DNA of 64,000 bases, taken from assembly GCF_026314945.1 (NCBI RefSeq), contig NZ_CP111121.1:4030001-4094000 (forward strand). The letters are read 5' to 3'. Both the position numbers and the translations under genes were made by a program. A model generated the notes under the pieces. The model was not told where the DNA came from. It did no database searches and saw nothing but the letters and a program-made list of their open reading frames with translations. Shown in pieces: positions 1 through 64,000 of the stretch (position 1 is the stretch's first letter; each line of letters opens with the position of its first letter). The stretch is from Chryseobacterium fluminis. GTDB lineage: Bacteria; Bacteroidota; Bacteroidia; Flavobacteriales; Weeksellaceae.

Positions 1-1018
1 GTGGTCGGATCCGCCTAAAAATAAACACAAAAGATCAAATACCTCCACTCAGAAAGGCAATAAAACGGAGGTGCCTCAGAATTACCCGATATTGTTTCCG
101 ACTCCTCAAAATCAGATCACCCGATTTATGCATGAAGGAGAGTACTTTATTCTGAGCAGTAAAAAACAACTGTTAAGAACGTATTTATCAGATAATTATT
201 ATAACAAAACGTATTATGATCACTATAGGACATTCCACGGATGCTCCGTGTTGTTTGATGAAATTTCCATAAAAGATAAAGGCATATTTGCCCTGGCGAA
301 AAATAAACAGCATGAATTTATACTGTGCCAGTATCAACCGGATAAAAAGCTGCTCTCAAAACTTAATATCAATACAAAGGAATATTCTGAGCTGAATGTA
401 ACAGGGTGGCATATCCCTTCCCATTTTGAATTGATTTATTTTAATAAACATTTTTACCTGTACGGAGAGAAAGCAGATTCGTTTTTTGAAATTAATATAG
501 AAGGGGATGTTTCTTTACAGGCCGTGGATCGTGATCCGGAAATTGAGAAAAATACAGCTAAAGTGAAGGTTGAGGTAGGAAAATTACTGAATAATAAACA
601 TCAAATTCTAAGCAACTTTACGCAGATCGGAATCAATAAAAATGATAATCTGGTGATTTCACAAAGTGAGCTGATGACCATGTATAACAGTTCTATCTGC
701 TTATACAGAAATAAATCGGCCATGAAAGTTGTGGCCAGTCAGAATAAAAATAAATTTACTTTTTCAGATGGAAGTGAGATCATTGCCGATTCCCGGGGAA
801 TGCTGACTTTCAGAAGTATCAATGCCAATATCCCGATATTTTATATGCCCACTGTAAAATTCAGTGCTGCGGCGCTGGCAACGGAAACCGAATTTGGAGG
901 ATCTGAGTATTATTTGCCTGAAAGCACCTTGTTAAAAGTGAAGACGATACAGGAAATGTGCGAAGATTATTTACATAAATTTATAGATCACGTGCTGAGT
1001 TATGGAGTTGAGAATTAA
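1..1018 (+). CDS. Beta-propeller-like protein of a membrane operon, 5' end outside the window
   Basis: The frame is open to the left edge (first full codon at 2), so the gene probably starts outside the window; GTG at 71 is the first start codon inside it but nothing forces its use. The visible part, about 338 residues, is soluble-looking, has no membrane segment, and repeats short hydrophobic-aromatic strands typical of a beta-propeller. Its stop overlaps the next start by 17 nt, so it is translationally coupled to two membrane proteins. The gene trio resembles MoxR-vWA-beta-propeller ternary systems, where propeller proteins (bpX) sit beside MoxR ATPase and vWA genes. That assignment rests on architecture and general resemblance, not on a specific motif; the ATPase and vWA genes would have to lie left of the window. 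Confidence 0.6.
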   Translation, partial: WSDPPKNKHKRSNTSTQKGNKTEVPQNYPILFPTPQNQITRFMHEGEYFILSSKKQLLRTYLSDNYYNKTYYDHYRTFHGCSVLFDEISIKDKGIFALAKNKQHEFILCQYQPDKKLLSKLNINTKEYSELNVTGWHIPSHFELIYFNKHFYLYGEKADSFFEINIEGDVSLQAVDRDPEIEKNTAKVKVEVGKLLNNKHQILSNFTQIGINKNDNLVISQSELMTMYNSSICLYRNKSAMKVVASQNKNKFTFSDGSEIIADSRGMLTFRSINANIPIFYMPTVKFSAAALATETEFGGSEYYLPESTLLKVKTIQEMCEDYLHKFIDHVLSYGVEN

Positions 1019-2717
1019 ACCGTTTCCGAAAAATAAGTACCCCAGAAAAGGACTTTTAGTTAAAGGTGCGTCACCATTGGTATGGCTTAGGGAAATCGAT
1101 GCTCTTGCTATTGACATCAGTGTGGTAAAATCTTTTGCAGTTCCTTCCAACGAGCCGAATGTTCTGTATGGCTGCTTTTTGATTTTTGATCAGAATATTC
1201 CGGCAGAAATTGGGAAGAATGCCTATTTCCAGTGTTTTGATGATATGCTGTTTATCCCCGAAAATACAGACTTTTATCCAAAAATAAATGCAGAGGACTG
1301 GCAAAATGCAGACACCGAATATTTAATTATTCATCCTGAATTCGGATTGGTAAAGTTAAAGGAACCCATAGACTGGGTTTCTCTGCTGCAGGAATCTCCG
1401 AAAGCTGAAGATCTCGTCAGAAAACCGTTGAACGGTGTACCCATTCCTCAGGAGATCAAAACATTTCTGGTGGAGATGAATGATGACCGTCTCTTGGAAG
1501 AGCTGGAAAAACCCCAGACGGATGAAGAGTGGATGAAAAATCTTCCATTTGACAAAAAGAAGCTCCTGGAGGGAAATCAGGAAGAAATTGAAAAATACCT
1601 TGCTTATATTACCAGGTATCCCGAACGGGCAATTTATCTTGGAATTCCTTTAGATATCGGCGGCACATTCCGGGGAGATGGATTTGGCAATTTTAATTTT
1701 GACCCGGGTTGGTTTGCCGGTCTTTTCGGAAATGCTCTTCCGGAGGGAGATCACAGTCAGCCAGAATCAAATAACAGCCCGAAGAGAAAATCAAAAGATT
1801 ACCATAAAATTCTGATGGCCGTATTACTTCTTGTTATTGTCGTGGGATTTGCGGTAGGTTCGGATCATAAGAGCAGAATAAAATCAGAATCAGCGGATCT
1901 TTACAGCGATTCTGCAGTGGAGACGGCTCCGACCGGTGATGAGAAGATGGCAACACTGGCATTTGAATCCGGATTTACGGAAATTGATATGAAAATAGAT
2001 TCTCTGTACCGAAAGGAAAGAGCCGGACTGATGGCTGCTTATGATGCCGCGATAGCAGAAAATTCCTCGGGGGAAATCCCATCTTCATTAAACTGGGAAA
2101 TTGAAGGCTACCGGGTACGGGAAAAGCAGTCACGTGATTCACTTAAAGTGATCTATAACGAAAAAATTGCCGAATATGTTGATGAAAAGACAAAGTTCTA
2201 CAAGGAAAAAGTAGCGGATTCTCTGAGAAAATATATAACCATTTCCTCTGCTTCAAGAAAACTTTTAATGGATGAAACGGTAGAAAAACGGAGAATGGCA
2301 ATCACAGACTCGCTGACGAATAGATACGGAACCGCTAATACCATCGATCCTGTTGTTGTTTATAAAAATAATTCTTTTAAAAAGATGTTTAAGGTTAATG
2401 AAAATTCGTCAGGAGAATCCGGAGCTTCTTTTCCCGGACTTATTCTATTACTGCTTTCAATAGGAGGAGCGGTAGCGTTTTACATCTACTTTGTAAAAGA
2501 CAAACCGCTGGATATAGGTGGGAGCCATATGCCGCAGGGAATTAAAATACTCTTGATGACACTGCTTGCAGGAATGATATTGTATATTTTTTATCCCCTG
2601 ATTTCGATGTTCGGATACAACTGGCTGGTATGGATTCTTGTAGTGGTTATTGCAGTGGTTCTGTACCGTTTGTTCAGTGAAGATGAAACAATTTTAAAAT
2701 CCGGGAAAAATGAATAA
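1002..2717 (+). CDS. Multi-pass membrane protein, possible bpX-type component
   Basis: 571 residues. A soluble N-terminal half (1-265) carries the conserved-looking opening MELRIKPFPKNKYPRKG and a glycine-rich patch near 222-245. A membrane segment follows at about 268-286, then a charged, probably helical region (300-460), and three more membrane segments near 477-499, 513-533 and 537-556. It overlaps the upstream gene by 17 nt and the downstream gene by 8 nt, so all three are likely co-translated. The layout, a cytoplasmic module tethered to the membrane by a coiled stalk, fits the membrane partner of a MoxR-vWA-propeller complex. No catalytic motif is visible; the family call is an inference. 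Confidence 0.6.
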   Translation: MELRIKPFPKNKYPRKGLLVKGASPLVWLREIDALAIDISVVKSFAVPSNEPNVLYGCFLIFDQNIPAEIGKNAYFQCFDDMLFIPENTDFYPKINAEDWQNADTEYLIIHPEFGLVKLKEPIDWVSLLQESPKAEDLVRKPLNGVPIPQEIKTFLVEMNDDRLLEELEKPQTDEEWMKNLPFDKKKLLEGNQEEIEKYLAYITRYPERAIYLGIPLDIGGTFRGDGFGNFNFDPGWFAGLFGNALPEGDHSQPESNNSPKRKSKDYHKILMAVLLLVIVVGFAVGSDHKSRIKSESADLYSDSAVETAPTGDEKMATLAFESGFTEIDMKIDSLYRKERAGLMAAYDAAIAENSSGEIPSSLNWEIEGYRVREKQSRDSLKVIYNEKIAEYVDEKTKFYKEKVADSLRKYITISSASRKLLMDETVEKRRMAITDSLTNRYGTANTIDPVVVYKNNSFKKMFKVNENSSGESGASFPGLILLLLSIGGAVAFYIYFVKDKPLDIGGSHMPQGIKILLMTLLAGMILYIFYPLISMFGYNWLVWILVVVIAVVLYRLFSEDETILKSGKNE

Positions 2718-3738
2718 ACAAAAGTTTTTAGATAAATTTCTGACGGTATTTTTTATCCTTGCGGCCCTAAAAATAGTGGGAATACTCGTGCAGCTCTCCC
2801 GTGCTGACCTGGTGACCGTTCTGGGGAATCTTGTATTATTTGCCATCATCGCAGCCATCGTTTTTTTTATCATTGTCGTTTTACGGGACAAGCAAAAGGA
2901 TGCGTCACCGGCACCTGTAGGCAGAAACGCCGGAGGAATAGGAAAAGGAACGTATGTAGATCCTTCACTATTTGATAAATTGAGAAGTATCTATGAAGAG
3001 ATCGCTCAAAAGCATATTGCTGAAAAAGAATATAAAAAAGCAGCCGTCGTATATATGAATTTGCTGAAAAATGACTATCGCGCTGCCCAGACCTTAAAGG
3101 AAGGCGGCCTGTATAATGAAGCTGCTGCCGTATTTTTAAAAAGGCTGAACAGTAAAGTAGAAGCCGCTGACTGTTATGTCCAGGCAAAGCAGTATCGAAA
3201 GGCAATCGACCTTTATCGGGAACTACAGCATAAAGAGAAAGTCGGAGATCTGTATAAAGAGATGAATGATACTGAAAATGCACACCTGTATTATCAGATG
3301 GTGATAGATGATTATGTAAGCAATGGGCAGATGGTAAAAGGATCTCTGATCTACCGACAGAAAATGGAAATGCCAGGTGAAGCACAGAAAATTCTGCTGA
3401 AAGGCTGGGAAGAAAATAAAGATGCATTTAACTGTCTGAATAATTATTTTGCCAATATTTCCGACGTGAAAGTACTCAACATACAAATTCAGGAATTGTA
3501 CGACAAAACACCGTCCGATAAAAAAATCATTTATCTGGAAGCGATGAAGTATGAATTTAAAAAAGATCAGAAACTTCAGAACACCTCAAGAAATATAGCT
3601 TATGAAATCATTGCGGAAAAAGTGGCGACACGTTCTGAAATCGTTAATGAATTAAAATATTTCAATCCCGATGATCAGGTGATTCTAAAGGATATTTCCA
3701 GATATAAGACAGGGAGAAATAAGATGTTCAGGAATTAA
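2710..3738 (+). CDS. Membrane-anchored TPR-like protein
   Basis: 342 residues. Two hydrophobic segments at about 9-28 and 36-58 anchor the N terminus; the rest is alpha-helical with A/Y-rich repeats of roughly 33 residues between 100 and 230 (for example EKEYKKAAVVYMNLLKN and AKQYRKAIDLYRELQ), the pattern of tetratricopeptide repeats. It starts in an 8-nt overlap with the previous stop, so it belongs to the same operon. TPR proteins of this kind usually act as assembly scaffolds; here it would hold the propeller protein or its ATPase at the membrane. It is the last gene of the operon; a dispersed palindromic repeat follows the stop. Confidence 0.65.
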   Translation: MNKQKFLDKFLTVFFILAALKIVGILVQLSRADLVTVLGNLVLFAIIAAIVFFIIVVLRDKQKDASPAPVGRNAGGIGKGTYVDPSLFDKLRSIYEEIAQKHIAEKEYKKAAVVYMNLLKNDYRAAQTLKEGGLYNEAAAVFLKRLNSKVEAADCYVQAKQYRKAIDLYRELQHKEKVGDLYKEMNDTENAHLYYQMVIDDYVSNGQMVKGSLIYRQKMEMPGEAQKILLKGWEENKDAFNCLNNYFANISDVKVLNIQIQELYDKTPSDKKIIYLEAMKYEFKKDQKLQNTSRNIAYEIIAEKVATRSEIVNELKYFNPDDQVILKDISRYKTGRNKMFRN

Positions 3739-3751
3739 TAATGATGGTAAT

Positions 3752-3838
3752 GCTTCGTCATTGCGAGGAGCAAAGCGACGAAGCAATCTCAAAGTGAAAT
3801 TATATAATATACATTGCTTCACCTTTGGTTAGCAATAA
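3752..3838. repeat. REP-like imperfect palindrome
   Basis: The sequence CATTGCGAGGAGCAAAGC then GACGAAGCAATCTC is followed about 30 nt later by CATTGCTTCACC and GGTTAGCAAT, so the two halves can pair as one long imperfect hairpin. Sequences starting CATTGCGAGGA..GAAGCAATCTC are familiar as dispersed intergenic repeats in flavobacterial genomes. It marks the boundary between the membrane operon and the RNA island. Confidence 0.6.
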
Positions 3839-3867
3839 CAAATTATGAAATATATTTATAAATCATT

Positions 3868-3875
3868 TATCTTTG
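3868..3875 (+). promoter_or_regulatory. Bacteroidota -7 promoter element for leader gene A
   Basis: TATCTTTG fits the Bacteroidota sigma-A -7 consensus TAnnTTTG exactly and lies 13 nt upstream of the ATG at 3889, which gives a very short untranslated leader. No convincing -33 TTTG is visible. Its presence supports real transcription of the 42-codon gene. Confidence 0.6.
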
Positions 3876-3888
3876 CACCAATAAAATT

Positions 3889-4017
3889 ATGACAATACAA
3901 AGAGCACATATCAGTTTAAATCTATGCGATCGCCCTTTACTAAAGGGATCGTTTGGATATGAATGGATGATATCAGATGAGGCGAAATGTGCTTGCTTTG
4001 AAAATTATTTACTGTAA
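3889..4017 (+). CDS. 42-residue leader peptide A, candidate general tRNA sensor
   Basis: The ORF has a consensus -7 element upstream (3868) and a rho-independent terminator downstream (4049), so promoter, ORF and terminator form a self-contained mini-gene. The peptide is MTIQRAHISLNLCDRPLLKG followed by SFGYEWMISDEAKCACFENYLL. It contains 19 of the 20 amino acids (no Val), and all 19 occur within the first 26 codons, including Trp, Cys, His and Met. Thirty different sense codons are used in 42 positions. Codons 31-32 (GAG GCG) with the preceding T are complementary to the 5' arm of the terminator. I read it as a leader peptide whose job is to be translated, not a functional protein; a toxin or other small protein cannot be excluded. 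Confidence 0.6.
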   Translation: MTIQRAHISLNLCDRPLLKGSFGYEWMISDEAKCACFENYLL

Positions 4018-4057
4018 ACTCGTAAAGATTTAATCAAAATACTGCAGAAACGCCTCG
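3978..4057 (+). promoter_or_regulatory. Candidate antiterminator pairing of leader A
   Basis: TGAGGCG (3978-3984, inside codons 30-32) can pair over 7 bp with CGCCTCG (4051-4057), the 5' arm of the terminator. The two pairings exclude each other. A ribosome stalled upstream of about codon 27 would leave 3978-3984 free and favour readthrough; one that reaches the stop would cover it and favour termination. A further upstream CGCC (3932-3935) could act as a protector strand against GGCG. This pairing is short and needs folding analysis. Confidence 0.4.
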
Positions 4058-4075
4058 GTTACCGGGGCGTTTTTT
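4049..4075 (+). terminator. Rho-independent terminator or attenuator A
   Basis: CGCCTCGG (4051-4058) pairs with CCGGGGCG (4062-4069) with one G-U pair and a tight TTA loop, followed by six T (4070-4075). It lies 33 nt past the stop of leader A. Confidence 0.8.
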
Positions 4076-4303
4076 GTGTTTTTAAGGGTGTAAATTATTT
4101 AGAATGAAAAAAAATAACCATAAAATTGAAAATTATTTAATAACAAATGAACCATTAATAAGAAAATAAAGCGTGATCAATAATCCGGTGAGAGACAGTC
4201 ATTTAGGTATTTAAGGCATCTGTAAAATATTACGGACGGAAATCTTCTACCCTAAATATTGCGTTTAAATAACTGATTATCAATATTTTAAATAAAAAAT
4301 AAA

Positions 4304-4335
4304 TTTGCAGATTAAAAAAAATCATCTTTACTTTG
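4304..4335 (+). promoter_or_regulatory. Promoter of leader gene B
   Basis: TTTG at 4304-4307 (-33) and TTACTTTG at 4328-4335 (-7) are 20 nt apart, matching Bacteroidota promoter geometry with one departure from TAnnTTTG. About 69 nt of untranslated leader follow before the ATG. A near-identical TTACTTTGC occurs at 14857, upstream of the second tRNA-like cluster. Confidence 0.55.
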
Positions 4336-4404
4336 CAACCGAAAATTGAAAGCAACAAGTTTTCAGCCTTTCAGTGAAAACAATTTTTAAATAACAAGAA
4401 TATT

Positions 4405-4542
4405 ATGAAACCATTGCATAACATATCTGATACATTTTCAGGACTATACAGACAGGAACCGAAAGGGAACGGGTATGCTTGCATTATGCTTCTTGATAAG
4501 GAATTTGTGGATAAAAGGTGCTTATATATAACGGTCAGCTAA
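4405..4542 (+). CDS. 45-residue leader peptide B, candidate general tRNA sensor
   Basis: A second mini-gene with its own promoter (4304-4335) and terminator (4569-4595), lying directly before the tRNA array. The peptide begins MKPLHNISDTFSGLYRQEPK and continues GNGYACIMLLDKEFVDKRC then LYITVS. It has 19 of 20 amino acids (no Trp), 18 of them within the first 26 codons, and uses 32 different sense codons in 45 positions, including uncommon ones such as CTA, AGG, CCG, GGG and ACG. It has no sequence similarity to leader A beyond this composition; together the two cover all 20 amino acids. Codons 38-42 are complementary to the terminator's 5' arm. The role as an attenuation leader is inferred from this architecture. 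Confidence 0.6.
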   Translation: MKPLHNISDTFSGLYRQEPKGNGYACIMLLDKEFVDKRCLYITVS

Positions 4543-4573
4543 TAAACTGACACGTCTAAAATATAAAGCGCCT
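4516..4573 (+). promoter_or_regulatory. Candidate antiterminator pairing of leader B
   Basis: AGGTGCTT (4516-4523) pairs with AAGCGCCT (4566-4573) over 8 bp with one G-U, and TATAT (4525-4529) pairs with ATATA (4561-4565), leaving a single bulged A at 4524. The 13-bp helix consumes CGCCT of the terminator's 5' arm (4569-4574), so helix and terminator exclude each other. The upstream strand lies in codons 38-42 of leader B, so a ribosome stalled earlier leaves it free and one finishing the ORF covers it. Confidence 0.5.
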
Positions 4574-4595
4574 CCCGAAAAGAGGCGTTTTTTTT
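4569..4595 (+). terminator. Rho-independent terminator or attenuator B
   Basis: CGCCTC (4569-4574) and GAGGCG (4582-4587) form a perfect 6-bp stem with a 7-nt loop and are followed by eight T. The first tRNA-like sequence starts 2 nt after the T run, so a transcript from the leader B promoter must pass this terminator to enter the array. Confidence 0.85.
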
Positions 4596-4597
4596 AT

Positions 4598-4670
4598 GGT
4601 TTCTTTAGCTTATTTGGTAAAGCGTCGGTTTGTGGCACCGGAAAACAGGGTTCGATTCCCGGAGAGACCC
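4598..4670 (+). tRNA. tRNA-His(GTG)-like, slightly irregular
   Basis: Acceptor GGTTTCT pairs with AGAGACC (one G-U); D stem GCTT/AAGC; anticodon stem TCGGT/ACCGG with loop TTGTGGC (anticodon GTG); T loop TTCGATT. The discriminator is C, as expected for tRNA-His, but the base at -1 is T instead of the G needed by HisRS, there is one extra base between acceptor and D stem, and the T stem has an A-G mismatch. A functional tRNA is possible but not certain. Confidence 0.6.
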
Positions 4671-4680
4671 AAATTTATAA

Positions 4681-4754
4681 AATCGCATAGCTCAACGGGT
4701 TAGAGCATCGACCTGATACGTCGAAGGCTGAAGGTTCGAATCCTTCTGCGATTA
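4681..4754 (+). tRNA. tRNA-Ile(GAT)
   Basis: A full cloverleaf of 74 nt: acceptor AATCGCA/TGCGATT (7 perfect pairs), D stem GCTC/GAGC, anticodon stem TCGAC/GTCGA with loop CTGATAC (GAT), T stem GAAGG/CCTTC with loop TTCGAAT, discriminator A, no encoded CCA. All stems pair, so it could be functional. An A-U first acceptor pair is unusual for a cellular tRNA. Confidence 0.85.
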
Positions 4755-4762
4755 CAAAAAAA

Positions 4763-4834
4763 GGTCTGTTGAGGTAATGGCTAACCTGCCTGACTGTCGC
4801 TCAGGCACTGCGGGTTCGATTCCCGCACAGACCG
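4763..4834 (+). tRNA. tRNA-Asp(GTC)
   Basis: Acceptor GGTCTGT/ACAGACC, D stem AGGT/ACCT, anticodon stem CCTGA/TCAGG with loop CTGTCGC (GTC), T stem GCGGG/CCCGC with loop TTCGATT, discriminator G as needed for Asp identity. All stems are perfect. Position 37 is G and the D loop is short, so it differs from ordinary flavobacterial tRNA-Asp as I remember it. Confidence 0.85.
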
Positions 4835-4903
4835 CACAGGTTCACGGATAATTTTCTGATCCGACTGTCTCTCGGAATAGAATTTTGAAGTGAATCTGCA
4901 AAA

Positions 4904-4978
4904 CTGGAAAGATAACGGTGGTTGTTTACCCGCCTTGGACGCGGGAGGTCGTAAGTTCGAATCTTGCTTTCCAGACCA
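4904..4978 (+). tRNA. tRNA-Pro(TGG) with encoded CCA
   Basis: Acceptor CTGGAAA/TTTCCAG, anticodon stem CCCGC/GCGGG with loop CTTGGAC (TGG), T stem GTAAG/CTTGC (one G-U) with loop TTCGAAT, discriminator A followed by CCA. The D stem is weak (three pairs). The 69 bp between this and the Asp gene hold no further cloverleaf that I can recognise. Confidence 0.8.
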
Positions 4979-4980
4979 TT

Positions 4981-5041
4981 GCTCCATTCGTCTAATGTTT
5001 TAAGACGCAATAAATAAGGGTTCGATTTACCGTATGGAGCA
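4981..5041 (+). pseudogene. tRNA-Glu-like sequence without an anticodon arm
   Basis: Acceptor GCTCCAT/ATGGAGC is perfect and the D arm GTCT/AGAC is intact, but only GCAATAAAT separates the D arm from a degenerate T arm (loop TTCGATT). Compared with the Glu(TTC)-like element at 5876, which shares acceptor and D-arm sequence, the anticodon stem-loop has been removed almost exactly. It cannot decode; it could be a relic or a 61-nt structured RNA. Confidence 0.65.
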
Positions 5042-5046
5042 CAAAA

Positions 5047-5118
5047 GATTTCGTAGCTCAATGGTAGAGCACTGGTCTGTTAAACCAGAAGTTGAAAGTT
5101 CGAATCTTTCCGGAATCG
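5047..5118 (+). tRNA. tRNA-Asn(GTT)
   Basis: Acceptor GATTTCG/CGGAATC (one G-U), D stem GCTC/GAGC, anticodon stem CTGGT/ACCAG with loop CTGTTAA (GTT), T stem GAAAG/CTTTC with loop TTCGAAT, discriminator G. A regular cloverleaf with the usual Asn anticodon loop; likely functional. Confidence 0.85.
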
Positions 5119-5128
5119 CAAAAACTAA

Positions 5129-5203
5129 ATGTTAATTGTTTCAGAAGAGAAAAGAAAAGGTCTGTCGGGAGCAGAAGATCTTTACGCCAAAAACACAATA
5201 TAG
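5129..5203 (+). other. Possible 24-residue peptide within a repeat element
   Basis: ATG at 5129 opens a short frame, MLIVSEEKRKGLSGAEDLYA then KNTI. A second short frame at 5508-5564 encodes MSSEERKSLSSAEVLTSN; the shared pattern SEE-RK-LS-AE-L suggests the repeat once carried, or still carries, a coding segment. Neither has a recognisable ribosome binding site, so translation is doubtful. Confidence 0.3.
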
Positions 5204-5214
5204 GCAGGCTTTTT
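5156..5214 (+). repeat. 60-nt element, copy 1
   Basis: First of three diverged copies of an element whose ends are complementary (AAAG..CTGTC with GGCAGGCTTT) around a core GAGCAGAAGATCTTTA, ending in a T run. It could be a long-loop terminator hairpin or a small structured RNA. Confidence 0.5.
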
Positions 5215-5287
5215 CTTAACTCACTTGAAGCTGGATGATTAAAATTGCTGAGGAAAGTTTAAACATAATTTACATTTTTAGGTAAAT

Positions 5288-5347
5288 AAAGCTTGTCAAA
5301 GCGCAGAAGTTCTTATATCAAACAAAAAATGAAGACAGGCTTTATTT
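5288..5347 (+). repeat. 60-nt element, copy 2
   Basis: Ends AAAGCTTGTC and GACAGGCTTT pair over 10 bp (one G-U) around the core AGCGCAGAAGTTCTTA, followed by ATTTTC. It has no start codon for the peptide frame found in copies 1 and 3. Confidence 0.55.
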
Positions 5348-5408
5348 TCAAAATAATTTAAGATCAGAAATTATAAAGAAATATTTCTGAGTATGGATCC
5401 TGAAAAAC

Positions 5409-5490
5409 GATGGTTCGCCGAAGTGGAAGAGTCGGGGCGGTCTGCAAAACCGCTGCGTAAGCTGAGTGGGTTTGAATCCCATAACCATCT
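5409..5490 (+). tRNA. tRNA-Cys(GCA)-like with enlarged variable loop
   Basis: Acceptor GATGGTT/AACCATC, D stem CCGA/TCGG, anticodon stem GCGGT/ACCGC with loop CTGCAAA (GCA), T stem GTGGG/CCCAT with loop TTTGAAT, discriminator T, the required Cys identity base. The variable region is about 12 nt (TGCGTAAGCTGA) where 4-5 is normal for tRNA-Cys. Confidence 0.7.
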
Positions 5491-5526
5491 CTAATAACTA
5501 AAATGAGATGAGTTCCGAAGAAAGAA

Positions 5527-5588
5527 AAAGTTTGTCGAGCGCAGAAGTTCTTACATCAAACTAAAAATTAAATACAGGCTTTGTTTTT
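5527..5588 (+). repeat. 60-nt element, copy 3
   Basis: AAAGTTTGT pairs with ACAGGCTTT around the core AGCGCAGAAGTTCTTA and is followed by GTTTTTC. The conserved core is nearly identical to copy 2. A weak relic of the core, AGCGCAGAAGATCTTT, also occurs near 58041. Confidence 0.55.
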
Positions 5589-5606
5589 CCTCACAAAAAA
5601 GAAATG

Positions 5607-5796
5607 AGATGCCAGAATTCAGGAATCTGGTATGATCCAAAACGGTCAACTCATAAAACCGGAAGTACGCCAAAGCTGAAAAGTCGGGGCACAGAGACAA
5701 GAGAAATGAATTGAACAATTCTTCTAAAAAATGAAAAATAGCGTTAAAATTTGTTGCTTCATTGCTGAATAGGTTCGAATCCTATTACTTCTACCA
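5607..5796 (+). pseudogene. Remnants of two or three tRNA-like sequences
   Basis: Three pieces are visible. CGGTCAACTCATAAAACCG (5643-5661) resembles a Met (CAT) anticodon hairpin with two extra bases. GTACGCCAAAGCTG then AAAAGTCGGGGC (5665-5690) is a mutated copy of the first half of the Cys element at 5409. ATAGG TTCGAAT CCTAT TACTTCT ACCA (to about 5795) is a clean T arm, acceptor strand and CCA whose 5' half is lost. No complete cloverleaf can be drawn. Confidence 0.5.
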
Positions 5797-5799
5797 ATA

Positions 5800-5870
5800 T
5801 CACTGATAATGTAATGGCAGCATGCAGGAAATGTACTCTTGTTGTTCAGGTTCGACTCCTGGTCAGTGTT
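5800..5870 (+). tRNA. Cloverleaf with Thr-like anticodon TGT but A at position 33
   Basis: Acceptor TCACTGA/TCAGTGT (first pair mismatched), bases 8-9 TA, D stem ATGT/GCAT, anticodon stem CAGGA/TCTTG, T stem TCAGG/CCTGG with loop TTCGACT. The 7-nt anticodon loop is AATGTAC, giving TGT, but position 33 is A where U is universal. The fold survives although decoding should be impaired, so it is either early decay or a tRNA-shaped RNA with another role. A run of T follows at once. Confidence 0.5.
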
Positions 5871-5875
5871 TTTTT

Positions 5876-5948
5876 GCTCCATTCGTCTAACGGTTCAAAA
5901 CGTCTGCCTTTCGGGCAGAAAATAAGGGTTCGATTCCCTTATAGAGTA
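5876..5948 (+). tRNA. tRNA-Glu(TTC)-like, damaged
   Basis: GCTCCAT/ATAGAGT acceptor with one C-A mismatch and one G-U, anticodon stem TCTGC/GCAGA with loop CTTTCGG (TTC), T stem AAGGG/CCCTT with loop TTCGATT, discriminator A. The D loop reads AACGGTTCAAAA, where a standard tRNA-Glu would have the conserved GGTTAGGAC-type sequence. It shares acceptor and D arm with the anticodon-less element at 4981. Confidence 0.6.
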
Positions 5949-5978
5949 CTTTTTCAGACCTTAACGGTGAGTGGTAGC

Positions 5979-6080
5979 AATGTATAATGTACAATGTATA
6001 ATGTAAAAAGTACAATGTATAATGTATGATGTAAAAAGTATAATGTATAATGTAAAAAGTACAATGTATGATGTACAATG
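5979..6080. repeat. Simple-sequence repeat of AATGTATAATGTA type
   Basis: About 100 bp built from variants of AATGTATAATGTA, AATGTACAATGTA and AAAAAGTA. It is low-complexity and without a real reading frame. A similar tract, with units AATGTAGC and AATGTAAC, lies at 12280-12387 after the second exonuclease. Confidence 0.8.
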
Positions 6081-6132
6081 TTAATATTGGAAGGCAGATT
6101 TAATTCTGCTGATGTTTAGAACTCATCTATTC

Positions 6133-6206
6133 GCGGAAATGGTGGAAATGGCAGACACACCTGATTTAGGCTCAGGGTTTTGAGGGTTCGAGTCCCTCTT
6201 TCCGTA
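6133..6206 (+). tRNA. tRNA-Leu(TAG)-like lacking the long variable arm
   Basis: Acceptor GCGGAAA/TTTCCGT, anticodon stem CCTGA/TCAGG with loop TTTAGGC (TAG), T stem GAGGG/CCCTC with loop TTCGAGT, discriminator A. The D arm and both acceptor strands look like an ordinary Leu tRNA, but the variable region is GTTTT, whereas Leu tRNAs are class II with an extra stem-loop. Total length is 74 nt; about 82-88 is usual. Confidence 0.6.
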
Positions 6207-6288
6207 CAATGTATACATCAATAGTGTGTTGATTTATAGCTTATTATTAAAATAATTTACAAAACAAATTTAAAAACATGTAGAAAAA

Positions 6289-6774
6289 ATGGAAACGCAA
6301 CAACCAAAATGGCAGAATATGAACGGGAAATTTTTCCAGCACGCTATCACACAGCTGGTAGAAGAAGCCATCATCCGCGAACAGGCCAGTGGACACCGGC
6401 TGAAAGTATGTGTAGGTTCAGACTCCCACGTATATGGTGACGCCATTAATTATGCCACGGCAGTAGTCTTTATTCGCGAGGGAAAAGGAGCGTTTTCCTT
6501 TATCAGAAAAGAAAGAGAAATACAGCGTATCAGTATCAAGGAGCGAATGTTGAATGAAGTCAACAAATCCGTAGAAATTGCCTATGCTATTTGCTCGATA
6601 CTGGAAACTTATGAAGTGGAAATGGAGGTACACGCAGATATTAACACCGATCCGGATTTCAAATCCAATGTGGCTTTGAAAGATGCCATGGGATATATCC
6701 TTGGAATGGGGTATGTGTTTAAAGCAAAACCTTACGCATTCGCAAGTTCCAATTGTGCCGATATGATGGTGTAA
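6289..6774 (+). CDS. RNase H-like protein of the YkuK/DUF458 family
   Basis: 161 residues, near the full length of the family. The N-terminal half carries VCVGSDSHVYGDAINYATA (about 40-59), with Asp45 and His47 in the position of the first RNase H catalytic carboxylate; a second acidic strand, VHADINTDPDFKSN, lies near 109-122. DUF458/YkuK proteins are predicted RNase H-fold nucleases without an established substrate. It is the first protein gene after the tRNA array; no clear promoter stands in the 82 bp between, so it may be read from array transcripts. The next gene is 82 bp downstream, and the block ends at the terminator at 9042-9070. Confidence 0.8.
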   Translation: METQQPKWQNMNGKFFQHAITQLVEEAIIREQASGHRLKVCVGSDSHVYGDAINYATAVVFIREGKGAFSFIRKEREIQRISIKERMLNEVNKSVEIAYAICSILETYEVEMEVHADINTDPDFKSNVALKDAMGYILGMGYVFKAKPYAFASSNCADMMV

Positions 6775-6856
6775 AAGGCTGGATTTTAAACGATTCAATT
6801 ACTTCCATCCCTCCGGCTTCCATCTAAAAATAAATAAACCATAAAAACTAATAACC

Positions 6857-7633
6857 ATGTATTTTCTAATTCAGGCTAATGTCTATTTAGATCCCGATCA
6901 TTACAAAATTTTTGATGCTTTGGAAGAATTAAATATTGAGTACACCGTCATTAATATTCTTCCGACTGCAGAAAAAATAGACTTTGAAACCGACAGAAAA
7001 GATATTTTTGTATATGGCTCGGTGACCCTAGCAAGGCTGGCAAAACAAAATGCCGGCTGGTTTCCCGGATCTTTTTACGGAGGCAATCATCTGTACGAAG
7101 TGTATTCAACATATTATAGTGAAAACCTTCTCAATCATACCGTATCTGTTCATAAAATTTCGGAAGAATTGATCTGGAAAAATAATGAAATAAAATTTAT
7201 CAAACCTTACAGCGAAGCGAAAATTTTCACAGGAAAAGTTTTCAATGAATCAGAATGGAAAGATTTTGTTTTTGAATCAATAGAAAATAAATCCAACAGA
7301 ATTTCAGTAGATTCCCTGGTTCAGGTTTCTGAAGCCAAACGGCCCATAAAAGAAGCGAGGCTCTGGATTGTTGGCGGGAAAATAATCGATGCAGGATATT
7401 ACAAATTTGATGATTATATTCTTTTTGAAGAAAAAGTTTCAGAAGACGGATTGCATTTTGCCAATGAAATGATCCGGATTTTCGATCTTGAAAAAGCTTT
7501 TGTTATGGATATTTGTTTAACCGGTGAAGGCTGGAAGATTGTGGAAATCAACTGTATCAACAGTTCCGGATTTTATCCGAATACCAATGTGAAAAGTATC
7601 TTCAGAGCATTGAATATTTACTTTTCCCATTAA
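6857..7633 (+). CDS. ATP-grasp protein, R2K clade (DUF4343-like)
   Basis: 258 residues. The C-terminal third has the ATP-grasp metal-binding pattern: FVMDICL with Asp near 221, then KIVEINCINSSGFY with Glu and Asn near 233-235 and the characteristic small-residue turn after it. The N-terminal part lacks the classical preATP-grasp signature, as in the R2K clade described from RNA-repair gene neighbourhoods. ATP-grasp enzymes join a carboxylate to an amine or thiol through acyl phosphate; here the substrate is unknown and might be a peptide or a modified RNA end. It lies 11 bp before the receiver-like gene in the same direction. Confidence 0.75.
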   Translation: MYFLIQANVYLDPDHYKIFDALEELNIEYTVINILPTAEKIDFETDRKDIFVYGSVTLARLAKQNAGWFPGSFYGGNHLYEVYSTYYSENLLNHTVSVHKISEELIWKNNEIKFIKPYSEAKIFTGKVFNESEWKDFVFESIENKSNRISVDSLVQVSEAKRPIKEARLWIVGGKIIDAGYYKFDDYILFEEKVSEDGLHFANEMIRIFDLEKAFVMDICLTGEGWKIVEINCINSSGFYPNTNVKSIFRALNIYFSH

Positions 7634-7644
7634 TAAATAAACCG

Positions 7645-8016
7645 ATGGAAATGACAAAAAGATTATTGTTCCTGGATGATATCAGATATCCGGTTGAGGT
7701 ATACCGGTATACCAAACAAGATGTTTTCCTTAGAAAAGACTGGCATATTGTCCGGAATTATGAGCAGTTCATTAACCGGATCCTGGAAAAAGGACTTCCC
7801 GAAATGATTTCTTTTGACCATGACCTTGCTGATGAACATTATTGGGACCCCAATTCCCGGGAAAGGGTTGAAAAAACAGGATACGACTGCGCAAAATGGC
7901 TGGTAGAGTATTGTATGGATCATTATTTGAACTTGCCAAAATTCTACTGTCACTCCATGAATCCCGTTGGAAAGGAAAATATTGAAAGCCTTTTAAGAAA
8001 TTTCAATAACTATTAA
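7645..8016 (+). CDS. Cyclic-phosphate-processing receiver-like (cREC) protein
   Basis: 123 residues, one domain. The receiver-like start LLFLDDIRYP (Asp11-Asp12) is followed by ISFDHDLAD (Asp58, His59, Asp60) and FYCHSMNPVGKENI near 100-113. The DHDL and CHSMN motifs are not those of a phospho-transfer receiver; they match the cREC family, predicted to process 2',3'-cyclic phosphate ends in RNA-repair operons. This would prepare ends made by metal-independent RNases for the ligase encoded 10 bp downstream. Met3 (7651) is an alternative start. Function is inferred from family and neighbourhood. Confidence 0.75.
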   Translation: MEMTKRLLFLDDIRYPVEVYRYTKQDVFLRKDWHIVRNYEQFINRILEKGLPEMISFDHDLADEHYWDPNSRERVEKTGYDCAKWLVEYCMDHYLNLPKFYCHSMNPVGKENIESLLRNFNNY

Positions 8017-8026
8017 AACTAAAAAA

Positions 8027-9052
8027 ATGATTTTTAAAACATACAATTCTATGGAAAATGCTTACCAGGCCCGCGTGATCGATCAGATCAGGTTGCAGGG
8101 TTTTGGGGATGAGGTTTTCATCGTGCAGGAGAAAGTTCACGGAGCTAATTTCTCTTTCTTTACCGATGGAAAGGAAATTAAAATTGCCAAAAGAACCGCC
8201 TTTATCGAGAAGGGTGAAAAATTCTACAATGCCCATCAAATCTTAGAACGTTACAGAAAAAATGTAATCAGTGTCTTCGAAAAAGTGAAAACTATGTATC
8301 CGGATGTCGAAAGTGTTATTATTTACGGAGAATTGTTCGGGGGTGGCTACAGACACAAAGAAGTTGAGCCTGTAAAAGACGCGGTAACAGTTCAGAAAGG
8401 TATTGAATATGCGCCTTACAACGAATTTTACGCATTCGATATTAAACTGAATGGTGTAACTTATCTGGATACGGATTTAGTCAACCTAATTTTTGAAGAA
8501 ACCGGATTTTTCTATGCAAAAATCTTGTTTCAAGGGACTTTGGATGAGGCTTTGAAATTCCCCAACGCTTTCGATTCTAAAATTCCGGCATGGTTAGGAT
8601 TACCTGAACTGGAAAATAACAGCTGTGAAGGAACCATTATAAAAACGTTGAAAACCAAATATTTCGGCAATGGCTCAAGGGTCATTCTGAAAAATAAAAA
8701 TGAAAAGTGGATTGAAAAATCCAGGGTGATCAGAAAACAGGATAAAACGGTTAAAAAAACAGTTAACTTTAGCGAAAAAGCTCAGGATATTTGGGATGAA
8801 ATCCAAAAATATGTTACTGTAAACAGGTTGAATAACGTTATCAGCAAGACTGGTGAGTTTGAACCTAAAATGATGGGGAAAGTGATCGGGCTTTTGGCAC
8901 AGGATATTTTGGAGGACTTTGAAAAAGATTTTCCGGAAGTTTTTACAACCATAGAAAAAGAAGAACAGAAAAGAATCAACAAAAAAATGAATTCTTTAGC
9001 CATTGATCTGGTAAAAGAAGAATTAATGACGGTAAAATTGGAGTTTCGGTAG
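8027..9052 (+). CDS. RNA ligase, T4 Rnl2 family
   Basis: 341 residues, against 334 in T4 Rnl2, and collinear with it over its length. All nucleotidyltransferase motifs are visible: motif I EKVHGAN with Lys36 as the adenylated residue, motif III YGELFG (Glu102), IIIa FYAFDI (134-139), motif IV EGTIIK (201-206) and motif V ILKNKN (Lys222/Lys224). The C-terminal region with VTVNRLNNVISKTGE matches the Rnl2-specific domain used for RNA binding. Rnl2 enzymes seal 3'-OH/5'-phosphate nicks in duplex RNA, such as breaks in tRNA. The gene is 10 bp behind the cREC gene and is closed by a terminator overlapping its own end. Confidence 0.95.
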   Translation: MIFKTYNSMENAYQARVIDQIRLQGFGDEVFIVQEKVHGANFSFFTDGKEIKIAKRTAFIEKGEKFYNAHQILERYRKNVISVFEKVKTMYPDVESVIIYGELFGGGYRHKEVEPVKDAVTVQKGIEYAPYNEFYAFDIKLNGVTYLDTDLVNLIFEETGFFYAKILFQGTLDEALKFPNAFDSKIPAWLGLPELENNSCEGTIIKTLKTKYFGNGSRVILKNKNEKWIEKSRVIRKQDKTVKKTVNFSEKAQDIWDEIQKYVTVNRLNNVISKTGEFEPKMMGKVIGLLAQDILEDFEKDFPEVFTTIEKEEQKRINKKMNSLAIDLVKEELMTVKLEFR

Positions 9053-9070
9053 TTAATGACCGAAACTTTT
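9042..9070 (+). terminator. Terminator of the RNA-repair operon
   Basis: AGTTTCGG (9042-9049, including the last codons of the ligase) pairs with CCGAAACT (9060-9067) and ends in T. It closes the block 6289-9052 and separates it from the RNase Z-like gene. Confidence 0.7.
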
Positions 9071-9238
9071 TAAGTGTTAAACTGAACCATAAAATGACAA
9101 AGGTTTTATTGATTGAATACAATTGTTATCCAGTAAAGATTTAGTAAACTTTGCGGAAGTAATGATTAAATCTCGTGCTTTGATTCTTTCAGAATGACAA
9201 ACGTCTCCAGAGTTTTTATGGTTAATAAAAATTAAAAA

Positions 9239-10183
9239 ATGATACAGGCAGAAATAAAAAATCTTTTAAAAGAAGACATCAGCATATTAATAAAAATTCC
9301 CAACTCCGGAAAACATTACCTGTGTGATTGCGGTGAAGCCGGTTTACTGACCGTTAGAGAAGTGCAGTCCGTTTCAGCAATATTCATCAGCCATACGCAT
9401 ATTGATCACTTTTCAAATTTTGACGGAATTTTCAGGCACCAGATAGGAAGCGGAGAAAAAGTTGTGATCTGCGGACCAAAAAATATACATTTACAAGTTG
9501 AATCAAGGTTGAAATCTTACACCTGGAATTTGGTGGGTGAAAAAGCAATTGAGTATGAGATACGTGAAATTGTTTCGGAAAAAGAAATCCATGTTTATAA
9601 AATTCATCCGCCCTATTGGAATCTTGAATTGGTGACCCGCCAGAATTTCCTTTTTGAAGACGATTATGTGAACGTTGACTTTGCCATTCTGGATCATAAA
9701 ACAGATTCTATAGCGTATCTGTTCAGGGAAAAAGACACGATTACCTTTCATGAAAATGCTTCCGTATTTAAAAATGGGAAATGGATCAGTGAACTGAAAG
9801 CTGCTTTTGAAAATGATGATCCGGACCGGAAAATTCAGATAGAAGAAGCCGTTTACAATGCTTCCGATTTATTTTATCTTCTGACAAGAAATGAAGGTTA
9901 TACATTAGGGGTAATCATGGATCACGCCGTTTGTGAAAGCAATTATGAAAAAATAAAAAAGGTTTTTACAGGAGCGGATAAGGTGTATATCGAAACATTT
10001 TACAAAGATGAAGATCAGGAATTTGCCAAGATTAATTACCACAGTTATGCCTCTGCATCCGGAAGAATCATGAAAGAATGTGAAGTAAAAGAATCGGTCC
10101 CAATCCATTTTTCCCGAAGATATGTAGAAAGCGATCAACTGGAAATTGAAGAGGCATTTTATAAAGCGTTTCACGGAAATTAA
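9239..10183 (+). CDS. RNase Z-like metallo-beta-lactamase-fold hydrolase
   Basis: 314 residues. The metal site is complete: SHTHIDH (His52, His54, Asp56, His57), IMDHAV near 222 with the bridging Asp, and PIHFSRRY near 285-292, which corresponds to the THFSPRY motif of RNase Z. RNase Z cuts pre-tRNA 3' of the discriminator base. The long flexible-arm region typical of housekeeping RNase Z is not obvious, so this is a divergent member and could be a phosphodiesterase. It is transcribed with the repair genes but separated from the ligase by a terminator and 186 bp holding AACTTTGCGG (near 9144), a weak promoter candidate. Its nearness to a tRNA array and ligase fits a tRNA 3'-end role. Confidence 0.8.
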   Translation: MIQAEIKNLLKEDISILIKIPNSGKHYLCDCGEAGLLTVREVQSVSAIFISHTHIDHFSNFDGIFRHQIGSGEKVVICGPKNIHLQVESRLKSYTWNLVGEKAIEYEIREIVSEKEIHVYKIHPPYWNLELVTRQNFLFEDDYVNVDFAILDHKTDSIAYLFREKDTITFHENASVFKNGKWISELKAAFENDDPDRKIQIEEAVYNASDLFYLLTRNEGYTLGVIMDHAVCESNYEKIKKVFTGADKVYIETFYKDEDQEFAKINYHSYASASGRIMKECEVKESVPIHFSRRYVESDQLEIEEAFYKAFHGN

Positions 10184-10286
10184 AAAAACTTATATTTTTT
10201 TTACAACAGACCAACACTTAGGCACGAAAATATGATAAAATTCTACTAAGGACCTTTTGAGTCTTGGAACAGATGAAATAAAAGAA

Positions 10287-10832
10287 ATGAATACAACCAA
10301 CGAAATATTAATGGTCGATCTGGAAGCTACATGTTGGGAGAACGACCGGATCCCGACGGGTCAGAAAGTCGATATTATAGAAATAGGAATTTGCGAATTA
10401 AACAGAACAAGCAAAATAATTTCCAGAAAGCAAAGCATTTATATCATTCCTGAAAGGTCTAAAATCAGTAAGTTTTGTACGGATTTAACAGGAATTACAC
10501 CGCAGTTAATTAAAGAAAAAGGAATTGATTTCGAAGATGCCTGCGAGAAAATTAAAGAGGAATATCACTCTCATTCTCTTAGCTGGGCAGGTTTCGGAAG
10601 TTTTGATAAAGAACAGATGATGCAGCAATGTGATGCTCTCGGTATTGAAAATCCTTTCTCGCAACATTATATTAATGTGATGAATCTATTCAGCAATTAT
10701 AACGGACTTCATAAAATGATGGGTTTGAAAAGAGCTCTTCGCGCGATGAATATGAATTTTGAAGGCCATCATCACAACGGAGCAGACGATGCTTACAATG
10801 CAGCCAGAATTTTAAGAGAAATTTTGGGCTGA
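10287..10832 (+). CDS. DEDDh 3'-5' exonuclease, paralogue 1
   Basis: 181 residues from the ATG at 10287; an upstream in-frame TTG at 10257 is less likely. Motifs: VDLEATCW (Asp11, Glu13; ExoI), WAGFGSFDKEQM (ExoII Asp near 110) and HHHNGADDAYNAA (ExoIII His and Asp near 160-166). This is the ERI-1/KapD-like branch of DEDDh nucleases, which trim RNA 3' ends; the DLEATCW opening is typical of that branch. A close paralogue (11729) lies beyond an array of 177-bp repeats. In this setting 3' trimming of damaged tRNA or turnover of the repeat RNAs is plausible. Confidence 0.9.
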   Translation: MNTTNEILMVDLEATCWENDRIPTGQKVDIIEIGICELNRTSKIISRKQSIYIIPERSKISKFCTDLTGITPQLIKEKGIDFEDACEKIKEEYHSHSLSWAGFGSFDKEQMMQQCDALGIENPFSQHYINVMNLFSNYNGLHKMMGLKRALRAMNMNFEGHHHNGADDAYNAARILREILG

Positions 10833-10897
10833 TGATTAACCAATTAAATAACAGAAATTTGCAGATTACTGACACTCAGGTAATATTAGTTTTAAAA

Positions 10898-11690
10898 GTG
10901 ATCACTAAAAAAACTAAAGTGTTCTAAAGTGTAAAAAAATCTCAGCAGCAGATTATAAAAGACATCACATTTTAACACTTAAGTAGTATGAAGTAAAAAT
11001 AATGCTTGTGAAAAGTACACGTAAGTTTATGAAAATCTCTGATTTTCTTCTTATGTGACCTACTATTTTTCAAAGTGATCCACTAAAAAAACTAAAGTGT
11101 TATTAAGTGTAAAAAAATCTCAGCAGCAGATTATCAAAACATCATGTTTTAACACTTAAGTAGTATGAAGTAAAAATAATGCTTGTGAAAAGAACACGTA
11201 AGTCTTGAAAATCTCTGATTTTCTTCTTATGTGACCTACTATTTTTCAAAGTGATCCACTAAAAAAACTAAAGTGTTCTAAAGTGTAAAAAAATCTCAGC
11301 AGCAGATTATCAAAACATCATGTTTTAACACTTAAGTAGTATGAAGTAAAAATAATGCTTGTGAAAAGAACACGTAAGTCTTGAAAATCTCTGATTTTCT
11401 TCTTATGTGACCTACTATTTTTCAAAGTGATCCACTAAAAAAACTAAAGTGTTCTTAAGTGTAAAAAAATCTTAGCAGCAGACTATAAAAGACATCATGT
11501 TTTAACACTAAAGCAGTATTAAGTAAAATAATGCTTGTGAAAAGTACATGTAAGTTTATGAAAATCTCTGATTTTCTTCTTATGTGACCTACTATTTTTC
11601 AAAGTGATCAACTAAAAAAACTAAAGTATTCTTAAGTGTAAAAAAATCCTATTATCAGAATATAAAAAGACATATTACTTATCAAGTAAG
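10898..11690 (+). repeat. Tandem array, 4.5 copies of a 177-bp structured unit
   Basis: Unit starts lie at 10898, 11075, 11251, 11427 and 11604 (periods 177, 176, 176, 177); the fifth is partial. Copies 2 and 3 are nearly identical, so expansion is recent. Each unit can fold: ACTAAAGTGTT pairs with AACACTTAAGT around small hairpins AATCT/AGATT and AAAACATCATGTTTT, followed by a long hairpin CACGTAAG..GAAAATC TCT GATTTTC..CTTATGTG. An 18-codon frame (MLVKSTRKFMKISDFLLM) in copy 1 is broken in copies 2 and 3, which argues for RNA structure and not a peptide. The array separates two paralogous exonuclease genes. Confidence 0.9.
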
Positions 11691-11728
11691 AGATGATCTG
11701 CGACTTATGTCAATAAAAATTTAAACGA

Positions 11729-12295
11729 ATGAAAACAACAGACAATATATTAATTATAGATCTCGAAGCGACGTGCTGGAATGACCGCCCGCCGAGAGGT
11801 CAGGCAAGTGAAATTATAGAAATCGGCGTCTGTATCATGGATGCAAAAACCGGCAGGATTTCACAAAATGAGGGAATTCTCGTAAAACCACAATTTTCAA
11901 AAGTAAGCCCGTTCTGTACGGAGCTGACTTCTATTACCCAGGAGATGCTTGATGACGAAGGCATTCTATTGGAAGATGCATTAGATATTCTGAGAGCAGA
12001 ATACGATTCTGAAGACCTGACCTGGGCGAGTTACGGAAACTATGATCTGAATATGCTTAAAGATCAGGCAGGAAAGTTTAATGTCGATTATCCTTTAAGT
12101 GATGCTCATATCAATGTGAAAACATTGTTCGGAGAACTGCATCCGACCGTCCGCAAAAGTGTCGGAATGGCAAGGGCTTTAGGCGAGCTGAATTTTAAAC
12201 TTGAAGGCACCCATCACAGGGGGGTGGATGACGCAAAGAACATTGCAAAAATTTTACACTGGTGTCTGCAGCGGATGAATAATGTAACAATGTAG
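11729..12295 (+). CDS. DEDDh 3'-5' exonuclease, paralogue 2
   Basis: 188 residues, same layout as the gene at 10287: IDLEATCW (Asp11, Glu13), WASYGNYDLNML (ExoII Asp near 110) and THHRGVDDAKNIA (ExoIII). The two proteins align along their whole length without gaps of note, so they arose by duplication but have diverged well beyond the near-identical repeats between them. The ATG at 11729 follows the partial fifth repeat by about 40 bp. The C terminus (RMNNVTM) runs into a low-complexity tract, so the last residues may be an extension from repeat sequence. Role as for paralogue 1. Confidence 0.9.
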   Translation: MKTTDNILIIDLEATCWNDRPPRGQASEIIEIGVCIMDAKTGRISQNEGILVKPQFSKVSPFCTELTSITQEMLDDEGILLEDALDILRAEYDSEDLTWASYGNYDLNMLKDQAGKFNVDYPLSDAHINVKTLFGELHPTVRKSVGMARALGELNFKLEGTHHRGVDDAKNIAKILHWCLQRMNNVTM

Positions 12296-12387
12296 CAATG
12301 TAGCAATGTAGCAGTGTAGCAGTGTAGCAGTGAGCAATTTAACAATTTACCAGTATAATAATGTAACAATGTAACAATGTAACAATT
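12280..12387. repeat. Simple-sequence repeat of AATGTAGC/AATGTAAC type
   Basis: About 100 bp of short units AATGTAGC, CAGTGTAG and AATGTAAC, overlapping the last codons of the exonuclease. It is the same kind of tract as at 5979-6080. Confidence 0.8.
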
Positions 12388-12470
12388 TTATTTGTATACT
12401 ATTGGCTCCCTTTTTTAAAACGGGAGTTTTTATTTATATAGCGATGATGAATTATTCTATCTTTGCCGAC

Positions 12471-13622
12471 ATGAAAACTAAGGCATTTCTATTTTTAATG
12501 ATTTCAAATTTTGCTTTGGCCCAAAGTTTTGAAGTTTTTTATCCAAACACGGAGAATATGTACTTTGTGGATATTTCAAAGAACGATCAGGATTATAAAA
12601 TGAAATTTCAGTTCAATAATTATGAAAATAAATTTTATGTTATGAACCGCTTGCTTTTTGATAACAAAACAGCAAAATCCCTATTGTATATAAAATTTCT
12701 GAATATTTACGCCGTCAGTAACAGAAGGCAGGTGAATTTTTATGGTTTTGGTGAACTCTTCCCTAAAAAAGGTTTCTATAAAACAGGTAATACGAAAAAT
12801 TTCCTGGGAGAAAAAGCTGAAGAATATAATTTTGACAGCGATATTTCTCCGATTAAATTGTGGTTTGCAGACGGAACCCAGGCCGAAAATGAAATGTACG
12901 GTTATCTGAAGGATCTGAATGTACTGCAAAATATCCCTAAAAATAAAAAACTGGTCGGAGTAAGTCTTCATGATATCGTTTTTGATAACAGCACTGCCGG
13001 GAAAAAGGAAAAAAGTTTTATGAAAAGCAGTCTGGAAAACTTTATCTGGAGCGGTGGAAATTCGGAATACAGCAAGTGTATGAAAAACTTTGAAGAAAAC
13101 CGGAAACTGGATCTGGCATTGGTATCAATACCTAAAGAAAAAAAATTCACGTATGAAATTTCAGAAAAATATACAGGTAGGGAGTTTACCAGAGAATATT
13201 CCGGATTTTCAGATGATACCAGAACCACTTTCATCAGATCTTTCACGGATAAAAAGACGAATGAAAATAAAGCCTATTATTATGATCAGCCCAATAATTC
13301 CGTTTTAACCGGAAGTTTGAAAGAGGGTACTTTTTACTATACCGGAGCCTACAGGTTCAATGATGAATGTAAAGGGAGTGACTATAAAAAAATAGAAGAG
13401 AATGAAGATCACATTCTGATTCTGAGATATCCAACCACGGGAAAATATGAACTTGTGGTCTGCGAAATCCAGAAAAAAAACGCTCCAAAATTTTTTTATG
13501 ATGACCTGAAAGCAACAGGATTTTTAAAATCGATTAAAAGCTTAAACAGTCACCTGGACGAATACAGTTCCACTGCTGATGTTAAGAAATCCAATACTCA
13601 AATAATCTTCGAAAAAAAATGA
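12471..13622 (+). CDS. Secreted protein of unknown function
   Basis: 383 residues from the ATG at 12471, chosen because it begins a clean signal peptide (MKTKAFLFLMISNFALAQ, cleavage after the Ala-Gln) and because TATCTTTG at 12458, a consensus -7 element, would be inside a gene started at 12402. The mature protein is rich in Lys, Asn and aromatic residues, has no membrane segment and shows no motif I recognise. Its stop overlaps the next start (ATGA), so it is coupled to the WG-repeat gene. It is probably periplasmic or outer-membrane associated. Confidence 0.75.
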   Translation: MKTKAFLFLMISNFALAQSFEVFYPNTENMYFVDISKNDQDYKMKFQFNNYENKFYVMNRLLFDNKTAKSLLYIKFLNIYAVSNRRQVNFYGFGELFPKKGFYKTGNTKNFLGEKAEEYNFDSDISPIKLWFADGTQAENEMYGYLKDLNVLQNIPKNKKLVGVSLHDIVFDNSTAGKKEKSFMKSSLENFIWSGGNSEYSKCMKNFEENRKLDLALVSIPKEKKFTYEISEKYTGREFTREYSGFSDDTRTTFIRSFTDKKTNENKAYYYDQPNNSVLTGSLKEGTFYYTGAYRFNDECKGSDYKKIEENEDHILILRYPTTGKYELVVCEIQKKNAPKFFYDDLKATGFLKSIKSLNSHLDEYSSTADVKKSNTQIIFEKK

Positions 13623-14751
13623 TGAAACATTTTATCACTCTCTTTTTTTTATCTGTATTCTCTTTCATGAATGCACAGACCCTCGTTCCGTATCGTGATA
13701 AAAATCTGTGGGGATACAGCGACGAATCCGGAAACGTAAAGATCAGTCCGAAATATGACAGTGTTACTTTTTTTGAAACGAAATTCACCGAGGAAAATGT
13801 CCATCGTTTTGCCAAGGTTAATGATAAGGGAAAATACGGACTGATCGATGAAAAAGGCAAAATGGTTTTGGATGCAAAATATAAAATGATTGATATCGAC
13901 CGTGGTGAATACGGTATGTCTGTCATCGTACAAAATGAAAACGGAAAATTTGGGGTATATAATTTTAACACATTGCTGATCCCGAAGAATTTGATAAAAT
14001 CGAATTGATAAGAAATGACTCTTTTCTAGTTAAAAAGAACCGGAAAATCGGCATGATTGATCATACCGGACAAACCGTTATCCCGGTAGAATATCAGCAG
14101 ATTAACTATATTGAAGGGAATGCCAAAGAGGTGAAATGGCTGGTTTCTAATGATAAAGAAACAAAATATATCACTACGCCTGCAGCAAAGTTCTCCAACA
14201 GATCCACGCGTTCTATTTATCAGGAAGGGTTTTCTCCTCCCGGGGCCACAAAGACTGCTGATGCAGCAGCTGTTGAAAAACTAAAGGCTAAATACAATCT
14301 TTCAAAATGCGATCCCTATTATAAAGAAAAGTGTATTTACAGGCAGAACAATAAATACGGATTTTATGATTTTGAACTGAATAAAAAAACAAAGCCCGAA
14401 TATGAAAGCCTGAAAATTATAAAATCATCCGGTGACAAAACATACCTGTTGGCAACAAAAAATGAAAAAAATCTTCTGATAGATGAGCTTGGAAACTCAT
14501 TAATCCCGGTTGATTTTCAGGAAATAGAAGACCGGTACGATAGGCTAACCTTTACTAAATATAACAGAAAAGGGTTTTATTTTATTGATACCCAAAAGTA
14601 TGTAGAACCCAAATACCAACTGCATAGCTGGAATAAAACGCTTTATACTTCAGGTCCTGTCAGAAATCTTGAACTCATCCCTGTTTATACTGATCATCCG
14701 AAAGACTGGTTTTATATCGGCAGCAATGGATTGATTTTCAAAGCAAGATAA
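13619..14751 (+). pseudogene. WG-repeat protein interrupted by a frameshift
   Basis: The first frame (13619-14008) encodes a signal peptide and WG-like repeats such as NLWGYSDESGNVKISPKYD and GKYGLIDEKGKMVLDAKY. It runs out at LLIPKNLIKSN. The second frame (14005-14751) resumes with IRNDSFLVKKN, IGMIDHTGQTVIPVEYQQI and later KYGFYDFELNKKTKPEYE. Read in the second frame, the bases before 14005 give EEFDKIELIRND, so a single missing base near 13981-13985 explains the break. Intact, it would be a periplasmic WG-repeat protein of about 377 residues. Sequencing error is the main alternative, since both halves otherwise look healthy. Confidence 0.8.
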
Positions 14752-14780
14752 GTTTTAAATTCTTATCTGCGAATACAATG

Positions 14781-14812
14781 AAGACATTTTTTATTAAAAA
14801 TGTCTTTTTTTT
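14781..14812 (+). terminator. Rho-independent terminator
   Basis: AAGACATTTTT and AAAAATGTCTT form the stem, followed by eight T; it ends the WG-repeat transcript. Confidence 0.75.
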
Positions 14813-15053
14813 ATCATCATCATATTCTGCGCAAAAAGATTGCGTAATCGTATTATTACTTTGCATCATCAACATAAAACAATACTGAAATTTTGTGAAA
14901 TAAATTTTAGTCAAAATATCAGGCAGGTCTTGTTGAGTGTTTCTGTACAGCACCATTGCAGGAGAATTTGTTGAAAGACATTATTGATTCTGTTCAGCTT
15001 GACCTGAAGGCTTTGGGAGTTTGCCAAAAAACTTCTGCCATGCGCTATGGGTC

Positions 15054-15077
15054 GGAGGTTCGAATCCTTCTGTTTCC
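15054..15077 (+). pseudogene. T arm and acceptor strand of a lost tRNA
   Basis: GGAGG TTCGAAT CCTTC is a proper T arm (one G-U) and is followed by TGTTTCC, the size of an acceptor strand. No matching 5' half is found upstream. Confidence 0.45.
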
Positions 15078-15080
15078 TTC

Positions 15081-15150
15081 GGGGAATATAACTCAGTCCG
15101 GTTAGAGTAATAGCTTTTTTGGATGCGTGGGTTCGACTCCCACCCTCACT
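15081..15150 (+). pseudogene. tRNA-like relic with intact D and T arms
   Basis: D arm ACTC/GAGT (15091-15108) with AGTCCGGTTA loop, T arm GTGGG/CCCAC with loop TTCGACT (15127-15143). The acceptor strands no longer pair and the anticodon region (AGCTTTTTTGGATG) has no stem; an original Lys (TTT) identity is a guess. Confidence 0.5.
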
Positions 15151-15153
15151 TCG

Positions 15154-15227
15154 AATGAGGCAGCTCAGTTGGTCAGAGCACTACACTTTCACTGTAGATT
15201 GGAAATAGAGTTCATCTATTTTCATTA
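15154..15227 (+). pseudogene. tRNA-Glu(TTC)-like cloverleaf with altered T loop
   Basis: AATGAGG pairs with TTTCATT (two G-U), D arm GCTC/GAGC with AGTTGGTCA loop, anticodon stem CTACA/TGTAG with a normal loop CTTTCAC (TTC). The T stem AATAG/CTATT pairs but the loop is AGTTCAT, not the TTCGANT form. All four arms remain foldable. Confidence 0.5.
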
Positions 15228-15390
15228 GAGTTGAACATCTCGTTAAAAATGTTCACTATGGAAAATCTGAATTTTTTTCAGTTGTTGGATCAACATTCTG
15301 AAAAGCCTGTAAGAAAAGATTTTTTCCGGAAATAAGATTTGTATGATGAATACGTAATATTAGACAGAATGGTCTAAGAAGGACAATTTC

Positions 15391-15516
15391 CGCGTGAGCG
15401 ATGGTAGCGGATACCCCGCAGGGAAGAGCCGGAAGGCGATGAACGAGGAGTAGAAGCGAACGTAGCGACCCGGGCTGTTGCTTTCAGCGATGGCTAGGGA
15501 CACGCCCGGGATCTGA
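15391..15516. repeat. GC-rich palindromic element
   Basis: About 125 bp far richer in GC than its surroundings, with CCCGGGC (15469-15475) pairing to GCCCGGG (15504-15510) around TGT/ACA. It carries no open frame. Similar GC-rich blocks ending in CCCGGGC..GCCCGGG are, as I recall, dispersed in Chryseobacterium genomes; there is no second copy in this window. Confidence 0.5.
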
Positions 15517-15654
15517 CTCATTAGATCATAAGTTTTAATATCTGTTCTGAAACAAATGGAGTTTTCTGAAAAACTATGATTCCGCCATTTTTGGAAGAGA
15601 AAATTTCAGTTTTTCCTTTTTTAAGTTAAAATTAATAACACTTTAAAATAAAAT

Positions 15655-16755
15655 ATGATGTTTAAAAATATACAGATTAAAGCCTATCAGGTAGGTCTGG
15701 TTTTCAGAAACGGTAATCTGACTGAAATTTTAAAAGAAGGAAACCAATGGATTTTCGGAAATAAAACCGTAGAGATCTATGACCTGAAAAATAAGTTTAT
15801 GACCAGTGAAGATCTGAATCTTTTGCTGAGGAATGAAAATCTGAACGCAATGCTTGAAGTAATAGAAGTAAAAGACGGTGAAATTGTCCTGGTTTATGAA
15901 AATGGAATTTTCAGGGAAGTATTAAGTGTAGGCCAGCACGCTTTCTGGAGAGGTATTATAAACAGAGCATTTCAGAAAGTGGATTTAACGAAAGTTGACA
16001 TCACAGAAAAAATTTCGAAGACCATCCTGGAGAACATGAAACTTAAAAATTTCACAAGAAAGTTTGTTGTGACAAATCAATATCAAGGATTGCTGTTAAT
16101 AGACGGAAAACTGGACAGCATTCTGAATGCGGGAACATACTATTTCTGGAATAATGAGATTTCCGTTGAGGTAAAATCCGTTGATATGCGGATGCAGCAG
16201 ATGGAGATTGCGGGTCAGGAATTGCTGACAAAAGATAAAGCGATGTTGCGTATCAATTTCTATGTGCGTTTTCAGGTGGAAAATATTGAAAAGGCATTAA
16301 TGGAAAACAAAGAATATGATAAACAGTTATATATTCTGATGCAGCTGGCTTTGCGTGAATTGGTCGGGGCAGTGACACTGGATGAATTGTTGGTGAAAAA
16401 AGATGCTGTAGGAAAAGAAATTCTGGAAAATCTCGGAAATAAAGCTGAAGAATTGGGACTGAAAGTTTCCGATGCAGGAATCCGCGATGTGATCTTAACC
16501 GGGGAAATGAAAGAAATCATGAATCAGGTTCTGATTGCGGAGAAAAAAGCCCAGGCCAACAGTATCATGCGCCGGGAGGAAACCGCTTCCACAAGAAGTC
16601 TGCTGAATACGGCAAAACTTATGGAAGAAAATGAAGTGCTCTGGAAGCTGAAAGAAATGGAATATATGGAGAAAATTGCCGATAAAATCGGAGATATCAC
16701 GGTTTCCGGAAACAGCAACATTGTTTCCCAGCTGAAAGAAATTTTTGCAAAATAG
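15655..16755 (+). CDS. Slipin-family SPFH/band 7 protein
   Basis: 366 residues. An SPFH domain covers about 130-300 and includes VKSVDMRMQQMEIAGQELLT, the DKAMLRINFYVRFQV strand and LREL..VTLDELLVKKD; a helical segment rich in Glu, Lys and Ala (about 290-345) follows. No N-terminal hairpin membrane anchor is clear, so attachment may be peripheral. Slipins recur in bacterial RNA-repair neighbourhoods, notably next to RtcB/RtcA and Ro-type genes, where their role is not established. Here one follows tRNA-like relics, so it may be part of the island. A terminator closes it at 16781. Confidence 0.85.
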   Translation: MMFKNIQIKAYQVGLVFRNGNLTEILKEGNQWIFGNKTVEIYDLKNKFMTSEDLNLLLRNENLNAMLEVIEVKDGEIVLVYENGIFREVLSVGQHAFWRGIINRAFQKVDLTKVDITEKISKTILENMKLKNFTRKFVVTNQYQGLLLIDGKLDSILNAGTYYFWNNEISVEVKSVDMRMQQMEIAGQELLTKDKAMLRINFYVRFQVENIEKALMENKEYDKQLYILMQLALRELVGAVTLDELLVKKDAVGKEILENLGNKAEELGLKVSDAGIRDVILTGEMKEIMNQVLIAEKKAQANSIMRREETASTRSLLNTAKLMEENEVLWKLKEMEYMEKIADKIGDITVSGNSNIVSQLKEIFAK

Positions 16756-16780
16756 GAAAACTAGTAACTGTCATTATAGA

Positions 16781-16816
16781 GACGGGCTTTGTGAAAACAA
16801 AGCCTGTCTTGTTTTG
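16781..16816 (+). terminator. Rho-independent terminator after slipin
   Basis: GACGGGCTTTGT pairs with ACAAAGCCTGTC, followed by TTGTTTTGTT. Confidence 0.75.
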
Positions 16817-17026
16817 TTCAATCAAATCAAGAGAATAATAACAACCTGAGTTCGGGATAAGGAAATGAAATAAAATTTGTATGAAAAAGTAATAATTCGT
16901 ATATTCAAAGTTTTGATGTTCAAATGTTTAAACGAATTATTGCGTATGGTTTTGAAAGGCCAAATTACAAATATTTTTGTACAAAATGATGATTTTTGTA
17001 AAGAGTTTGATGCTCACATTAAAAAA

Positions 17027-17821
17027 ATGAAATTTATAATATTTTTTCTTGGAATTTCTACATTTTGTTTCTCCCAAAAATTTAGTTTTATTTACGAAAC
17101 AAAATACAAACTGAATTCAGAAAAACCAGATGATGTTAATTCCGATATTATGATTTTGGATTTAAAAAATAATATTTCAATTTTTAGAGAATCACAAGAC
17201 AAAAAAACAGATTCAATAAAGTTGAATAATGGAAACGGAAGGTTTAAAATGGGTGTTGAAAACCAATTCTATGTCAAAAAGAATCTAACTCAAAAAAGAA
17301 TTGAAAAAGTAATAACTTATTTGGGAACAGATTATTTTCTTCCGATTGAGGAAATATTAAATTGGAAAATATCTTCCGAACAAAAAATAATCGGAAAATA
17401 TAAATCTCAAAAAGCAGAAACAAATTATGGAGGAAGAAACTGGATTGCTTGGTTTACTACAGAATTGCCTTTTGGAGACGGTCCATATATTTTCAATGGT
17501 TTACCTGGGTTGATTGTTTCTATTCAAGATTCAAACAATGAATATTCATTTAATTTGATAGAAGTCAAAAAAGGCGGGAATATATTTGACGCCCGCACAA
17601 AAGCAATAAAAATTGATTGGAAAAAATATGAAACACTTGCAAAATCATATTTTAATGATCCATATGATGTAAATGCAAAAGTGGGAATGGGAAAAACAGT
17701 TACATTTACCGACCCGAATGGTAATACAATGGATATTTCAATAAAGAGTAAAGAAATGCAAAATGATATTTTACAAGAAAATAATCCAATTGAATTAAAT
17801 CACAAAATAAACTACAAATAA
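17027..17821 (+). CDS. GLPGLI family secreted protein
   Basis: 264 residues from the ATG at 17027, chosen because it opens a signal peptide (MKFIIFFLGISTFCFSQ); an upstream in-frame start at 16877 would bury it. The eponymous motif FNGLPGLIVSIQD follows ELPFGDGPYI in the middle. GLPGLI proteins are secreted, abundant in flavobacteria and without known function. The codon use is even more AT-rich than the neighbours, and it is monocistronic. Confidence 0.85.
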   Translation: MKFIIFFLGISTFCFSQKFSFIYETKYKLNSEKPDDVNSDIMILDLKNNISIFRESQDKKTDSIKLNNGNGRFKMGVENQFYVKKNLTQKRIEKVITYLGTDYFLPIEEILNWKISSEQKIIGKYKSQKAETNYGGRNWIAWFTTELPFGDGPYIFNGLPGLIVSIQDSNNEYSFNLIEVKKGGNIFDARTKAIKIDWKKYETLAKSYFNDPYDVNAKVGMGKTVTFTDPNGNTMDISIKSKEMQNDILQENNPIELNHKINYK

Positions 17822-17874
17822 AAACTTGTGCTAATATAGAACTATCGTAAAAGCAAGAAAATTATCCGGTGAAA

Positions 17875-18216
17875 TTATTCACCGGATGCTGTTTCTAATT
17901 CCTTTTCAAAAGTTTTTCTCCATTTGGCAATGGTGGTTCTGCTGATCTTATATTTTTTCGACATAAAACTGGTGGAAAGTTCATGCTTTTTTTGATACTG
18001 TAACAGCCTAAGCATGGTTTTTTTGTCGTAAGTTTTCAGTTTCTGGTTATTCTGCTGGCTCTCTTTAGATTGCTTAAAGATTTTTTCGTTAAAATTCAAT
18101 ACATCTTCTGTTGTATTGAGTTTCTTCAAAAGCTCCTTTATTTTGGGGTCTTTTAACTTTTCAGGATCATCCTGCTTCAGCATATCATAATAAATTTTAC
18201 TATAGTTGGGACGCAT
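17875..18216 (-). CDS. HTH protein resembling a transposase DNA-binding subunit
   Basis: 113 residues. The C-terminal half, STSFMSKKYKISRTTIAKWRKTFEKEL, is a helix-turn-helix like those of IS3-type OrfA proteins; the N-terminal half is a Lys-rich helix. No DDE transposase gene or terminal inverted repeats are nearby, so it is more likely a domesticated regulator or an orphan than an active element. It sits 23 bp downstream of another short HTH protein on the same strand. Confidence 0.6.
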   Translation of the reverse strand: MRPNYSKIYYDMLKQDDPEKLKDPKIKELLKKLNTTEDVLNFNEKIFKQSKESQQNNQKLKTYDKKTMLRLLQYQKKHELSTSFMSKKYKISRTTIAKWRKTFEKELETASGE

Positions 18217-18239
18217 TGCTTTTTATTTATCCGTTATTA

Positions 18240-18656
18240 CTACTTTTTCTGCAACCAGCGGTGAAGCGTACTTTTTGGAATAGAATATTCTTTAATGATC
18301 TCATTATGAGTCATTTCTCCGGATATAATTTTTCCAATAATGAAGTTCTTAATTTCCTGGGTATAAATGTTTTTCCTGAAATAAGGAATCGTACTCGTCT
18401 TTGTTTTTGCAGATTTGTTGATCGCTGAAGGGGGAGAATATAAGATCAGGTGTGTACTGTAAAGTCTGAAAAAATCATATTCTAAAAGTTTGGAGCACCT
18501 TAAAAGCAGATCGGTATCAATAGATTTACTGTTATAGATATTCTCGACGAAATCTTCGTCCTTATTCAAAAAATTACAGATTCTGTCAACGGTAATTTCC
18601 ATATCATTTACCCTCTCCTTGATAAACTGACCTATATGTATGTCTTTATATAACAT
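18240..18656 (-). CDS. HTH protein, partner of the preceding gene
   Basis: 138 residues. The N-terminal region (MEITVDRICNFLNKDEDFVENIY..DTDLLLRCSKLL) resembles the XRE-like fold seen in small flavobacterial regulators, and the C-terminal THNEIIKEYSIPKSTLHRWLQKK is a second HTH of transposase type. Two such genes in tandem form a recurrent pair in Chryseobacterium as I recall it. Function unknown. Confidence 0.6.
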   Translation of the reverse strand: MLYKDIHIGQFIKERVNDMEITVDRICNFLNKDEDFVENIYNSKSIDTDLLLRCSKLLEYDFFRLYSTHLILYSPPSAINKSAKTKTSTIPYFRKNIYTQEIKNFIIGKIISGEMTHNEIIKEYSIPKSTLHRWLQKK

Positions 18657-19275
18657 TTTATTAAATAAAATATTTCTTTTGTGTTAAACAATGTCGCATG
18701 ATTGTAAGTTTTATTAGTAAATTTTTCGATGAGTGAAGACGTCAACCAAATGTTTTCATTTATTTACGACAATACTCATTGTGGAATCTTTATAAATTCT
18801 GTTGAATTAATCTACTTATAAGTCGTGTTAAAGAATTTCCTGCGCATTCAATCATCTGTTTGCTTTTAGCGTTTATTCCTGTTATCATCTGACTTCATGT
18901 AGTAAAGATATCCTCTAAGTACAAAAATATTACTACCAAAGCACTTTCATGCTATTCTTTTAGCTGTGTATTAATTCTGCCATAATTATGTCGAATGCTA
19001 AGGAAATATCCTGATTGTCAGAAATCCTTAAGAAATCAACTTGCTGGCAGTCAAAATTAAAAAAAATATAAGTCAATGCAAAGAATTAGCTTTATATTTT
19101 TTATTTAATATTATTATTAATGAAAAATTTATAAATTAAATGGACAATTATGTGAAATATAATATTCTTATAGATAATGTTTTATAGCCTGTTTTAATGT
19201 TAAAATTGTCCATGAATATGCATATTATTATAAAATATTGTACGTTACTTCTCAACTTCCTACCTTTGCGATCTC
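18657..19275. other. Intergenic stretch with the SulP promoter
   Basis: Very AT-rich, no frame worth calling. At the right end TACCTTTG (19261-19268) is a consensus -7 element placed 7 nt before the SulP start, implying a nearly leaderless mRNA. I see nothing else. Confidence 0.6.
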
Positions 19276-20814
19276 ATGAAAAATACTATTGCTTTATTCG
19301 ATTTTTCGAAAAAAATAAACTACAAAAACGAGCTTCTGGCAGGTTTTACTGTAGCAATGACCATGATTCCCGAATCACTTTCATTTGCTATCCTGGCGGG
19401 GCTTTCCCCTCTTACCGGATTATATGCCGCTTTCATGATGGGGCTGGTCACCGCAGTTTTGGGCGGCCGTCCCGGAATGGTTTCCGGTGGTGCAGGTGCT
19501 ACCATTGTAGTTTTAATCGCATTAATAAAGACCCATGGTATAGAATATCTTTTTGCAACAGTGGTTCTGGCCGGTATTTTTCAGCTGCTGGTCGGATTTT
19601 TCAGACTTGGAAAGTTTGTCCGGCTTATTCCCCAACCGGTAATGTACGGTTTTTTAAACGGTCTGGCAGTTATTATTTTCATGGCTCAGGTTGAGCAGTT
19701 TAAAATTATTAATACCGACGGAACAGCCGGATGGCTTCAGGGTACTTCTTTATATGTTATGCTGGGATTAACGGCGCTTACCATTGCGATCGTTTACTTT
19801 TTTCCAAAGCTCACCAAAGTAGTTCCGGCTTCACTAATGGCCATTATTATTGTTTTTGCCATCGTTTTTGGATTTAATATCCATACAAAAACAGTGGCGG
19901 ACATTGCTCATATCAGTGGTCATCTTCCCCGTTTTCATTTTCCGGAAGTCCCGTTTTCTCCGGAAACTTTTCAGATTATTTTTCCGTATGCTTTAATTAT
20001 GGCAGGAGTCGGTTTGATCGAATCTCTTCTGACCCTTTCAATGGTTGATGAAATTACCAATTCTAAAGGAAACGCCAATAAAGAATCTGTAGCTCAGGGG
20101 CTTGCTAATATCACCAATGGTTTCTTTGGCGGAATGGGAGGCTGTGCAATGGTGGCTCAGACTCTTGTAAATCTTAATGCTGGCTCAAGGGCGAGGCTGT
20201 CGGGAATTATTGCTTCTTTTACCATTCTGATTATTATTCTGATAGGCGCTCCGCTCATTGAGAAAATCCCGATGGCTGCTTTGGTAGGTGTCATGATGAT
20301 GGTAGCCATCAGTACCTTTCAGTGGGTGTCAATCAGAATTATCAATAAAATGCCGAAATCAGATATATTTGTGGGCATTACGGTGGCCTTAATCACAATA
20401 ATACTGCATAATCTGGCGTTGGCAGTTTTAGTGGGTGTTATTATTTCAGCATTGGTTTTTGCATGGGATAATGCCAGAAGAATTCGGGCAAGAAAGTATA
20501 TTGACGAAAACGGAACCAAATATTATGAGATTTCCGGACCTTTATTCTTCGGTTCTGTAACAGCTTTTACCGATAAATTTGATCCCGCCGGTGATCCTGA
20601 GCAGGTTGTTATTGATTTTAAAGACAGCAGAATTGTTGATATGAGCGCGATTGATGCTTTGGATAAACTCTCAAAAAAATATGCTCTGTTAGATAAACAA
20701 TTGCATTTAAAACACCTGAGCGAAGACTGCAGGAAAATGCTGAAGAATGCCGAAGCCGTCATTGAGGTAAACATTCAGGACGACCCTACTTACAAAGTGA
20801 TGCCTGAAAAGTAG
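19276..20814 (+). CDS. SulP family inorganic anion transporter
   Basis: 512 residues. Ten or more hydrophobic segments span about 10-395, starting with the family signature ELLAGFTVAMTMIPESLSFA and LTGLYAAFMMGLVTAVLGG; a STAS domain follows (about 420-505, VVIDFKDSRIVDMSAIDALD). SulP proteins move sulfate, bicarbonate or similar anions across the inner membrane. Substrate cannot be told from sequence; no carbonic anhydrase or sulfur genes are adjacent. The gene is monocistronic with its own promoter. Confidence 0.9.
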   Translation: MKNTIALFDFSKKINYKNELLAGFTVAMTMIPESLSFAILAGLSPLTGLYAAFMMGLVTAVLGGRPGMVSGGAGATIVVLIALIKTHGIEYLFATVVLAGIFQLLVGFFRLGKFVRLIPQPVMYGFLNGLAVIIFMAQVEQFKIINTDGTAGWLQGTSLYVMLGLTALTIAIVYFFPKLTKVVPASLMAIIIVFAIVFGFNIHTKTVADIAHISGHLPRFHFPEVPFSPETFQIIFPYALIMAGVGLIESLLTLSMVDEITNSKGNANKESVAQGLANITNGFFGGMGGCAMVAQTLVNLNAGSRARLSGIIASFTILIIILIGAPLIEKIPMAALVGVMMMVAISTFQWVSIRIINKMPKSDIFVGITVALITIILHNLALAVLVGVIISALVFAWDNARRIRARKYIDENGTKYYEISGPLFFGSVTAFTDKFDPAGDPEQVVIDFKDSRIVDMSAIDALDKLSKKYALLDKQLHLKHLSEDCRKMLKNAEAVIEVNIQDDPTYKVMPEK

Positions 20815-21104
20815 AAAAGGTGTAAAGCCGGGAATTGGAGAGGACGAATAGTTAAAGATACTGCCAATACATTTTACCATTCTGAGATCTGAATCTTCAG
20901 ATCGTATTTCAACGTTCTGAAAAAAATAAATTAATTACGGGAAATCATAAAAATATCTTAAAACATCACCCTACATTTATCCATTAATAAGAAAAATTCT
21001 ATCTTTGGGAGAACTGGAAAATTTTAAACACGGATTGATGACAATTAAAAATAACCATTTAAATCTTTTTCAAAGCTAAATAAAAACTTTTAACTTACAT
21101 TATT

Positions 21105-21779
21105 TTGAAAACAGATATAGACATCCGCAGTCACTCCCATTTTTCTTTTGATCTGTGGCTTACCCTGATAAAATCTCATCCTGAATTTAAAGCAAAAAGA
21201 GTTGAGCTGTTCTCCTCGTTTTTTGAAGTCGAAAAACCGATGGAAGAGGTGGCAAAAGTCGTAAAATATTATGACGATCTCTGCAATACGATCAATGAAG
21301 TAATTGGCGGTAATGTGGATACTTATGAAATCTATCTGTTGATTCTGAATTCTTTAGGGATAGATCTGAAACAGTTGGACCCCGGTAAGCTCAATGAGTT
21401 TTATCAGAAGAGCGAGGATCTGTTCCTGGAATATAAACCTGTGGTGATATTCGACGGTTTGCATCAGTTTTTTGATGAAATCAAAAATCAGGGAAAAACC
21501 ATTAATATTTTAAGCAATACCGGATTTATCAAGGGAAAAACCATGCGTAAATTCCTGGCCAGTGAAAATTTGGACCCGTTTATCGATTTCCATATTTATT
21601 CTGATGAAATCAACTGTTCGAAACCAAATCCGCAGATTTTTCAGGAAGTAAAAAAGTTAATTAAAAATCAGGATTTGGAAATGCATCAGATTCTGCATAT
21701 CGGAGATAACCCGATAGCAGATTATAAAGGCGCAAAAGATTTTGGTTTCAACGCACACTTACTTACCCACAAAATATAA
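21105..21779 (+). CDS. HAD-like hydrolase of the Ter cluster
   Basis: 224 residues from a TTG start (21105); no ATG fits. Motif I reads SFDLWLTL: the nucleophile Asp is present but the usual second Asp is Trp, as in dehalogenase-like or non-phosphatase members. Later motifs NILSNTGF (II), KPNPQIFQ (III Lys) and HIGDNPIADYKGAK (IV) are normal. It is the first gene of the run of Ter genes, 2 bp before the phosphoribosyltransferase, the usual order in Ter biosynthetic modules. Confidence 0.85.
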   Translation: MKTDIDIRSHSHFSFDLWLTLIKSHPEFKAKRVELFSSFFEVEKPMEEVAKVVKYYDDLCNTINEVIGGNVDTYEIYLLILNSLGIDLKQLDPGKLNEFYQKSEDLFLEYKPVVIFDGLHQFFDEIKNQGKTINILSNTGFIKGKTMRKFLASENLDPFIDFHIYSDEINCSKPNPQIFQEVKKLIKNQDLEMHQILHIGDNPIADYKGAKDFGFNAHLLTHKI

Positions 21780-21781
21780 TT

Positions 21782-22606
21782 ATGAACAAGAGGTATAGCT
21801 TACACCACATTCATTCGGCAGATGAATTTACTTTTTCACCTGCAGAATACAGCTATTTCAAATATGGCGATACGTCATATGCCGAAAAATTTGCAAAAGA
21901 ACTATTCGAAGGATTTGTTTCCAGTCACGAAGAAATTTTAAATACCGATAAAGAAATTGTCGTATTGCCGAGTCCTTATATGGCCATTCCGACCGCTTCC
22001 AATTTTTTATGTTTTTATTTTAAAAAATATCTGGATTTTTATCTGTTTCAACGAGGAAAAAAATCCAGCATATTATCAAAGATCAACAGAAACCATACGT
22101 ATACTACAGATTATGGGAATTTAAGCTTTGAAGACCGTAAAAATCTGATTGCCAATGATACTTATTATCTGGATAAAGATTTTTTAAAAGGAAAACTTTG
22201 TATTTTTATAGATGATATTAAAATAACAGGAAGTCATGAGTATACGGTGAATAAAATTCTTGACGAATACCATGTAGAAGCAGATTTCCTATTTATGTAT
22301 TATGCCGAGCTGGTCAATTTTGAACTGGATCCTAAAATTGAAAATTATTTTAATTATTATGCAGTAAAAAATGTTGAACATATTGCTGAAGTAATGCTGA
22401 AGCCCGGTTTCCGGTTTAATACCAGGATTGTAAAATATATTTTAAGCTTAGATTCAGGTAATTTTGAGTATCTTACGTCTAAAATAACAAAGGAGCACAT
22501 GGATAGCCTTTTGGAATTGGCAATCAGTAACAATTATCACTTGATAGAAGAATACGGAAATAACATTAACACTTTAACGAAAACAGAATTATATTATGGC
22601 TATTAA
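21782..22606 (+). CDS. Phosphoribosyltransferase-like protein of the Ter cluster
   Basis: 274 residues with a PRTase PRPP-binding loop, CIFIDDIKITGSHEYTV (about 140-156), and FLCFYFKKYLDFYLF before it. PRTase and HAD genes accompany TerD/TelA genes in Ter systems and are thought to make a nucleoside-like product. It overlaps terD by 11 nt, so translation is coupled. Confidence 0.8.
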   Translation: MNKRYSLHHIHSADEFTFSPAEYSYFKYGDTSYAEKFAKELFEGFVSSHEEILNTDKEIVVLPSPYMAIPTASNFLCFYFKKYLDFYLFQRGKKSSILSKINRNHTYTTDYGNLSFEDRKNLIANDTYYLDKDFLKGKLCIFIDDIKITGSHEYTVNKILDEYHVEADFLFMYYAELVNFELDPKIENYFNYYAVKNVEHIAEVMLKPGFRFNTRIVKYILSLDSGNFEYLTSKITKEHMDSLLELAISNNYHLIEEYGNNINTLTKTELYYGY

Positions 22607-23150
22607 CTTACAAAAAGGACAGAGAGAAAATATAAATGCACCTAAATTTACTGTAGGTTTAGGTTGGGATACCAATAATACGTCTACAGGAACAGGATTC
22701 GACTTAGATGCATCTTTATTTTTATTGGGTGAGAACAAAAAGTTAGTTTCTGATAATCATTTTATTTTCTATAATAACCTCGAATCTCCGGACAGAGCAG
22801 TGATCCATTCAGGAGATAATCTTACGGGCGACGGTGCCGGTGATGATGAGCAGATCAGGATTGATCTTACCAAAATAGATGATGCCGTAAAAGAAATTAC
22901 GGTAGTGGTGACAATTCACGATGCAGATGCGAGAAGACAAAACTTCGGGCAGGTAAGAAATTCGTTTATCAGAATTTTCAATACCGATACAAATGAGGAA
23001 ATCCTGAAATATGAGCTGGATGAAGATTTTTCAATTGAGACCGCTGTAGAATTCGGAAGAATTTATAACAGAAACGGAGAATGGAAATTTGAAGCAGTAG
23101 GAGCAGGACAGAGAGAAGGTCTTGAAAAATTTGTATCAATCTATCAATAA
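22596..23150 (+). CDS. TerD family protein
   Basis: 184 residues, one TerD domain: LGWDTNNTSTGTGFDLDASLFLL, then HSGDNLTGDGAGDDEQIRIDL, the acidic Ca2+-binding loops, and the closing FGRIYNRNGEWKFEAVG. TerD proteins bind calcium and act in envelope-linked chemical stress and tellurite response. The first eight codons are the same as in the second terD gene at 25358 (MAINLQKG), a sign of duplication. Confidence 0.9.
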   Translation: MAINLQKGQRENINAPKFTVGLGWDTNNTSTGTGFDLDASLFLLGENKKLVSDNHFIFYNNLESPDRAVIHSGDNLTGDGAGDDEQIRIDLTKIDDAVKEITVVVTIHDADARRQNFGQVRNSFIRIFNTDTNEEILKYELDEDFSIETAVEFGRIYNRNGEWKFEAVGAGQREGLEKFVSIYQ

Positions 23151-23156
23151 TTTACC

Positions 23157-24332
23157 ATGGATAATCAGGAAAATCAACCCATAGATCCGCTGGGATCAAT
23201 TGAGCCGCTTAAAACATTCGAACCGACACCTGTGCCTGCACCGGCGATGAACCAGCCTGCCCAGAATGCAGCCCCTGCCGTTCTTGTCGATCGGGAAGGA
23301 AATGTAAACCTCGCTCAGCTGCAGCCAGAGGAACGCCAGAAATATGAAGTCCTGGCAGATTCCATTGATGAATCCAATCCGGGTTCCATTGTGAATTTCG
23401 GGGCCGACCTTCAGAGGACACTGTCTAACCAGAGTGACAGTTTCCTTGGAAATGTCAGAAGATCAAATTCCGGGGAAGTAGGTGAATTGATTAATAATTT
23501 ATTGGTCGAACTTAATTATGTAGACGTAGAGGAATTAAATCAGAATAAATTTAAAAGCTTTTTAAGCAAGCTGCCCTTTATGAAAAGCATTGTAACGCAG
23601 ATTGAGAATCTGTTTGCAAAATATGATAAGATCGTTAATAATATCGATCAGATCGCTTATAAGGTAAATGCAGGGATTATTACTTCTACCAAGGATAATG
23701 CGGTTTTACAAACGATTTTTGAAAGCAATGTTAATGCAGTCAAGCAAATCGAAGGTCTTGTCATTGCCGGGCAAATGAGAATGGAAAAAGCAGGAGTGGA
23801 ACTGGCCGGGATGGAAGCCGCACCCCAGAATTACCAGGATTACCAGATTGCAGATAAAAGAGATTTCATCGCGAGATTAGACCGCAGGCTGGCTGATCTC
23901 AAAGTCGTACGGGTCATCATGATGCAGTCGCTTCCCCAGATCAGACTGGTGCAGAACAATAATGTTTCGATCGCTGAAAAAGCGCAGACGATTCTGACCA
24001 CAACCCTGCCATTATGGAAAAACCAGCTGTCTCTTGCCGTAGCCATGTACAGACAGCAGCAGAATATTGAAATTCAGCAGAAAGTATCAGCCACCACAGA
24101 AGAAATTCTGAGAAAAAATGCTGAGCGTTTAGGGCAGAATTCAGTTAATGTTGCCAGGGCCAATGAACAGACCATTGTTTCTATTGATACATTAAGGGAG
24201 ACCACTTCGAAATTAATCAGTACCTTAAACGAGGTGAAGCAGATTCAGAAACAGGGTGCAGAAGGCAGAAGAAAACTGGATCAGGATTTGATGACTTTAG
24301 AACACGAATTAAAAGCAAACGTAAGAGGATAA
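23157..24332 (+). CDS. Toxic anion resistance protein, TelA family
   Basis: 391 residues. A Pro/Ala-rich disordered N terminus (1-45) precedes a long all-helical region with heptad-like patterning and the family stretch FLSKLPFMKSIVTQIENLF then KYDKIVNNIDQIAYKVN. TelA (KlaA) proteins are cytoplasmic coiled-coil partners of TerD. It lies 6 bp after terD. Confidence 0.9.
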   Translation: MDNQENQPIDPLGSIEPLKTFEPTPVPAPAMNQPAQNAAPAVLVDREGNVNLAQLQPEERQKYEVLADSIDESNPGSIVNFGADLQRTLSNQSDSFLGNVRRSNSGEVGELINNLLVELNYVDVEELNQNKFKSFLSKLPFMKSIVTQIENLFAKYDKIVNNIDQIAYKVNAGIITSTKDNAVLQTIFESNVNAVKQIEGLVIAGQMRMEKAGVELAGMEAAPQNYQDYQIADKRDFIARLDRRLADLKVVRVIMMQSLPQIRLVQNNNVSIAEKAQTILTTTLPLWKNQLSLAVAMYRQQQNIEIQQKVSATTEEILRKNAERLGQNSVNVARANEQTIVSIDTLRETTSKLISTLNEVKQIQKQGAEGRRKLDQDLMTLEHELKANVRG

Positions 24333-24348
24333 ATAACAAAGTGTAAAG

Positions 24349-25299
24349 GTGGATGATGAAGCGGTAAACATACTGTCTCAAAGCAAAAGAAGATTAACCA
24401 AGCTTAAACTTCTTGCCAATTTTTTTGAAAATGTTGACATCATATCGATCTACATTAAGACCGATATCATTCATCACCTTTTTCAGGATAATACCGGATT
24501 GGATTACAGTAAACTTGAGCTTTTTCATCTTCAGTATACCGACAGCCTGATCGAATTGCTAACCAAAATCAAACGTCAGAAAGAAACCGATCTGCTCGCT
24601 GTTATTAATGAGATTGACGTTAATAATAAGTACATCTCAGGATTCGAAGAAAAAAAGACAGATGGCTTTGAAACCGACAGGAAAATGTACAGCAGTGTGT
24701 TTTCCAATCAGTTAAAAAATATTTATAAAGATCTTACGGAAGATAAATTTCGGGTAAACTGGGATAATGTTCTGTATTTTTATAAAAAATATGCTGCCGA
24801 GTTTTACAGGTCTGATGTTGATGAAGAACTGTTAAAATCAGGATCGTTTCCGGCGTATCAGTACCAGGATTACCAGATCGAAAGGAAATTACTGGGAAGA
24901 CTGAATATTCAGAACTTTAAAGTTCGTTTTGTCTGTGGATATGCGATTGCGGGAAATGAATATGAGCTTTTTAAGATCTTCCAGTCGGATGATCAGTTCA
25001 TTTTTGACATCGAAGGCAAAAAAATGTATTTAATAGATCCTAAAAAACTGGAAAAACTGAATACGATGCCTAACGAATCCAATCAGGGAACGATTGTTCA
25101 TCAACTACGGAGAAAAAATGAACATCTGGAAGAAACCATCAACGAAAGAAAGCGGGTATTACCCGAACAGGTTATCGGGGTATTGGCAGATTATCTTAAA
25201 AATCTCGAAAATGTAGATATTATGAGCAAAATATTTGATATCAATGAGGAAACAAATATTTTACGGGCAATGCTTAATTTAAACTTAAATAACAATTAA
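24349..25299 (+). CDS. Ter-cluster protein of unknown function
   Basis: 316 residues from a GTG start 16 bp after telA. No signal peptide or membrane segment; mostly helical at both ends with a beta-rich middle (NIQNFKVRFVCGYAIAGNEY, then KKMYLIDPKKLEKL). I do not recognise a family. Its fixed position between telA and a second terD suggests a structural or adaptor role in the same complex. Confidence 0.7.
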   Translation: MDDEAVNILSQSKRRLTKLKLLANFFENVDIISIYIKTDIIHHLFQDNTGLDYSKLELFHLQYTDSLIELLTKIKRQKETDLLAVINEIDVNNKYISGFEEKKTDGFETDRKMYSSVFSNQLKNIYKDLTEDKFRVNWDNVLYFYKKYAAEFYRSDVDEELLKSGSFPAYQYQDYQIERKLLGRLNIQNFKVRFVCGYAIAGNEYELFKIFQSDDQFIFDIEGKKMYLIDPKKLEKLNTMPNESNQGTIVHQLRRKNEHLEETINERKRVLPEQVIGVLADYLKNLENVDIMSKIFDINEETNILRAMLNLNLNNN

Positions 25300-25357
25300 A
25301 AATGAAAAGGGCAGTGCGCTCGGATTTTCATTTAAATAACAAACTAAACATAAAAAG

Positions 25358-25969
25358 ATGGCTATTAACTTACAAAAAGGTCAAAGAATTAACCTTACGA
25401 AGGAAAATGGAACCACTCTTACGCAGGCATGTGTAGGAATAAACTGGGGAGCAATCGAGAAAAAAGGTTTCTTCGGCGGGGTAACCAAGGAAGCGGTTGA
25501 TTTGGATGGAAGCTGTATTCTGTATGACTCCAACAAAAACTCGACTGAGGTCATTTATTTCGGTAACCTGAAATCAAAAAACGGATCTGTAAGACACAGT
25601 GGAGATGATTTAACAGGGGATGTCAACGGCAACGATGGTCTCGATAATGAGGTTATTACGGTAGATTTCAGCAGTCTGGATTCCAATGTTGAATATGTTG
25701 CGATGGTTTTGAACAGCTACAGAGGTCAGGATTTCGGGTCGATCCCTTTTGCGTCAATCCGTATTTTCGAAGGCTCTCCAACCCAGGTAAAAGACGTTTT
25801 TGCCAAATATGATATTGCCAATGATGCGTCTTTCAAAGGACACGTTTCTATGGTGATGGGTGTTTTCTATAAGAGAAATAACGAGTGGAAATTCAATGCC
25901 ATAGGAGATCCTACAGCAGATAAAAAATTGCAGGAGACTATTGAAACGGTTAAGCAGAAATATTTGTAA
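25358..25969 (+). CDS. TerD family protein, second copy
   Basis: 203 residues: INWGAIEKKGFFGGVTKEAVDLD, RHSGDDLTGDVNGNDGLDNE (metal-binding loop) and VFYKRNNEWKFNAIGD. It is longer than the first TerD, with an insertion before the first acidic loop, as in TerD/TerE-like proteins encoded in pairs. A terminator follows at 25996. Confidence 0.9.
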   Translation: MAINLQKGQRINLTKENGTTLTQACVGINWGAIEKKGFFGGVTKEAVDLDGSCILYDSNKNSTEVIYFGNLKSKNGSVRHSGDDLTGDVNGNDGLDNEVITVDFSSLDSNVEYVAMVLNSYRGQDFGSIPFASIRIFEGSPTQVKDVFAKYDIANDASFKGHVSMVMGVFYKRNNEWKFNAIGDPTADKKLQETIETVKQKYL

Positions 25970-25995
25970 AATCTAATACTGAGCAGCAATAGGTT

Positions 25996-26018
25996 AATCG
26001 AAAATTGCGATTTTTTTT
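25996..26018 (+). terminator. Terminator after the second terD
   Basis: AATCG pairs with CGATT across a 7-nt loop, followed by a T run. Confidence 0.6.
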
Positions 26019-26069
26019 CGTAAAAATTTATTTGCTGTTGAAAATTATATTTTTAAAGTGAAAAAACTG

Positions 26070-26098
26070 GCAATAATTGTACATCGTACAGCTATTGC
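26070..26098. other. Hairpin upstream of terC
   Basis: GCAATA/TATTGC and TGTAC/GTACA form a dyad 29 bp long, just before the terC start. It could be an operator or an mRNA hairpin. Confidence 0.4.
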
Positions 26099-26126
26099 TT
26101 TTGTAGTATAATAACATAGTATAAAA

Positions 26127-27176
26127 GTGGACAAACATCAAGGTATTTTAGATCTTCATCCAGGACTGGTGTGGGGATTTGCGGTAACAGTCGTTATCAT
26201 GCTCCTGCTTGACTTAGGAGTTTTCAATAAAAAAAGTCATGAGGTTTCTTCCAAAGAAGCCACAATCTGGTCAATCGTCTGGATCTCGCTGTCTATGATC
26301 TTTTCGGGCGTGGTGTATTGGGTTTTCAATACCGACGGATCTCCGATGAGCCACGACATAGCAGTAGAAAAATTCACACAGTACCAGGCCGCGTATTGGG
26401 TTGAAAAAGCATTGTCGGTGGATAACTTATTCGTATTCATCCTTGTTTTCGGATTCTTCAAAGTTCCTAAATATCTGCACCACAAAGTTCTCTTCTGGGG
26501 AATTATCGGAGCATTGATTTTCAGGGCCATCTTCATTTTTGCGGGAGTAGGGTTGATTAATCTGACCTATTTACCTGAAATGACTATTTTTGGAAAAGCT
26601 GTTCAGATTAATATTGTGATGGTGCTTTTCGGTCTTTTCCTTGTGTACGCGGGAATAAAATCCTGGGGTGACGGTGATGATGATGACGATGAAGATTACA
26701 GCAATACGGCAGGTGCAAAACTGATCAAAAGGTTCTGGAAGGTTTCCGATAACTATGTCGGAGATAAATTCTTTACCGTTCAGAACGGAATTAAAATGGC
26801 AACTCCGCTTTTAGTAGTTGTAGCCGTTATCGAATTCACCGATGTACTTTTTGCAGTAGATTCCATTCCTGCAATTTTTGCGATTTCGGATGACCCGTTC
26901 ATTCTTTATACCTCAAATATTTTCGCTATTTTAGGACTTAGATCTTTATATTTCCTATTGGCCAATTTTATTCATATGTTCAGCAAACTTCCTTATGGAC
27001 TGGCCATTATCCTGTCCTTTATCGGGGTGAAAATGCTGATCGCACCATGGATTCATATTTCTTCACCGGTTTCGTTGGGAATCGTAGGAGGAGTGCTGGC
27101 CATTTCCGTTATTTTATCCGTTATTTTCCCTGACAAAAAGGAAGAAATACAGAATAAAGAAGAAATTGAAAAATAA
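26127..27176 (+). CDS. TerC family integral membrane protein
   Basis: 349 residues from a GTG start. Eight or nine membrane segments with the TerC hallmarks ALSVDNLFVFILVFGFFKVP (about 92-111) and EFTDVLFAVDSIPAIFAIS (about 235-253), each with the conserved acidic residues inside the membrane. A cytoplasmic acidic stretch (DGDDDDDEDY) lies between. TerC proteins are linked to metal (manganese) export and to the Ter complex. A terminator at 27254 closes the cluster. Confidence 0.92.
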   Translation: MDKHQGILDLHPGLVWGFAVTVVIMLLLDLGVFNKKSHEVSSKEATIWSIVWISLSMIFSGVVYWVFNTDGSPMSHDIAVEKFTQYQAAYWVEKALSVDNLFVFILVFGFFKVPKYLHHKVLFWGIIGALIFRAIFIFAGVGLINLTYLPEMTIFGKAVQINIVMVLFGLFLVYAGIKSWGDGDDDDDEDYSNTAGAKLIKRFWKVSDNYVGDKFFTVQNGIKMATPLLVVVAVIEFTDVLFAVDSIPAIFAISDDPFILYTSNIFAILGLRSLYFLLANFIHMFSKLPYGLAIILSFIGVKMLIAPWIHISSPVSLGIVGGVLAISVILSVIFPDKKEEIQNKEEIEK

Positions 27177-27253
27177 ACTCAGTGATATCCATTCAAATGG
27201 ATGCAATATTAGATTCTATAACATTGATTGAATATTGAATCATATAAATAATT

Positions 27254-27285
27254 AAGGCTTTGCAGATCACGGTAAAGCCTTTTTT
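27254..27285 (+). terminator. Terminator after terC
   Basis: AAGGCTTT pairs with AAAGCCTT, followed by TTTTT. Confidence 0.75.
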
Positions 27286-27380
27286 ATTTGTTTTTGATGA
27301 AATGTCAGCAGTTGATGTGCGCGTACGTGGTAGAAATTAAAATTCAAATCCGGAATAGCGGTATAAATATCCGGATTTTA

Positions 27381-28379
27381 TCATTTGTACTTCAACAGCT
27401 TATTAATCTTCAGTCTGGTCTGCATGGAAACTTTATATGCTTCTTTTCTCAGGGTCTGTATTTTACCCACAGGCTGAAAAAATGGCTTACTTTCAAAAGG
27501 ATTAAAAGACAGCAGCTCGTTTTCACATGATCGCGGATCTAAGAGGTTGTTTTGATCTATTTTTACTTCTCCAATTTTGATGAAAGGTGATTTTTTCCAT
27601 TCTACATTCAACCGGTTCACCGGTTGATTTTCCAGATCGTAGCAGATCTGGATCAGAACTTCCGCAGTAAAATCGGAATTTCTCAGGTAGTTTTCCAGAG
27701 CTTCTTTTACCTCCAGCTTCTTACCGTAGTTTCTGTCAACGGATTTCGGTCTCAGTTTTATCTTGATCATATTTTCACCAAGTCGGTAAGCACCTACAGA
27801 ATGGTAGTCAAATGACAGCAGAAAATCATTTCTTTTAGACCATAATTTAAAAAGATTCTTCAGAAATGAACCTGTGAATGTTGAGGGGATGACCTTCAGT
27901 ATCTGGCTCACCAAAGAAAATGAACTCCATTTTTTTATGAAAAACCGATTGACTGAAGTAAATAACTTCAGAAAAGTACTCACGGAATTGATGGGAAACA
28001 AAGGGAAATTAACCAGTGGATAGTTGGCGATTAGGTCACCATTTTCCTCTTTAATCTGGACAGAAAAACCGTACGCAGGAATATCTTTTTTATGATGGTT
28101 TATCTTCAGATGGGCATTTGAAAAACGAATGGTTAAAGCGTATTTTTCCCTGTCAAAAAATTTCTGAAACTGCCCGGGAATATTTTTACTGATCAGAAAA
28201 TCACCTTTTGCGACGCCATACGTTTTGGCATGGGCGTTTCTGGTAGCATAGTTTACATCACTTACCGAAGGAGAATGCTCGACAAAATCAGCAATGCTGT
28301 TTTTTGCAATGTCGAGTAGTTCTTTTTCCTCATCAGAAAGCTGATCAAATTTCTTATTATATTTTACTGGATCTGGCAT
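27381..28379 (-). CDS. Catalase-like haem protein
   Basis: 332 residues, much shorter than a true catalase (about 480 or more). It keeps the catalase-core signs HAKTYGVAKGDF (distal His region) and IRFSNAHLK, and ends with CENELLSFNPFESKPFFQPVG then KIQTLRKEAYKVS, the C-terminal pattern of SrpA-like minimal catalase-fold proteins. Such proteins have peroxidase activity or unknown roles. No signal peptide. It is monocistronic and convergent with terC. Confidence 0.7.
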   Translation of the reverse strand: MPDPVKYNKKFDQLSDEEKELLDIAKNSIADFVEHSPSVSDVNYATRNAHAKTYGVAKGDFLISKNIPGQFQKFFDREKYALTIRFSNAHLKINHHKKDIPAYGFSVQIKEENGDLIANYPLVNFPLFPINSVSTFLKLFTSVNRFFIKKWSSFSLVSQILKVIPSTFTGSFLKNLFKLWSKRNDFLLSFDYHSVGAYRLGENMIKIKLRPKSVDRNYGKKLEVKEALENYLRNSDFTAEVLIQICYDLENQPVNRLNVEWKKSPFIKIGEVKIDQNNLLDPRSCENELLSFNPFESKPFFQPVGKIQTLRKEAYKVSMQTRLKINKLLKYK

Positions 28380-28721
28380 TTAGTTTTTAAATTCAATTAT
28401 AGCGCCAAGTTTTGAGAAGGACGTTAACGGAGTATTAATGTTATTTGAATTTTTAAATTCTTTATATATTAACGAGATAAGTATGATTAATATCCTGATA
28501 ATAAACACACTCTTATTCCATCAGGTTTTTACCTGTCCATCAAAGCATTTCCCTTTATCAAATCTTCTTTTTAACTTTTTTCTTTATGTAGAATGGTATC
28601 CGTAATAGGTGTAACCAAAGCCACACCGGGCATCTATCTAAATATCGGATCACCTATCAAAAACTTCAGGTTTTCACCATAGGACTACCTCAAAATCTTA
28701 TCTTTGTAAAAATTATCAAGT
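28380..28721. other. Intergenic stretch between divergent genes
   Basis: Contains TTATCTTTG at about 28697, a -7 element for the FKBP gene. No other feature seen. Confidence 0.5.
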
Positions 28722-29156
28722 ATGGGAGTAGCAGATATGTTATTTAAACGTAAAAAAGAACAAGCAGAGAAAAACCTGAAAGACGGTCAGGAATATATGG
28801 CAGAATACGGCAAAAGAGAAAGCGTAGTAGAATTGCCGAGCGGGTTGCAGTACGAAATTATTACAGAAGGAGAGGGCGCAAAGCCGGGTCCGAAGTCCAC
28901 CGTAAAATGTCATTATCACGGTACAATAATTTCCGGTAAGGTTTTCGACAGTTCTGTAAAAAGAGGAACGCCAGCATCTTTCCCTTTGAATAAAGTAATT
29001 AAGGGATGGACTGAAGCGCTTCAGCTAATGCCCGTAGGAAGCAAATGGAGACTGATTATACCCCCGCATCTGGCATACGGAGACCAGCAGATCAGTAAAG
29101 AGATCGGACCTAACAGTACCCTTGTTTTTGAAGTGGAATTGTTGGATATTAAATAA
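28722..29156 (+). CDS. FKBP-type peptidyl-prolyl cis-trans isomerase
   Basis: 144 residues. A short charged helix (1-35) precedes one FKBP domain: VKCHYHGTIISGKVFDSSVK, FPLNKVIKGWTEALQLMPVG and WRLIIPPHLAYGDQ, with the active-site aromatic and Asp residues present. No signal peptide, so it should act in the cytoplasm as a folding catalyst. A terminator follows at 29179. Confidence 0.92.
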   Translation: MGVADMLFKRKKEQAEKNLKDGQEYMAEYGKRESVVELPSGLQYEIITEGEGAKPGPKSTVKCHYHGTIISGKVFDSSVKRGTPASFPLNKVIKGWTEALQLMPVGSKWRLIIPPHLAYGDQQISKEIGPNSTLVFEVELLDIK

Positions 29157-29178
29157 ATTCAGATTAAAAAAAGCTTAA

Positions 29179-29209
29179 AAATTTACCTGGTTTCCGGGTA
29201 AATTTTTTT
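29179..29209 (+). terminator. Terminator after the FKBP gene
   Basis: AAATTTACC pairs with GGTAAATTT, followed by T. Confidence 0.75.
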
Positions 29210-29271
29210 ATTTATGTATCTTCGTATAAAGAAGCTCCGGTGCACAATGCGGCAATTAATAGCACACATCA

Positions 29272-30222
29272 ATGAAAAAAATATTTTATCTTATTGCTGT
29301 TTTCAGTTTATTGATGTCCTGCGTTTCAAAGCGGAACCAGGTAATCAGGCAGAATATTCTTACCTTAAGAGACAGCTACTGTAAAGCACCTTTTCTGTAT
29401 CATTACACTAATACTTTACCATCCTCCGATTCAGATTCTATTATAGCGGCCAATCAGGAACTGAAAGGATTGTTTTCTGATCAAAGCATCCTGATTCTGA
29501 ACGCCCTTGGAAATCTTGACGAAGTACATAAAATCGTTGAACTTAAAAAAGATTCGACCATACAGTCCCAGGTGAAGGTTTTACAGCTGAAGAGCATCAT
29601 CAACAGTAAAATTACCATCGCACTGACCGAACTGGACGCCGTAGCCGCGGAATTTGACTGCGAAGGGGAAAGGGTAGCCCAAATCGGAAACTATGTGGAT
29701 AACCTGAATGCTTCCAGGAATAATAAACTTATTCTATATTCTATTGCAGCGGGCGCTGCTGCCTCTATTGCCGGAGGCATTGTGAAAGATAACGGGTGGA
29801 GTAATGCGATAGATATCAGCGGGGGGGTATTGGGAGCAGGATTTGGTCTCGCAACCCTTAATCCGAAAGGGAAAAAAGTAGAATTTATCCATTCCAGAAA
29901 TCTTTTGCGGGATATATGGAAAGATAAACTGGAATCGCCCAATTTTCCACCATTTATCTGGTATATGTATACAGAAAAAAAGTTTTCAAATATGGAAAAG
30001 CATTCCATCATCAGCAGTATGAGAGAAAGGTGGCTCCATTATCAGTTTGATGATGACAAGGCCGCAGCGGACCAGTCTGTTATTTTCAGCGACGGAGGTT
30101 TTTACCGCGCGGATGATCTCCATAACCGTGCAGCCATGCTTAATCAGATGCAGTCTGCCACCAGGACCATTAATCAGAATATCAATTATTTACTCCTGGA
30201 TCTGGATAAATTAATTCTTTAA
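29272..30222 (+). CDS. Lipoprotein of unknown function
   Basis: 316 residues with a lipoprotein signal peptide (MKKIFYLIAVFSLLMSC, lipobox Cys17). The mature protein is mainly helical; one Ala/Gly-rich hydrophobic segment (AAGAAASIAGGIV, near 162-174) may enter a membrane. No family recognised. It stands alone, 66 bp before the Rrf2 regulator. Confidence 0.75.
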   Translation: MKKIFYLIAVFSLLMSCVSKRNQVIRQNILTLRDSYCKAPFLYHYTNTLPSSDSDSIIAANQELKGLFSDQSILILNALGNLDEVHKIVELKKDSTIQSQVKVLQLKSIINSKITIALTELDAVAAEFDCEGERVAQIGNYVDNLNASRNNKLILYSIAAGAAASIAGGIVKDNGWSNAIDISGGVLGAGFGLATLNPKGKKVEFIHSRNLLRDIWKDKLESPNFPPFIWYMYTEKKFSNMEKHSIISSMRERWLHYQFDDDKAAADQSVIFSDGGFYRADDLHNRAAMLNQMQSATRTINQNINYLLLDLDKLIL

Positions 30223-30234
30223 GAAGAATTTAAC

Positions 30235-30253
30235 TGTAATAATATTTGTTACA
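30235..30253. promoter_or_regulatory. Operator 1 of the Rrf2 regulator
   Basis: The 19-bp dyad TGTAATAATATTTGTTACA lies upstream of the Rrf2 gene. Nearly its reverse complement recurs at 30716, upstream of the next gene. Confidence 0.65.
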
Positions 30254-30287
30254 ATTAAAATTTTATTTACCTTTGTCCGGTAATTCA

Positions 30288-30698
30288 ATGAATAATACAA
30301 GATTTGCTACGGCAGTACATATCATGACCTTACTGGCTAAAAGTCCTCGGGAGTGGCTTACTTCTGAATGGCTGGCTGGCAGTATCAATATCAATCCCGC
30401 GGTTGTCCGGAAAGAGTTGAGCGTTCTGAGGGAAGCAGGATTAATAGTCAGCAGACAGGGAAAAGAAGGAGGAACCCGGCTTTCAGTAAATGCAGATGAA
30501 ATTACGATTTCAGAAATTTATTCAGCTGTTAAAAATACAGACGTTCTGGGTAAAAAAAATCAAAACCCTAATCCGGTCTGTAGTGTAGGAAGGGATATTA
30601 ACGATCATTTAACCGATCTGTTTGCTGAAACAGACAGACTGGTGCTTAATTTTTTAGGGAATAAGAGTCTGAAAGAATTTACAGATCAGTTTGAATAA
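30288..30698 (+). CDS. Rrf2 family transcriptional regulator (YwnA-like)
   Basis: 136 residues from the ATG at 30288; the TACCTTTG just upstream (30269) is its -7 element and rules out the earlier in-frame start. A winged HTH (TSEWLAGSININPAVVRKEL, then LREAGLIVSRQGKEGGTRLS) is followed by a short helical tail with a single Cys (PNPVCSVG), so no Fe-S cluster is expected. This matches thiol- or quinone-sensing YwnA-type members. Twin dyads before this gene and the next one indicate autoregulation and control of the neighbour. Confidence 0.85.
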   Translation: MNNTRFATAVHIMTLLAKSPREWLTSEWLAGSININPAVVRKELSVLREAGLIVSRQGKEGGTRLSVNADEITISEIYSAVKNTDVLGKKNQNPNPVCSVGRDINDHLTDLFAETDRLVLNFLGNKSLKEFTDQFE

Positions 30699-30715
30699 AT
30701 TTTTTTGACTTTAAA

Positions 30716-30734
30716 TGTAACAAATTTTATTACA
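30716..30734. promoter_or_regulatory. Operator 2 of the Rrf2 regulator
   Basis: TGTAACAAATTTTATTACA, the inverted twin of operator 1, lies 19 bp before the oxidoreductase start. Confidence 0.65.
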
Positions 30735-30752
30735 GTTAATTAAATAAATATT

Positions 30753-31403
30753 ATGAAAAAAGTAGCAGTAATCGGCGCCACAGGATTTGTGGGAGCACAG
30801 GTTGTAAAAGAACTGGTTAACAGAGGTTATGAGGTAGAAGCAATTGTAAGAGATGCTTCAAAAGTTCAGGAAAGTGAGCAGGTAAGCGCAAAAAGCGTTG
30901 ATGTGAATAATGTGGAAGAACTGTCGGATGCCGTTAAAGGAAATGATGCCGTCATCAGTGCATTTAATGCAGGCTGGACCAATCCTAATCTTTATGATGA
31001 TTTCTTAAACGGATCCGTCAATATAGAAAAGGCAGTTGAAAATTCCGGGATAAAAAGATTCATTACCGTGGGTGGAGCAGGAAGCCTTTATATCGACGGG
31101 AAACAACTGGTAGACGGCCCGGATTTCCCTGCAGACATCAAACCGGGAGCTACGGCAGCAAGAGATTACTTAAATAAAATTAAAGAAAACAGTACATTGG
31201 ATTGGACGTTCTTCAGCCCGGCTATTGAGATGCATCAGGGAACTGCAGGCGTGCGTACAGGGAAATACAGAACGGCGCTGGAAAACCCCGTTTTTGATGA
31301 AAATGGAAGAAGTGTGCTCTCGGTAGAAGATGTTGCGGTGGTTTTGGTAGACGAACTGGAACAGAACAATCACATCCGAGAACGATTTACAGCAGCATAC
31401 TAA
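30753..31403 (+). CDS. NAD(P)-binding NmrA/SDR-like protein
   Basis: 216 residues. Rossmann start VAVIGATGFVGAQVVKELVN (Gly-rich loop GATGFVG), then VDVNN after strand 3 and FITVGGAGSLY; it lacks the YxxxK catalytic pair of classical SDRs, as expected of atypical NAD(P)-binding proteins. Partners of YwnA-type regulators often handle quinones or aldehydes. It is expressed from its own operator-bearing promoter. Confidence 0.85.
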   Translation: MKKVAVIGATGFVGAQVVKELVNRGYEVEAIVRDASKVQESEQVSAKSVDVNNVEELSDAVKGNDAVISAFNAGWTNPNLYDDFLNGSVNIEKAVENSGIKRFITVGGAGSLYIDGKQLVDGPDFPADIKPGATAARDYLNKIKENSTLDWTFFSPAIEMHQGTAGVRTGKYRTALENPVFDENGRSVLSVEDVAVVLVDELEQNNHIRERFTAAY

Positions 31404-31486
31404 TCTGTTATTTTACTGTTAATCAAATTAAAATAGAGGCGCTGAAGATGATCACCAGATTACTCAGGGAGCCGGTAAAATTAATA

Positions 31487-31522
31487 AAACGGCCGTTTCA
31501 TGATAAAGTGAAACGGCCGTTT
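31487..31522. terminator. Bidirectional terminator
   Basis: A perfect 14-bp inverted repeat, AAACGGCCGTTTCA and its complement, between convergent genes. Confidence 0.85.
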
Positions 31523-31541
31523 ATTATTAACTGAAAATTTC

Positions 31542-32561
31542 TTACAAATTCATAAATAATTTCGGATTGACGGGCGTATTGTTTTTATGTACCTCATAAT
31601 GTAAATGAGGACCTGTAGAACGGCCTGAGTTTCCGGACTTCGCAATGACCTGACCCACTTTTATTTTATCATTTACTTTGGCAATCAGTTGAGACAGGTG
31701 CCCGTAAAGGGTGGCCAGCCCATTCCCGTGAGAAACAATGACACAGTTTCCATAGCCTCCCTTCTGACCCGAGAAAATGACGGTTCCTGCAGCAGTAGCG
31801 ATGACATCGGATCCAAACGGAACAGCAATGTCAAGTCCTTTATGAAACTGCATCTGATCAGCTTCGGCAGGTGGATTATTTTTTTCCGGCGGTTTCGTCG
31901 TTGCTGTATTTTTTACGGGTAAATTCGCGGCAGGGGCAGCAGCAGGCGCGGAACTTGCTTTTGGAGTTACCATCACTTTAACCTGCCTTTTATCTCCATA
32001 GCTGTCGGTAATTTCAATGATTTTTTCAACGGGTTCTGCCTTCACTTCTGGTTTCGGAGCGGCCGCCACGGCAGGTTTTGTTTCAGCGGCTGTGTTTCCC
32101 TTTACCGATGCATATACCGTCTTAAAAGGAATGGGATTTTTTCTGATTCCGAAATTAGATGAAATATAGCCGTCGGTAGGCATTCCCAAAGGGACCTGCA
32201 TCAGTTTTTTCTGAAGATCCATCAGGTACTGGCTGTAGCGGTTGGCCTGCTTAGCCAGATAAATGGCGTTTGAAATACTGTCTTTGCTCAGAACCGTTAC
32301 CTTTTCACTCGGGACATTTTTAGATTTCAGAAACGTATTCAGCTCGGTAACCGTCTGATCTACCAGGGTAAGGTCTGTTTTGATTTTTAAGTAATCGACA
32401 CTGTCTTTCTCTGTGTTTATTTTTACAAGATTTACTTCATAGGTTTTATCATCTTTTTTTGAAAATAAGCTGGCTATAAAAATACCCTGTGCAAAAACGA
32501 TAAGCAGAAGTGCTCCCAAAAGGAAATTCACATTCTTTTTGCGGCTCAGAAATTTCTTCAT
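31542..32561 (-). CDS. M23 family murein endopeptidase
   Basis: 339 residues from the ATG whose complement ends at 32561; a TTG eight codons earlier is possible. One membrane segment (VNFLLGALLLIVFAQGIFIA) is followed by a coiled region (50-120), a Pro/Ala-rich linker, and the LytM domain: HKGLDIAVPFGSDVIATAAG with His and Asp zinc ligands and GPHLHYEVHKN. It should cleave peptidoglycan cross-links or activate amidases from the periplasmic face of the inner membrane. Confidence 0.92.
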   Translation of the reverse strand: MKKFLSRKKNVNFLLGALLLIVFAQGIFIASLFSKKDDKTYEVNLVKINTEKDSVDYLKIKTDLTLVDQTVTELNTFLKSKNVPSEKVTVLSKDSISNAIYLAKQANRYSQYLMDLQKKLMQVPLGMPTDGYISSNFGIRKNPIPFKTVYASVKGNTAAETKPAVAAAPKPEVKAEPVEKIIEITDSYGDKRQVKVMVTPKASSAPAAAPAANLPVKNTATTKPPEKNNPPAEADQMQFHKGLDIAVPFGSDVIATAAGTVIFSGQKGGYGNCVIVSHGNGLATLYGHLSQLIAKVNDKIKVGQVIAKSGNSGRSTGPHLHYEVHKNNTPVNPKLFMNL

Positions 32562-32865
32562 TTTTCTTTTCTTAGTATGAAACAAAGCGGTTTAAGTCTG
32601 CAAAATTAAATAAAAATAAATTTTCAGCATTATTTTTATTAACTTAATAAGTTTATGTGTTCGTTCTTACTTAATATTTCTTTGACTTGATTGGATGTTA
32701 TTTAACATTCAATTGTGTAGTTATCCGGTAATAACGGATAATCCCCTTTTTTAGTGTGCCCGGAAAGATTTGAGTACAATTTTTTTTAACTTTCTATTTT
32801 AACTTTCAGCTTCGCAACTTATTCGGGGCAGAATAGCAGAATTAGCTGTAAATAAAAATTACAAA
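32562..32865. other. Divergent promoter region
   Basis: No frame of interest; it lies between the divergently read peptidase and NsrR-like genes. Confidence 0.4.
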
Positions 32866-32889
32866 ATAGAAGATGTTTTTGTCTTTTAT
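32866..32889. promoter_or_regulatory. NsrR-like operator 1
   Basis: ATAGAAGATG TTTT TGTCTTTTAT, a diverged copy of the perfect palindrome at 33476, sits upstream of the regulator and overlaps the promoter region (TATCTTTA at 32894). Confidence 0.65.
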
Positions 32890-33020
32890 TTTATATCTTT
32901 ACCCAATAAAAATTAATTATCCTAATTTTGGAAATGCCATATGATGTCTGGTCAAGGATCAGACAGTAGAATACGGATCCAAAGTGGTGTGGAGATTTAA
33001 TAACGCAAAAAGAATCTGAT

Positions 33021-33458
33021 ATGGGAGTTTTTTCTAAGACATGTGAGTATGCGATGCGGGCAGTATTTTATATTGCTCAGAAATCACATCAGGGCCATAA
33101 AACAGGGATCAGGGAAATTGCACAAAATATCAATTCTCCGGAATCTTTTCTGGCTAAAATTCTGCAGAAACTTAGCAGAGAAGGACTGATCAGTTCTGCA
33201 AAAGGCCCGAATGGAGGCTTCTATCTGGACGAGAAGGATCTGAGCCGTCCGCTGGCCGATATTGTTTCTGCGATAGAGGGAGACGATCTGTTTAAAGGTT
33301 GCGGAATGGGTCTGAGTTACTGTTCGGAATCTAACCCATGTCCTTTGCACGACGAATTCAAAAAAGTAAGAAGTCAAATTACGCTCATGCTGCATCAGAC
33401 CACCATCGGAAAATTTAATAATGAATTAATCAATGGACAGTTAACTTTAAATAAGTGA
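33021..33458 (+). CDS. Rrf2 family regulator, NsrR-like (nitric oxide sensing)
   Basis: 145 residues. HTH GIREIAQNINSPESFLAKIL, wing LISSAKGPNGGFYL, and three Cys (about 94, 101, 107) in GCGMGLSYCSESNPCPLH, the ligand set for an Fe-S cluster in NsrR/IscR proteins. The next gene is a flavohaemoglobin and both have matching palindromes upstream, so this most likely represses hmp until NO destroys the cluster. Assigning NsrR and not IscR rests on this context. Confidence 0.88.
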   Translation: MGVFSKTCEYAMRAVFYIAQKSHQGHKTGIREIAQNINSPESFLAKILQKLSREGLISSAKGPNGGFYLDEKDLSRPLADIVSAIEGDDLFKGCGMGLSYCSESNPCPLHDEFKKVRSQITLMLHQTTIGKFNNELINGQLTLNK

Positions 33459-33475
33459 AAAAAAAATTTAATCAA

Positions 33476-33499
33476 ATAAAGGACATTTTTGTCCTTTAT
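33476..33499. promoter_or_regulatory. NsrR-like operator 2
   Basis: A perfect palindrome with 10-bp arms (ATAAAGGACA, TTTT, TGTCCTTTAT) immediately upstream of the hmp -7 region (TATAATCTTTA). Confidence 0.75.
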
Positions 33500-33515
33500 T
33501 ATAATCTTTAATAAA

Positions 33516-34721
33516 ATGACAGAAAATCAAAAAGAATTAGTGAAAAAAACAATCCCTGTTTTAAGAGAGCATGGAGTATTGTTGACGAGCCATTTTTATA
33601 ACAGGATGTTTGAGCACAATCCTGAGCTGAAGCATGTTTTCAATATGGGAAATCAGAAGAATAAAAAGCAGCAGACCGCCTTGGCTATGACTGTTCTGGC
33701 CTATGCTGAACATATTGAAGATCCGGGTGTACTATTGCCGGTAATAGACAGCATAGGTCATAAGCATACCAGCTTAGATATTAGACGCGATCATTATCCC
33801 ATTGTGGGAAAGCATTTAATTGCTTCCATTAAAGAAGTATTGGGAGATGACGCCAGTGATGAATTATTGGAAGCCTGGACGGTAGCTTATCAGCAATTAG
33901 CCGAATTAATGGCAGGTCATGAGCAGGATATTTACGATCAGAAAACGATCAGAAAGGGGGGCTGGGCCGGTTGGAGATCATTTGTAGTTCAGAGAAAAAT
34001 AAAAGAATCGGAAGAGATTACCTCTTTTTATTTATATCCGTCAGATGGGGGAGCTGTTTCTGATTTTATTCCGGGACAATACCTCAGTGTAAGGCTGTTT
34101 CTTCCGGAACTCAATTTATTACAGCCCAGACAATACAGTATTTCGAGTTCGCCGAACGGCATGTATTACCGCATATCGGTGAAACGCGAAGCCGGAAGCC
34201 AGCATCCTGATGGGATGATCAGTAACCGTCTTCATCAGTTTATCCAGGAAGGTGACATAGTTGAGGTATCTGCTCCTGCCGGAAATTTTGTTTTAGATGT
34301 AAATTCCGATCATCCGAAAGTATTTATCAGCGGAGGGGTAGGCCAGACACCGCTCATGTCTATGCTTGAAAAGTTAATTTCAAATGATAATGCGGCTGGT
34401 GTGCCGATCACGTGGATTCATGGCTGCAGAAGCGAGGCGGTACATGCATTTAAAGACAGGTTAGAAGAACTGGCAAATCTGGATTGCTTAAAAAAACATA
34501 TTTTTTACGACATTCCGGGAAAAGACGGTGCTGATTTTCACTCCGGCTGGGTAGATTTGTCCATGATTAAAGAAGATGTCCTGATGCCTGAATCCGACTT
34601 CTATATTTGCGGACCTGCGCCGTTTATCAGCAAACATTACCAGTTTCTTTTGCAGAATGGGGTCAGTAAAAAGCATATTCATTTTGAAGAATTCGGACCG
34701 GCTTCCCTGCAGTTGAATTAA
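33516..34721 (+). CDS. hmp: Flavohaemoglobin (nitric oxide dioxygenase)
   Basis: 401 residues from the ATG at 33516; the in-frame start at 33489 lies inside the operator. Globin domain (1-140) with VLLTSHFYNRMFEHNPELKH and the proximal-His region; FAD domain with RQYSISSSP; NAD domain with ISGGVGQTPLMSMLE and the C-terminal FEEFGPAS. It oxidises NO to nitrate with O2 and NADH. Directly behind its NsrR-like regulator. Confidence 0.93.
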   Translation: MTENQKELVKKTIPVLREHGVLLTSHFYNRMFEHNPELKHVFNMGNQKNKKQQTALAMTVLAYAEHIEDPGVLLPVIDSIGHKHTSLDIRRDHYPIVGKHLIASIKEVLGDDASDELLEAWTVAYQQLAELMAGHEQDIYDQKTIRKGGWAGWRSFVVQRKIKESEEITSFYLYPSDGGAVSDFIPGQYLSVRLFLPELNLLQPRQYSISSSPNGMYYRISVKREAGSQHPDGMISNRLHQFIQEGDIVEVSAPAGNFVLDVNSDHPKVFISGGVGQTPLMSMLEKLISNDNAAGVPITWIHGCRSEAVHAFKDRLEELANLDCLKKHIFYDIPGKDGADFHSGWVDLSMIKEDVLMPESDFYICGPAPFISKHYQFLLQNGVSKKHIHFEEFGPASLQLN

Positions 34722-35113
34722 TCTTTGTTCTGCAGTTCATGCGATCAGGTAGAGTGCGGGTTTTGCTCAAATCGCTCAATGAGCTGCAGAATATACTTCG
34801 ATAGCTGAGTCTCCTGAAAAGCTAAATCATTCGCGCAAAAAGAATTCAACATATGACAACTTTTGGAGTCTTTATTTTGTGGACTCTTCAATTGATAACC
34901 GCTATTGATAATTTCTATATAGGGATAAATTAATATGAAAAACCTTATGTTCGGGATTTTTTGTTTTAATTCTGCTATTCAGTAGGTTATTTTTAATAAG
35001 CCTTGCCTTCAGAGAGAGATCAGAATTCCGGAGCCGGATCGTTGAGGACCTTATAACAGGCTTGTTATTTTTATTTATTCTAAATATATTTAAATTTGTC
35101 ACAAAATATATTC
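34722..35113. other. Intergenic stretch
   Basis: Contains a 16-codon frame (MKNLMFGIFCFNSAIQ) at about 34935 that looks like a truncated signal peptide and is probably a relic. Nothing else is supported. Confidence 0.4.
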
Positions 35114-36670
35114 ATGAAAAAAATATCCTTAGCCTTTATCATCAGCATCACGTTTGTTGGTTTTTTTAAAGCTCAATCCAATGCCTGTAACGCGGTGAAT
35201 GTCCCTTACGTTGTCCCTCTCGATTCAGCCGTGCCTCCACTCTTTCCGGAATGTACTTCGGTAATTAATTACGGTACAGGAAACAGCTGGAAAATCGTAA
35301 ATTTTCACGGCAATGGCTTTACAGGCAATATTTTAAGGTATCAGTATCACCAGACAAATCCTGCCAATACCTGGTTTTTTTCACGGGGAATCAATCTTAC
35401 CGGCGGAACCCGATACAGAATAAAATATAAATATGGAAATTCCGGAATTTCCTACCCTGAAAAATTAAAAGTAGCCTACGGTATTTCAGCCTCTGAATCC
35501 GGAATGCTTTATCCATTGGCAGACCATCCCAATATAACGAACAGCATCGCCGCCGGTAACTCTGCAGATTTTACTCCTGCCAGTAGCGGAATTTATTATT
35601 TAGGATTTAAAGCCTATTCGGATGCTAATATGAACAGGCTGGAGTTAGATGATATCAATATTACCGTGGCGCCATTATGTGATGAGCCTTCGAATGTAGC
35701 TGTGAATACCATAACCGGCAGTACAGCTTCCGTCCAATGGGCAGCTCCGGCTTCACCACCCACAAACGGGTACGAATATTATATTTCTACCAGTAATACT
35801 GCTCCGGGCAGCGCTACGGTACCTACAGGTGCTGTCAATCAGTCATCCGTTCATTTATCCAACTTAAATCCGGCGTCAAAATATTACATATGGGTGAGAT
35901 CGGTATGCTCGGCATCAGAAAAAAGTGTCTGGAGTGCGATTGCCAATTTCGTTACCGAATGCGCAGATATTGCGAATTTTACTGAGAATTTTGACTCCGG
36001 TCAGGTGGGTAAGTTACCAGGGTGCTGGAAGAATCTGGGAGCCGGGAATTATGCGGGAATTCAGCAGGAATCAGTGGGAAGCGCTCCCAATGCTTTGTAT
36101 ATCCATACATTTCTACCTTCTACCGGATTTATATCTTTGCCTCCGGTAAATACCTTACAGCTGGGGACACATCGTTTAAAATTTAAAGCAAGAGCCAACA
36201 CAACTCCCGGCGGAACGGTAGAGATCGGTTATCTGGACAGTTCTGATCATTTCAATGTACTGACGACCTACACCTCTGCCAGCACCACTGCTGTTGATAA
36301 TTTCTCGTTTGCAATACCGGTGTTGCCTGCTGGAGTAAACAGGCTGGCCATGAAACACACCGGAAATCCGTCCTATAGTGTTCTTATCGATGATATCATT
36401 TACGAAGAATCGCCTCTCCTGGCGGTCGGAGATGCTGAAAAAGAACAGTTAAGGATCTATCCTAATCCCTTTAAAAATGCTTTACATATTGATCGGGATC
36501 AAAATATAAAGTCCATTCGTATTTATGATGTATCAGGAAAAATGGTGAGGATGATCAGAAATCCAACTTCAGTTTTACATTTGGAGGAATTGAGCGCGGG
36601 GATGTATATTTTCGTTATGGAAGATGATCAGGGCGGTAAGGTTATAAAAAAGATGAGTAAGCAGCAATAA
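35114..36670 (+). CDS. Secreted protein with fibronectin III domain and type IX sorting signal
   Basis: 518 residues from the ATG at 35114, which opens the signal peptide MKKISLAFIISITFVGFFKAQ. A beta-rich adhesin-like region (30-195), a fibronectin type III domain (about 200-285; PSNVAVNTITGSTASVQW and YYIWVRSVCSASEKSVWS), a second carbohydrate-binding-like region (300-435), and the type A sorting domain (LRIYPNPFKNALHI..IRIYDVSGKMV). It is exported by T9SS and displayed on or released from the surface. Confidence 0.88.
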   Translation: MKKISLAFIISITFVGFFKAQSNACNAVNVPYVVPLDSAVPPLFPECTSVINYGTGNSWKIVNFHGNGFTGNILRYQYHQTNPANTWFFSRGINLTGGTRYRIKYKYGNSGISYPEKLKVAYGISASESGMLYPLADHPNITNSIAAGNSADFTPASSGIYYLGFKAYSDANMNRLELDDINITVAPLCDEPSNVAVNTITGSTASVQWAAPASPPTNGYEYYISTSNTAPGSATVPTGAVNQSSVHLSNLNPASKYYIWVRSVCSASEKSVWSAIANFVTECADIANFTENFDSGQVGKLPGCWKNLGAGNYAGIQQESVGSAPNALYIHTFLPSTGFISLPPVNTLQLGTHRLKFKARANTTPGGTVEIGYLDSSDHFNVLTTYTSASTTAVDNFSFAIPVLPAGVNRLAMKHTGNPSYSVLIDDIIYEESPLLAVGDAEKEQLRIYPNPFKNALHIDRDQNIKSIRIYDVSGKMVRMIRNPTSVLHLEELSAGMYIFVMEDDQGGKVIKKMSKQQ

Positions 36671-36785
36671 AGAAGATTATTCTCTCCGGAAATTCGATAC
36701 ATGCAATAGAGCTATAACCGGAATATGAGATGAACGTTCTTAATAAAATTCTACCCTTATCAAATTTCCTATCAGGTACATTCAG

Positions 36786-36812
36786 AGACTGTCTAAAAAG
36801 GCAGTCTTTTTA
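36786..36812 (+). terminator. Terminator after the secreted adhesin gene
   Basis: AGACTG pairs with CAGTCT, followed by T. Confidence 0.65.
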
Positions 36813-36899
36813 TTTATCAGAGAACGTATGATTATTTAAAATGACTTGCATAAGAGCATGCGACAATTCAATATGCCCGTTTACTATGTTAATAGGGAA

Positions 36900-37640
36900 C
36901 TAAAGGCTCGGAATTTTTATAATACTTAAATCCATCCGGGTAAAATCTGTTTTAGATGTCCCAATATCCCCTGCGAAGATATCCTGCTGATAGGTTTCAA
37001 CGCTATCAATCATAAAACAGCTTCCATCATAATTATAAGTAAAGGCGAATTTTTCCGCGCCATTCTCATAAAAGCTTTATCTGTATACGTACAAACCAGT
37101 TCTGAACCTTGCCATTCATATTTTTTAAAGCAAATATGATCTGCATTTTTGTCCTGAACTGTACTCATTTTACTTTCGAGCTTATTTTCTCTGAAGGCTA
37201 AATGTTCTGTTATTTTATAGGATTGATGATAAGAGATAAATGTAATTGCAGCATTCCCCTTTTTATCCTTCAGAATACTTTCTACCTCATCATCAGAGTA
37301 GGCATAAAAAGAAACAGTATTGAGTTCTCCGTTTTCATATTGCTTTTCATATATTGCTTTTTTATTTTCAAAATAAGTTTCAACATATACAGTTCAGAAA
37401 GTGATTTGTGTGTATCTTTTGTGATGGTAATTTCTATTCCACCATCATTAATATTTTACGATTTCAAACATAACTTCTGCGATAACAAGATACTAAATAT
37501 ACGCAATGTGATATAGGATTTCTTATTGTCTTTCGGATTAGGTTTCATATTAGCAGAGGGAAAGATCACAATGCTTTCAAACGGATAATTGATCAAACAG
37601 CTGTTTAAATATTTTTTTATAGATCATAGGTCTACATACA
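36900..37640 (-). pseudogene. Decayed gene of unknown function
   Basis: The minus strand holds successive coding-like pieces separated by frameshifts. In order: YLNSCLINYPFESIVIFPSA then MKPNPKDNKKSYITLRIF; INDGGIEITITKDTHKSLSE; TVYVETYFENKKAIYEKQYE continuing through YAYSDDEVESILKDKKGNAA and ISYHQSYKITEHLAFREN to SELVCTYTDKAF; then YENGAEKFAFTYNYDGSCFM to a TAG at 36900. At least three single-base shifts are needed to join them. The composition (Tyr, Lys, Asn, charged) suits a periplasmic or lipoprotein gene, but I recognise no family. The repeated shifts argue against sequencing error. Confidence 0.7.
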
Positions 37641-37803
37641 GACAGAAATTACGACAGATCTAGCTGAAGTATATGAAAAACAATATTTTGCATTCATTGC
37701 TGAATGCGGTTTTCCTTCAAAAAAAATCATAAATTATAGTTAAGCCCTTATCACGGTCTCTATTTTGCTTTAATCTTTTCACACCAATACAAAATATACA
37801 CTT

Positions 37804-38955
37804 ATGTTAGCAATGAATTTCCGCGGACCTTTCCGCGTGCGCGCAGACCGCAATATGCCAGAGCCGCAAATAGAACATCCGGAAGACGCCATTGTGAAGG
37901 TTTTAAGATCCTGTATCTGTGGTTCCGATCTGCACCTTTACCATGGCCTTGTTCCCGATACTCGAGTAGATACTACATTCGGACACGAATTTATCGGGGA
38001 AGTGGTTGAAATTGGCTCCTCTGTACAGAAACTGAAAGTAGGCGACAAGGTAATGGTACCTTTTAATATTTCCTGCGGAAAATGTGCTTTTTGCAAGCAG
38101 GAACTTTACGGTAACTGCCACGAATCAAATCCAATGGCAACTGCAGTGGGAGGCATTTTCGGTTATTCCCACACAGCCGGCGGATATCAGGGCGGGCAGG
38201 CAGAATATGCCCGGGTGCCTTATGCAGATGTAGGTCCTACTGTGATTCCTGACTGGATGGATCCCGACGATGCAGTGTTGCTTACCGATGTAGTGCCTAC
38301 AGGCTACCAGGCGGCAGAAATGGCAGGTATTCAGAAAGGCGATACCGTAGTGGTTTTCGGCGCAGGTCCTATCGGTATTATGGCAGCCAAATCTGCATGG
38401 CTTTTTGGTGCAGGAAGGGTAATCGTGATCGACTCTCTGGAGTACAGACTTGATTTTGTAGCGAAATATGCACAATGCGAAGCTTATAATTTTAACAGTA
38501 TCGGCGACCCGGTGGTTTTTATAAAAACACAAACCGATTCCTTGGGTGCAGACGTCTGTATAGATGCAGTAGGCTGCGAGGCGAAAGGAAATCTTACCAA
38601 TACGATCCTGGGAACAAAATTACTTTTACAGGGCGGTTCTACCACGGCACTTCACTGGGCCATTAATTCGGTGAAGAAGGGTGGAATTGTTTCTGTTGTA
38701 GGTGTTTACGGTCCTACGGATGCCTTGGTGCCTATTGGAAATATCGTGAATAAAGGAATTACGATCCGGGCTAACCAGGCAGCCGTAAAACGTCACCTGC
38801 CAAAGCTTATTGAACACGTAAAAAACGGTATTCTTGATCCTAAACAGATCATCACTCACCGGGTACCACTGGAAGAAGTGGCCGAGGCCTATCATATATT
38901 TTCGCGCAAGCTGGATGGCTGCATAAAGACAGTGCTTATTCCGCCAACTGCTTAA
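37804..38955 (+). CDS. Zinc-dependent alcohol dehydrogenase
   Basis: 383 residues, MDR superfamily. Catalytic zinc site CICGSDLHLYHG and GHEFIGEV; structural zinc site CGKCAFCKQELYGNC; NAD-binding VVFGAGPIGIMAAK followed by VIVID, indicating NAD(H) use. Length and spacing fit the glutathione-independent formaldehyde or threonine-type dehydrogenases. It is followed 26 bp later by an uncharacterised gene, probably co-transcribed. Confidence 0.88.
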   Translation: MLAMNFRGPFRVRADRNMPEPQIEHPEDAIVKVLRSCICGSDLHLYHGLVPDTRVDTTFGHEFIGEVVEIGSSVQKLKVGDKVMVPFNISCGKCAFCKQELYGNCHESNPMATAVGGIFGYSHTAGGYQGGQAEYARVPYADVGPTVIPDWMDPDDAVLLTDVVPTGYQAAEMAGIQKGDTVVVFGAGPIGIMAAKSAWLFGAGRVIVIDSLEYRLDFVAKYAQCEAYNFNSIGDPVVFIKTQTDSLGADVCIDAVGCEAKGNLTNTILGTKLLLQGGSTTALHWAINSVKKGGIVSVVGVYGPTDALVPIGNIVNKGITIRANQAAVKRHLPKLIEHVKNGILDPKQIITHRVPLEEVAEAYHIFSRKLDGCIKTVLIPPTA

Positions 38956-38981
38956 CTAGTTTTAACTCAAAAAATCACGAC

Positions 38982-39509
38982 ATGATTACAGACGAAACAA
39001 AACCCTCCGATTTTAAAAAAAGTGAACAGGCAGATTACAGTCATATAAAAGGTTGGGGAATAGATGCCGATCCTGAAAATGATCCCGTTTATCCCATGAA
39101 AAAGCGTACCAACGAAGAACATGATGGCTATGCATGGGAAAGACCGCCACAGCAACCTGAAGACGTAGAAATTCTGAAATCCGTAGAGCGGCCCAACTTA
39201 ACTGCTGCTTTTGGTACCGCATCACCGCCTAAAGGTCTTAACGGTGAAATCAGAAAATTTGCTTTTAAATATAGTGAATCCAGCTATGGCAGATGGCTTC
39301 CTCTTGTCCTGGCAGACCGTGTCGGCGCAGTGGAAGGAATTATTGATGACCTGAAGAAAGGTCATTTGCCCAATATTTTTGCCGAGCGCGGCTGGGGAGC
39401 CGAATGGAAATATAACAGGAAAAATTTTCTCCTGAAAATGGCTGTGGCCGCTACAGTGACAGCCGTCGCTATAAGCGTAATAACGTCAAAAAAGAAAAAC
39501 GAAGATTAA
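38982..39509 (+). CDS. Conserved-looking protein with C-terminal membrane anchor
   Basis: 175 residues: an acidic, Pro-rich N-terminal half (DPENDPVYPMKKRTNEEHDG), a middle region FAFKYSESSYGRWLPLVLAD, and a single membrane segment near the end (MAVAATVTAVAISVITS) with a Lys-rich tail. Orientation suggests a cytoplasmic N terminus. It is probably in an operon with the dehydrogenase. Family not recognised. Confidence 0.7.
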   Translation: MITDETKPSDFKKSEQADYSHIKGWGIDADPENDPVYPMKKRTNEEHDGYAWERPPQQPEDVEILKSVERPNLTAAFGTASPPKGLNGEIRKFAFKYSESSYGRWLPLVLADRVGAVEGIIDDLKKGHLPNIFAERGWGAEWKYNRKNFLLKMAVAATVTAVAISVITSKKKNED

Positions 39510-39517
39510 TCTAATCA

Positions 39518-39546
39518 GGTCGGAATTTTTTCCGGCCTTTTTTATT
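39518..39546 (+). terminator. Terminator after the dehydrogenase operon
   Basis: GGTCGGAA pairs with TTCCGGCC over a TTTT loop, followed by a T run. Confidence 0.75.
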
Positions 39547-39608
39547 TTAAAGTCCTATCGGAAGTTTATTATGGGCTATAATTTGATCAAGATAATCCTC
39601 CTGCGTGT

Positions 39609-40013
39609 ATGAATTTATCACTGGAAGACCTTCCCGGTGAAAAGTGGAAACCGAATCCTAATCTTACAGGTTATTTTGCCATTTCCAATAAAGGAAGAAT
39701 AAAAAGACTGGACAGCTGGAGTGAGAATAGAAACAAAACTTTTTATAACGAGCGTATTATTGCTCTTTTTCTGGACACTCGTTCCAATACAAACTCCACC
39801 TTGTATACCAACTTAAGTTATAATGGCAAACGGGTTCAGATAAGACTATACAAATATCTGTATTATTGTTTTGTCAAGAAATTTGATATGAACGACCGCT
39901 CACTTGTTGTGATCAACAAAAATGAGCCATCATGGAATCTGGATACCTCAAATCTTGAATTGTGTTCTGCGGCTTATCATTTAAACAAAAAAGACAATAC
40001 TAGATTGTCTTAA
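39609..40013 (+). CDS. Small protein with an N-terminal NUMOD4 motif
   Basis: 134 residues. The start, LPGEKWKPNPNLTGYFAISNKGRIKRLDSW, split as WKPNPNLTGYFAISNKGRIK, is a NUMOD4 DNA-binding motif known from phage HNH homing endonucleases. The rest has neither an HNH nuclease motif nor the usual HH..N spacing, though LVVINKNEPSWNLDTSNLEL recalls the part that follows the nuclease core. It may be an HNH gene whose catalytic part decayed, or a domesticated binding protein. Confidence 0.65.
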   Translation: MNLSLEDLPGEKWKPNPNLTGYFAISNKGRIKRLDSWSENRNKTFYNERIIALFLDTRSNTNSTLYTNLSYNGKRVQIRLYKYLYYCFVKKFDMNDRSLVVINKNEPSWNLDTSNLELCSAAYHLNKKDNTRLS

Positions 40014-40523
40014 CTATTTGAATTCAATAGATTACCAGAATATATTAAAACGAATACTTTAATTGGACCTTTTGTTTCATTGCATTTGATCTGTTTGAGA
40101 TTTTATTGATCACGGATAGAAGCTACAATCGGTAATAGAAGAAATTAATAAATAGAGCAATAAACCTGAATTTTATTGCTCTTCATTTCTCATTGCAGAT
40201 TACTCTAAAAATGCTTCATATTATTTTCTCTGAATTCTGAATATTATCAGTGAGAAAATAGTTTATTGTTTTAAGTATTTAATTAATAAAATTCTTTAAT
40301 CTTAATCAATCAACAAAAATCATTTTATTTAAATACGCTTATTTTACATCTCGTGACAACTTCTATAGAATGCTTCAACATTCAGCATTTAGTTTAATTA
40401 GCATTCTGAATAAATTTACATTCATGTTTTATGTGGTGTCAATATCGCATAAAATGTGGTATATGTTTGGTTATTTGGCATTGAAATTGCACAAATTATA
40501 TTAACCAAACAAATTAATATATC
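40014..40523. other. Intergenic stretch with a terminator
   Basis: Contains the hairpin at 40154 and AT-rich upstream sequence of the next gene. Nothing else is supported. Confidence 0.5.
40154..40189 (+). terminator. Terminator
   Basis: AGAGCAATAAA pairs with TTTATTGCTCT; a modest T-rich tail follows. Confidence 0.6.
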
Positions 40524-41381
40524 ATGAAAAAAATTTTTACTCTTATCGGGCTTATCTCGACAGCTGCATTTTGTAATGCTCAGATTGTAATTAATGAAAT
40601 TTATACGGGAGGTGGAATTCTAGGAGCAACGCTGACCAATGATTTTATAGAACTGAAAAATATTGGGACTTCTACCTCTACGCTTACTGGCGCAACCATA
40701 CAGTATGGACCCGTTTCCGGGCCGTTTACCCAGTACCATACACTTCCTGCTATTACTTTGGCTCCCGGACAGACCTATTTAATTCAGGAAGGTTCTGATG
40801 GCGGCGGGATCATCAATCTTGTCAACCCCAACCTTATCGTTAACGTCGTGCTTAATTTTGACGGAACCGGTCCTACCGTAGGTTTGGGCTTAGGTCTCGC
40901 ACTCACTTCAGGAAAGGTTGCTTTGGCAAGCAATACCACACAGGTTACCGGATCTACTGCATCAAATGTTTTAGACTTTGTAGGATATGGCCTGGCTAAT
41001 CAATACGAAGGTTCGGGAGCAGCTCCTTCTCCAAGCATTTTAAATTCAATTACGAGAGTTTCAGGGGATACCAATAATAATAACGTAGATTTTACAGCTA
41101 CTGCTCCTACACCACAATCCGGAGTTTTGGCGGTAAATGATATAACCAACCAGTCTACACGATACGGATTTATTAAGAATTCTTTAGTTAAGAACAATGA
41201 AATCGTATTCGGAACTGATGTAAAAGATCTTAAAATTTACTCGATTTCAGGACAGTTAGTTAAAACTTCTTCCGTAAAGACAAATGAAGCTTTAAATATC
41301 GCAGATTTGCAGAAAGGAAATTATATTATTACCGGAACTGTTAATAACGAAACAGTTTCTCAGAAAATTTTAAAAGATTAA
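40524..41381 (+). CDS. Secreted lamin-tail-domain protein with type IX sorting signal
   Basis: 285 residues. Signal peptide MKKIFTLIGLISTAAFCNAQ; lamin tail domain at about 21-145 (IVINEIYTGGGI, NDFIELKNIGTSTSTLTG, LAPGQTYLIQEG); C-terminal type A sorting domain (VKDLKIYSISGQLVKTSSV..QKGNYIITGTVNNE). Lamin tail domains in bacteria occur in exported proteins, often nucleases, but no catalytic domain is present here. Exported by T9SS. Confidence 0.88.
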   Translation: MKKIFTLIGLISTAAFCNAQIVINEIYTGGGILGATLTNDFIELKNIGTSTSTLTGATIQYGPVSGPFTQYHTLPAITLAPGQTYLIQEGSDGGGIINLVNPNLIVNVVLNFDGTGPTVGLGLGLALTSGKVALASNTTQVTGSTASNVLDFVGYGLANQYEGSGAAPSPSILNSITRVSGDTNNNNVDFTATAPTPQSGVLAVNDITNQSTRYGFIKNSLVKNNEIVFGTDVKDLKIYSISGQLVKTSSVKTNEALNIADLQKGNYIITGTVNNETVSQKILKD

Positions 41382-41770
41382 ACGAAATTTTTGTTCCTAT
41401 ACCTGCAGGCAGCATAGATTACCTTAATAATCAGGAAGGTTATCCCATTTCGGATAACCTTCTTCATTTAATACATTATCCAAGGATGTTAAGCGAAGTT
41501 ATCGCCTCAACTTTCAGCCATACCTCCGAAACATGTCTGGAGAGGTAATCACTGCAATGTCGAACGCCTGTTGATCTGATAATGAAAATTACTAACCACT
41601 AAAAAAGTAGGTAACTAAACAATAAAAATAGAACTTAAAATATATAATTATTTTATTGTAAGAACTAATCATCTGAAAGTGTTAATTTTATCAAAAAATC
41701 ACTTTTATCATGCTGGCGAAAGCCCTTCTCAACCTTTGTTTTAATATATTTGCAAATCACATTTTGTTTT
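41382..41770. other. Intergenic stretch
   Basis: Holds the terminator at 41434 and, at 41744-41751, TATATTTG, a consensus -7 element for gpsA. Nothing else. Confidence 0.5.
41434..41470 (+). terminator. Terminator after the lamin-tail gene
   Basis: GAAGGTTATCC pairs with GGATAACCTTC (11 bp, perfect), followed by a T-rich tail. Confidence 0.75.
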
Positions 41771-42811
41771 ATGGCTAAAAAGAAAACGAATTCGGAATCT
41801 TCGAATCCGAAAAAGAATAAAAATAATATTTCGGTAGGTGTTGTAGGAAGCGGAAGTTTTGCGACGGCAATTGTAAAAATGCTGGTTGAAAACTGTAAAC
41901 TGGTACACTGGTGTGTAAGAAATGAGTTTGTAAAAGGAGCAATCGAACTTCGGGGACACAATCCAACCTACCTTACCGCCGTTAATTTCAACCTTAAAAA
42001 TCTGAAACTGACAACAGACATCAATGAGCTGGTTTCAGCCTGTGATATTGTGGTCCTGGCGACCCCGTCTATTTATCTGTCAGATACCCTGGATAAAATG
42101 AAATGTGAATGTAAAGATAAAATCTTTGTTTCCGCGATCAAGGGTATTATTCCTAAAGTCAATGATGTCGTGGCACATTATCTGAGAGACGAATTTAAAA
42201 TCGGTTTCAGAAACCAGGCGGTCATTGCAGGACCGTGTCATGCCGAAGAAGTTGCCATGGAAAGACTCTCTTATCTTACAGTGGCAACCGTTGAAGAAGA
42301 AACGTCTAAAAAACTGGTAGATATCTTTAATTCCGATTTTATAAAAGTACATTCGAGTAAAGACATCTTAGGAAATGAATACAGCGCCATCCTGAAGAAT
42401 ATTTTCGCTATCGGAGCGGGAATCGCAAGCGGGCTGGGTTATGGTGATAATTTTACGGCTGTATTTGTGTCTAATGCCATCCGAGAAATGGAAATTTTTC
42501 TTGAAGCGATCTATGAAGCGCCAAGAGATGTTAATGAAAGTGCTTATCTCGGAGATTTACTGGTAACGGCCTATTCTTTATTCTCCAGAAACCGCAATCT
42601 GGGAAATCTTATTGGAAAAGGATATACGGTGAAATCAGCGATTCAGTCCATGAACATGGTTGCGGAAGGATATTATGCGGCAGATTCTATTTATAAGACA
42701 GCCAAACAGAAAGGTCTGGAACTTCCTATCATTGATACTATTTATGCCATTCTTTATGAAGGAAAAAATGCTGAAAAACAGTTTAAGAAACTGACTTCAA
42801 AATTAAATTAA
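41771..42811 (+). CDS. gpsA: NAD(P)H-dependent glycerol-3-phosphate dehydrogenase
   Basis: 346 residues from the ATG at 41771; the earlier in-frame TTG overlaps the -7 element TATATTTG. A Lys/Asn-rich N-terminal extension of about 20 residues precedes the Rossmann loop VGVVGSGSFATAIVKML. Substrate motifs: FVSAIKGI and AVIAGPCHAEEVA, then the active-site Lys region NEYSAILKNIFAIGAGIASG. It reduces dihydroxyacetone phosphate to sn-glycerol-3-phosphate for phospholipid synthesis. Confidence 0.92.
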   Translation: MAKKKTNSESSNPKKNKNNISVGVVGSGSFATAIVKMLVENCKLVHWCVRNEFVKGAIELRGHNPTYLTAVNFNLKNLKLTTDINELVSACDIVVLATPSIYLSDTLDKMKCECKDKIFVSAIKGIIPKVNDVVAHYLRDEFKIGFRNQAVIAGPCHAEEVAMERLSYLTVATVEEETSKKLVDIFNSDFIKVHSSKDILGNEYSAILKNIFAIGAGIASGLGYGDNFTAVFVSNAIREMEIFLEAIYEAPRDVNESAYLGDLLVTAYSLFSRNRNLGNLIGKGYTVKSAIQSMNMVAEGYYAADSIYKTAKQKGLELPIIDTIYAILYEGKNAEKQFKKLTSKLN

Positions 42812-43052
42812 GCGATTCAGAGACCCTTCGGAAAGATCGCCGACATTATCCGGATTATTTATTAAACGTGACATCCTTGACGTTGCAGCATTTCTCTTAT
42901 CGAATCTGATTAATCGTTTCAATACCGGTTAATTGATAATTTCGATCATATTTTTTAGCATAAGAAAAACTTGCTTTTGTTAAAAAATAAATTGGCAAAC
43001 GCATCTCTAATTTTAAAAACTTTTACCGAAATTTGATATAAAATTTAGAATT

Positions 43053-44558
43053 ATGCCACAATCGCTGATAAGCAGAACGCCGAAACCAAAATATGATGTT
43101 GTTCTCGTAGGTGGAGGAATTATGAGTGCCACTTTAGCTACCCTTCTTCACGAATTTGATCCCAATCTGGAGATCGCGATTTTCGAAAGACTGGGCAGGT
43201 TTGCCAAGGAAAGTACGGCAGCCTGGAATAATGCCGGAACCGGGCATTCGGCTTTTTGCGAATTGAATTATACCCCGGAAAAACCGGACGGAAGCATTGA
43301 TATTTCCAAAGCGGAAAGCATTGCAGAACAGTTTGAAATTTCAAAGCAGTTCTGGGCTTATCTGGTTACTAAAGGATATATTCAGGAACCTAAGGATTTT
43401 ATTAATTCCTGCCCTCATATGAGTCTGGTGTTCGGTGAAAAAGATGCCGAATACCTCAAAAAACGACATGATAAAATGAGCGGATCTGTTCTTTTTAAAG
43501 GCATGGAATTTTCCACGGATCATAAAACACTTACAGATTGGATTCCTTTGATCATGAGCAAAAGAAAAGAATCCGAAGTGATGGCAGCTACTAAAATGGA
43601 AATGGGAACCGATGTGAATTTCGGAACTCTGACCAGAAAAATGGGACGGCATCTGGTGGAAGATTCTAACGTAGATGTTTTCTTGTACCATGAAGTGAAA
43701 GATATCGATCCCAGAAGCGACGGAAAATGGGAAATGAAGGTAAAAGACAGAATCCACAAGCATAAACAGGAGGTTGTTGCCGATTTTATGTTTATCGGTG
43801 CCGGAGGATATGCACTTCCATTGCTGGACAGTTCCGATATTAAAGAAAGTGAAGGATATGGAGGCTTTCCTGTTTCCGGGCAGTGGCTGGTAACCCATAA
43901 TCAGGAGCTGGTGGAAAAACATCAGGCAAAAGTATATACGCAGGCAACGGTAGATGCACCGCCGATGTCTGTACCTCATCTTGACCTCAGGATCATTGAC
44001 GGACAGAAAGCGCTGCTCTTTGGACCATTTGCCGGATTTTCTACAAAATTTTTAAAAGAGGGCAGCTATCTGGATCTGCCGGAAAGTGTCAACACAAAAA
44101 ATATAAGATCCTTATTCGGGGCATGGTGGCACAATCTCCCTTTAACGAAATATCTCATTCAGCAGGTGGCGATGAATAAAACCCAGAGAATGCAGCATTT
44201 GAGAGAATTTGTGAAAGATGCCAAAGAAGAGGATTGGGAGCTTAAAGTAGCCGGACAAAGGGTTCAGATTATCAAAAAAGATGAAAAAAACGGCGGAAAA
44301 CTGGAGTTCGGAACTGAGGTTGTCGTCAATAAAGCCGGCACCATCGCTTCATTGTTAGGGGCTTCTCCGGGAGCTTCCACAGCAGTATATGCGATGCTGA
44401 ATGTTCTTGAAAAATGTTTTCCTGAAAAGATCAATGGCGAATGGAAAGATAAACTGTTGGAAATCATTCCTTCTTACGGTCAGAAGCTGGCTGCCAATCC
44501 TGAACTTACAGATCAGGTGAGAAATTATACTAAAGAAAAACTGGAACTGGACTATTAG
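43053..44558 (+). CDS. mqo: Malate:quinone oxidoreductase
   Basis: 501 residues. FAD-binding start DVVLVGGGIMSATLATLLHE; further family stretches AWNNAGTGHSAFCELNYTP, FIGAGGYALPLLDSSDI, GFPVSGQWLV and LLFGPFAGFSTKFLK. Peripheral membrane flavoenzyme that oxidises malate to oxaloacetate and feeds electrons to quinone, used in place of or beside NAD-malate dehydrogenase. Monocistronic. Confidence 0.95.
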   Translation: MPQSLISRTPKPKYDVVLVGGGIMSATLATLLHEFDPNLEIAIFERLGRFAKESTAAWNNAGTGHSAFCELNYTPEKPDGSIDISKAESIAEQFEISKQFWAYLVTKGYIQEPKDFINSCPHMSLVFGEKDAEYLKKRHDKMSGSVLFKGMEFSTDHKTLTDWIPLIMSKRKESEVMAATKMEMGTDVNFGTLTRKMGRHLVEDSNVDVFLYHEVKDIDPRSDGKWEMKVKDRIHKHKQEVVADFMFIGAGGYALPLLDSSDIKESEGYGGFPVSGQWLVTHNQELVEKHQAKVYTQATVDAPPMSVPHLDLRIIDGQKALLFGPFAGFSTKFLKEGSYLDLPESVNTKNIRSLFGAWWHNLPLTKYLIQQVAMNKTQRMQHLREFVKDAKEEDWELKVAGQRVQIIKKDEKNGGKLEFGTEVVVNKAGTIASLLGASPGASTAVYAMLNVLEKCFPEKINGEWKDKLLEIIPSYGQKLAANPELTDQVRNYTKEKLELDY

Positions 44559-44639
44559 CAATACATAATAAACATTGAGTAATAAGTAAATGGAGTATCT
44601 TTACCATTACTTATTACTCATTCTGTTATCTCATAAAAA

Positions 44640-45041
44640 GTGGAAGAAGTCGTTATTAAACCTGTTATTGCTAAAGAATTGCTGGAATCTCTTCAGACAA
44701 AAATAGAAGAGGAGAAGCAGGTAATCGTACATTGCTGTTTTCCTGCATCCCCGTTTTTAGGAAACCTGATCAGGATCTGGCATTCCACCTATCTTTTCGA
44801 TAATCAGTCTGAGCACCGGAGCTCTTTGATTCATACGGAAAATATCACCGTGTTTCCGAATTGGACACCCGTTCCTTTCATGCGTGATTTCTGGTTTACC
44901 TTGGTGTTTTCCGGCCTTCCGAAAGACTGCAGAAGTTTTGACCTGAAAGAAGTCATCCCCGAAGAAGGCGGTTTCTTTGTGGAATCAATCAAAAGGAATT
45001 CTTCAGATATATATCGGGTGAAAATTTCAGAATCCTACTGA
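44640..45041 (+). CDS. Uncharacterised small protein
   Basis: 133 residues from a GTG at 44640. It is compact, with aromatic-rich strands (FPNWTPVPFMRDFWFTLVFSG) and no signal peptide or membrane segment. No family recognised; it looks like a soluble cytoplasmic protein. Confidence 0.6.
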   Translation: MEEVVIKPVIAKELLESLQTKIEEEKQVIVHCCFPASPFLGNLIRIWHSTYLFDNQSEHRSSLIHTENITVFPNWTPVPFMRDFWFTLVFSGLPKDCRSFDLKEVIPEEGGFFVESIKRNSSDIYRVKISESY

Positions 45042-45199
45042 TCAGGAATGGCTCTGAGAGCATATATTATGAGTTCCTGTACCGCAGTATTATATACGGC
45101 CGGTGAAGCGGAACGGATATTCTTACGGTTGGCTGATTTTGTAAGCTTTTGAAACGGGGACCATCAAAAATACATAGTTTTAAACTTTAAAAACGATTT

Positions 45200-45817
45200 A
45201 TGAAAAAATTAATACTGATCTTACTGGTTGTTCCCCTGTTTGTCTTTTCTCAGAAAATGGTTTCAAAAGAAATCCTGGAAGTGAAAAAATTTCAGGAAGA
45301 TCTTAATGCTGAGTATTTAAATCCAAAGGAAACTCCTTTGAGAGGAGATCATTTTAAAAATTTTAAAGGACACCCGTTTTTTCCGTTTGATCCAAAATAT
45401 AGGGTAAACGCCACATGGGTAAAAACTGAAAACTCCAAACCTTTTGATCTTCCCACTTCTTCCGGGAAAACAAAATCTTATAGAGAATATGGGAAAGCAA
45501 GTTTCGATCTGGACGGTAAAAAATATACATTAACCGTATATCAAAGTCTCGACTTAATGAAGCAGAAGAAATACAAAAATTATCTTTTTCTTCCTTTCCG
45601 TGATGCTACGAATGAAAAAGAAACCTACGGGGGCGGAAAATATATGGATCTCACCATTCCCGGAGGAAATACCATTGTGCTGGATTTTAATAAATCCTAT
45701 CAGCCCTTCTGTGCATATAATGCTTACGATTACAACTGCCCGATCGTTCCTGAAGAAAATAGACTGCCGGTTGAAATCCGTGCCGGTGTCATGTATGAAG
45801 ATATTTACCATCACTAA
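45200..45817 (+). CDS. DUF1684 domain secreted protein
   Basis: 205 residues with a signal peptide (MKKLILILLVVPLFVFSQ). The DUF1684 core is recognisable in HPFFPFDPKYRVNATW, YREYGKASFDLDGKKYTLTV, LFLPFRDATNEKETYGGGKY and FNKSYQPFCAYNAYDYNCPI. The function of the family is unknown. It lies 6 bp before an acetyltransferase gene, so the two are probably co-transcribed. Confidence 0.85.
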   Translation: MKKLILILLVVPLFVFSQKMVSKEILEVKKFQEDLNAEYLNPKETPLRGDHFKNFKGHPFFPFDPKYRVNATWVKTENSKPFDLPTSSGKTKSYREYGKASFDLDGKKYTLTVYQSLDLMKQKKYKNYLFLPFRDATNEKETYGGGKYMDLTIPGGNTIVLDFNKSYQPFCAYNAYDYNCPIVPEENRLPVEIRAGVMYEDIYHH

Positions 45818-45823
45818 ATAGAT

Positions 45824-46306
45824 ATGATTAAACTAAAATTTTACGAGCCCGAAGATTTTCCTGAACTCGATTACGAACTGGACGAAATTCAGTCGCAGTA
45901 TACGGCAACGGCCAAACAGGCCTTGGAAAAAATCGAAGCGAGAAACCAGAATGAAGATTTTTTTGCCTATCCGATCACGATTCTTTATCAAGAAAAAGTG
46001 GCCGGTTTCTTTGTGCTGGATTTCGGGGAAGATAAATTGGGTCTTACCGAAAATCCTGATTCGGTTTTATTACGTTCATTATCTGTGAATCCCGCTTTTC
46101 AGGGTCAGGGAATCGGCAGATCTGCCATGACTGAAACAGAGCATTTTATAAGAGAGCATTTTTCAGACTGCAACGAGATTGTTCTGGCCGTCAATGAAAA
46201 AAATACATCGGCTTTTCAGCTGTATGCAAAATCGGGGTATATTTTTGAGGGTAATATGAGAGAAGGAAGAAGCGGACCGCAGTATTTAATGTCCAAAAAA
46301 CTTTAA
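45824..46306 (+). CDS. GNAT family N-acetyltransferase
   Basis: 160 residues. Acetyl-CoA site LRSLSVNPAFQGQGIGRSAM (motif A, QGQGIG) and motif B region VNEKNTSAFQLYAKSGYIFE. The N-terminal half is divergent, so the substrate (protein, amino acid or antibiotic) cannot be inferred. Confidence 0.88.
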   Translation: MIKLKFYEPEDFPELDYELDEIQSQYTATAKQALEKIEARNQNEDFFAYPITILYQEKVAGFFVLDFGEDKLGLTENPDSVLLRSLSVNPAFQGQGIGRSAMTETEHFIREHFSDCNEIVLAVNEKNTSAFQLYAKSGYIFEGNMREGRSGPQYLMSKKL

Positions 46307-46433
46307 AATTCACTGAAAACAGATCTCTGTAATATCATTCATACCCATGATCTGAAACTTTAAGGAATTTTTAAGGACCGCATTTCTGTTTGGCTTGATT
46401 CTTCCATAAATTCGGATACATCAAATAATCAAT

Positions 46434-47243
46434 ATGGAAATATCACTTCATCAGCAGGTTGCTGTCGTCACAGGAGCCTCCAGCGGAATCGGTTCAGGAA
46501 TTGCAAAATCCCTTGCTTCAGCAGGAGCAACCGTTATTGTCAACCATTCTTCGGAAAGATCTACAGAAGAGGCGGAAGCCGTTTTGAAAGAAATTACCGA
46601 CGCGGGTGGAAAAGGAATTACTTATCAGTGTGATGTTTCTAAAGAAGATCAGGTCATCAAAATGTTTCAGGATGTCATTTCCAGATTCGGGACCTTTGAT
46701 ATCCTGGTCAATAATGCAGGCGTACAGAAAGATGCCAAGTTTACGGAAATGACCCTCGACCAGTGGAATACGGTTATGGGCATCAACCTTACCGGTCAGT
46801 TTCTGTGTGCAAGAGAAGCGATTAAAGAATTTCTGCGACGCGGAATCGATACCTCCCGTTCCGTGGCCTGTGGAAAAATCATTCATATCAGTTCAGTTCA
46901 TGAAACTATTCCATGGGCAGGTCATGCTAACTATGCCTCAAGTAAGGGTGGCGTCAGAATGCTGATGCAGACGTTAGCTCAGGAATATGGCGCCGATAAA
47001 ATACGCGTCAATTCCATTTGTCCGGGTGCCATTCAGACTCCAATTAATAAAGACGCATGGGAAACCCCCGAAGCACTGAACGCTCTGCTTGACTTAATTC
47101 CGTACAACAGAATCGGACAGCCCCAGGATATAGGAAATCTGGCTGCATTCCTGGCGAGCGACCTCTCAGATTATATTACAGGAGCCAGCATCTTTGTGGA
47201 TGGAGGCATGACGACTTTGGAAAGTTTTTCGAACGGCGGATAG
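46434..47243 (+). CDS. SDR oxidoreductase, glucose 1-dehydrogenase type
   Basis: 269 residues, classical SDR: VVTGASSGIGSGIAKSL, DILVNNAGVQKDA, Ser-Tyr-Lys catalytic set (HISSVHE, YASSKGG) and RVNSICPGAIQTPINKD. The length and the closing FVDGGMTTL match glucose 1-dehydrogenase or related sugar/alcohol dehydrogenases. It precedes a large glucosidase gene, so both may serve sugar or trehalose-like metabolism. Confidence 0.88.
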   Translation: MEISLHQQVAVVTGASSGIGSGIAKSLASAGATVIVNHSSERSTEEAEAVLKEITDAGGKGITYQCDVSKEDQVIKMFQDVISRFGTFDILVNNAGVQKDAKFTEMTLDQWNTVMGINLTGQFLCAREAIKEFLRRGIDTSRSVACGKIIHISSVHETIPWAGHANYASSKGGVRMLMQTLAQEYGADKIRVNSICPGAIQTPINKDAWETPEALNALLDLIPYNRIGQPQDIGNLAAFLASDLSDYITGASIFVDGGMTTLESFSNGG

Positions 47244-47245
47244 TT

Positions 47246-47346
47246 TCGGGCGCACATCTCCGGCTTTCACTACTCGCTTTTTTGTGCCTTGCATTTCCCA
47301 GGCTTACAAAAAGAGCTCAGACAGACCGTTCAATCCGGGGCGCAGG
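47246..47346. repeat. GC-rich palindromic repeat
   Basis: GGGCGCACATCTCC at one end and CAATCCGGGGCGC at the other enclose a hairpin formed by CTTTTTTGTGCC and GGCTTACAAAAAG. Similar elements are, from memory, dispersed in flavobacterial intergenic regions. The 75-codon frame overlapping it (47282-47509) is not a gene. Confidence 0.55.
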
Positions 47347-47505
47347 TGAATCTTATAATGGCCGTAGGTTCGGAGATACGATAGCGATTCACACTTTTGT
47401 AATCAGGAATGAGAATTCAGAGCCTTCAGCATATACTATTAAAATAATTGTCAGGTTTGGAAACGCACAGAGTTTTCTCAATCAACATCAGATATTGACA
47501 TCAAT

Positions 47506-50160
47506 ATGAAAGAAAAAGAAAGACTGTCCGAGGTCTCATGGAAAAAATGGGGCCCCTACGTGAGCAATCGGGAATGGGGACTGGTGCGCGAAGATTACAG
47601 CGACAACGGAGATGCCTGGAATTATACGAACCATGATTCTGCTGAAGCAAAAACCTACCGGTGGGGCGAAGAAGGAATCTGTGGGATCTGTGATGATATG
47701 CAGAAACTGGTATTCTCCGTCGCCTTCTGGAATAAAAGGGACAGAATGGTGAAGGAACGTTTTTTCGGGTTATCCAATGATCAGGGAAACCACGGGGAAG
47801 ATGTTAAAGAATACTTTTATTACCTCGATGCTACACCTACCCATTCTTATATGAAAATGTTGTATAAATATCCGCAGAATGCATTTCCATATGAAGATCT
47901 TGTAAAAACAAACGCTTCAAGAACAAAAGATGAACCTGAATATGAACTGATAGACACAGGGATTTTCGACCAAAATGAATATTTCGACATCTTTATCGAA
48001 TATGCAAAAGAAAGTCAGACTGACATTCTGGTGAAACTTACGGTTGTCAACAGGTCCGAAAAAGAAGCTTCTCTTGTTATTCTTCCGACCGTCTGGTTCA
48101 GAAATACATGGAACTGGGGATATAATAACTATAGGCCCCAATTAAACTCAGAAGAAGCAACTACCATTAAAGTAGATCATCACGATTCAGACGTTAAAAA
48201 CGTTTATGCCAAACAATCGCTGAAAACATTGTTCTGTGATAATGAAACAAATAATGAAAGGCTTTATCAGTCGACTAATACGTCGAAATATACAAAAGAC
48301 GGAATCAATGAATTTATCATTAAGGGCAACTCCCAAGCCGTAAACCCGAAAGATATCGGAACAAAAGCAGCCTTCCTGATTGATGAAAATTTTGCCGCCT
48401 CAGAATCCAAAATATTCGAATTCAGAATGTCTGATAAGGATCTGAAAGAACCTTTTAAAGATTTTGATGAGGTTTTTAATTTGCGACAACAGGAATGTGA
48501 TGAGTTTTATGCTGAAATCCAGCAGGGAATTCAGACCGAAGATGAAAAGCTGGTTCAGAGACAAGCTTTTGCAGGAATGCTCTGGAATAAAATGTTTTAC
48601 CATTATAATGTGGAAAAATGGCTGAAGGGTGATCCTGAAGGCATAAAACCCTCAAAATCCAGAGAACAGATAAGAAATGACGGATGGAAGCACCTCAATA
48701 ATGAGCATATTATTTCTATGCCCGACAAATGGGAGTATCCCTGGTATGCGACCTGGGACCTGGCTTTTCATGCCATCAGTTTTTCATTAATAGATCCTGA
48801 TTTTGCAAAACAACAGCTGAAACTTTTTCTTTTTGAATGGTATATGCATCCTAATGGGCAGCTTCCTGCCTACGAATGGAATTTCAGCGATGTCAATCCA
48901 CCGGTCCATGCGTGGGCCGTTTTCAGGGTTTTTAAAATTGACGAATATTTTAAGGATAAACCGGATATCGAGTTTCTGGAAAGTGCTTTTCAGAAGCTTC
49001 TGATGAACTTCACGTGGTGGGTCAATAAAAAAGACATCAATGGCAATAATATTTTTGAAGGAGGTTTTTTAGGACTTGACAATATAGGGGTCTTCGACAG
49101 GAATACGCCGCTTCCGAACGGTGAGCACCTGGAACAGTCGGATGGCACCAGCTGGATGGCGATGTTCGCGCTCAATATGATGAGAATTGCACTGGAACTG
49201 GCTCAGTATAATAAGGTATACGAGGAAATGGCGACGAAGTTTTTTGAACATTTCCTCGCCATTGCCAATTCTCTGGATAATATGGGAGACGAATGCTTCA
49301 GCCTTTGGGATGAGAATGATGAATTTTTTTATGATGCCATCTCCTCCGGTAACGGAAATCATATGTATTTGAAATTGCGTACAATTGTGGGGCTGATCCC
49401 CATGTTTGCCGTTGAGGTAATTGATGATGAAATGATAGAAAATCTTCCGAATTTTAAAGCCAGAATGAAATGGGTCATGGAAAACAAACCTGAACTGGCC
49501 GCTCTGGTGTCTCACTGGGAAGTAAAAGGTCAGGATTCAAAACATCTGCTTTCGCTTTTACGCGGACACCGTTTAAAAAGACTGCTTCACAGAATGCTGA
49601 ACCCTGATGAATTTTTGAGTGAATATGGGATCCGTGCTTTGTCAAAAGAATATGAAAAAAATCCTTATACGTTAAATCTAAACGGAACGGATTATACCGT
49701 GAAATATACACCCGCAGAAAGCGACAGCGGTCTCTTTGGCGGCAATAGCAATTGGCGTGGTCCGATTTGGTTTCCGGTTAATTTTTTAATCATAGAAAGC
49801 CTACAGCGTTTTTTCTTTTATTACAGCCCCGATTTTATGGTAGAATATCCTACGGGAAGCGGAAATTATTCGAATTTGGATCAGATAGCGGAGTCCTTAA
49901 GCAAAAGGCTATCATCCATATTTCTGAAAGATGAAAACGGAATGCGGCCGGTGAATGGGCAGTATCCGAGATTTCAGACTGATCCGGGGTTCAGGGATTA
50001 TATTCTTTTTTATGAATATTTTCACGGAGATAACGGGCGTGGAGCAGGGGCTTCTCATCAGACCGGATGGACCGGGCTCATCGCAAAGATCCTTCAGCCA
50101 AGATTTACCCGTAAAGACATTGCAGAAGCTGAAACGGAAATGCCGGATGATCCACGATAA
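47506..50160 (+). CDS. Glucosidase of the GH63/MGH1-like group
   Basis: 884 residues, soluble. The N-terminal region LSEVSWKKWGPYVSNREWGL and VREDYSDNGDAWNYTNHDS is typical of bacterial GH63-like glucosidases; the (alpha/alpha)6 catalytic part has WEYPWYATWDLAFHAISFSL, the Asp-bearing general-acid stretch, and late GNSNWRGPIWFPVNFLIIES. Likely cytoplasmic hydrolysis of a small glucoside (mannosylglycerate- or glucosylglycerate-type substrate). It follows an SDR sugar dehydrogenase gene across a palindromic repeat. Confidence 0.88.
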   Translation: MKEKERLSEVSWKKWGPYVSNREWGLVREDYSDNGDAWNYTNHDSAEAKTYRWGEEGICGICDDMQKLVFSVAFWNKRDRMVKERFFGLSNDQGNHGEDVKEYFYYLDATPTHSYMKMLYKYPQNAFPYEDLVKTNASRTKDEPEYELIDTGIFDQNEYFDIFIEYAKESQTDILVKLTVVNRSEKEASLVILPTVWFRNTWNWGYNNYRPQLNSEEATTIKVDHHDSDVKNVYAKQSLKTLFCDNETNNERLYQSTNTSKYTKDGINEFIIKGNSQAVNPKDIGTKAAFLIDENFAASESKIFEFRMSDKDLKEPFKDFDEVFNLRQQECDEFYAEIQQGIQTEDEKLVQRQAFAGMLWNKMFYHYNVEKWLKGDPEGIKPSKSREQIRNDGWKHLNNEHIISMPDKWEYPWYATWDLAFHAISFSLIDPDFAKQQLKLFLFEWYMHPNGQLPAYEWNFSDVNPPVHAWAVFRVFKIDEYFKDKPDIEFLESAFQKLLMNFTWWVNKKDINGNNIFEGGFLGLDNIGVFDRNTPLPNGEHLEQSDGTSWMAMFALNMMRIALELAQYNKVYEEMATKFFEHFLAIANSLDNMGDECFSLWDENDEFFYDAISSGNGNHMYLKLRTIVGLIPMFAVEVIDDEMIENLPNFKARMKWVMENKPELAALVSHWEVKGQDSKHLLSLLRGHRLKRLLHRMLNPDEFLSEYGIRALSKEYEKNPYTLNLNGTDYTVKYTPAESDSGLFGGNSNWRGPIWFPVNFLIIESLQRFFFYYSPDFMVEYPTGSGNYSNLDQIAESLSKRLSSIFLKDENGMRPVNGQYPRFQTDPGFRDYILFYEYFHGDNGRGAGASHQTGWTGLIAKILQPRFTRKDIAEAETEMPDDPR

Positions 50161-50186
50161 CTTTGACAAAGTTCTGTTCACGATCG

Positions 50187-50873
50187 TTATTCAAAGATCT
50201 GCTGAATGACCTCCAGCGATGCCGGAATTTTAAAATCAGTGACATGATAATGATAATAAACCAGCAGACTGTCTAAAAAATCTTTCCTGAAAGAAGAATG
50301 AATCTTAATCTGGTAAGGATTTTCGGTGATAAGAATATTTTTCCAGATCATGGAAATCTCTTCAGTAAACAGGGGATGGGTCGTATTTTGTGAGAATGTG
50401 CCGGTCTCAGGATCCAGGAAATTCCCCTGGTTGATCAGCGGGGCGACGCCCTGTATTTTTAAAATAATGACCAGAAAAATCAGGTGGGCCTGATAATTTT
50501 GATGCGACAGCTCCTCAATAAACTCCTCGATCCTGAAAAAAACATTTAAGTTCTTATTTTCGTTTCTTAGGACCTGGTTCAGGAAGTCTGAGATAAAAAA
50601 GATAACCGTAGTGCTTTTAATATCGTTGTAAATATCATTGCTTTTTACCAGTTCCAGTCTGGAAACAGACTGGATACCATTGCCTCTGCCCGGGTTAACC
50701 GAAAAGTTAAGCTTATTTAAAGGCAGCAGCAGTGCTTTTTTTTTATTTTTTTTGGAATAGATACCTTTCAGAAAATAGGTCTGATAACCGTCCTCCTCTG
50801 AAAAGCAGTGGAGGACGGCATCATTTTCACCGTATTTTATGTAAGATAGTAAAAAACTGTCTTGTGCATTCAT
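50187..50873 (-). CDS. recO: DNA repair protein RecO
   Basis: 228 residues with the RecO OB-fold start (DSFLLSYIKYGENDAVLHCFS then YQTYFLKGIYSKKNKKKALL) and helical C terminus with ISDFLNQVLRNENKNLNVF. It loads RecA in RecFOR recombination. Four-Cys zinc finger of proteobacterial RecO is absent, normal in Bacteroidota. Its start overlaps the porZ stop by one base (TAATG), so it is coupled. Confidence 0.9.
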   Translation of the reverse strand: MNAQDSFLLSYIKYGENDAVLHCFSEEDGYQTYFLKGIYSKKNKKKALLLPLNKLNFSVNPGRGNGIQSVSRLELVKSNDIYNDIKSTTVIFFISDFLNQVLRNENKNLNVFFRIEEFIEELSHQNYQAHLIFLVIILKIQGVAPLINQGNFLDPETGTFSQNTTHPLFTEEISMIWKNILITENPYQIKIHSSFRKDFLDSLLVYYHYHVTDFKIPASLEVIQQIFE

Positions 50874-53113
50874 TAATTGACCACAGCTATTTTTGCAGTA
50901 GCTTTATCGGAAGCATCTTCATTGGTCATCAGTACAAAATAAATTCCAGAAGCTACTCTCTTTCCTTTGTTATTATTAAGATCCCACTCGTAGTATCCGC
51001 CTCTTGCTACGGCAGCATGTACTACATTTCCGGCAGCATCTGTAATTCTGATATTGGTTTTTTCCGCTAAACCTTTAATGGTTACTTTTCCTTTGAAGTT
51101 TGAATAGACCACAGGATTCGGATATACCAGTACATTTCCAAATCCGGAAGTTACATCAGCGACATCTCCCTGATAGACCATAACGCCATCCAATGTCACA
51201 AAATATACTTTTCCGGTTTTACTGTCGACTTTAATATCCGTTACGCTGTTGGTGGGCAAAGGTGAATTTTCCTTGGTAAAGTGTTTTATGGTCTGCTCGC
51301 CTGTTGCAGACATATAATATACACCACCGCCATCTACAGATACCCACTTGTGATTTCCGGAATCTGTTTCAATCTGTAGAATCGTATTATCCCGGAATAA
51401 TTCTTCGGCAATACCGTTTTGTTCAATGACAATGGCCTCCGTTTGCGGGGAAGCTTCCGTAATGGCCGATTTCGGATTGGAAAGAATCCTTAATCCACCC
51501 CGGGTTCCGATCCAGACGTTATCATCTTTATCTACAGAGGCAGAAACTGTTCCGCTCGCCGGCAGATTATTACTTTTATTGATAATTTTTAAAGGGGTAG
51601 AGGTAGAAGTAGGATTGCTGCCATACTGCTTCATAATTAAGCCGCCGGGATCAAAAAACGGACTTGGAATATAAAGAATCCCGTCTTTGGTCAGGGGTTT
51701 CAGTACATTTCCGCCTGCAATGACAGGAACAGTCGCAAAGTCGTCTCCGCTTCTGTTATAGAAATAATATCCTGTATTTGCTGTTTGGTTTTCGATCACT
51801 CCTAATGATACAAAAAGCTGATTGTTTTCGTCAAAAGCCAATCCTCCCGGACGATTGTAGTTGCTGTTGGAGTCATTATTTTTATATACTTTTTTGAACG
51901 TATTATTTTCCATACGGTAGATCCCCTTTTCGTTGGGACGCAAGGAATAGTTCACAAAGAAAACTTCACCCGCATTGGATGGGTTGGGTGCGACATCCAG
52001 AATATTGAAAACAATAGGATTGTTGATAAAATAATCAGGATAATTCCATTTTCCGCCGTCGAAATGATAATAACCCAGATTTCTGTAGCTAGGGGCATTA
52101 TAACTTTCCATACTGCCCGTAGAGATCCATATCTGGTCGTTTAACAACGAAATTTTATAAGAAGTATTTTTATAAGGTCCGTCCGGTCTGAAAAGATTAT
52201 TGGTCTCATCTTTAATTCCTGATAATACGGTTCCTGCATAAAGCCTTCCGCCAATGGTTGTCGACGTATTACATTCTTCACCAAAACTTGCTGCAGCAAG
52301 AAAATTTCCGTTGGTATTGAAGGTATAGGTCCTGTTCTGGTCTGTTACGATAATATTACTGGGGTTAATCACCATATCCCGCACAGCGGTAAAAGTCTGC
52401 GAAAGGGGCGTTGATACCCCGTTATTATACAGATAAGCCGTAGTTGCCGACGAATAAACCAATGCTGATTCAGAATCGATATGCTTGAAATTTCCCGGCA
52501 TTTCCGTTGTCCAGGTTGTGAATACAGGAAATGTGGTATTCAGTTCGTGGCTTTTTAAACCCGTATTGGTAACGGCAAATACTTTGTTTCCGAGAATGGT
52601 GGCCTCATTGCTGGCTTCATAGACCCCTGCCGTAAGAAAAAATGCAGAGTCTTTAAATTCCTTTTTCTTTAAGTCAAATATAGAAACCCCATAGCCTACA
52701 GAAATGATCGCCTGATCGCCTGTAATAGAGATATGATTGATCTTTTTGGATCCGCTGTATCCTGTTGCAATGGGAATATCAACAATATATGTGACACCGT
52801 CCGGAGTAATGACATCCAGCGATCCGTTCTGATATCCTACCAGTCCTGTTTTGGTCTGCGGATTATAGTCAAAAGCAGAAATTTTCACTTCATGTAAGCC
52901 ATTGGCTTTGGATAACTTTGTAATTTCTCCTGATGAAATTGTATAATAAAATATTCCGTTCTCTGTAGCGGCAACAATTTTTCCGTTGTCTTCCTTCATC
53001 GCCAAAACATTATTGTAGGAGAAAAGATCCTGCCACTTTTTAGAAGAAATAATTTGTGCTTGTACCGATGGCAGTGACGCCAGAATACCAAGAGAGATTA
53101 AAAGTTTTTTCAT
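50873..53113 (-). CDS. porZ: PorZ-like type IX secretion protein
   Basis: 746 residues with a signal peptide (MKKLLISLGILASLPSVQAQ). Two beta-propeller-like regions built from repeats such as VLAMKEDNGKIVAATENGIF and DDNVWIGTRGGLRILSN, followed by a type A sorting domain at the C terminus (GNVLVYPNPVVYSNFKGKV). PorZ belongs to the T9SS attachment complex with PorU at the cell surface. Order porZ-recO is frequent in this phylum. Confidence 0.88.
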   Translation of the reverse strand: MKKLLISLGILASLPSVQAQIISSKKWQDLFSYNNVLAMKEDNGKIVAATENGIFYYTISSGEITKLSKANGLHEVKISAFDYNPQTKTGLVGYQNGSLDVITPDGVTYIVDIPIATGYSGSKKINHISITGDQAIISVGYGVSIFDLKKKEFKDSAFFLTAGVYEASNEATILGNKVFAVTNTGLKSHELNTTFPVFTTWTTEMPGNFKHIDSESALVYSSATTAYLYNNGVSTPLSQTFTAVRDMVINPSNIIVTDQNRTYTFNTNGNFLAAASFGEECNTSTTIGGRLYAGTVLSGIKDETNNLFRPDGPYKNTSYKISLLNDQIWISTGSMESYNAPSYRNLGYYHFDGGKWNYPDYFINNPIVFNILDVAPNPSNAGEVFFVNYSLRPNEKGIYRMENNTFKKVYKNNDSNSNYNRPGGLAFDENNQLFVSLGVIENQTANTGYYFYNRSGDDFATVPVIAGGNVLKPLTKDGILYIPSPFFDPGGLIMKQYGSNPTSTSTPLKIINKSNNLPASGTVSASVDKDDNVWIGTRGGLRILSNPKSAITEASPQTEAIVIEQNGIAEELFRDNTILQIETDSGNHKWVSVDGGGVYYMSATGEQTIKHFTKENSPLPTNSVTDIKVDSKTGKVYFVTLDGVMVYQGDVADVTSGFGNVLVYPNPVVYSNFKGKVTIKGLAEKTNIRITDAAGNVVHAAVARGGYYEWDLNNNKGKRVASGIYFVLMTNEDASDKATAKIAVVN

Positions 53114-53114
53114 A

Positions 53115-54065
53115 TTATGCTATTATGCTGCTGTCAATAACCTGATTATTCCAGGAAATATGTTTTACGTTTTTATTAGAATCGAAGAAAAAGTCTATTC
53201 TTCCCAAAAGAAGCCCGGCCCAGCCTACCTGGTTTACCAGGACATTTTTACCTTGCCGGTTGATAAAAGTCTGAGGTTCCGGCAGGAAGGTGTGGGTGTG
53301 TCCCCCTAAAATAAGGTCGATGTTTTCTGTTTTAGCCGCCAGGACTTTATCACTTATTTTATCGGACTCATCCCTGTAATCGTAGCCAATGTGCGAAAGA
53401 CAGATCACAAGATCACACTTCTGTTCATTTTTGAGGTAGTTGGAATAATGCTGCGCGACCTCTACAGGATCGGAATATACGGTTTCTCCATATTGTTTTT
53501 TGCCAACCAGTCCCTCAAGCTCAATGCCTACGCCGAAAAGGCCTACTTTGATGCCGTTTTTACTGAAAATCTTATAAGGGGAAGTCTTTCCGTCAAGAAC
53601 GGTATTTTTAAAATCATAATTCGAACAGATAAAAGGAAATTTCGCGTTTGGCAAAACCTTTAAAAACCCGTCCAGGCCGTTATCAAAATCATGATTTCCC
53701 ATGGTGGAAGCATCATACTTCATCATAGACATCAGTTTAAACTCCAGCTCACCCCCGAAAAAATTGAAATAAGGCGTTCCCTGAAAAATATCACCGGAAT
53801 CGAGAAGCAATACATTACTTTCCTGATTTCTGATTTGCTGAATCAGACTGGCTCTTCTTGCGAAACCACCCTGATTCGGGTTTTTGGTATAGCTTGCATC
53901 AAAAGGTTCTATCCTGCTGTGCTGGTCATTGGTATGAAGAATAGTCAGTTTACGGGCAGATTTTAAATCAGGAATATTCAACCCTTCTGCCATCATCATA
54001 TTGGGAGCTAAGGTCATCGCTAAAGTTCCGCCACCTATTGCTTTTAAAAACTTTTTTCTATCCAT
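53115..54065 (-). CDS. 5'-nucleotidase, catalytic domain protein
   Basis: 316 residues. N-terminal signal of Tat or Sec type (MDRKKFLKAIGGGTLAMTLA); metallophosphoesterase motifs LTILHTNDQHSR (DxH), DSGDIFQGTPYFNFFG (GD), MGNHDFDNG (GNHD), CLSHIGYD and GGHTHTF. It lacks the C-terminal substrate-binding domain of UshA; that domain is encoded as a separate protein immediately upstream. Periplasmic hydrolysis of nucleotides or UDP-sugars. Confidence 0.9.
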   Translation of the reverse strand: MDRKKFLKAIGGGTLAMTLAPNMMMAEGLNIPDLKSARKLTILHTNDQHSRIEPFDASYTKNPNQGGFARRASLIQQIRNQESNVLLLDSGDIFQGTPYFNFFGGELEFKLMSMMKYDASTMGNHDFDNGLDGFLKVLPNAKFPFICSNYDFKNTVLDGKTSPYKIFSKNGIKVGLFGVGIELEGLVGKKQYGETVYSDPVEVAQHYSNYLKNEQKCDLVICLSHIGYDYRDESDKISDKVLAAKTENIDLILGGHTHTFLPEPQTFINRQGKNVLVNQVGWAGLLLGRIDFFFDSNKNVKHISWNNQVIDSSIIA

Positions 54066-54823
54066 TACTTTTTGCCGATAAAATTTAAACGAACCTCTGT
54101 ACTTGCATTCACCTCAGGATTTTTCTTAAAATAATCGATAAATAGATCTCTCATTTTCAATCCTGTCGGAATAGATTCTCCTTTTGCGAAAAATTTCATG
54201 TTGTCACCACCTAAAGCCAGGTAATCAGACGTTGCGATATAATACTCCTGATTTGGGTTTACCGCTTTTCCGTTGATTAAAGATTTCGCAGATAGTCCGT
54301 TATTGGTTTCAATATATAAATGAGAAACCGGATTATTGACCTGGGTTTTTGCGTAATAGTCAAAAAGTCCTTGTAAATCGGTTCCTTTCATTTTTACAAT
54401 GACGATTTCATTTTCAAAAGGCATTACTTCAAAGACGTTTTTGAGTAAAATATCACCCTTTCCGATCGTAGTTCGGATTCCTCCGATATTGATCAGGGCA
54501 GCATCTACGTTTTTCTGAAGGTTTTTTTTCGCCCATTCATCTGCGCCATCGAAAGTATAATCTGCTAAAAGATTGCCCAGATTGCTGTTGTCGCCCTGTT
54601 TGGTAAGATCCGTACTGGTATGAGATATCTTCTGATTCATTTCTCTGTCCAGCTTTTGCTTATAGGGTTCGATAAATTTTACAAACTCCTCATCATTCCT
54701 CAGCTCATTATTAATAGAAATATTTTCCTGAGCCTGCACATAGGCTACCTGTAGCGGAGAAGCCGTCTTACAGGCAGAAAGTGCAGCCAGAGCAATTCCC
54801 AGTAATAAGAATTTATTTTTCAT
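54065..54823 (-). CDS. 5'-nucleotidase C-terminal domain lipoprotein
   Basis: 253 residues from the ATG whose complement ends at 54823 (an earlier ATG at 54844 would place seven residues before the signal). Lipoprotein signal MKNKFLLLGIALAALSAC. The mature part is the 5'-nucleotidase C-terminal domain: GNLLADYTFDGADEWAKKN, INIGGIRTTIGKGDILLKNV, FEVMPFENEIVIVKMKG. Its stop overlaps the start of the catalytic-domain gene by one base, so the two parts are made together and should form one enzyme. Confidence 0.88.
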   Translation of the reverse strand: MKNKFLLLGIALAALSACKTASPLQVAYVQAQENISINNELRNDEEFVKFIEPYKQKLDREMNQKISHTSTDLTKQGDNSNLGNLLADYTFDGADEWAKKNLQKNVDAALINIGGIRTTIGKGDILLKNVFEVMPFENEIVIVKMKGTDLQGLFDYYAKTQVNNPVSHLYIETNNGLSAKSLINGKAVNPNQEYYIATSDYLALGGDNMKFFAKGESIPTGLKMRDLFIDYFKKNPEVNASTEVRLNFIGKK

Positions 54824-54930
54824 ATCATCTTTTAGTATATGCAAATATAATTATATGTATAATAAAACATTCTTATTTATTATAAATTCTTATCGTAAAT
54901 TATTAAATTTGACAAAAATAATTTTAACAG

Positions 54931-55809
54931 ATGAGCATTTTAAAAGGAGTAGGTGTTGCGTTGGTAACACCCTTTAATGAAGATTTATCCGTTGATTTCG
55001 ACAGTTTAACGAAACTTGTGGAATACAATGTCGAAAACGGAACCAGTTATTTAGTTGTTTTGGGGACTACAGCAGAGGCAGCAACGCTTTCCAATGAGGA
55101 GAAGAAACAGGTGGTAAATCATATCATTAAGGTGAACAGTAAACGCTTACCTTTGGTGTTGGGAATCGGTGGGAATAATACGCTTGAAGTTAAAAGACAG
55201 ATCGAGGAAACAGATTTATCGGAATTCGAAGCGGTACTCTCTGTATCTCCTTACTATAACAAACCAAATCAGGAGGGTCTTTATCAGCATTATAAAGCAT
55301 TGGCTTCTACAGGTAAAAATATTATTATTTATAATGTTCCTTCAAGAACAGGACAAAATGTGGAGGCGGAAACGACTTTGCGCTTAGCCAATGAATTTCC
55401 GAATTTATTCCTGATCAAAGAGGCGTCACCCAATATTCTCCAGTATTTTGATATCTTAAGAAAGAAACCCGAAGGATTCTCTCTTGTTTCCGGGGATGAT
55501 GAATTCACCCTTCCTGTAACACTGGCGGGTGGTGATGGTGTAATTTCTGTGATTGGACAGGGGTATCCAAAAGAATTTTCTTCCATGGTACAGTTAGCTT
55601 TCGAGGGAAAAGTAAAAGAAGCCTATGCTATTCACAATAAGCTGGTGGATATTACACGATTAATTTTTGCTGAAGGAAATCCTTGTGGAATTAAAGTAGT
55701 TCTAGCAGAAAAGGGAATTATTAAAAATTACCTGAGGCTTCCTCTGGTTCCTGCCTCGGAAGGACTGTATGCTAAAATTAAAGCTGAAATGGCAAAAATT
55801 GCCGGATAA
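54931..55809 (+). CDS. dapA: 4-hydroxy-tetrahydrodipicolinate synthase
   Basis: 292 residues, the usual size. ALVTPFNEDLSVDFDSLTKL, the GTTAEAATLSNEEKK loop, YYNKPNQEGLYQHYKAL with the Tyr relay residue, and the Schiff-base Lys in NLFLIKEAS, followed by GDDEF. It condenses pyruvate with aspartate semialdehyde in lysine and diaminopimelate synthesis. Monocistronic with a terminator at 55857. Confidence 0.95.
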   Translation: MSILKGVGVALVTPFNEDLSVDFDSLTKLVEYNVENGTSYLVVLGTTAEAATLSNEEKKQVVNHIIKVNSKRLPLVLGIGGNNTLEVKRQIEETDLSEFEAVLSVSPYYNKPNQEGLYQHYKALASTGKNIIIYNVPSRTGQNVEAETTLRLANEFPNLFLIKEASPNILQYFDILRKKPEGFSLVSGDDEFTLPVTLAGGDGVISVIGQGYPKEFSSMVQLAFEGKVKEAYAIHNKLVDITRLIFAEGNPCGIKVVLAEKGIIKNYLRLPLVPASEGLYAKIKAEMAKIAG

Positions 55810-55856
55810 GACAAACTGAAATTTCCTGTGAAATTTTCAACATTACAATGAGATTT

Positions 55857-55891
55857 AAAGGTGGAAAGTCCGTTACTTTTCACCTTTTTTC
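55857..55891 (+). terminator. Terminator after dapA
   Basis: AAAGGTGGAAAGT pairs with ACTTTTCACCTTT (one G-U), followed by T. Confidence 0.75.
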
Positions 55892-55954
55892 TATACCATT
55901 GTTTCTTTAGAAATATTTAAGATTCTGTATTAACAATAGACAAAGTTTAAAACA

Positions 55955-56461
55955 ATGAAATTTATAAAAGCAACAGAAAATGATATTCCTCTGATTCAGG
56001 ACCTGGCAAAAAGATCCTGGGAGAATGCTTATGCAGATATCCTGTCTGCCGGACAGATGGAGTATATGCTGAGAGCCATGTATTCACACGATGAAATTGC
56101 CGGCCAGTTACGGCATCCCAATTATCATTATTATTTAATTCAGGATGACATGAATGATGCCTTTGAAGGCTTCATCGGATATGAAAATCACTATGAAGAC
56201 ACAACGACAAAGCTTCACCGGATTTACCTGGTACCCGGGAGTAAAGGAAAAGGTCTTGGCAAAAAAGCATTACAGTTTTTAACCCAAAAAGTTTCGGAAA
56301 ATCAGGATACAAGAATTATTCTGAATGTCAATAAATACAACCCTGCAAGAAAATTTTATGAATCTCAGGGATATACAATATATGATGAAGGTGTTTTTGA
56401 TATTGGTAACAACTATGTCATGGACGATTATCTGATGGAATTCATAATTCACATGGAATAG
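55955..56461 (+). CDS. GNAT family N-acetyltransferase
   Basis: 168 residues. HRIYLVPGSKGKGLGKKALQ (acetyl-CoA loop GSKGKGLG) and ILNVNKYNPARKFYESQGY. The N-terminal LAKRSWENAYADILSAGQME is common in phosphinothricin/spermidine-type acetyltransferases; substrate unknown. Monocistronic. Confidence 0.9.
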   Translation: MKFIKATENDIPLIQDLAKRSWENAYADILSAGQMEYMLRAMYSHDEIAGQLRHPNYHYYLIQDDMNDAFEGFIGYENHYEDTTTKLHRIYLVPGSKGKGLGKKALQFLTQKVSENQDTRIILNVNKYNPARKFYESQGYTIYDEGVFDIGNNYVMDDYLMEFIIHME

Positions 56462-56621
56462 ACTTAAAATTCTGTAACATTATCCTGTAATTCTATAACA
56501 AGTGATATTTAATTTTGTCAGATCTTTGTATAAGAACCAAATCACCTATAACAATACATTCATATGCTTGGTTTAAGCTGTAAAGCTTTTTATCAGTATA
56601 TTTTTTTCATCCTTAGTGTTT

Positions 56622-56655
56622 AAATTCCTGTATTTCATTATGCAGGAATTTTTTT
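56622..56655 (+). terminator. Terminator-like hairpin
   Basis: AAATTCCTG and CAGGAATTT around a 12-nt loop, followed by T. It lies between the acetyltransferase and the AraC gene. Confidence 0.6.
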
Positions 56656-56748
56656 GTGTTTAAAAGGAAAATACAGAAAGATTTTCTATTTCACGCTGAT
56701 ATGAAATAAATTAGTATATTTACGAAGAAATTTAGACACTCAATCAGG

Positions 56749-57330
56749 ATGAAAATGTATGTAAAATTTGATTTCAATGCTCTTTGCAAAAAGATATTGG
56801 ATGAAAAGCTTAAAGAGCACGGCTTAAAATACCGACTGCTGAATTTTGGAGAAGTAGAATTTTATGAAACGCTCACTCAGGAGCAGCATAAAACTTTTAA
56901 AAAGAATCTTGAAGATTACGGTATTGAGATTATTGAGAATCAAAGATCGACTTTGGTTCAAAAAATAAAGGATATTATTGTAAAGCTGGTTTTTTCAGAA
57001 GAAGTAATACCGGTGAAAGCTTCTATCTATATAGCGGAAAAATTAAATCACAGCTACGGCTATCTTTCAAATTTATTTTCTGAGGTTACCCATACCTCTA
57101 TAGAGAATTTTATTATCCTTCAGAAAATTGAACATGCCAAAGAACTGATCATAGGAAATAAGCAGAGTCTTACAGAAATTGCTCATAAGCTGAATTATTC
57201 CAGTGTTGCTCATTTAAGTACGCAATTTAAAAACACCACAGGAATTACCCCTTCGCAGTTTCATCGGATTGTAATGAAAAAGAGAAAGGCAAAAAGTCTC
57301 ATGATTACTTCGCAAATGAATTATGAATAG
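56749..57330 (+). CDS. AraC-type DNA-binding protein with short N-terminal domain
   Basis: 193 residues. The C-terminal HTH pair is complete (YIAEKLNHSYGYLSNLFSEV; LTEIAHKLNYSSVAHLSTQF then KNTTGITPSQFHRI). The N-terminal 85 residues are unlike AraC ligand domains and look like a small alpha/beta domain (FDFNALCKKILDEKLKEHGL). It overlaps the next gene by 8 nt, so regulator and receiver-like protein are co-translated. Confidence 0.85.
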   Translation: MKMYVKFDFNALCKKILDEKLKEHGLKYRLLNFGEVEFYETLTQEQHKTFKKNLEDYGIEIIENQRSTLVQKIKDIIVKLVFSEEVIPVKASIYIAEKLNHSYGYLSNLFSEVTHTSIENFIILQKIEHAKELIIGNKQSLTEIAHKLNYSSVAHLSTQFKNTTGITPSQFHRIVMKKRKAKSLMITSQMNYE

Positions 57331-57769
57331 GGAATTTCTGAATGTTATCCTTGCTGATGACGACGAAGCCGGCCAAATTCTTCTGAAAAGTATATTTAAG
57401 GAATTAAAAATAGAGATCATGGTTCAGTGTTTCCAGAGTGAGATACAGGTAATGGATTATCTGAACAGTACAGAGGGTCGCATCCCTGAGATTTTACTGC
57501 TCCATAATACGTTATCGGGAGGAATAAGTAAAGAATCTATTCAGGAGATCAGATCAGAAGTGAGGTTTGGCAATATGATTATCGCAGTTTATGGTGAAAA
57601 TCTTCCTGAAAGTGAAATAGAGGATTTCTTTGTAGCCGGTGCGCATGTTTTTATCAGAAAACCTAATACCTATGCAGATCTTAAAAAGATCGTTTCAGAT
57701 GTAGTTGCCGTAATATGGCAGTACCAGACCTCAGGACTTAATAGAGATAATTTTATTCTGAAAATTTAA
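57323..57769 (+). CDS. Receiver-like protein with altered phosphorylation site
   Basis: 148 residues, single receiver fold. The acidic pair is present (NVILADDDEAG) and so is the C-terminal Lys (VFIRKPNTYADLKK), but the phospho-acceptor position in EILLLHNTLSGG is His or Asn, not Asp, and the usual Thr/Ser strand reads MIIAVYGE. It should not be phosphorylated in the normal way and may act as a constitutive or protein-binding receiver. Co-translated with the AraC-type protein. Confidence 0.75.
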   Translation: MNREFLNVILADDDEAGQILLKSIFKELKIEIMVQCFQSEIQVMDYLNSTEGRIPEILLLHNTLSGGISKESIQEIRSEVRFGNMIIAVYGENLPESEIEDFFVAGAHVFIRKPNTYADLKKIVSDVVAVIWQYQTSGLNRDNFILKI

Positions 57770-58345
57770 AGACTTCAATATAAATACGGTCTGTTCGTTC
57801 ATCAGGTAGGAATATATTCGTAACATAGTATTCACACAAAGGTGAAAATTGTGTAATTAATTATTGAAATCATATAAAGATTATTTCCTCAGGTATCATC
57901 ATTTTTGTAACGACAGACAAGCAATGCGAATAAAGCATTTAAAGACAGGTAAATAAAAAAAATAGTTGTTTCAGTATTGAAACTGAATTATATAGATCAC
58001 AATGTTAGTTAAACAAAATGAATTATATCACTTTCCAATTGATAAGCGCAGAAGATCTTTAAACAAAACGGTACAATCATGAAAACTCGTAAGTAGTGAC
58101 GGATTTTAATGTGTTCATATTAAATATCCTTTATCGAAAGCCTGTTAGTTTTTATAATAATGATTGGAAACATAATTCATTTTGTTTTTTATTTTAGTCG
58201 TCACCCGGGTTATTACCATCCTTGATATTTATATAAATTTTGTGAATATAGGAACCATAGCTAATAAATTGAAATAGTAATTTCTTCTAAATAACAGTTT
58301 TATAAGGGGGGCCGCGTGAAGAGAATCTTTGCGCGGTTTTTTATT
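57770..58345. other. Intergenic stretch with element relic and terminator
   Basis: Near 58041 AGCGCAGAAGATCTTT recalls the core of the 60-nt elements at 5156-5588. A terminator-like hairpin closes the stretch. No credible reading frame. Confidence 0.4.
58312..58343 (+). terminator. Terminator-like hairpin
   Basis: CCGCG..GAAGA pairs with TCTTT..CGCGG, followed by a long T run. There is no gene within 500 bp upstream on this strand, so it may end a small RNA or the receiver-gene transcript. Confidence 0.55.
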
Positions 58346-60430
58346 TTAAGAAATCTTGCTCCATTTATTTTTCCCTTTATAATATTTCAGATAATAACTT
58401 TTAATAGCAATGTGATCAGGTCTGTTGAGATGCGGGTCATTTTCAAGAATTTTCTCTACCGTTTTTTTTGTTAGTTTTATAATAGCCGAATCATGAACAA
58501 GATCCAGTCTTTTAAAATCTACCACTCCGCTTTGCTGAGTACCCAGGATGTCGCCGGGCCCGCGCAGCTGCATATCAACTTCAGATATTTTAAAACCGTC
58601 ATTGGTCTCGGTCATGGTTTTTATCCTGGTCCTGCTGTCGGAAGATAATTTATCGGAAGTCATCAGAATACAGTAGCTCTGTTCCGCACCACGACCTACG
58701 CGCCCACGGAGCTGATGAAGCTGTGATAAACCAAATCTTTCAGCACTTTCTATCACCATCACCGAAGCGTTCGGAACATTTACTCCAACCTCAATTACAG
58801 TGGTCGCCACCATAATTTCCGCTTTTCCGGAGGCAAAATAATTCATAGCCGCATCTTTTTCATCAGGTTTCATTTTCCCGTGAAGCATGGTAACATTATA
58901 TTTTGAAAAATTATCCATTACGTTGTCCATTCCTTCCATCAGGTTTCGGTAATCTAATGTCTCAGATTCTTCTATCAGGGGATAAACAAAATATACCTGT
59001 CGTCCTTTCTGAATTTCCTCCCGGCAGAAATCATAGACATACGCCCGATCTTTTTCTCTTCGGTGAGCCGTAATAATAGGTTTTCTGCCTACCGGCATCT
59101 CATCAATCACGGAAACATCAAGATCAGAATAGAAACTCATAGCCAGCGTTCGGGGGATGGGCGTTGCAGTCATTACCAGAATGTGTGGGGGAATTTTATT
59201 TTTTGCCCAGAGCTTGGCTCTCTGTGCCACCCCAAACCGGTGCTGCTCATCAATAATGGCTAATCCCAGATTTTTAAATTTTACTTTATCCTCCAGAATG
59301 GCATGGGTACCCACCAGAATGGAAAGTTCACCGTTTTCAAGTTCCTGGTGGATAATTTTTCTTTGGGAAGCTTTTGAAGAACCGGTCAATAACCGTACGT
59401 TGATACCGGTTTCAGCCAGAAGATCTTTAATTCCGTTATAGTGCTGTTGGGCAAGAATTTCAGTAGGAGCCATCATACAGCTCTGAAAACCGTTATCCAT
59501 CGCGATAAGCATGGTCAGTAAGGCAACCATTGTTTTTCCCGAACCCACATCGCCCTGTAAAAGTCTGTTCATCTGGACCGGTCTTTTCATATCCAGCCGG
59601 ATTTCCTTTAAGACCCGTTTCTGAGCACCGGTAAGCTCAAAAGGCAGATGGTTTTCATAAAAACCGGTAAAATATTCACCCACAACGGGAAAAGGATTCC
59701 CGAAATTATGGGTTTTATGGTGAAGCTTCTTCAGTCCGTATCCTAACTGGAAAAAGAATGATTCTTCAAATTTTAATCTGTAATTGGCTTTTTCAAAATA
59801 CTCCATATTTTTGGGAAAATGAATATTTAAAAAAGTATGCTGTCTTGATAAAAACTTAAAATGTCTGATCATATAGTCAGGCATATTTTCCTCAATAAGA
59901 TTAGGAATCTCTTTGCAGATGTTTCTGAGAACATTCTGGAAAAACCTTTGGTTTAATCCTCTTTTGGTCAGTTTTTCAGAACTTGGATAGATGGGTTTCA
60001 GACGGCTGTCACTTTCTTTTTTTTCTTCAACTTCAATCTCCGGATGCGGCATTGAGTACTGATTGTTAAAAACATTAATTTTTCCGAAAATAAAGACTTC
60101 TTTGTTGACCGGAAGTTGTTCCTTCAGCCATTTTGAATACTGAAACCATACCAGATCCATCGATCCTGTATCATCCCTGAACTTGGCAGCGAGTCTTTTT
60201 GTTTTACCAGTCTGGATCTCCTGAATATTTGTAATTTTTCCTTTCAACTGGACATCAAGGTTTGATTCCTGAAGCTGGGAAACGGTATATACCTTATTTT
60301 TATCCAGATAACGGATAGGGTAGAAGTTCAGAAGATCTTCTACATTGGAAATAGCCAGCACATTTTTGATGAGTTTGGCTCTGTCCGGGCCGATGCCCTT
60401 TACATATTCTATGGAAGTTTCTAAAGTCAT
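58346..60430 (-). CDS. recG: ATP-dependent DNA helicase RecG
   Basis: 694 residues, typical length. Wedge OB domain (about 55-150), Walker A LLQGDVGSGKTMVALLTML, DEQH box IDEQHRFGVAQR, motif III MTATPIPRTLAMS, and C-terminal motifs VEVGVNVPNASVMVIESAER and QLRGRVGRG. It regresses stalled replication forks. Monocistronic or followed by nothing on its strand. Confidence 0.95.
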   Translation of the reverse strand: MTLETSIEYVKGIGPDRAKLIKNVLAISNVEDLLNFYPIRYLDKNKVYTVSQLQESNLDVQLKGKITNIQEIQTGKTKRLAAKFRDDTGSMDLVWFQYSKWLKEQLPVNKEVFIFGKINVFNNQYSMPHPEIEVEEKKESDSRLKPIYPSSEKLTKRGLNQRFFQNVLRNICKEIPNLIEENMPDYMIRHFKFLSRQHTFLNIHFPKNMEYFEKANYRLKFEESFFFQLGYGLKKLHHKTHNFGNPFPVVGEYFTGFYENHLPFELTGAQKRVLKEIRLDMKRPVQMNRLLQGDVGSGKTMVALLTMLIAMDNGFQSCMMAPTEILAQQHYNGIKDLLAETGINVRLLTGSSKASQRKIIHQELENGELSILVGTHAILEDKVKFKNLGLAIIDEQHRFGVAQRAKLWAKNKIPPHILVMTATPIPRTLAMSFYSDLDVSVIDEMPVGRKPIITAHRREKDRAYVYDFCREEIQKGRQVYFVYPLIEESETLDYRNLMEGMDNVMDNFSKYNVTMLHGKMKPDEKDAAMNYFASGKAEIMVATTVIEVGVNVPNASVMVIESAERFGLSQLHQLRGRVGRGAEQSYCILMTSDKLSSDSRTRIKTMTETNDGFKISEVDMQLRGPGDILGTQQSGVVDFKRLDLVHDSAIIKLTKKTVEKILENDPHLNRPDHIAIKSYYLKYYKGKNKWSKIS

Positions 60431-60498
60431 TTTATCTGAGACCCGGGATTTCAGATCAAAGTTTGAACGGAAAATTAAAGCCCGAATTTCGGTAAAAT

Positions 60499-60530
60499 AA
60501 AAAAGACTTCCAAAAAAATTGAAAGTCTTA
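60499..60530 (-). terminator. Terminator after the thioredoxin gene (minus strand)
   Basis: On the minus strand AAGACTTTC pairs with GGAAGTCTT and is followed by TTTT. Confidence 0.65.
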
Positions 60531-60567
60531 GTTATATATTTTGAGAACAGACCTAAAAAACAATGGA

Positions 60568-61101
60568 TTAATCTTTAATTCTGGATTTGAACTTCTTCTG
60601 GTAATCTTCCCACTGTGGTCTTGTTTTTATTTTTTTATAAAGGTCTTTGGAAATCAATTCTAAATAAGGTTCCAGTTCTTTTGCAGACAGCTCCCCCTGA
60701 AGAATGGTAATAGGTCCGCCGCTTTCATCAAGAAATACAGTGCTTGGAACAGCACCCACATTCATATATTGGGTGAATTCGTGAAGGGAGTTTTTACCTT
60801 TCTTGTGTTCTTTATCTGCGTTGGCAAAAGTTCTTCCGAAAATTTCAACGGATTTTTTTTCTTCTGCATTAAATTTTACGGGATAAAAATTTTCATTTAA
60901 AATATCAGCAATCACCTGATGTCCGTATGTTTTTTTGTCCATTATTTTGCAGGGTCCGCACCATTCTGCGTAGAAATCAATCAGGATCTTTTTAGGATTT
61001 TCTTTCTGTGCCTGTAAAGCCTCTTCAATCGTCATCCACTTTACCTGGGCAAAACTGAGACTTAACCAAAAAATGCAGATTATGCTTATTATTTTCTTCA
61101 T
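60568..61101 (-). CDS. Thioredoxin-like periplasmic protein
   Basis: 177 residues with a signal peptide (MKKIISIICIFWLSLSFAQ). Active site AEWCGPCKIMDKKTYG (WCGPC), then a thioredoxin fold with VGAVPSTVFLDE carrying the cis-Pro. The preceding VKWMTIEEALQAQKENPKKI marks the DsbD-C/thioredoxin_7-like group. A periplasmic disulfide reductase or isomerase role is likely. Confidence 0.9.
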   Translation of the reverse strand: MKKIISIICIFWLSLSFAQVKWMTIEEALQAQKENPKKILIDFYAEWCGPCKIMDKKTYGHQVIADILNENFYPVKFNAEEKKSVEIFGRTFANADKEHKKGKNSLHEFTQYMNVGAVPSTVFLDESGGPITILQGELSAKELEPYLELISKDLYKKIKTRPQWEDYQKKFKSRIKD

Positions 61102-61142
61102 GATTGGATATTTAAGTAAAAATAAGCATAATTTACTTATCT

Positions 61143-62653
61143 TTATTTTACCTCCTGCATTAATTTTCTTACATAAGGAGAGATCAAAATTAACACTACG
61201 CCCGCAATCACAGCGTATAATCCCAATTGTTTATATCCATCGGTATAAGTGATAAAGGCATCATAATTGGTCGATCCTTCTTTAGCTGTGGCTAACCCCG
61301 CCCCGATAATTCCTGCTACATATTGTCCGTACGCCGAAGCCAGAAACCACATGCCCATCATCATTCCCTGCAGATTTTTGGTAGAAAGCTTGGTCATGAT
61401 GGATAAACCGATCGGTGACAGGCACAGTTCTCCTAAAGTAATAACCAACAGGGCAATGGTAAAGAAATTCAATGAGGTGATCCCTGAAGGTTTACGAAAA
61501 GTCTTGTGGCAAATAATACATAATATCCTAATCCGAGGAAAATGAATCCAAGACCGAATTTGATAATGGTGTTGGGTTCTATTTTTCGCTTATTGAGCCA
61601 AATCCAGAGCAGACCGATAAGCGGAGCGAGGAAAATGATGAAAAATGCACCTCCGGAATTGTTAACCCCGTTCGGATCTAACCCTAAAAGATCTTTATTT
61701 AAATTTTTCGCTGCAAAAATACTTAGCGAACCTCCGCTCTGCTCATAAATTCCCCAGAATAAAATGGAGAACAGGATGAAGACCAGTGCCGCCCATAATT
61801 TTTTACGTTCCGACGGCGTTACTTTTGTCATCTCGTAGAATAAATAGACCAGGGTTAATGGTCCTATTGTCCACATAAAATAATCAGTATATTGGGTTTT
61901 TGCCACCATGATCATGATGATGGGAACAAAAATTAGTGATAAAACATAAACCCCATACTCCTGCCATTTCGGGATTGGAGAAGATTTGGTTTCATGATCA
62001 GGATGACCCGGCTGAAGGCCTATAGATCCTAAACTTCTTTGGGTAAAAACAAAATTAATTAAACTGATCACCATAACGATAGCTGCAAATCCAAAGGCAA
62101 GATGCCATCTCAGATCTTCGGGAATATAGCTGGCAAGAATTTCTCCTTTTCCGATCGCAATACATAAATATCCGCCCAATAAGGCTCCAAGATTGATTCC
62201 GGCATAAAAAAGTGAAAAGCCGGCGTCTGCCCTTGAATCATTGGGCTTATAAAGCTGTCCTACCATAGAAGAGATATTCGGCTTAAAAAATCCGGTTCCT
62301 ACCACGGTAAATGCAATTCCCAGGAAGAAAAATTTGTGCGGATCTGTTGCGAGAATCAGACTTCCCACAATCATTAAAAGTCCGCCCCAGAACAGAGATT
62401 TTCTGAAGCCTAAAATTTTATCGGCAAATAACCCTCCGATAAATGTAAAAGCATACACAAAAGCCTGCGTCGCACCATATTGAAGATTGGCTTCACTTTC
62501 GTGAAAATTGAGTTGTGAAATCATAAAGAAAACCAACATTCCTCTCATTCCGTAGAAACAGAAGCGTTCCCACATTTCAGAGAAAAACAGACTCCAGATT
62601 TGCCTAGGGTATTTTCCTTTGAAATTTTGTATTTCATCTAAAGTTAAGCTCAT
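61143..62653 (-). pseudogene. Peptide MFS transporter (POT family) split by a frameshift
   Basis: The 5' part (61469-62653, 394 codons) carries the POT start IWSLFFSEMWERFCFYGMRG, FIGGLFADKILGFRKS and TGFFKPNISSMVGQLY, and ends LGYYVLFATRLFVNLQGSPH. The 3' part (61143-61472) continues ITSLNFFTIALLVITLGELCLSPIG, split as NFFTIALLVITLGELCLSPI, in another frame to the end of the family. Adding one base near 61497-61505 restores a protein of about 500 residues, the normal size. Either a recent null allele or a sequencing error; no other damage is seen. Confidence 0.85.
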
Positions 62654-62670
62654 AATGATCTATGATTAAT

Positions 62671-63666
62671 TTAATTAGGGGTTTTATAGTCTTGTTGATC
62701 GAGTTCAAAACGAATTCTGTCCTGATCAATAATTTGTTTTAATTCTTCTTCTTTGGGAAGATACAGAAGATACTTGCTGGCGAAAAGATTATTTTTGTCA
62801 TTAAGAACCGAATACTTTACAATGGTTTCATCTTTTTCGGAGCACAGTAAAATTCCGATCGTCGGATTATCACCTTCACCGCGTTTCAGATCGTCATACA
62901 TTCTTACATACATGTCCATCTGGCCGATGTCCTGATGTGAAAGTTCGCCGGTTTTCAAATCGATAATAACGAAGCATTTTAAGATATAATTGTAAAAAAC
63001 CAGATCGATATAAAAATCTGAAGTATCTGTGGAAATATGCTGTTGTCTTGAAACAAAAGCAAAGCCTTTCCCAAATTCCAGTAAGAATTTCTGAATATGA
63101 TCGATAATAGCCGTTTCAATCTCTTTTTCGGAAATTTTTTCATCGGTTTTTAGTCCCAAGAATTCAAAAATGTAAGGATCTTTTAAGACACTATGAATCG
63201 TTTCGTCGGTGTTCTTTTTATGTTCCAGAACTCTTTCATAAGCGAGAGAACTGATCTGTCTTTTCAGGTCCCGGGAATTCCAGTGGTTTTGAACAGATTC
63301 ATTGATATAATAATTCATTTTATCTGAATTATCAAGCTTTATTAATAATCTGTAATGGGTCCAACTCAATTGTTGACGCAATGCGTCAACAATTGGAAAT
63401 GCAGTATAAAACTTACGCATATTGGAAAGGTTCGTGTAGTCAAAGCCTTTTCCAAATTCTGCAGTCAGCTTTTTTGAAAGGTTTTTTAAAGTAAATTTTC
63501 CGTACGCTGCACGTTCTTTTCCTTTTTGTTCATCTTCAACGATGAGTTTTCCGATTTGCCAATACGTAAGCAAAAGAGTAGAATTCGCCATTCGAAAAAC
63601 TTTTTCGCGCGATTGGGTAATAAGCTCTCTTACTGATTGAAATAAAGAATCTTCGGAAATTTCCAT
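62671..63666 (-). CDS. DUF1016/YhcG family PDDEXK nuclease
   Basis: 331 residues from the ATG whose complement ends at 63666; a longer frame to 63801 runs over the neighbouring terminator and gene end. N-terminal DUF1016 domain (SREKVFRMANSTLLLTYWQI, then GKGFDYTNLSNMRKFYTAFP and LSWTHYRLLIKLD), C-terminal PD-(D/E)XK domain with FYIDLVFYNYILKCFVIIDL and KTG, the catalytic D..(E/D)xK pattern. YhcG proteins are predicted nucleases tied to mobile or defence loci. It sits alone between two peptide transporter genes. Confidence 0.88.
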   Translation of the reverse strand: MEISEDSLFQSVRELITQSREKVFRMANSTLLLTYWQIGKLIVEDEQKGKERAAYGKFTLKNLSKKLTAEFGKGFDYTNLSNMRKFYTAFPIVDALRQQLSWTHYRLLIKLDNSDKMNYYINESVQNHWNSRDLKRQISSLAYERVLEHKKNTDETIHSVLKDPYIFEFLGLKTDEKISEKEIETAIIDHIQKFLLEFGKGFAFVSRQQHISTDTSDFYIDLVFYNYILKCFVIIDLKTGELSHQDIGQMDMYVRMYDDLKRGEGDNPTIGILLCSEKDETIVKYSVLNDKNNLFASKYLLYLPKEEELKQIIDQDRIRFELDQQDYKTPN

Positions 63667-63671
63667 CTTAC

Positions 63672-63707
63672 GAAAATAAAAAAAACCTCTGACTTGGCAG
63701 AGGTTTT
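63672..63707 (-). terminator. Terminator of the right-edge transporter gene
   Basis: On the minus strand AAAACCTCTGCC pairs with TCAGAGGTTTT, followed by a long T run. Confidence 0.8.
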
Positions 63708-63728
63708 CATTGTATTTTATTAATGCAG

Positions 63729-64000
63729 TTAGTTTACACCGTGCATCATTTTCTTTAAAATAGGAGAGATTAAAGCTAAAATTACAGCAGCAATACCACA
63801 CAGTACCACGAATACCATAAAGAATTCGAATAAGTTATGGATCTCAAATCCGGCGAACGTAGGGTTTGCCAAAGGTAACTGAGCCTTTTCAAAAGCGGCC
63901 ACCTGATTTGCATTTAAGGTAACCTTTTTATCTAAAACATCCTGAAGATTTACCCCGATTTCCTGTGCTTTGGAGAATTTATCGCCCGTAGCCGGAATCA
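63729..64000 (-). CDS. Peptide MFS transporter, C-terminal part only
   Basis: The last 90 or so codons of a gene that continues past the right edge. It ends with a membrane segment FEFFMVFVVLCGIAAVILAL and SPILKKMMHGVN, the same C-terminal pattern (SPYVRKLMQEV) as the frameshifted POT gene at 61143. A tandem POT paralogue is therefore likely, separated from the first by the DUF1016 gene. The preceding stretch (KAQEIGVNLQDVLDKKVTLN) is an extramembrane loop. Confidence 0.75.
   Translation of the reverse strand, partial: IPATGDKFSKAQEIGVNLQDVLDKKVTLNANQVAAFEKAQLPLANPTFAGFEIHNLFEFFMVFVVLCGIAAVILALISPILKKMMHGVN

Follow-up and report, generated by a model that had tools for sequence, protein, structure and literature searches.

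Tandem leader frames covering all 20 amino acids form a predicted attenuator ahead of a reserve tRNA array and RNA-repair genes in Chryseobacterium

Introduction

Why would Chryseobacterium fluminis, which has housekeeping tRNA genes for all 20 amino acids elsewhere in its genome, keep a separate tRNA array preceded by two short open reading frames and followed by genes for RNA-repair enzymes? In the trp, his and phe attenuators, a leader frame is combined with a terminator and an alternative antiterminator that forms when the ribosome stalls. Known leaders of this type are enriched for a single amino acid or a small number of them; one that selection had filled with every amino acid would detect the absence of any tRNA at all. 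The comparisons reported here make it probable that the array is governed by a ribosome-mediated attenuator that reads all 20 amino acids and releases reserve tRNAs together with repair enzymes. If so, the monitoring of translation would be tied directly to reserve tRNAs and RNA repair. This would hint at a means by which cells withstand toxins and defence nucleases that cut tRNAs, would place YkuK in a functional context, and would make the locus itself usable as a reporter of tRNA damage.

Results

Organization of the locus

The window analysed, 64,000 nucleotides of contig NZ_CP111121.1, carries two tandem promoter-leader-terminator units, a tRNA array, and the genes for YkuK, R2K, cREC and the Rnl2 ligase, in this order (Table 1). 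The original prediction had placed two panoramic leaders with terminators here, and both were confirmed, the two frames jointly holding all 20 amino acids; the proposed gene order YkuK/DUF458, R2K ATP-grasp, cREC and Rnl2-type ligase was borne out by Pfam. About a dozen tRNA-type sequences had been expected: the array is there, but it numbers ten, nine tRNAs found by ARAGORN (His, Ile, Asp, Pro, Asn, Cys, Thr, Glu and Leu) plus a Tyr copy, the lower count arising because that copy is split by an insertion. At the closing terminator proposed at 9042 a hairpin and T's are visible, but the terminator scan gave no entry. The ligase scores 217.7 bits against TIGR02307 (cut-off 197.15) and matches PF09414 and PF18043, the ligase and Rnl2 C-terminal domains.

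Table 1. Features of the leader, array and repair-gene locus in the C. fluminis window
Feature	Position	Strand	Evidence or remark
Promoter 1, -7 motif TAnnTTTG	3868..3875	+	sequence; flavobacterial-type motif
Leader 1, 42 codons, 19 amino-acid kinds, V missing	3889..4017	+	
Leader 1 antiterminator 5' strand, TGAGGCG	3978..3984	+	complementary to terminator 1
Terminator 1	4046..4079	+	terminator scan
Inter-leader element with conserved hairpin	4187..4245	+	aligned in 17 loci
Promoter 2 region (TTTG ... TTACTTTG)	4304..4335	+	relaxed motif TWnnTTTGC
Leader 2, 45 codons, 19 amino-acid kinds, W missing	4405..4542	+	
Leader 2 antiterminator 5' strand (AGGTGCTT)	4516..4523	+	
Terminator 2	4565..4597	+	terminator scan
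Array tRNA-His(gtg)	4598..4670	+	ARAGORN
Array tRNA-Ile(gat)	4681..4755	+	ARAGORN
Array tRNA-Asp(gtc)	4763..4835	+	ARAGORN
Array tRNA-Pro(tgg)	4904..4978	+	ARAGORN
Array tRNA-Asn(gtt)	5047..5119	+	ARAGORN
Spacer RNA element copy 1	5151..5217, ends approximate	+	
Spacer RNA element copy 2	5282..5347, ends approximate	+	
Array tRNA-Cys(gca)	5409..5491	+	ARAGORN
Spacer RNA element copy 3	5521..5583, ends approximate	+	
tRNA-Tyr copy, insertion-disrupted in anticodon region	5661..5796	+	BLAST, relatives' commonest Tyr sequence
Array tRNA-like 'Thr(tgt)', without U33	5799..5871	+	ARAGORN
Array tRNA-Glu(ttc)	5876..5949	+	ARAGORN
Array tRNA-Leu(tag), short variable arm	6133..6207	+	ARAGORN
YkuK/DUF458 RNase H-like protein	6289..6774	+	Pfam PF04308 (RNaseH_like/YkuK)
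R2K ATP-grasp protein	6857..7633	+	Pfam R2K_3
cREC cyclic-phosphate receiver-like protein	7645..8016	+	Pfam PF20274
T4 Rnl2-type RNA ligase	8027..9052	+	TIGR02307, Pfam; PDB relatives 2hvq/1s68
Hairpin, 9-bp stem then T-run, at ligase end	9042..9071	+	by eye; absent from terminator-scan list

For leader 1, 83 of 87 loci have a promoter motif in the 75 nt upstream; for leader 2, the relaxed motif TWnnTTTGC occurs 40 to 170 nt upstream in 90 of 93. Within arrays TAnnTTTG is depleted, with 5 occurrences against 101 for the reversed motif; internal promoters, which would have counted against the predicted control, were not seen. The inter-leader element is present in all 17 loci aligned (picked from 87) and has a single copy in the genome. 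Rfam at gathering score matched tRNAs alone. No T-box was matched by Rfam in the window, nor in 3700-9300 at E≤1, and a T-box or known riboswitch was rejected, the permissive STnc370, Phe_leader, Plastid-ycf2 and tRNA-Sec matches falling below gathering scores.

Breadth of the leader frames

We collected 180 leaders (87 of leader 1 and 93 of leader 2), all with a terminator by design of the search; most loci come from one genus, so locus counts are not independent. Six leader-2 loci (L066, L074, L100, L104, L111 and L112) yielded no leader 1, there being no terminator 1 by rule. Three loci (L049, L078 and L083) were dropped because the contig ends before the leaders, and L191 was excluded from the counts as decayed, with a frameshifted leader 1 and no array; L114, L115 and L118 were found later and stand outside the 180. 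The start in L063, L095 and L113 is a later in-frame ATG.

In 84 of 87 loci leader 1 encodes 19 or all 20 amino acids, a breadth reached by 1.6% of ordinary 42-residue protein windows, and leader 2 encodes at least 19 in 65 of 93. Together the two leaders hold 20/20 amino acids in 81 of 87 loci (random-pair null, 9%). Most of the repertoire lies ahead of the antiterminator strand, where leader 1 has a mean of 19.0 kinds in 29 codons (84 leaders; null 13.9 ± 1.5) and leader 2 a weaker 17.7 (92 leaders, excluding one that lacks the AGGTGCT motif). The peptides drift among relatives while retaining this breadth, and column shuffling indicates that the coverage of leader 1 exceeds site preferences; that of leader 2 does not clearly do so (P = 0.14). 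Non-panoramic leaders include leader 1 of L118 (16 kinds in 30 codons), leader 2 of L114 (16 in 37) and leader 2 of L162 (17 in 43). A terminator accompanies 17 of the 2608 other ORFs in the 35-48 codon range, and two of these 17 encode at least 19 kinds; both, from two genomes of a single genus, belong to a second module copy that precedes Rnl2.

Antiterminator pairing

The antiterminator strand, close to the end of each leader, complements that leader's own terminator, in the Chryseobacterium group as in other genera. The RNAalifold consensus of nascent leaders, from which far genera were excluded, contains an antiterminator helix in both: GAGGC:GCCUC (78 sequences) and AGGUGCU:AGCGCCU (85 sequences). 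Seven loci from five genera supplied 14 leaders for minimum free energy folding in nascent form; the helix is present in all 14, in leader 1 of L046 partially because the folded segment ended within the arm. The helix is weak for any single leader (shuffled-leader P from 0.008 to 0.5), and in full-length folds the terminator prevails in 13 of 14 leaders, which means that kinetics must matter.

Codon choice points to the same strands. The codons used there are minor in their families (GAG 20%, GCG 16%, AGG 19%) and are near-fixed at the antiterminator, with GAG in 75 of 80 and GCG in 70 of 80 leaders, and AGG in 88 of the 88 leaders 2 with RCL. Four loci have a CGCTTC terminator arm, with the matching A in three of the four leaders and GAGGCG retained in one; eight have a CGTCTC arm, and there the leader keeps G, giving a G-U pair. 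Two-sided covariation in Chryseobacterium amounts to about one event. Shuffling the terminator arms among 81 leader-1 loci left pairing essentially unaltered (554 of 567 cells paired, against 552 after shuffling, maximum 556); counting Watson-Crick cells only, P = 0.0065. These register counts left out leaders not 42 codons long.

Array tRNAs

Arrays of relatives hold up to 19 tRNAs. Array tRNAs are about 53-73% identical to the housekeeping tRNAs of the C. fluminis genome, and structured spacer RNAs lie between them. Anticodons are conserved, and the cognate discriminator base is retained in 921 of 973 array tRNAs (121 of 1094 were unscored), including His C73 in 79/79, Cys U73 in 77/77, Asp G73 in 48/48 and Trp G73 in 45/45. 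The leaders contain codons for 944 of 948 locus-anticodon pairs, largely because they are broad. Tests linking amino acids missing from a leader with tRNAs missing from the array agreed for W in leader 1 (p=0.008) and, in leader 2, for T (p=0.004) and D (p=0.03); they were not significant for W in leader 2 (p=0.31) or, in leader 1, for T (p=0.55) and D (p=0.12); ten tests were set up, V and A yielding none, and the p values are uncorrected for relatedness or multiplicity. Chryseobacterium arrays yielded no tRNA for Ala, Val or Gly, though the leaders use all three amino acids.

The array in the C. fluminis window is decaying. Its Thr-like member lacks U33 and its Leu member the long arm, so not every array member need be functional.

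YkuK is the constant partner of the array

The constant array partner is YkuK rather than the ligase. YkuK follows the array as the first gene recognised in 96 of 96 loci, with L118 an exception; leader and YkuK occur together in 165 of 173 genus genomes and are both absent from five. The ligase as module core was rejected, since leader 1 was found in 167 of the 173 genomes and 55 of the 173 had no Rnl2 match. Of the enzyme set that the original prediction coupled to the array, then, YkuK holds and the Rnl2-cREC-R2K trio is not constant. Nor is YkuK in general an array partner: PF04308 matched 78 Bacteroidia genomes, and of 40 loci fetched one (L162) has such an array. YkuK of Bacillus subtilis, with a predicted RNase H-like fold in the account cited (PMC3985635), belongs to the same Pfam family as the array YkuK; elsewhere in Bacteroidia YkuK is mostly solitary. 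A solved-structure search for YkuK gave no match.

Seen from the ligase, the association exceeds chance. Among 63 related ligase loci, both leaders with terminators are present in 58, leader 2 alone in two, and three are cut by contig ends; upstream tRNAs number 9-19 in 56 loci and 1-8 in seven. A pattern of repair operons without array or leaders, which would have counted against the original prediction, was not seen in this ligase clade, all 63 having at least one upstream tRNA. Of eight further ligase loci, three (L114, L115 and L118) have leaders, accompanied by a decaying array or a tRNA relic; in the other five neither tRNA nor inter-leader element nor rule-based leader is present. Diverged versions of the module occur in other genera, and in one genus a second double-leader copy directly precedes Rnl2, with only a tRNA relic.

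The genes behind arrays encode ligases, cREC and exonucleases, with RtcB and an AlkB-like enzyme once each. RtcB was not found to belong to the locus: in the fetched stretches behind the arrays, which vary in length, an RtcB-like match occurs at 1 of 96 loci. The original prediction placed cREC and R2K alike in RNA-repair neighbourhoods; for cREC this agrees with its reported linkage to RNA ligases (PMC7824862), but the passage on R2K concerns peptide ligation. A known defence system was rejected, the single PADLOC match among seven proteins scanned being a DEDDh exonuclease.

Discussion

The sequence has the parts of an attenuator: promoter, leader and terminator in order, antiterminator pairing (of modest significance in single leaders), and sensing codons ahead of the antiterminator. 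We propose that a ribosome stalled in either leader for any missing charged tRNA would allow the antiterminator to replace that leader's terminator, so that the reserve tRNAs and the repair enzymes would be expressed. A ribosome at the stop codon would cover the antiterminator strand, so that the terminator would form and the array stay off; one stalled earlier would leave the strand free. The reserve tRNAs would be charged, their altered anticodon arms may spare them from nucleases that cleave the housekeeping tRNAs, and the ligases and other enzymes would mend broken RNA. The original idea of a universal codon sensor that opens the terminators has strong comparative support in the panoramic drift, the antiterminators and the promoter depletion; damaged tRNA, which it named as the signal, is not singled out, because ribosomes in the leaders would stall under starvation or ribosome inhibitors as well. 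Somewhat less firmly than the attenuator itself, the comparisons incline us towards a universal tRNA-integrity sensor, in which the loss of any tRNA would call up nuclease-tolerant shadow tRNAs, the YkuK nuclease and RNA-repair enzymes, as backup translation against tRNA-cutting attacks.

As in the trp, his and phe attenuators, a leader frame, a terminator and an alternative antiterminator are predicted here; unlike there, the leaders mostly span 19-20 amino-acid kinds, are in tandem, and have tRNAs and repair genes, not biosynthetic ones, behind them. The plasmid-borne trn operon of Anabaena PCC 7120 is described as a normally silent, large extra array beside the housekeeping tRNAs, induced by translational stress and controlled by the ribbon-helix-helix repressor TrcR, which also controls the RNA ligase gene rtcB (PMC10272220). 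An extra array besides a full housekeeping set is common to both; set against that account, control here is predicted to act in cis through two panoramic leader attenuators, and YkuK and repair genes are linked. The rtcBA RNA-repair operon responds to damaged tRNA, RtcR binding tRNA fragments by its CARF domain (PMC7790460), whereas the proposed sensor here is a stalled ribosome and the output includes tRNAs. T4-like and jumbo phages are reported to carry tRNA arrays with anticodon-loop changes relative to the host, RNA ligases and ligase-linked cRec (PMC7824862, PMC10264068); those reports concern phage counter-defence, whereas the present locus is bacterial, conserved and predicted to be controlled by an attenuator.

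Among the alternatives, a general translation-stress sensor, responding to inhibitors or to starvation through uncharged tRNA, with the array aiding translation and cleavage not the main trigger, is unlikely but the one we take most seriously. Slow ribosomes would stall in the leader too, cleavage is not singled out by the sequence, and the Anabaena array, silent by default, is reported to be induced by translation-targeting antibiotics (PMC10272220). Yet an inhibitor sensor needs no 20 amino acids ahead of the antiterminator, and the downstream ligases, cREC and exonucleases, with the single RtcB and AlkB-like enzymes, point to RNA damage. It is more doubtful still that the array RNAs do not work as tRNAs but serve nucleases or YkuK as decoy, sponge or processing substrate. 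The defective Thr-like and Leu members, the distance of the tRNA bodies from housekeeping ones and the structured spacers would fit such a role; the retained discriminators, the conserved anticodons and, for what breadth alone does not explain, the codon-anticodon matches argue for working tRNAs.

A prophage or mobile-element remnant is very improbable. The T4-like Rnl2 ligase and the array resemble phage gene sets, and the tRNAs are diverged as phage tRNAs are, but about 95% of the searched genomes of the genus have leader and YkuK, no phage gene was recognised among the neighbouring products run through Pfam, and phage origin was rejected when a scan of viral contigs, covering close relatives only, found no YkuK relative. 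We give least credence of all to the frames being conserved functional micropeptides with no part in attenuation: the conserved peptide ends EAKCA and KRCLY might suggest it, but they overlap the antiterminator strands with their near-fixed minority codons, and the leader peptides of far genera are mostly dissimilar.

Organization of the locus

In this Chryseobacterium-like genome, two short reading frames of 42 and 45 codons, each followed by its own predicted terminator, precede an array of diverged tRNA genes and a set of predicted RNA-repair genes, and when combined they encode all 20 amino acids. We call leaders that hold 19 or 20 kinds of amino acid panoramic.

Positions of the leader modules, array and associated elements (window coordinates unless a related locus is named)
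Feature	Position	Strand	Remark
Promoter motif	3868	+	before leader 1
Leader 1	3889-4017	+	19 kinds of amino acid
Terminator 1	4046-4079	+
Conserved inter-leader element	4187-4245	+	between terminator 1 and promoter 2
Promoter 2		+	between inter-leader element and leader 2
Leader 2	4405-4542	+	19 kinds of amino acid
Terminator 2	4565-4597	+
Nine tRNAs and a disrupted Tyr copy	up to 6207	+	after terminator 2
Repeated structured spacer element	5151-5217, 5282-5347, 5521-5583		also in array spacers of relatives
YkuK (PF04308), then R2K, cREC, Rnl2 ligase		+	3' of tRNA array
Second double-leader module, locus L114	about 9530-10255	-	before Rnl2
Second double-leader module, locus L115	9670-10393		before Rnl2

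The inter-leader element contains GAGAGACAG, a hairpin with compensatory changes and GGACAGG, in that order; it is strongly conserved in 17 aligned loci and in L118, a locus with leaders and a decaying array, and L114 and L115 share its hairpin part. The spacer element, whose outer stem is closed by UGUC/GAC and which contains the near-invariant strand GCAGAAGNUCUU, was found in 189 copies in 78 loci. Its motif occurs three times in the window's genome, all inside the array, and Rfam gave no match for it at E<=1. The promoter motif TAnnTTTG is present five times inside arrays versus 101 times for the reversed motif (192 kb, 88 arrays), the window-wide counts on both strands being 64 versus 89; internal promoters seem to be kept out of the arrays.

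Amino-acid breadth of the leaders

We collected 180 leaders from 93 loci by their position before a terminator and their length, not by composition. At least 19 kinds of amino acid are present in 84 of 87 leaders 1 (all 20 in 41) and in 65 of 93 leaders 2 (all 20 in 31), and the two combined reach 20 kinds in 81/87 loci and 19 in the other 6/87. By comparison, 42-residue windows of the window's long ORFs reach 19 kinds in 1.6% and 20 in 0.06% of cases, and random pairs reach 20 in 9%. As the loci are related, the main support for leader breadth is its recurrence in diverged peptides: 20 kinds in 42 residues and 19 in 39 in another genus of the family (L122), 19 in 41 and 18 in 42 in Psychroserpens (L090), 19 in 37-38 and 17-18 in 43 in another family (L162/L187), 16 in 30 and 19 in 31 in L118, and 19 in 37 and 16 in 37 in L114/L115. 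The position of the Trp codon differs between sub-groups of the Chryseobacterium group. Shuffled column by column, 70 distinct leader-1 peptides hold a mean of 19.10 kinds versus 19.40 observed, a value reached in 0/500 shuffles; for 50 leader-2 peptides the result was not significant (P = 0.14).

Chance occurrence was assessed on ORFs of 35-48 codons in 144 loci, which amount to 3.64 Mb over the two strands. Of the 2608 other such ORFs, 86 hold 19 or more kinds, 17 stand before a terminator and two combine both features, under a rule that is not fully sensitive, since it missed L118 with its leaders of 30 and 31 codons. Both ORFs lie in an additional copy of the double-leader module, carried by two genomes of genus g32 (L114, L115) directly before an Rnl2 ligase, with only a collapsed tRNA relic between. 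Two RlaP RNA-repair genes are found near this copy.

A predicted antiterminator strand near the end of each leader

Within leader 1, the segment TGAGGCG (from nt 89) is complementary to the 5' arm of the terminator, CGCCTC, and in leader 2 AGGTGCTT is complementary to AAGCGCCT. Across 81 in-register leader-1 loci, each of five core pairs holds in 80 or all 81, one outer pair in 77 and the other in 73. The arm reads CGCTTC in four loci; in three of these the leader has the matching A (GAAGCG in two, GAAGTG in one), and the fourth keeps GAGGCG; in eight loci with the arm CGTCTC a G-U pair is kept. RNAalifold consensus structures of nascent segments from the Chryseobacterium group (78 for leader 1, 85 for leader 2) contain the antiterminator helices, and in far genera (loci outside this group) the leader sequences differ, yet a complement to the terminator is again present. 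We folded 14 leaders, two each from the window, L046, L090, L162, L122, L114 and L118. The antiterminator formed in the nascent MFE fold of all 14, though in L046 leader 1, whose segment ends inside the arm, only as GGCG:CGCC; the terminator formed in 13/14 full-length folds, the antiterminator persisting in the window's leader 2. Shuffled-leader P values for the helix range from 0.008 to 0.5, so that in single leaders it is individually not very unlikely.

Codon choice supports a constraint on these sites at the RNA level, because GAG, GCG and AGG are scarce in the window's long ORFs (20% of Glu, 16% of Ala and 19% of Arg codons, respectively) yet near-fixed at antiterminator sites: GAG in 75/80, GCG in 70/80, and AGG in 88/88 leaders 2 that have RCL in the peptide. 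Ahead of the antiterminator strand, leader 1 holds a mean of 19.0 kinds in 29 codons (84 leaders), with all 20 in 27 of 87, versus 13.86 ± 1.51 for 29 codons of ordinary proteins, where 19 was reached in 2 of 3815 windows. The corresponding mean for leader 2 is 17.7 (n = 92), against nulls of mostly 14.6-15.1. Judged from sequence, this repertoire ahead of the antiterminator strand is the placement that a putative sensor for every amino acid would require.

Conservation of the locus and its gene partners

A ligase search of genome contigs yielded 63 related loci. Upstream of the ligase, every locus carries one or more tRNAs: 9-19 in 56 loci and 1-8 in the other seven, which include L078 and L083, two loci on cut contigs. 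Both leaders, each with a terminator, were detected in 58/63. Array order is similar among relatives: His, Ile/Arg, Lys, Arg, Ser, Asp, Pro, Glu, Met/Ile, Asn, Cys, Tyr, Thr, Glu, Leu, Phe, Gln, Trp. We also fetched the leader region of 20 genus genomes that gave no ligase match; each keeps tRNA genes (three to 16 in 19 of them, His alone in L104) and has YkuK downstream, with a length of 161 codons except in L109, where the ORF has 179. Among 173 genus genomes, 118 have a ligase match, 167 leader 1 DNA and 166 YkuK; comparison of the two lists gives leader and YkuK together in 165 and neither in five. Genome G172 has a frameshifted leader without array or YkuK, G501 (73% complete) a leader without YkuK, and G502 a YkuK that begins at a contig edge, without a leader.

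We searched for 15 proteins, and in 96/96 array loci the first of them to follow the array is YkuK. In the fetched stretches of these loci, which are of unequal lengths, we counted cREC in 76, Rnl2 in 66, R2K3 in 34, an RLIG1-type ligase in 20, RNase Z-like in 42, RNase_T-like proteins in 63 and 74, metallophosphoesterase in 67, and RtcB and AlkB-like in one each. YkuK was not found within the fetched stretch of L118, which is outside the 96.

Array tRNAs

We compared 1094 array tRNAs from the 96 loci with the housekeeping tRNAs of the window's genome, a set with members for all 20 amino acids. In the Chryseobacterium group, array tRNAs share 53-73% identity with the housekeeping tRNA of the same anticodon (medians by isotype) and 85-97% with one another (medians of sampled pairs). 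Of 973 array tRNAs whose discriminator base could be scored, 921 have the base of their cognate housekeeping tRNA. With up to 60 copies read per isotype, the commonest anticodon loop is unlike the housekeeping one in 15/19 isotypes and equals a housekeeping loop in Asn, Lys, Trp and Met. Phage tRNAs are predicted to escape host nucleases through anticodon-loop changes (PMC10264068). Ala, Val and Gly tRNAs were not detected in Chryseobacterium-group arrays; the far genera supplied a single Val gene and three Gly genes.

Some array members have unusual forms. The Thr(tgt)-called tRNA (window 5799-5871) lacks U33 in 28/28 copies (loop AATGTAC or ACTGTAC), one variant reads Ile(tat), and it is perhaps not an ordinary tRNA. 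Array tRNA-Leu is mostly 74-76 nt, without the long variable arm (housekeeping 83-85), and tRNA-Cys mostly 83 nt versus 72.

Proposed mechanism and relation to known systems

Amino-acid attenuators are already known. For the features observed here from sequence, namely the architecture, panoramic leaders, complementarity and conserved tRNAs, we propose that when all charged tRNAs are present, a ribosome at the stop codon would mask the antiterminator strand and the terminator would form; a shortage of one charged tRNA would stall the ribosome upstream and let the antiterminator form. Graded control would come from the tandem arrangement of two units with separate promoters, and the output would be a reserve tRNA set, YkuK and the repair enzymes. 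From the enzymes encoded in the locus, tRNA damage would be a likelier trigger than starvation.

Parts of this scheme have precedents: a silent, stress-induced tRNA array in the Anabaena trn (PMC10272220) and control of RNA repair by tRNA damage in RtcR (PMC7790460). Our searches, which covered titles and abstract openings of open-access papers, turned up no description of a leader that spans every amino acid or of a tRNA array under attenuator control. Should the universal-sensor reading be proved, it may merit a separate class.

Flanking genes

Downstream of the ligase (window 9239-12295) lie an RNase Z-like metallo-hydrolase and two RNase_T-family exonucleases, genes that by their predicted families extend the RNA-processing neighbourhood. 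Just upstream of the locus (window 71-3738) are MoxR-vWA-beta-propeller (bpX1, bpX3) ternary-system genes and a TPR protein.
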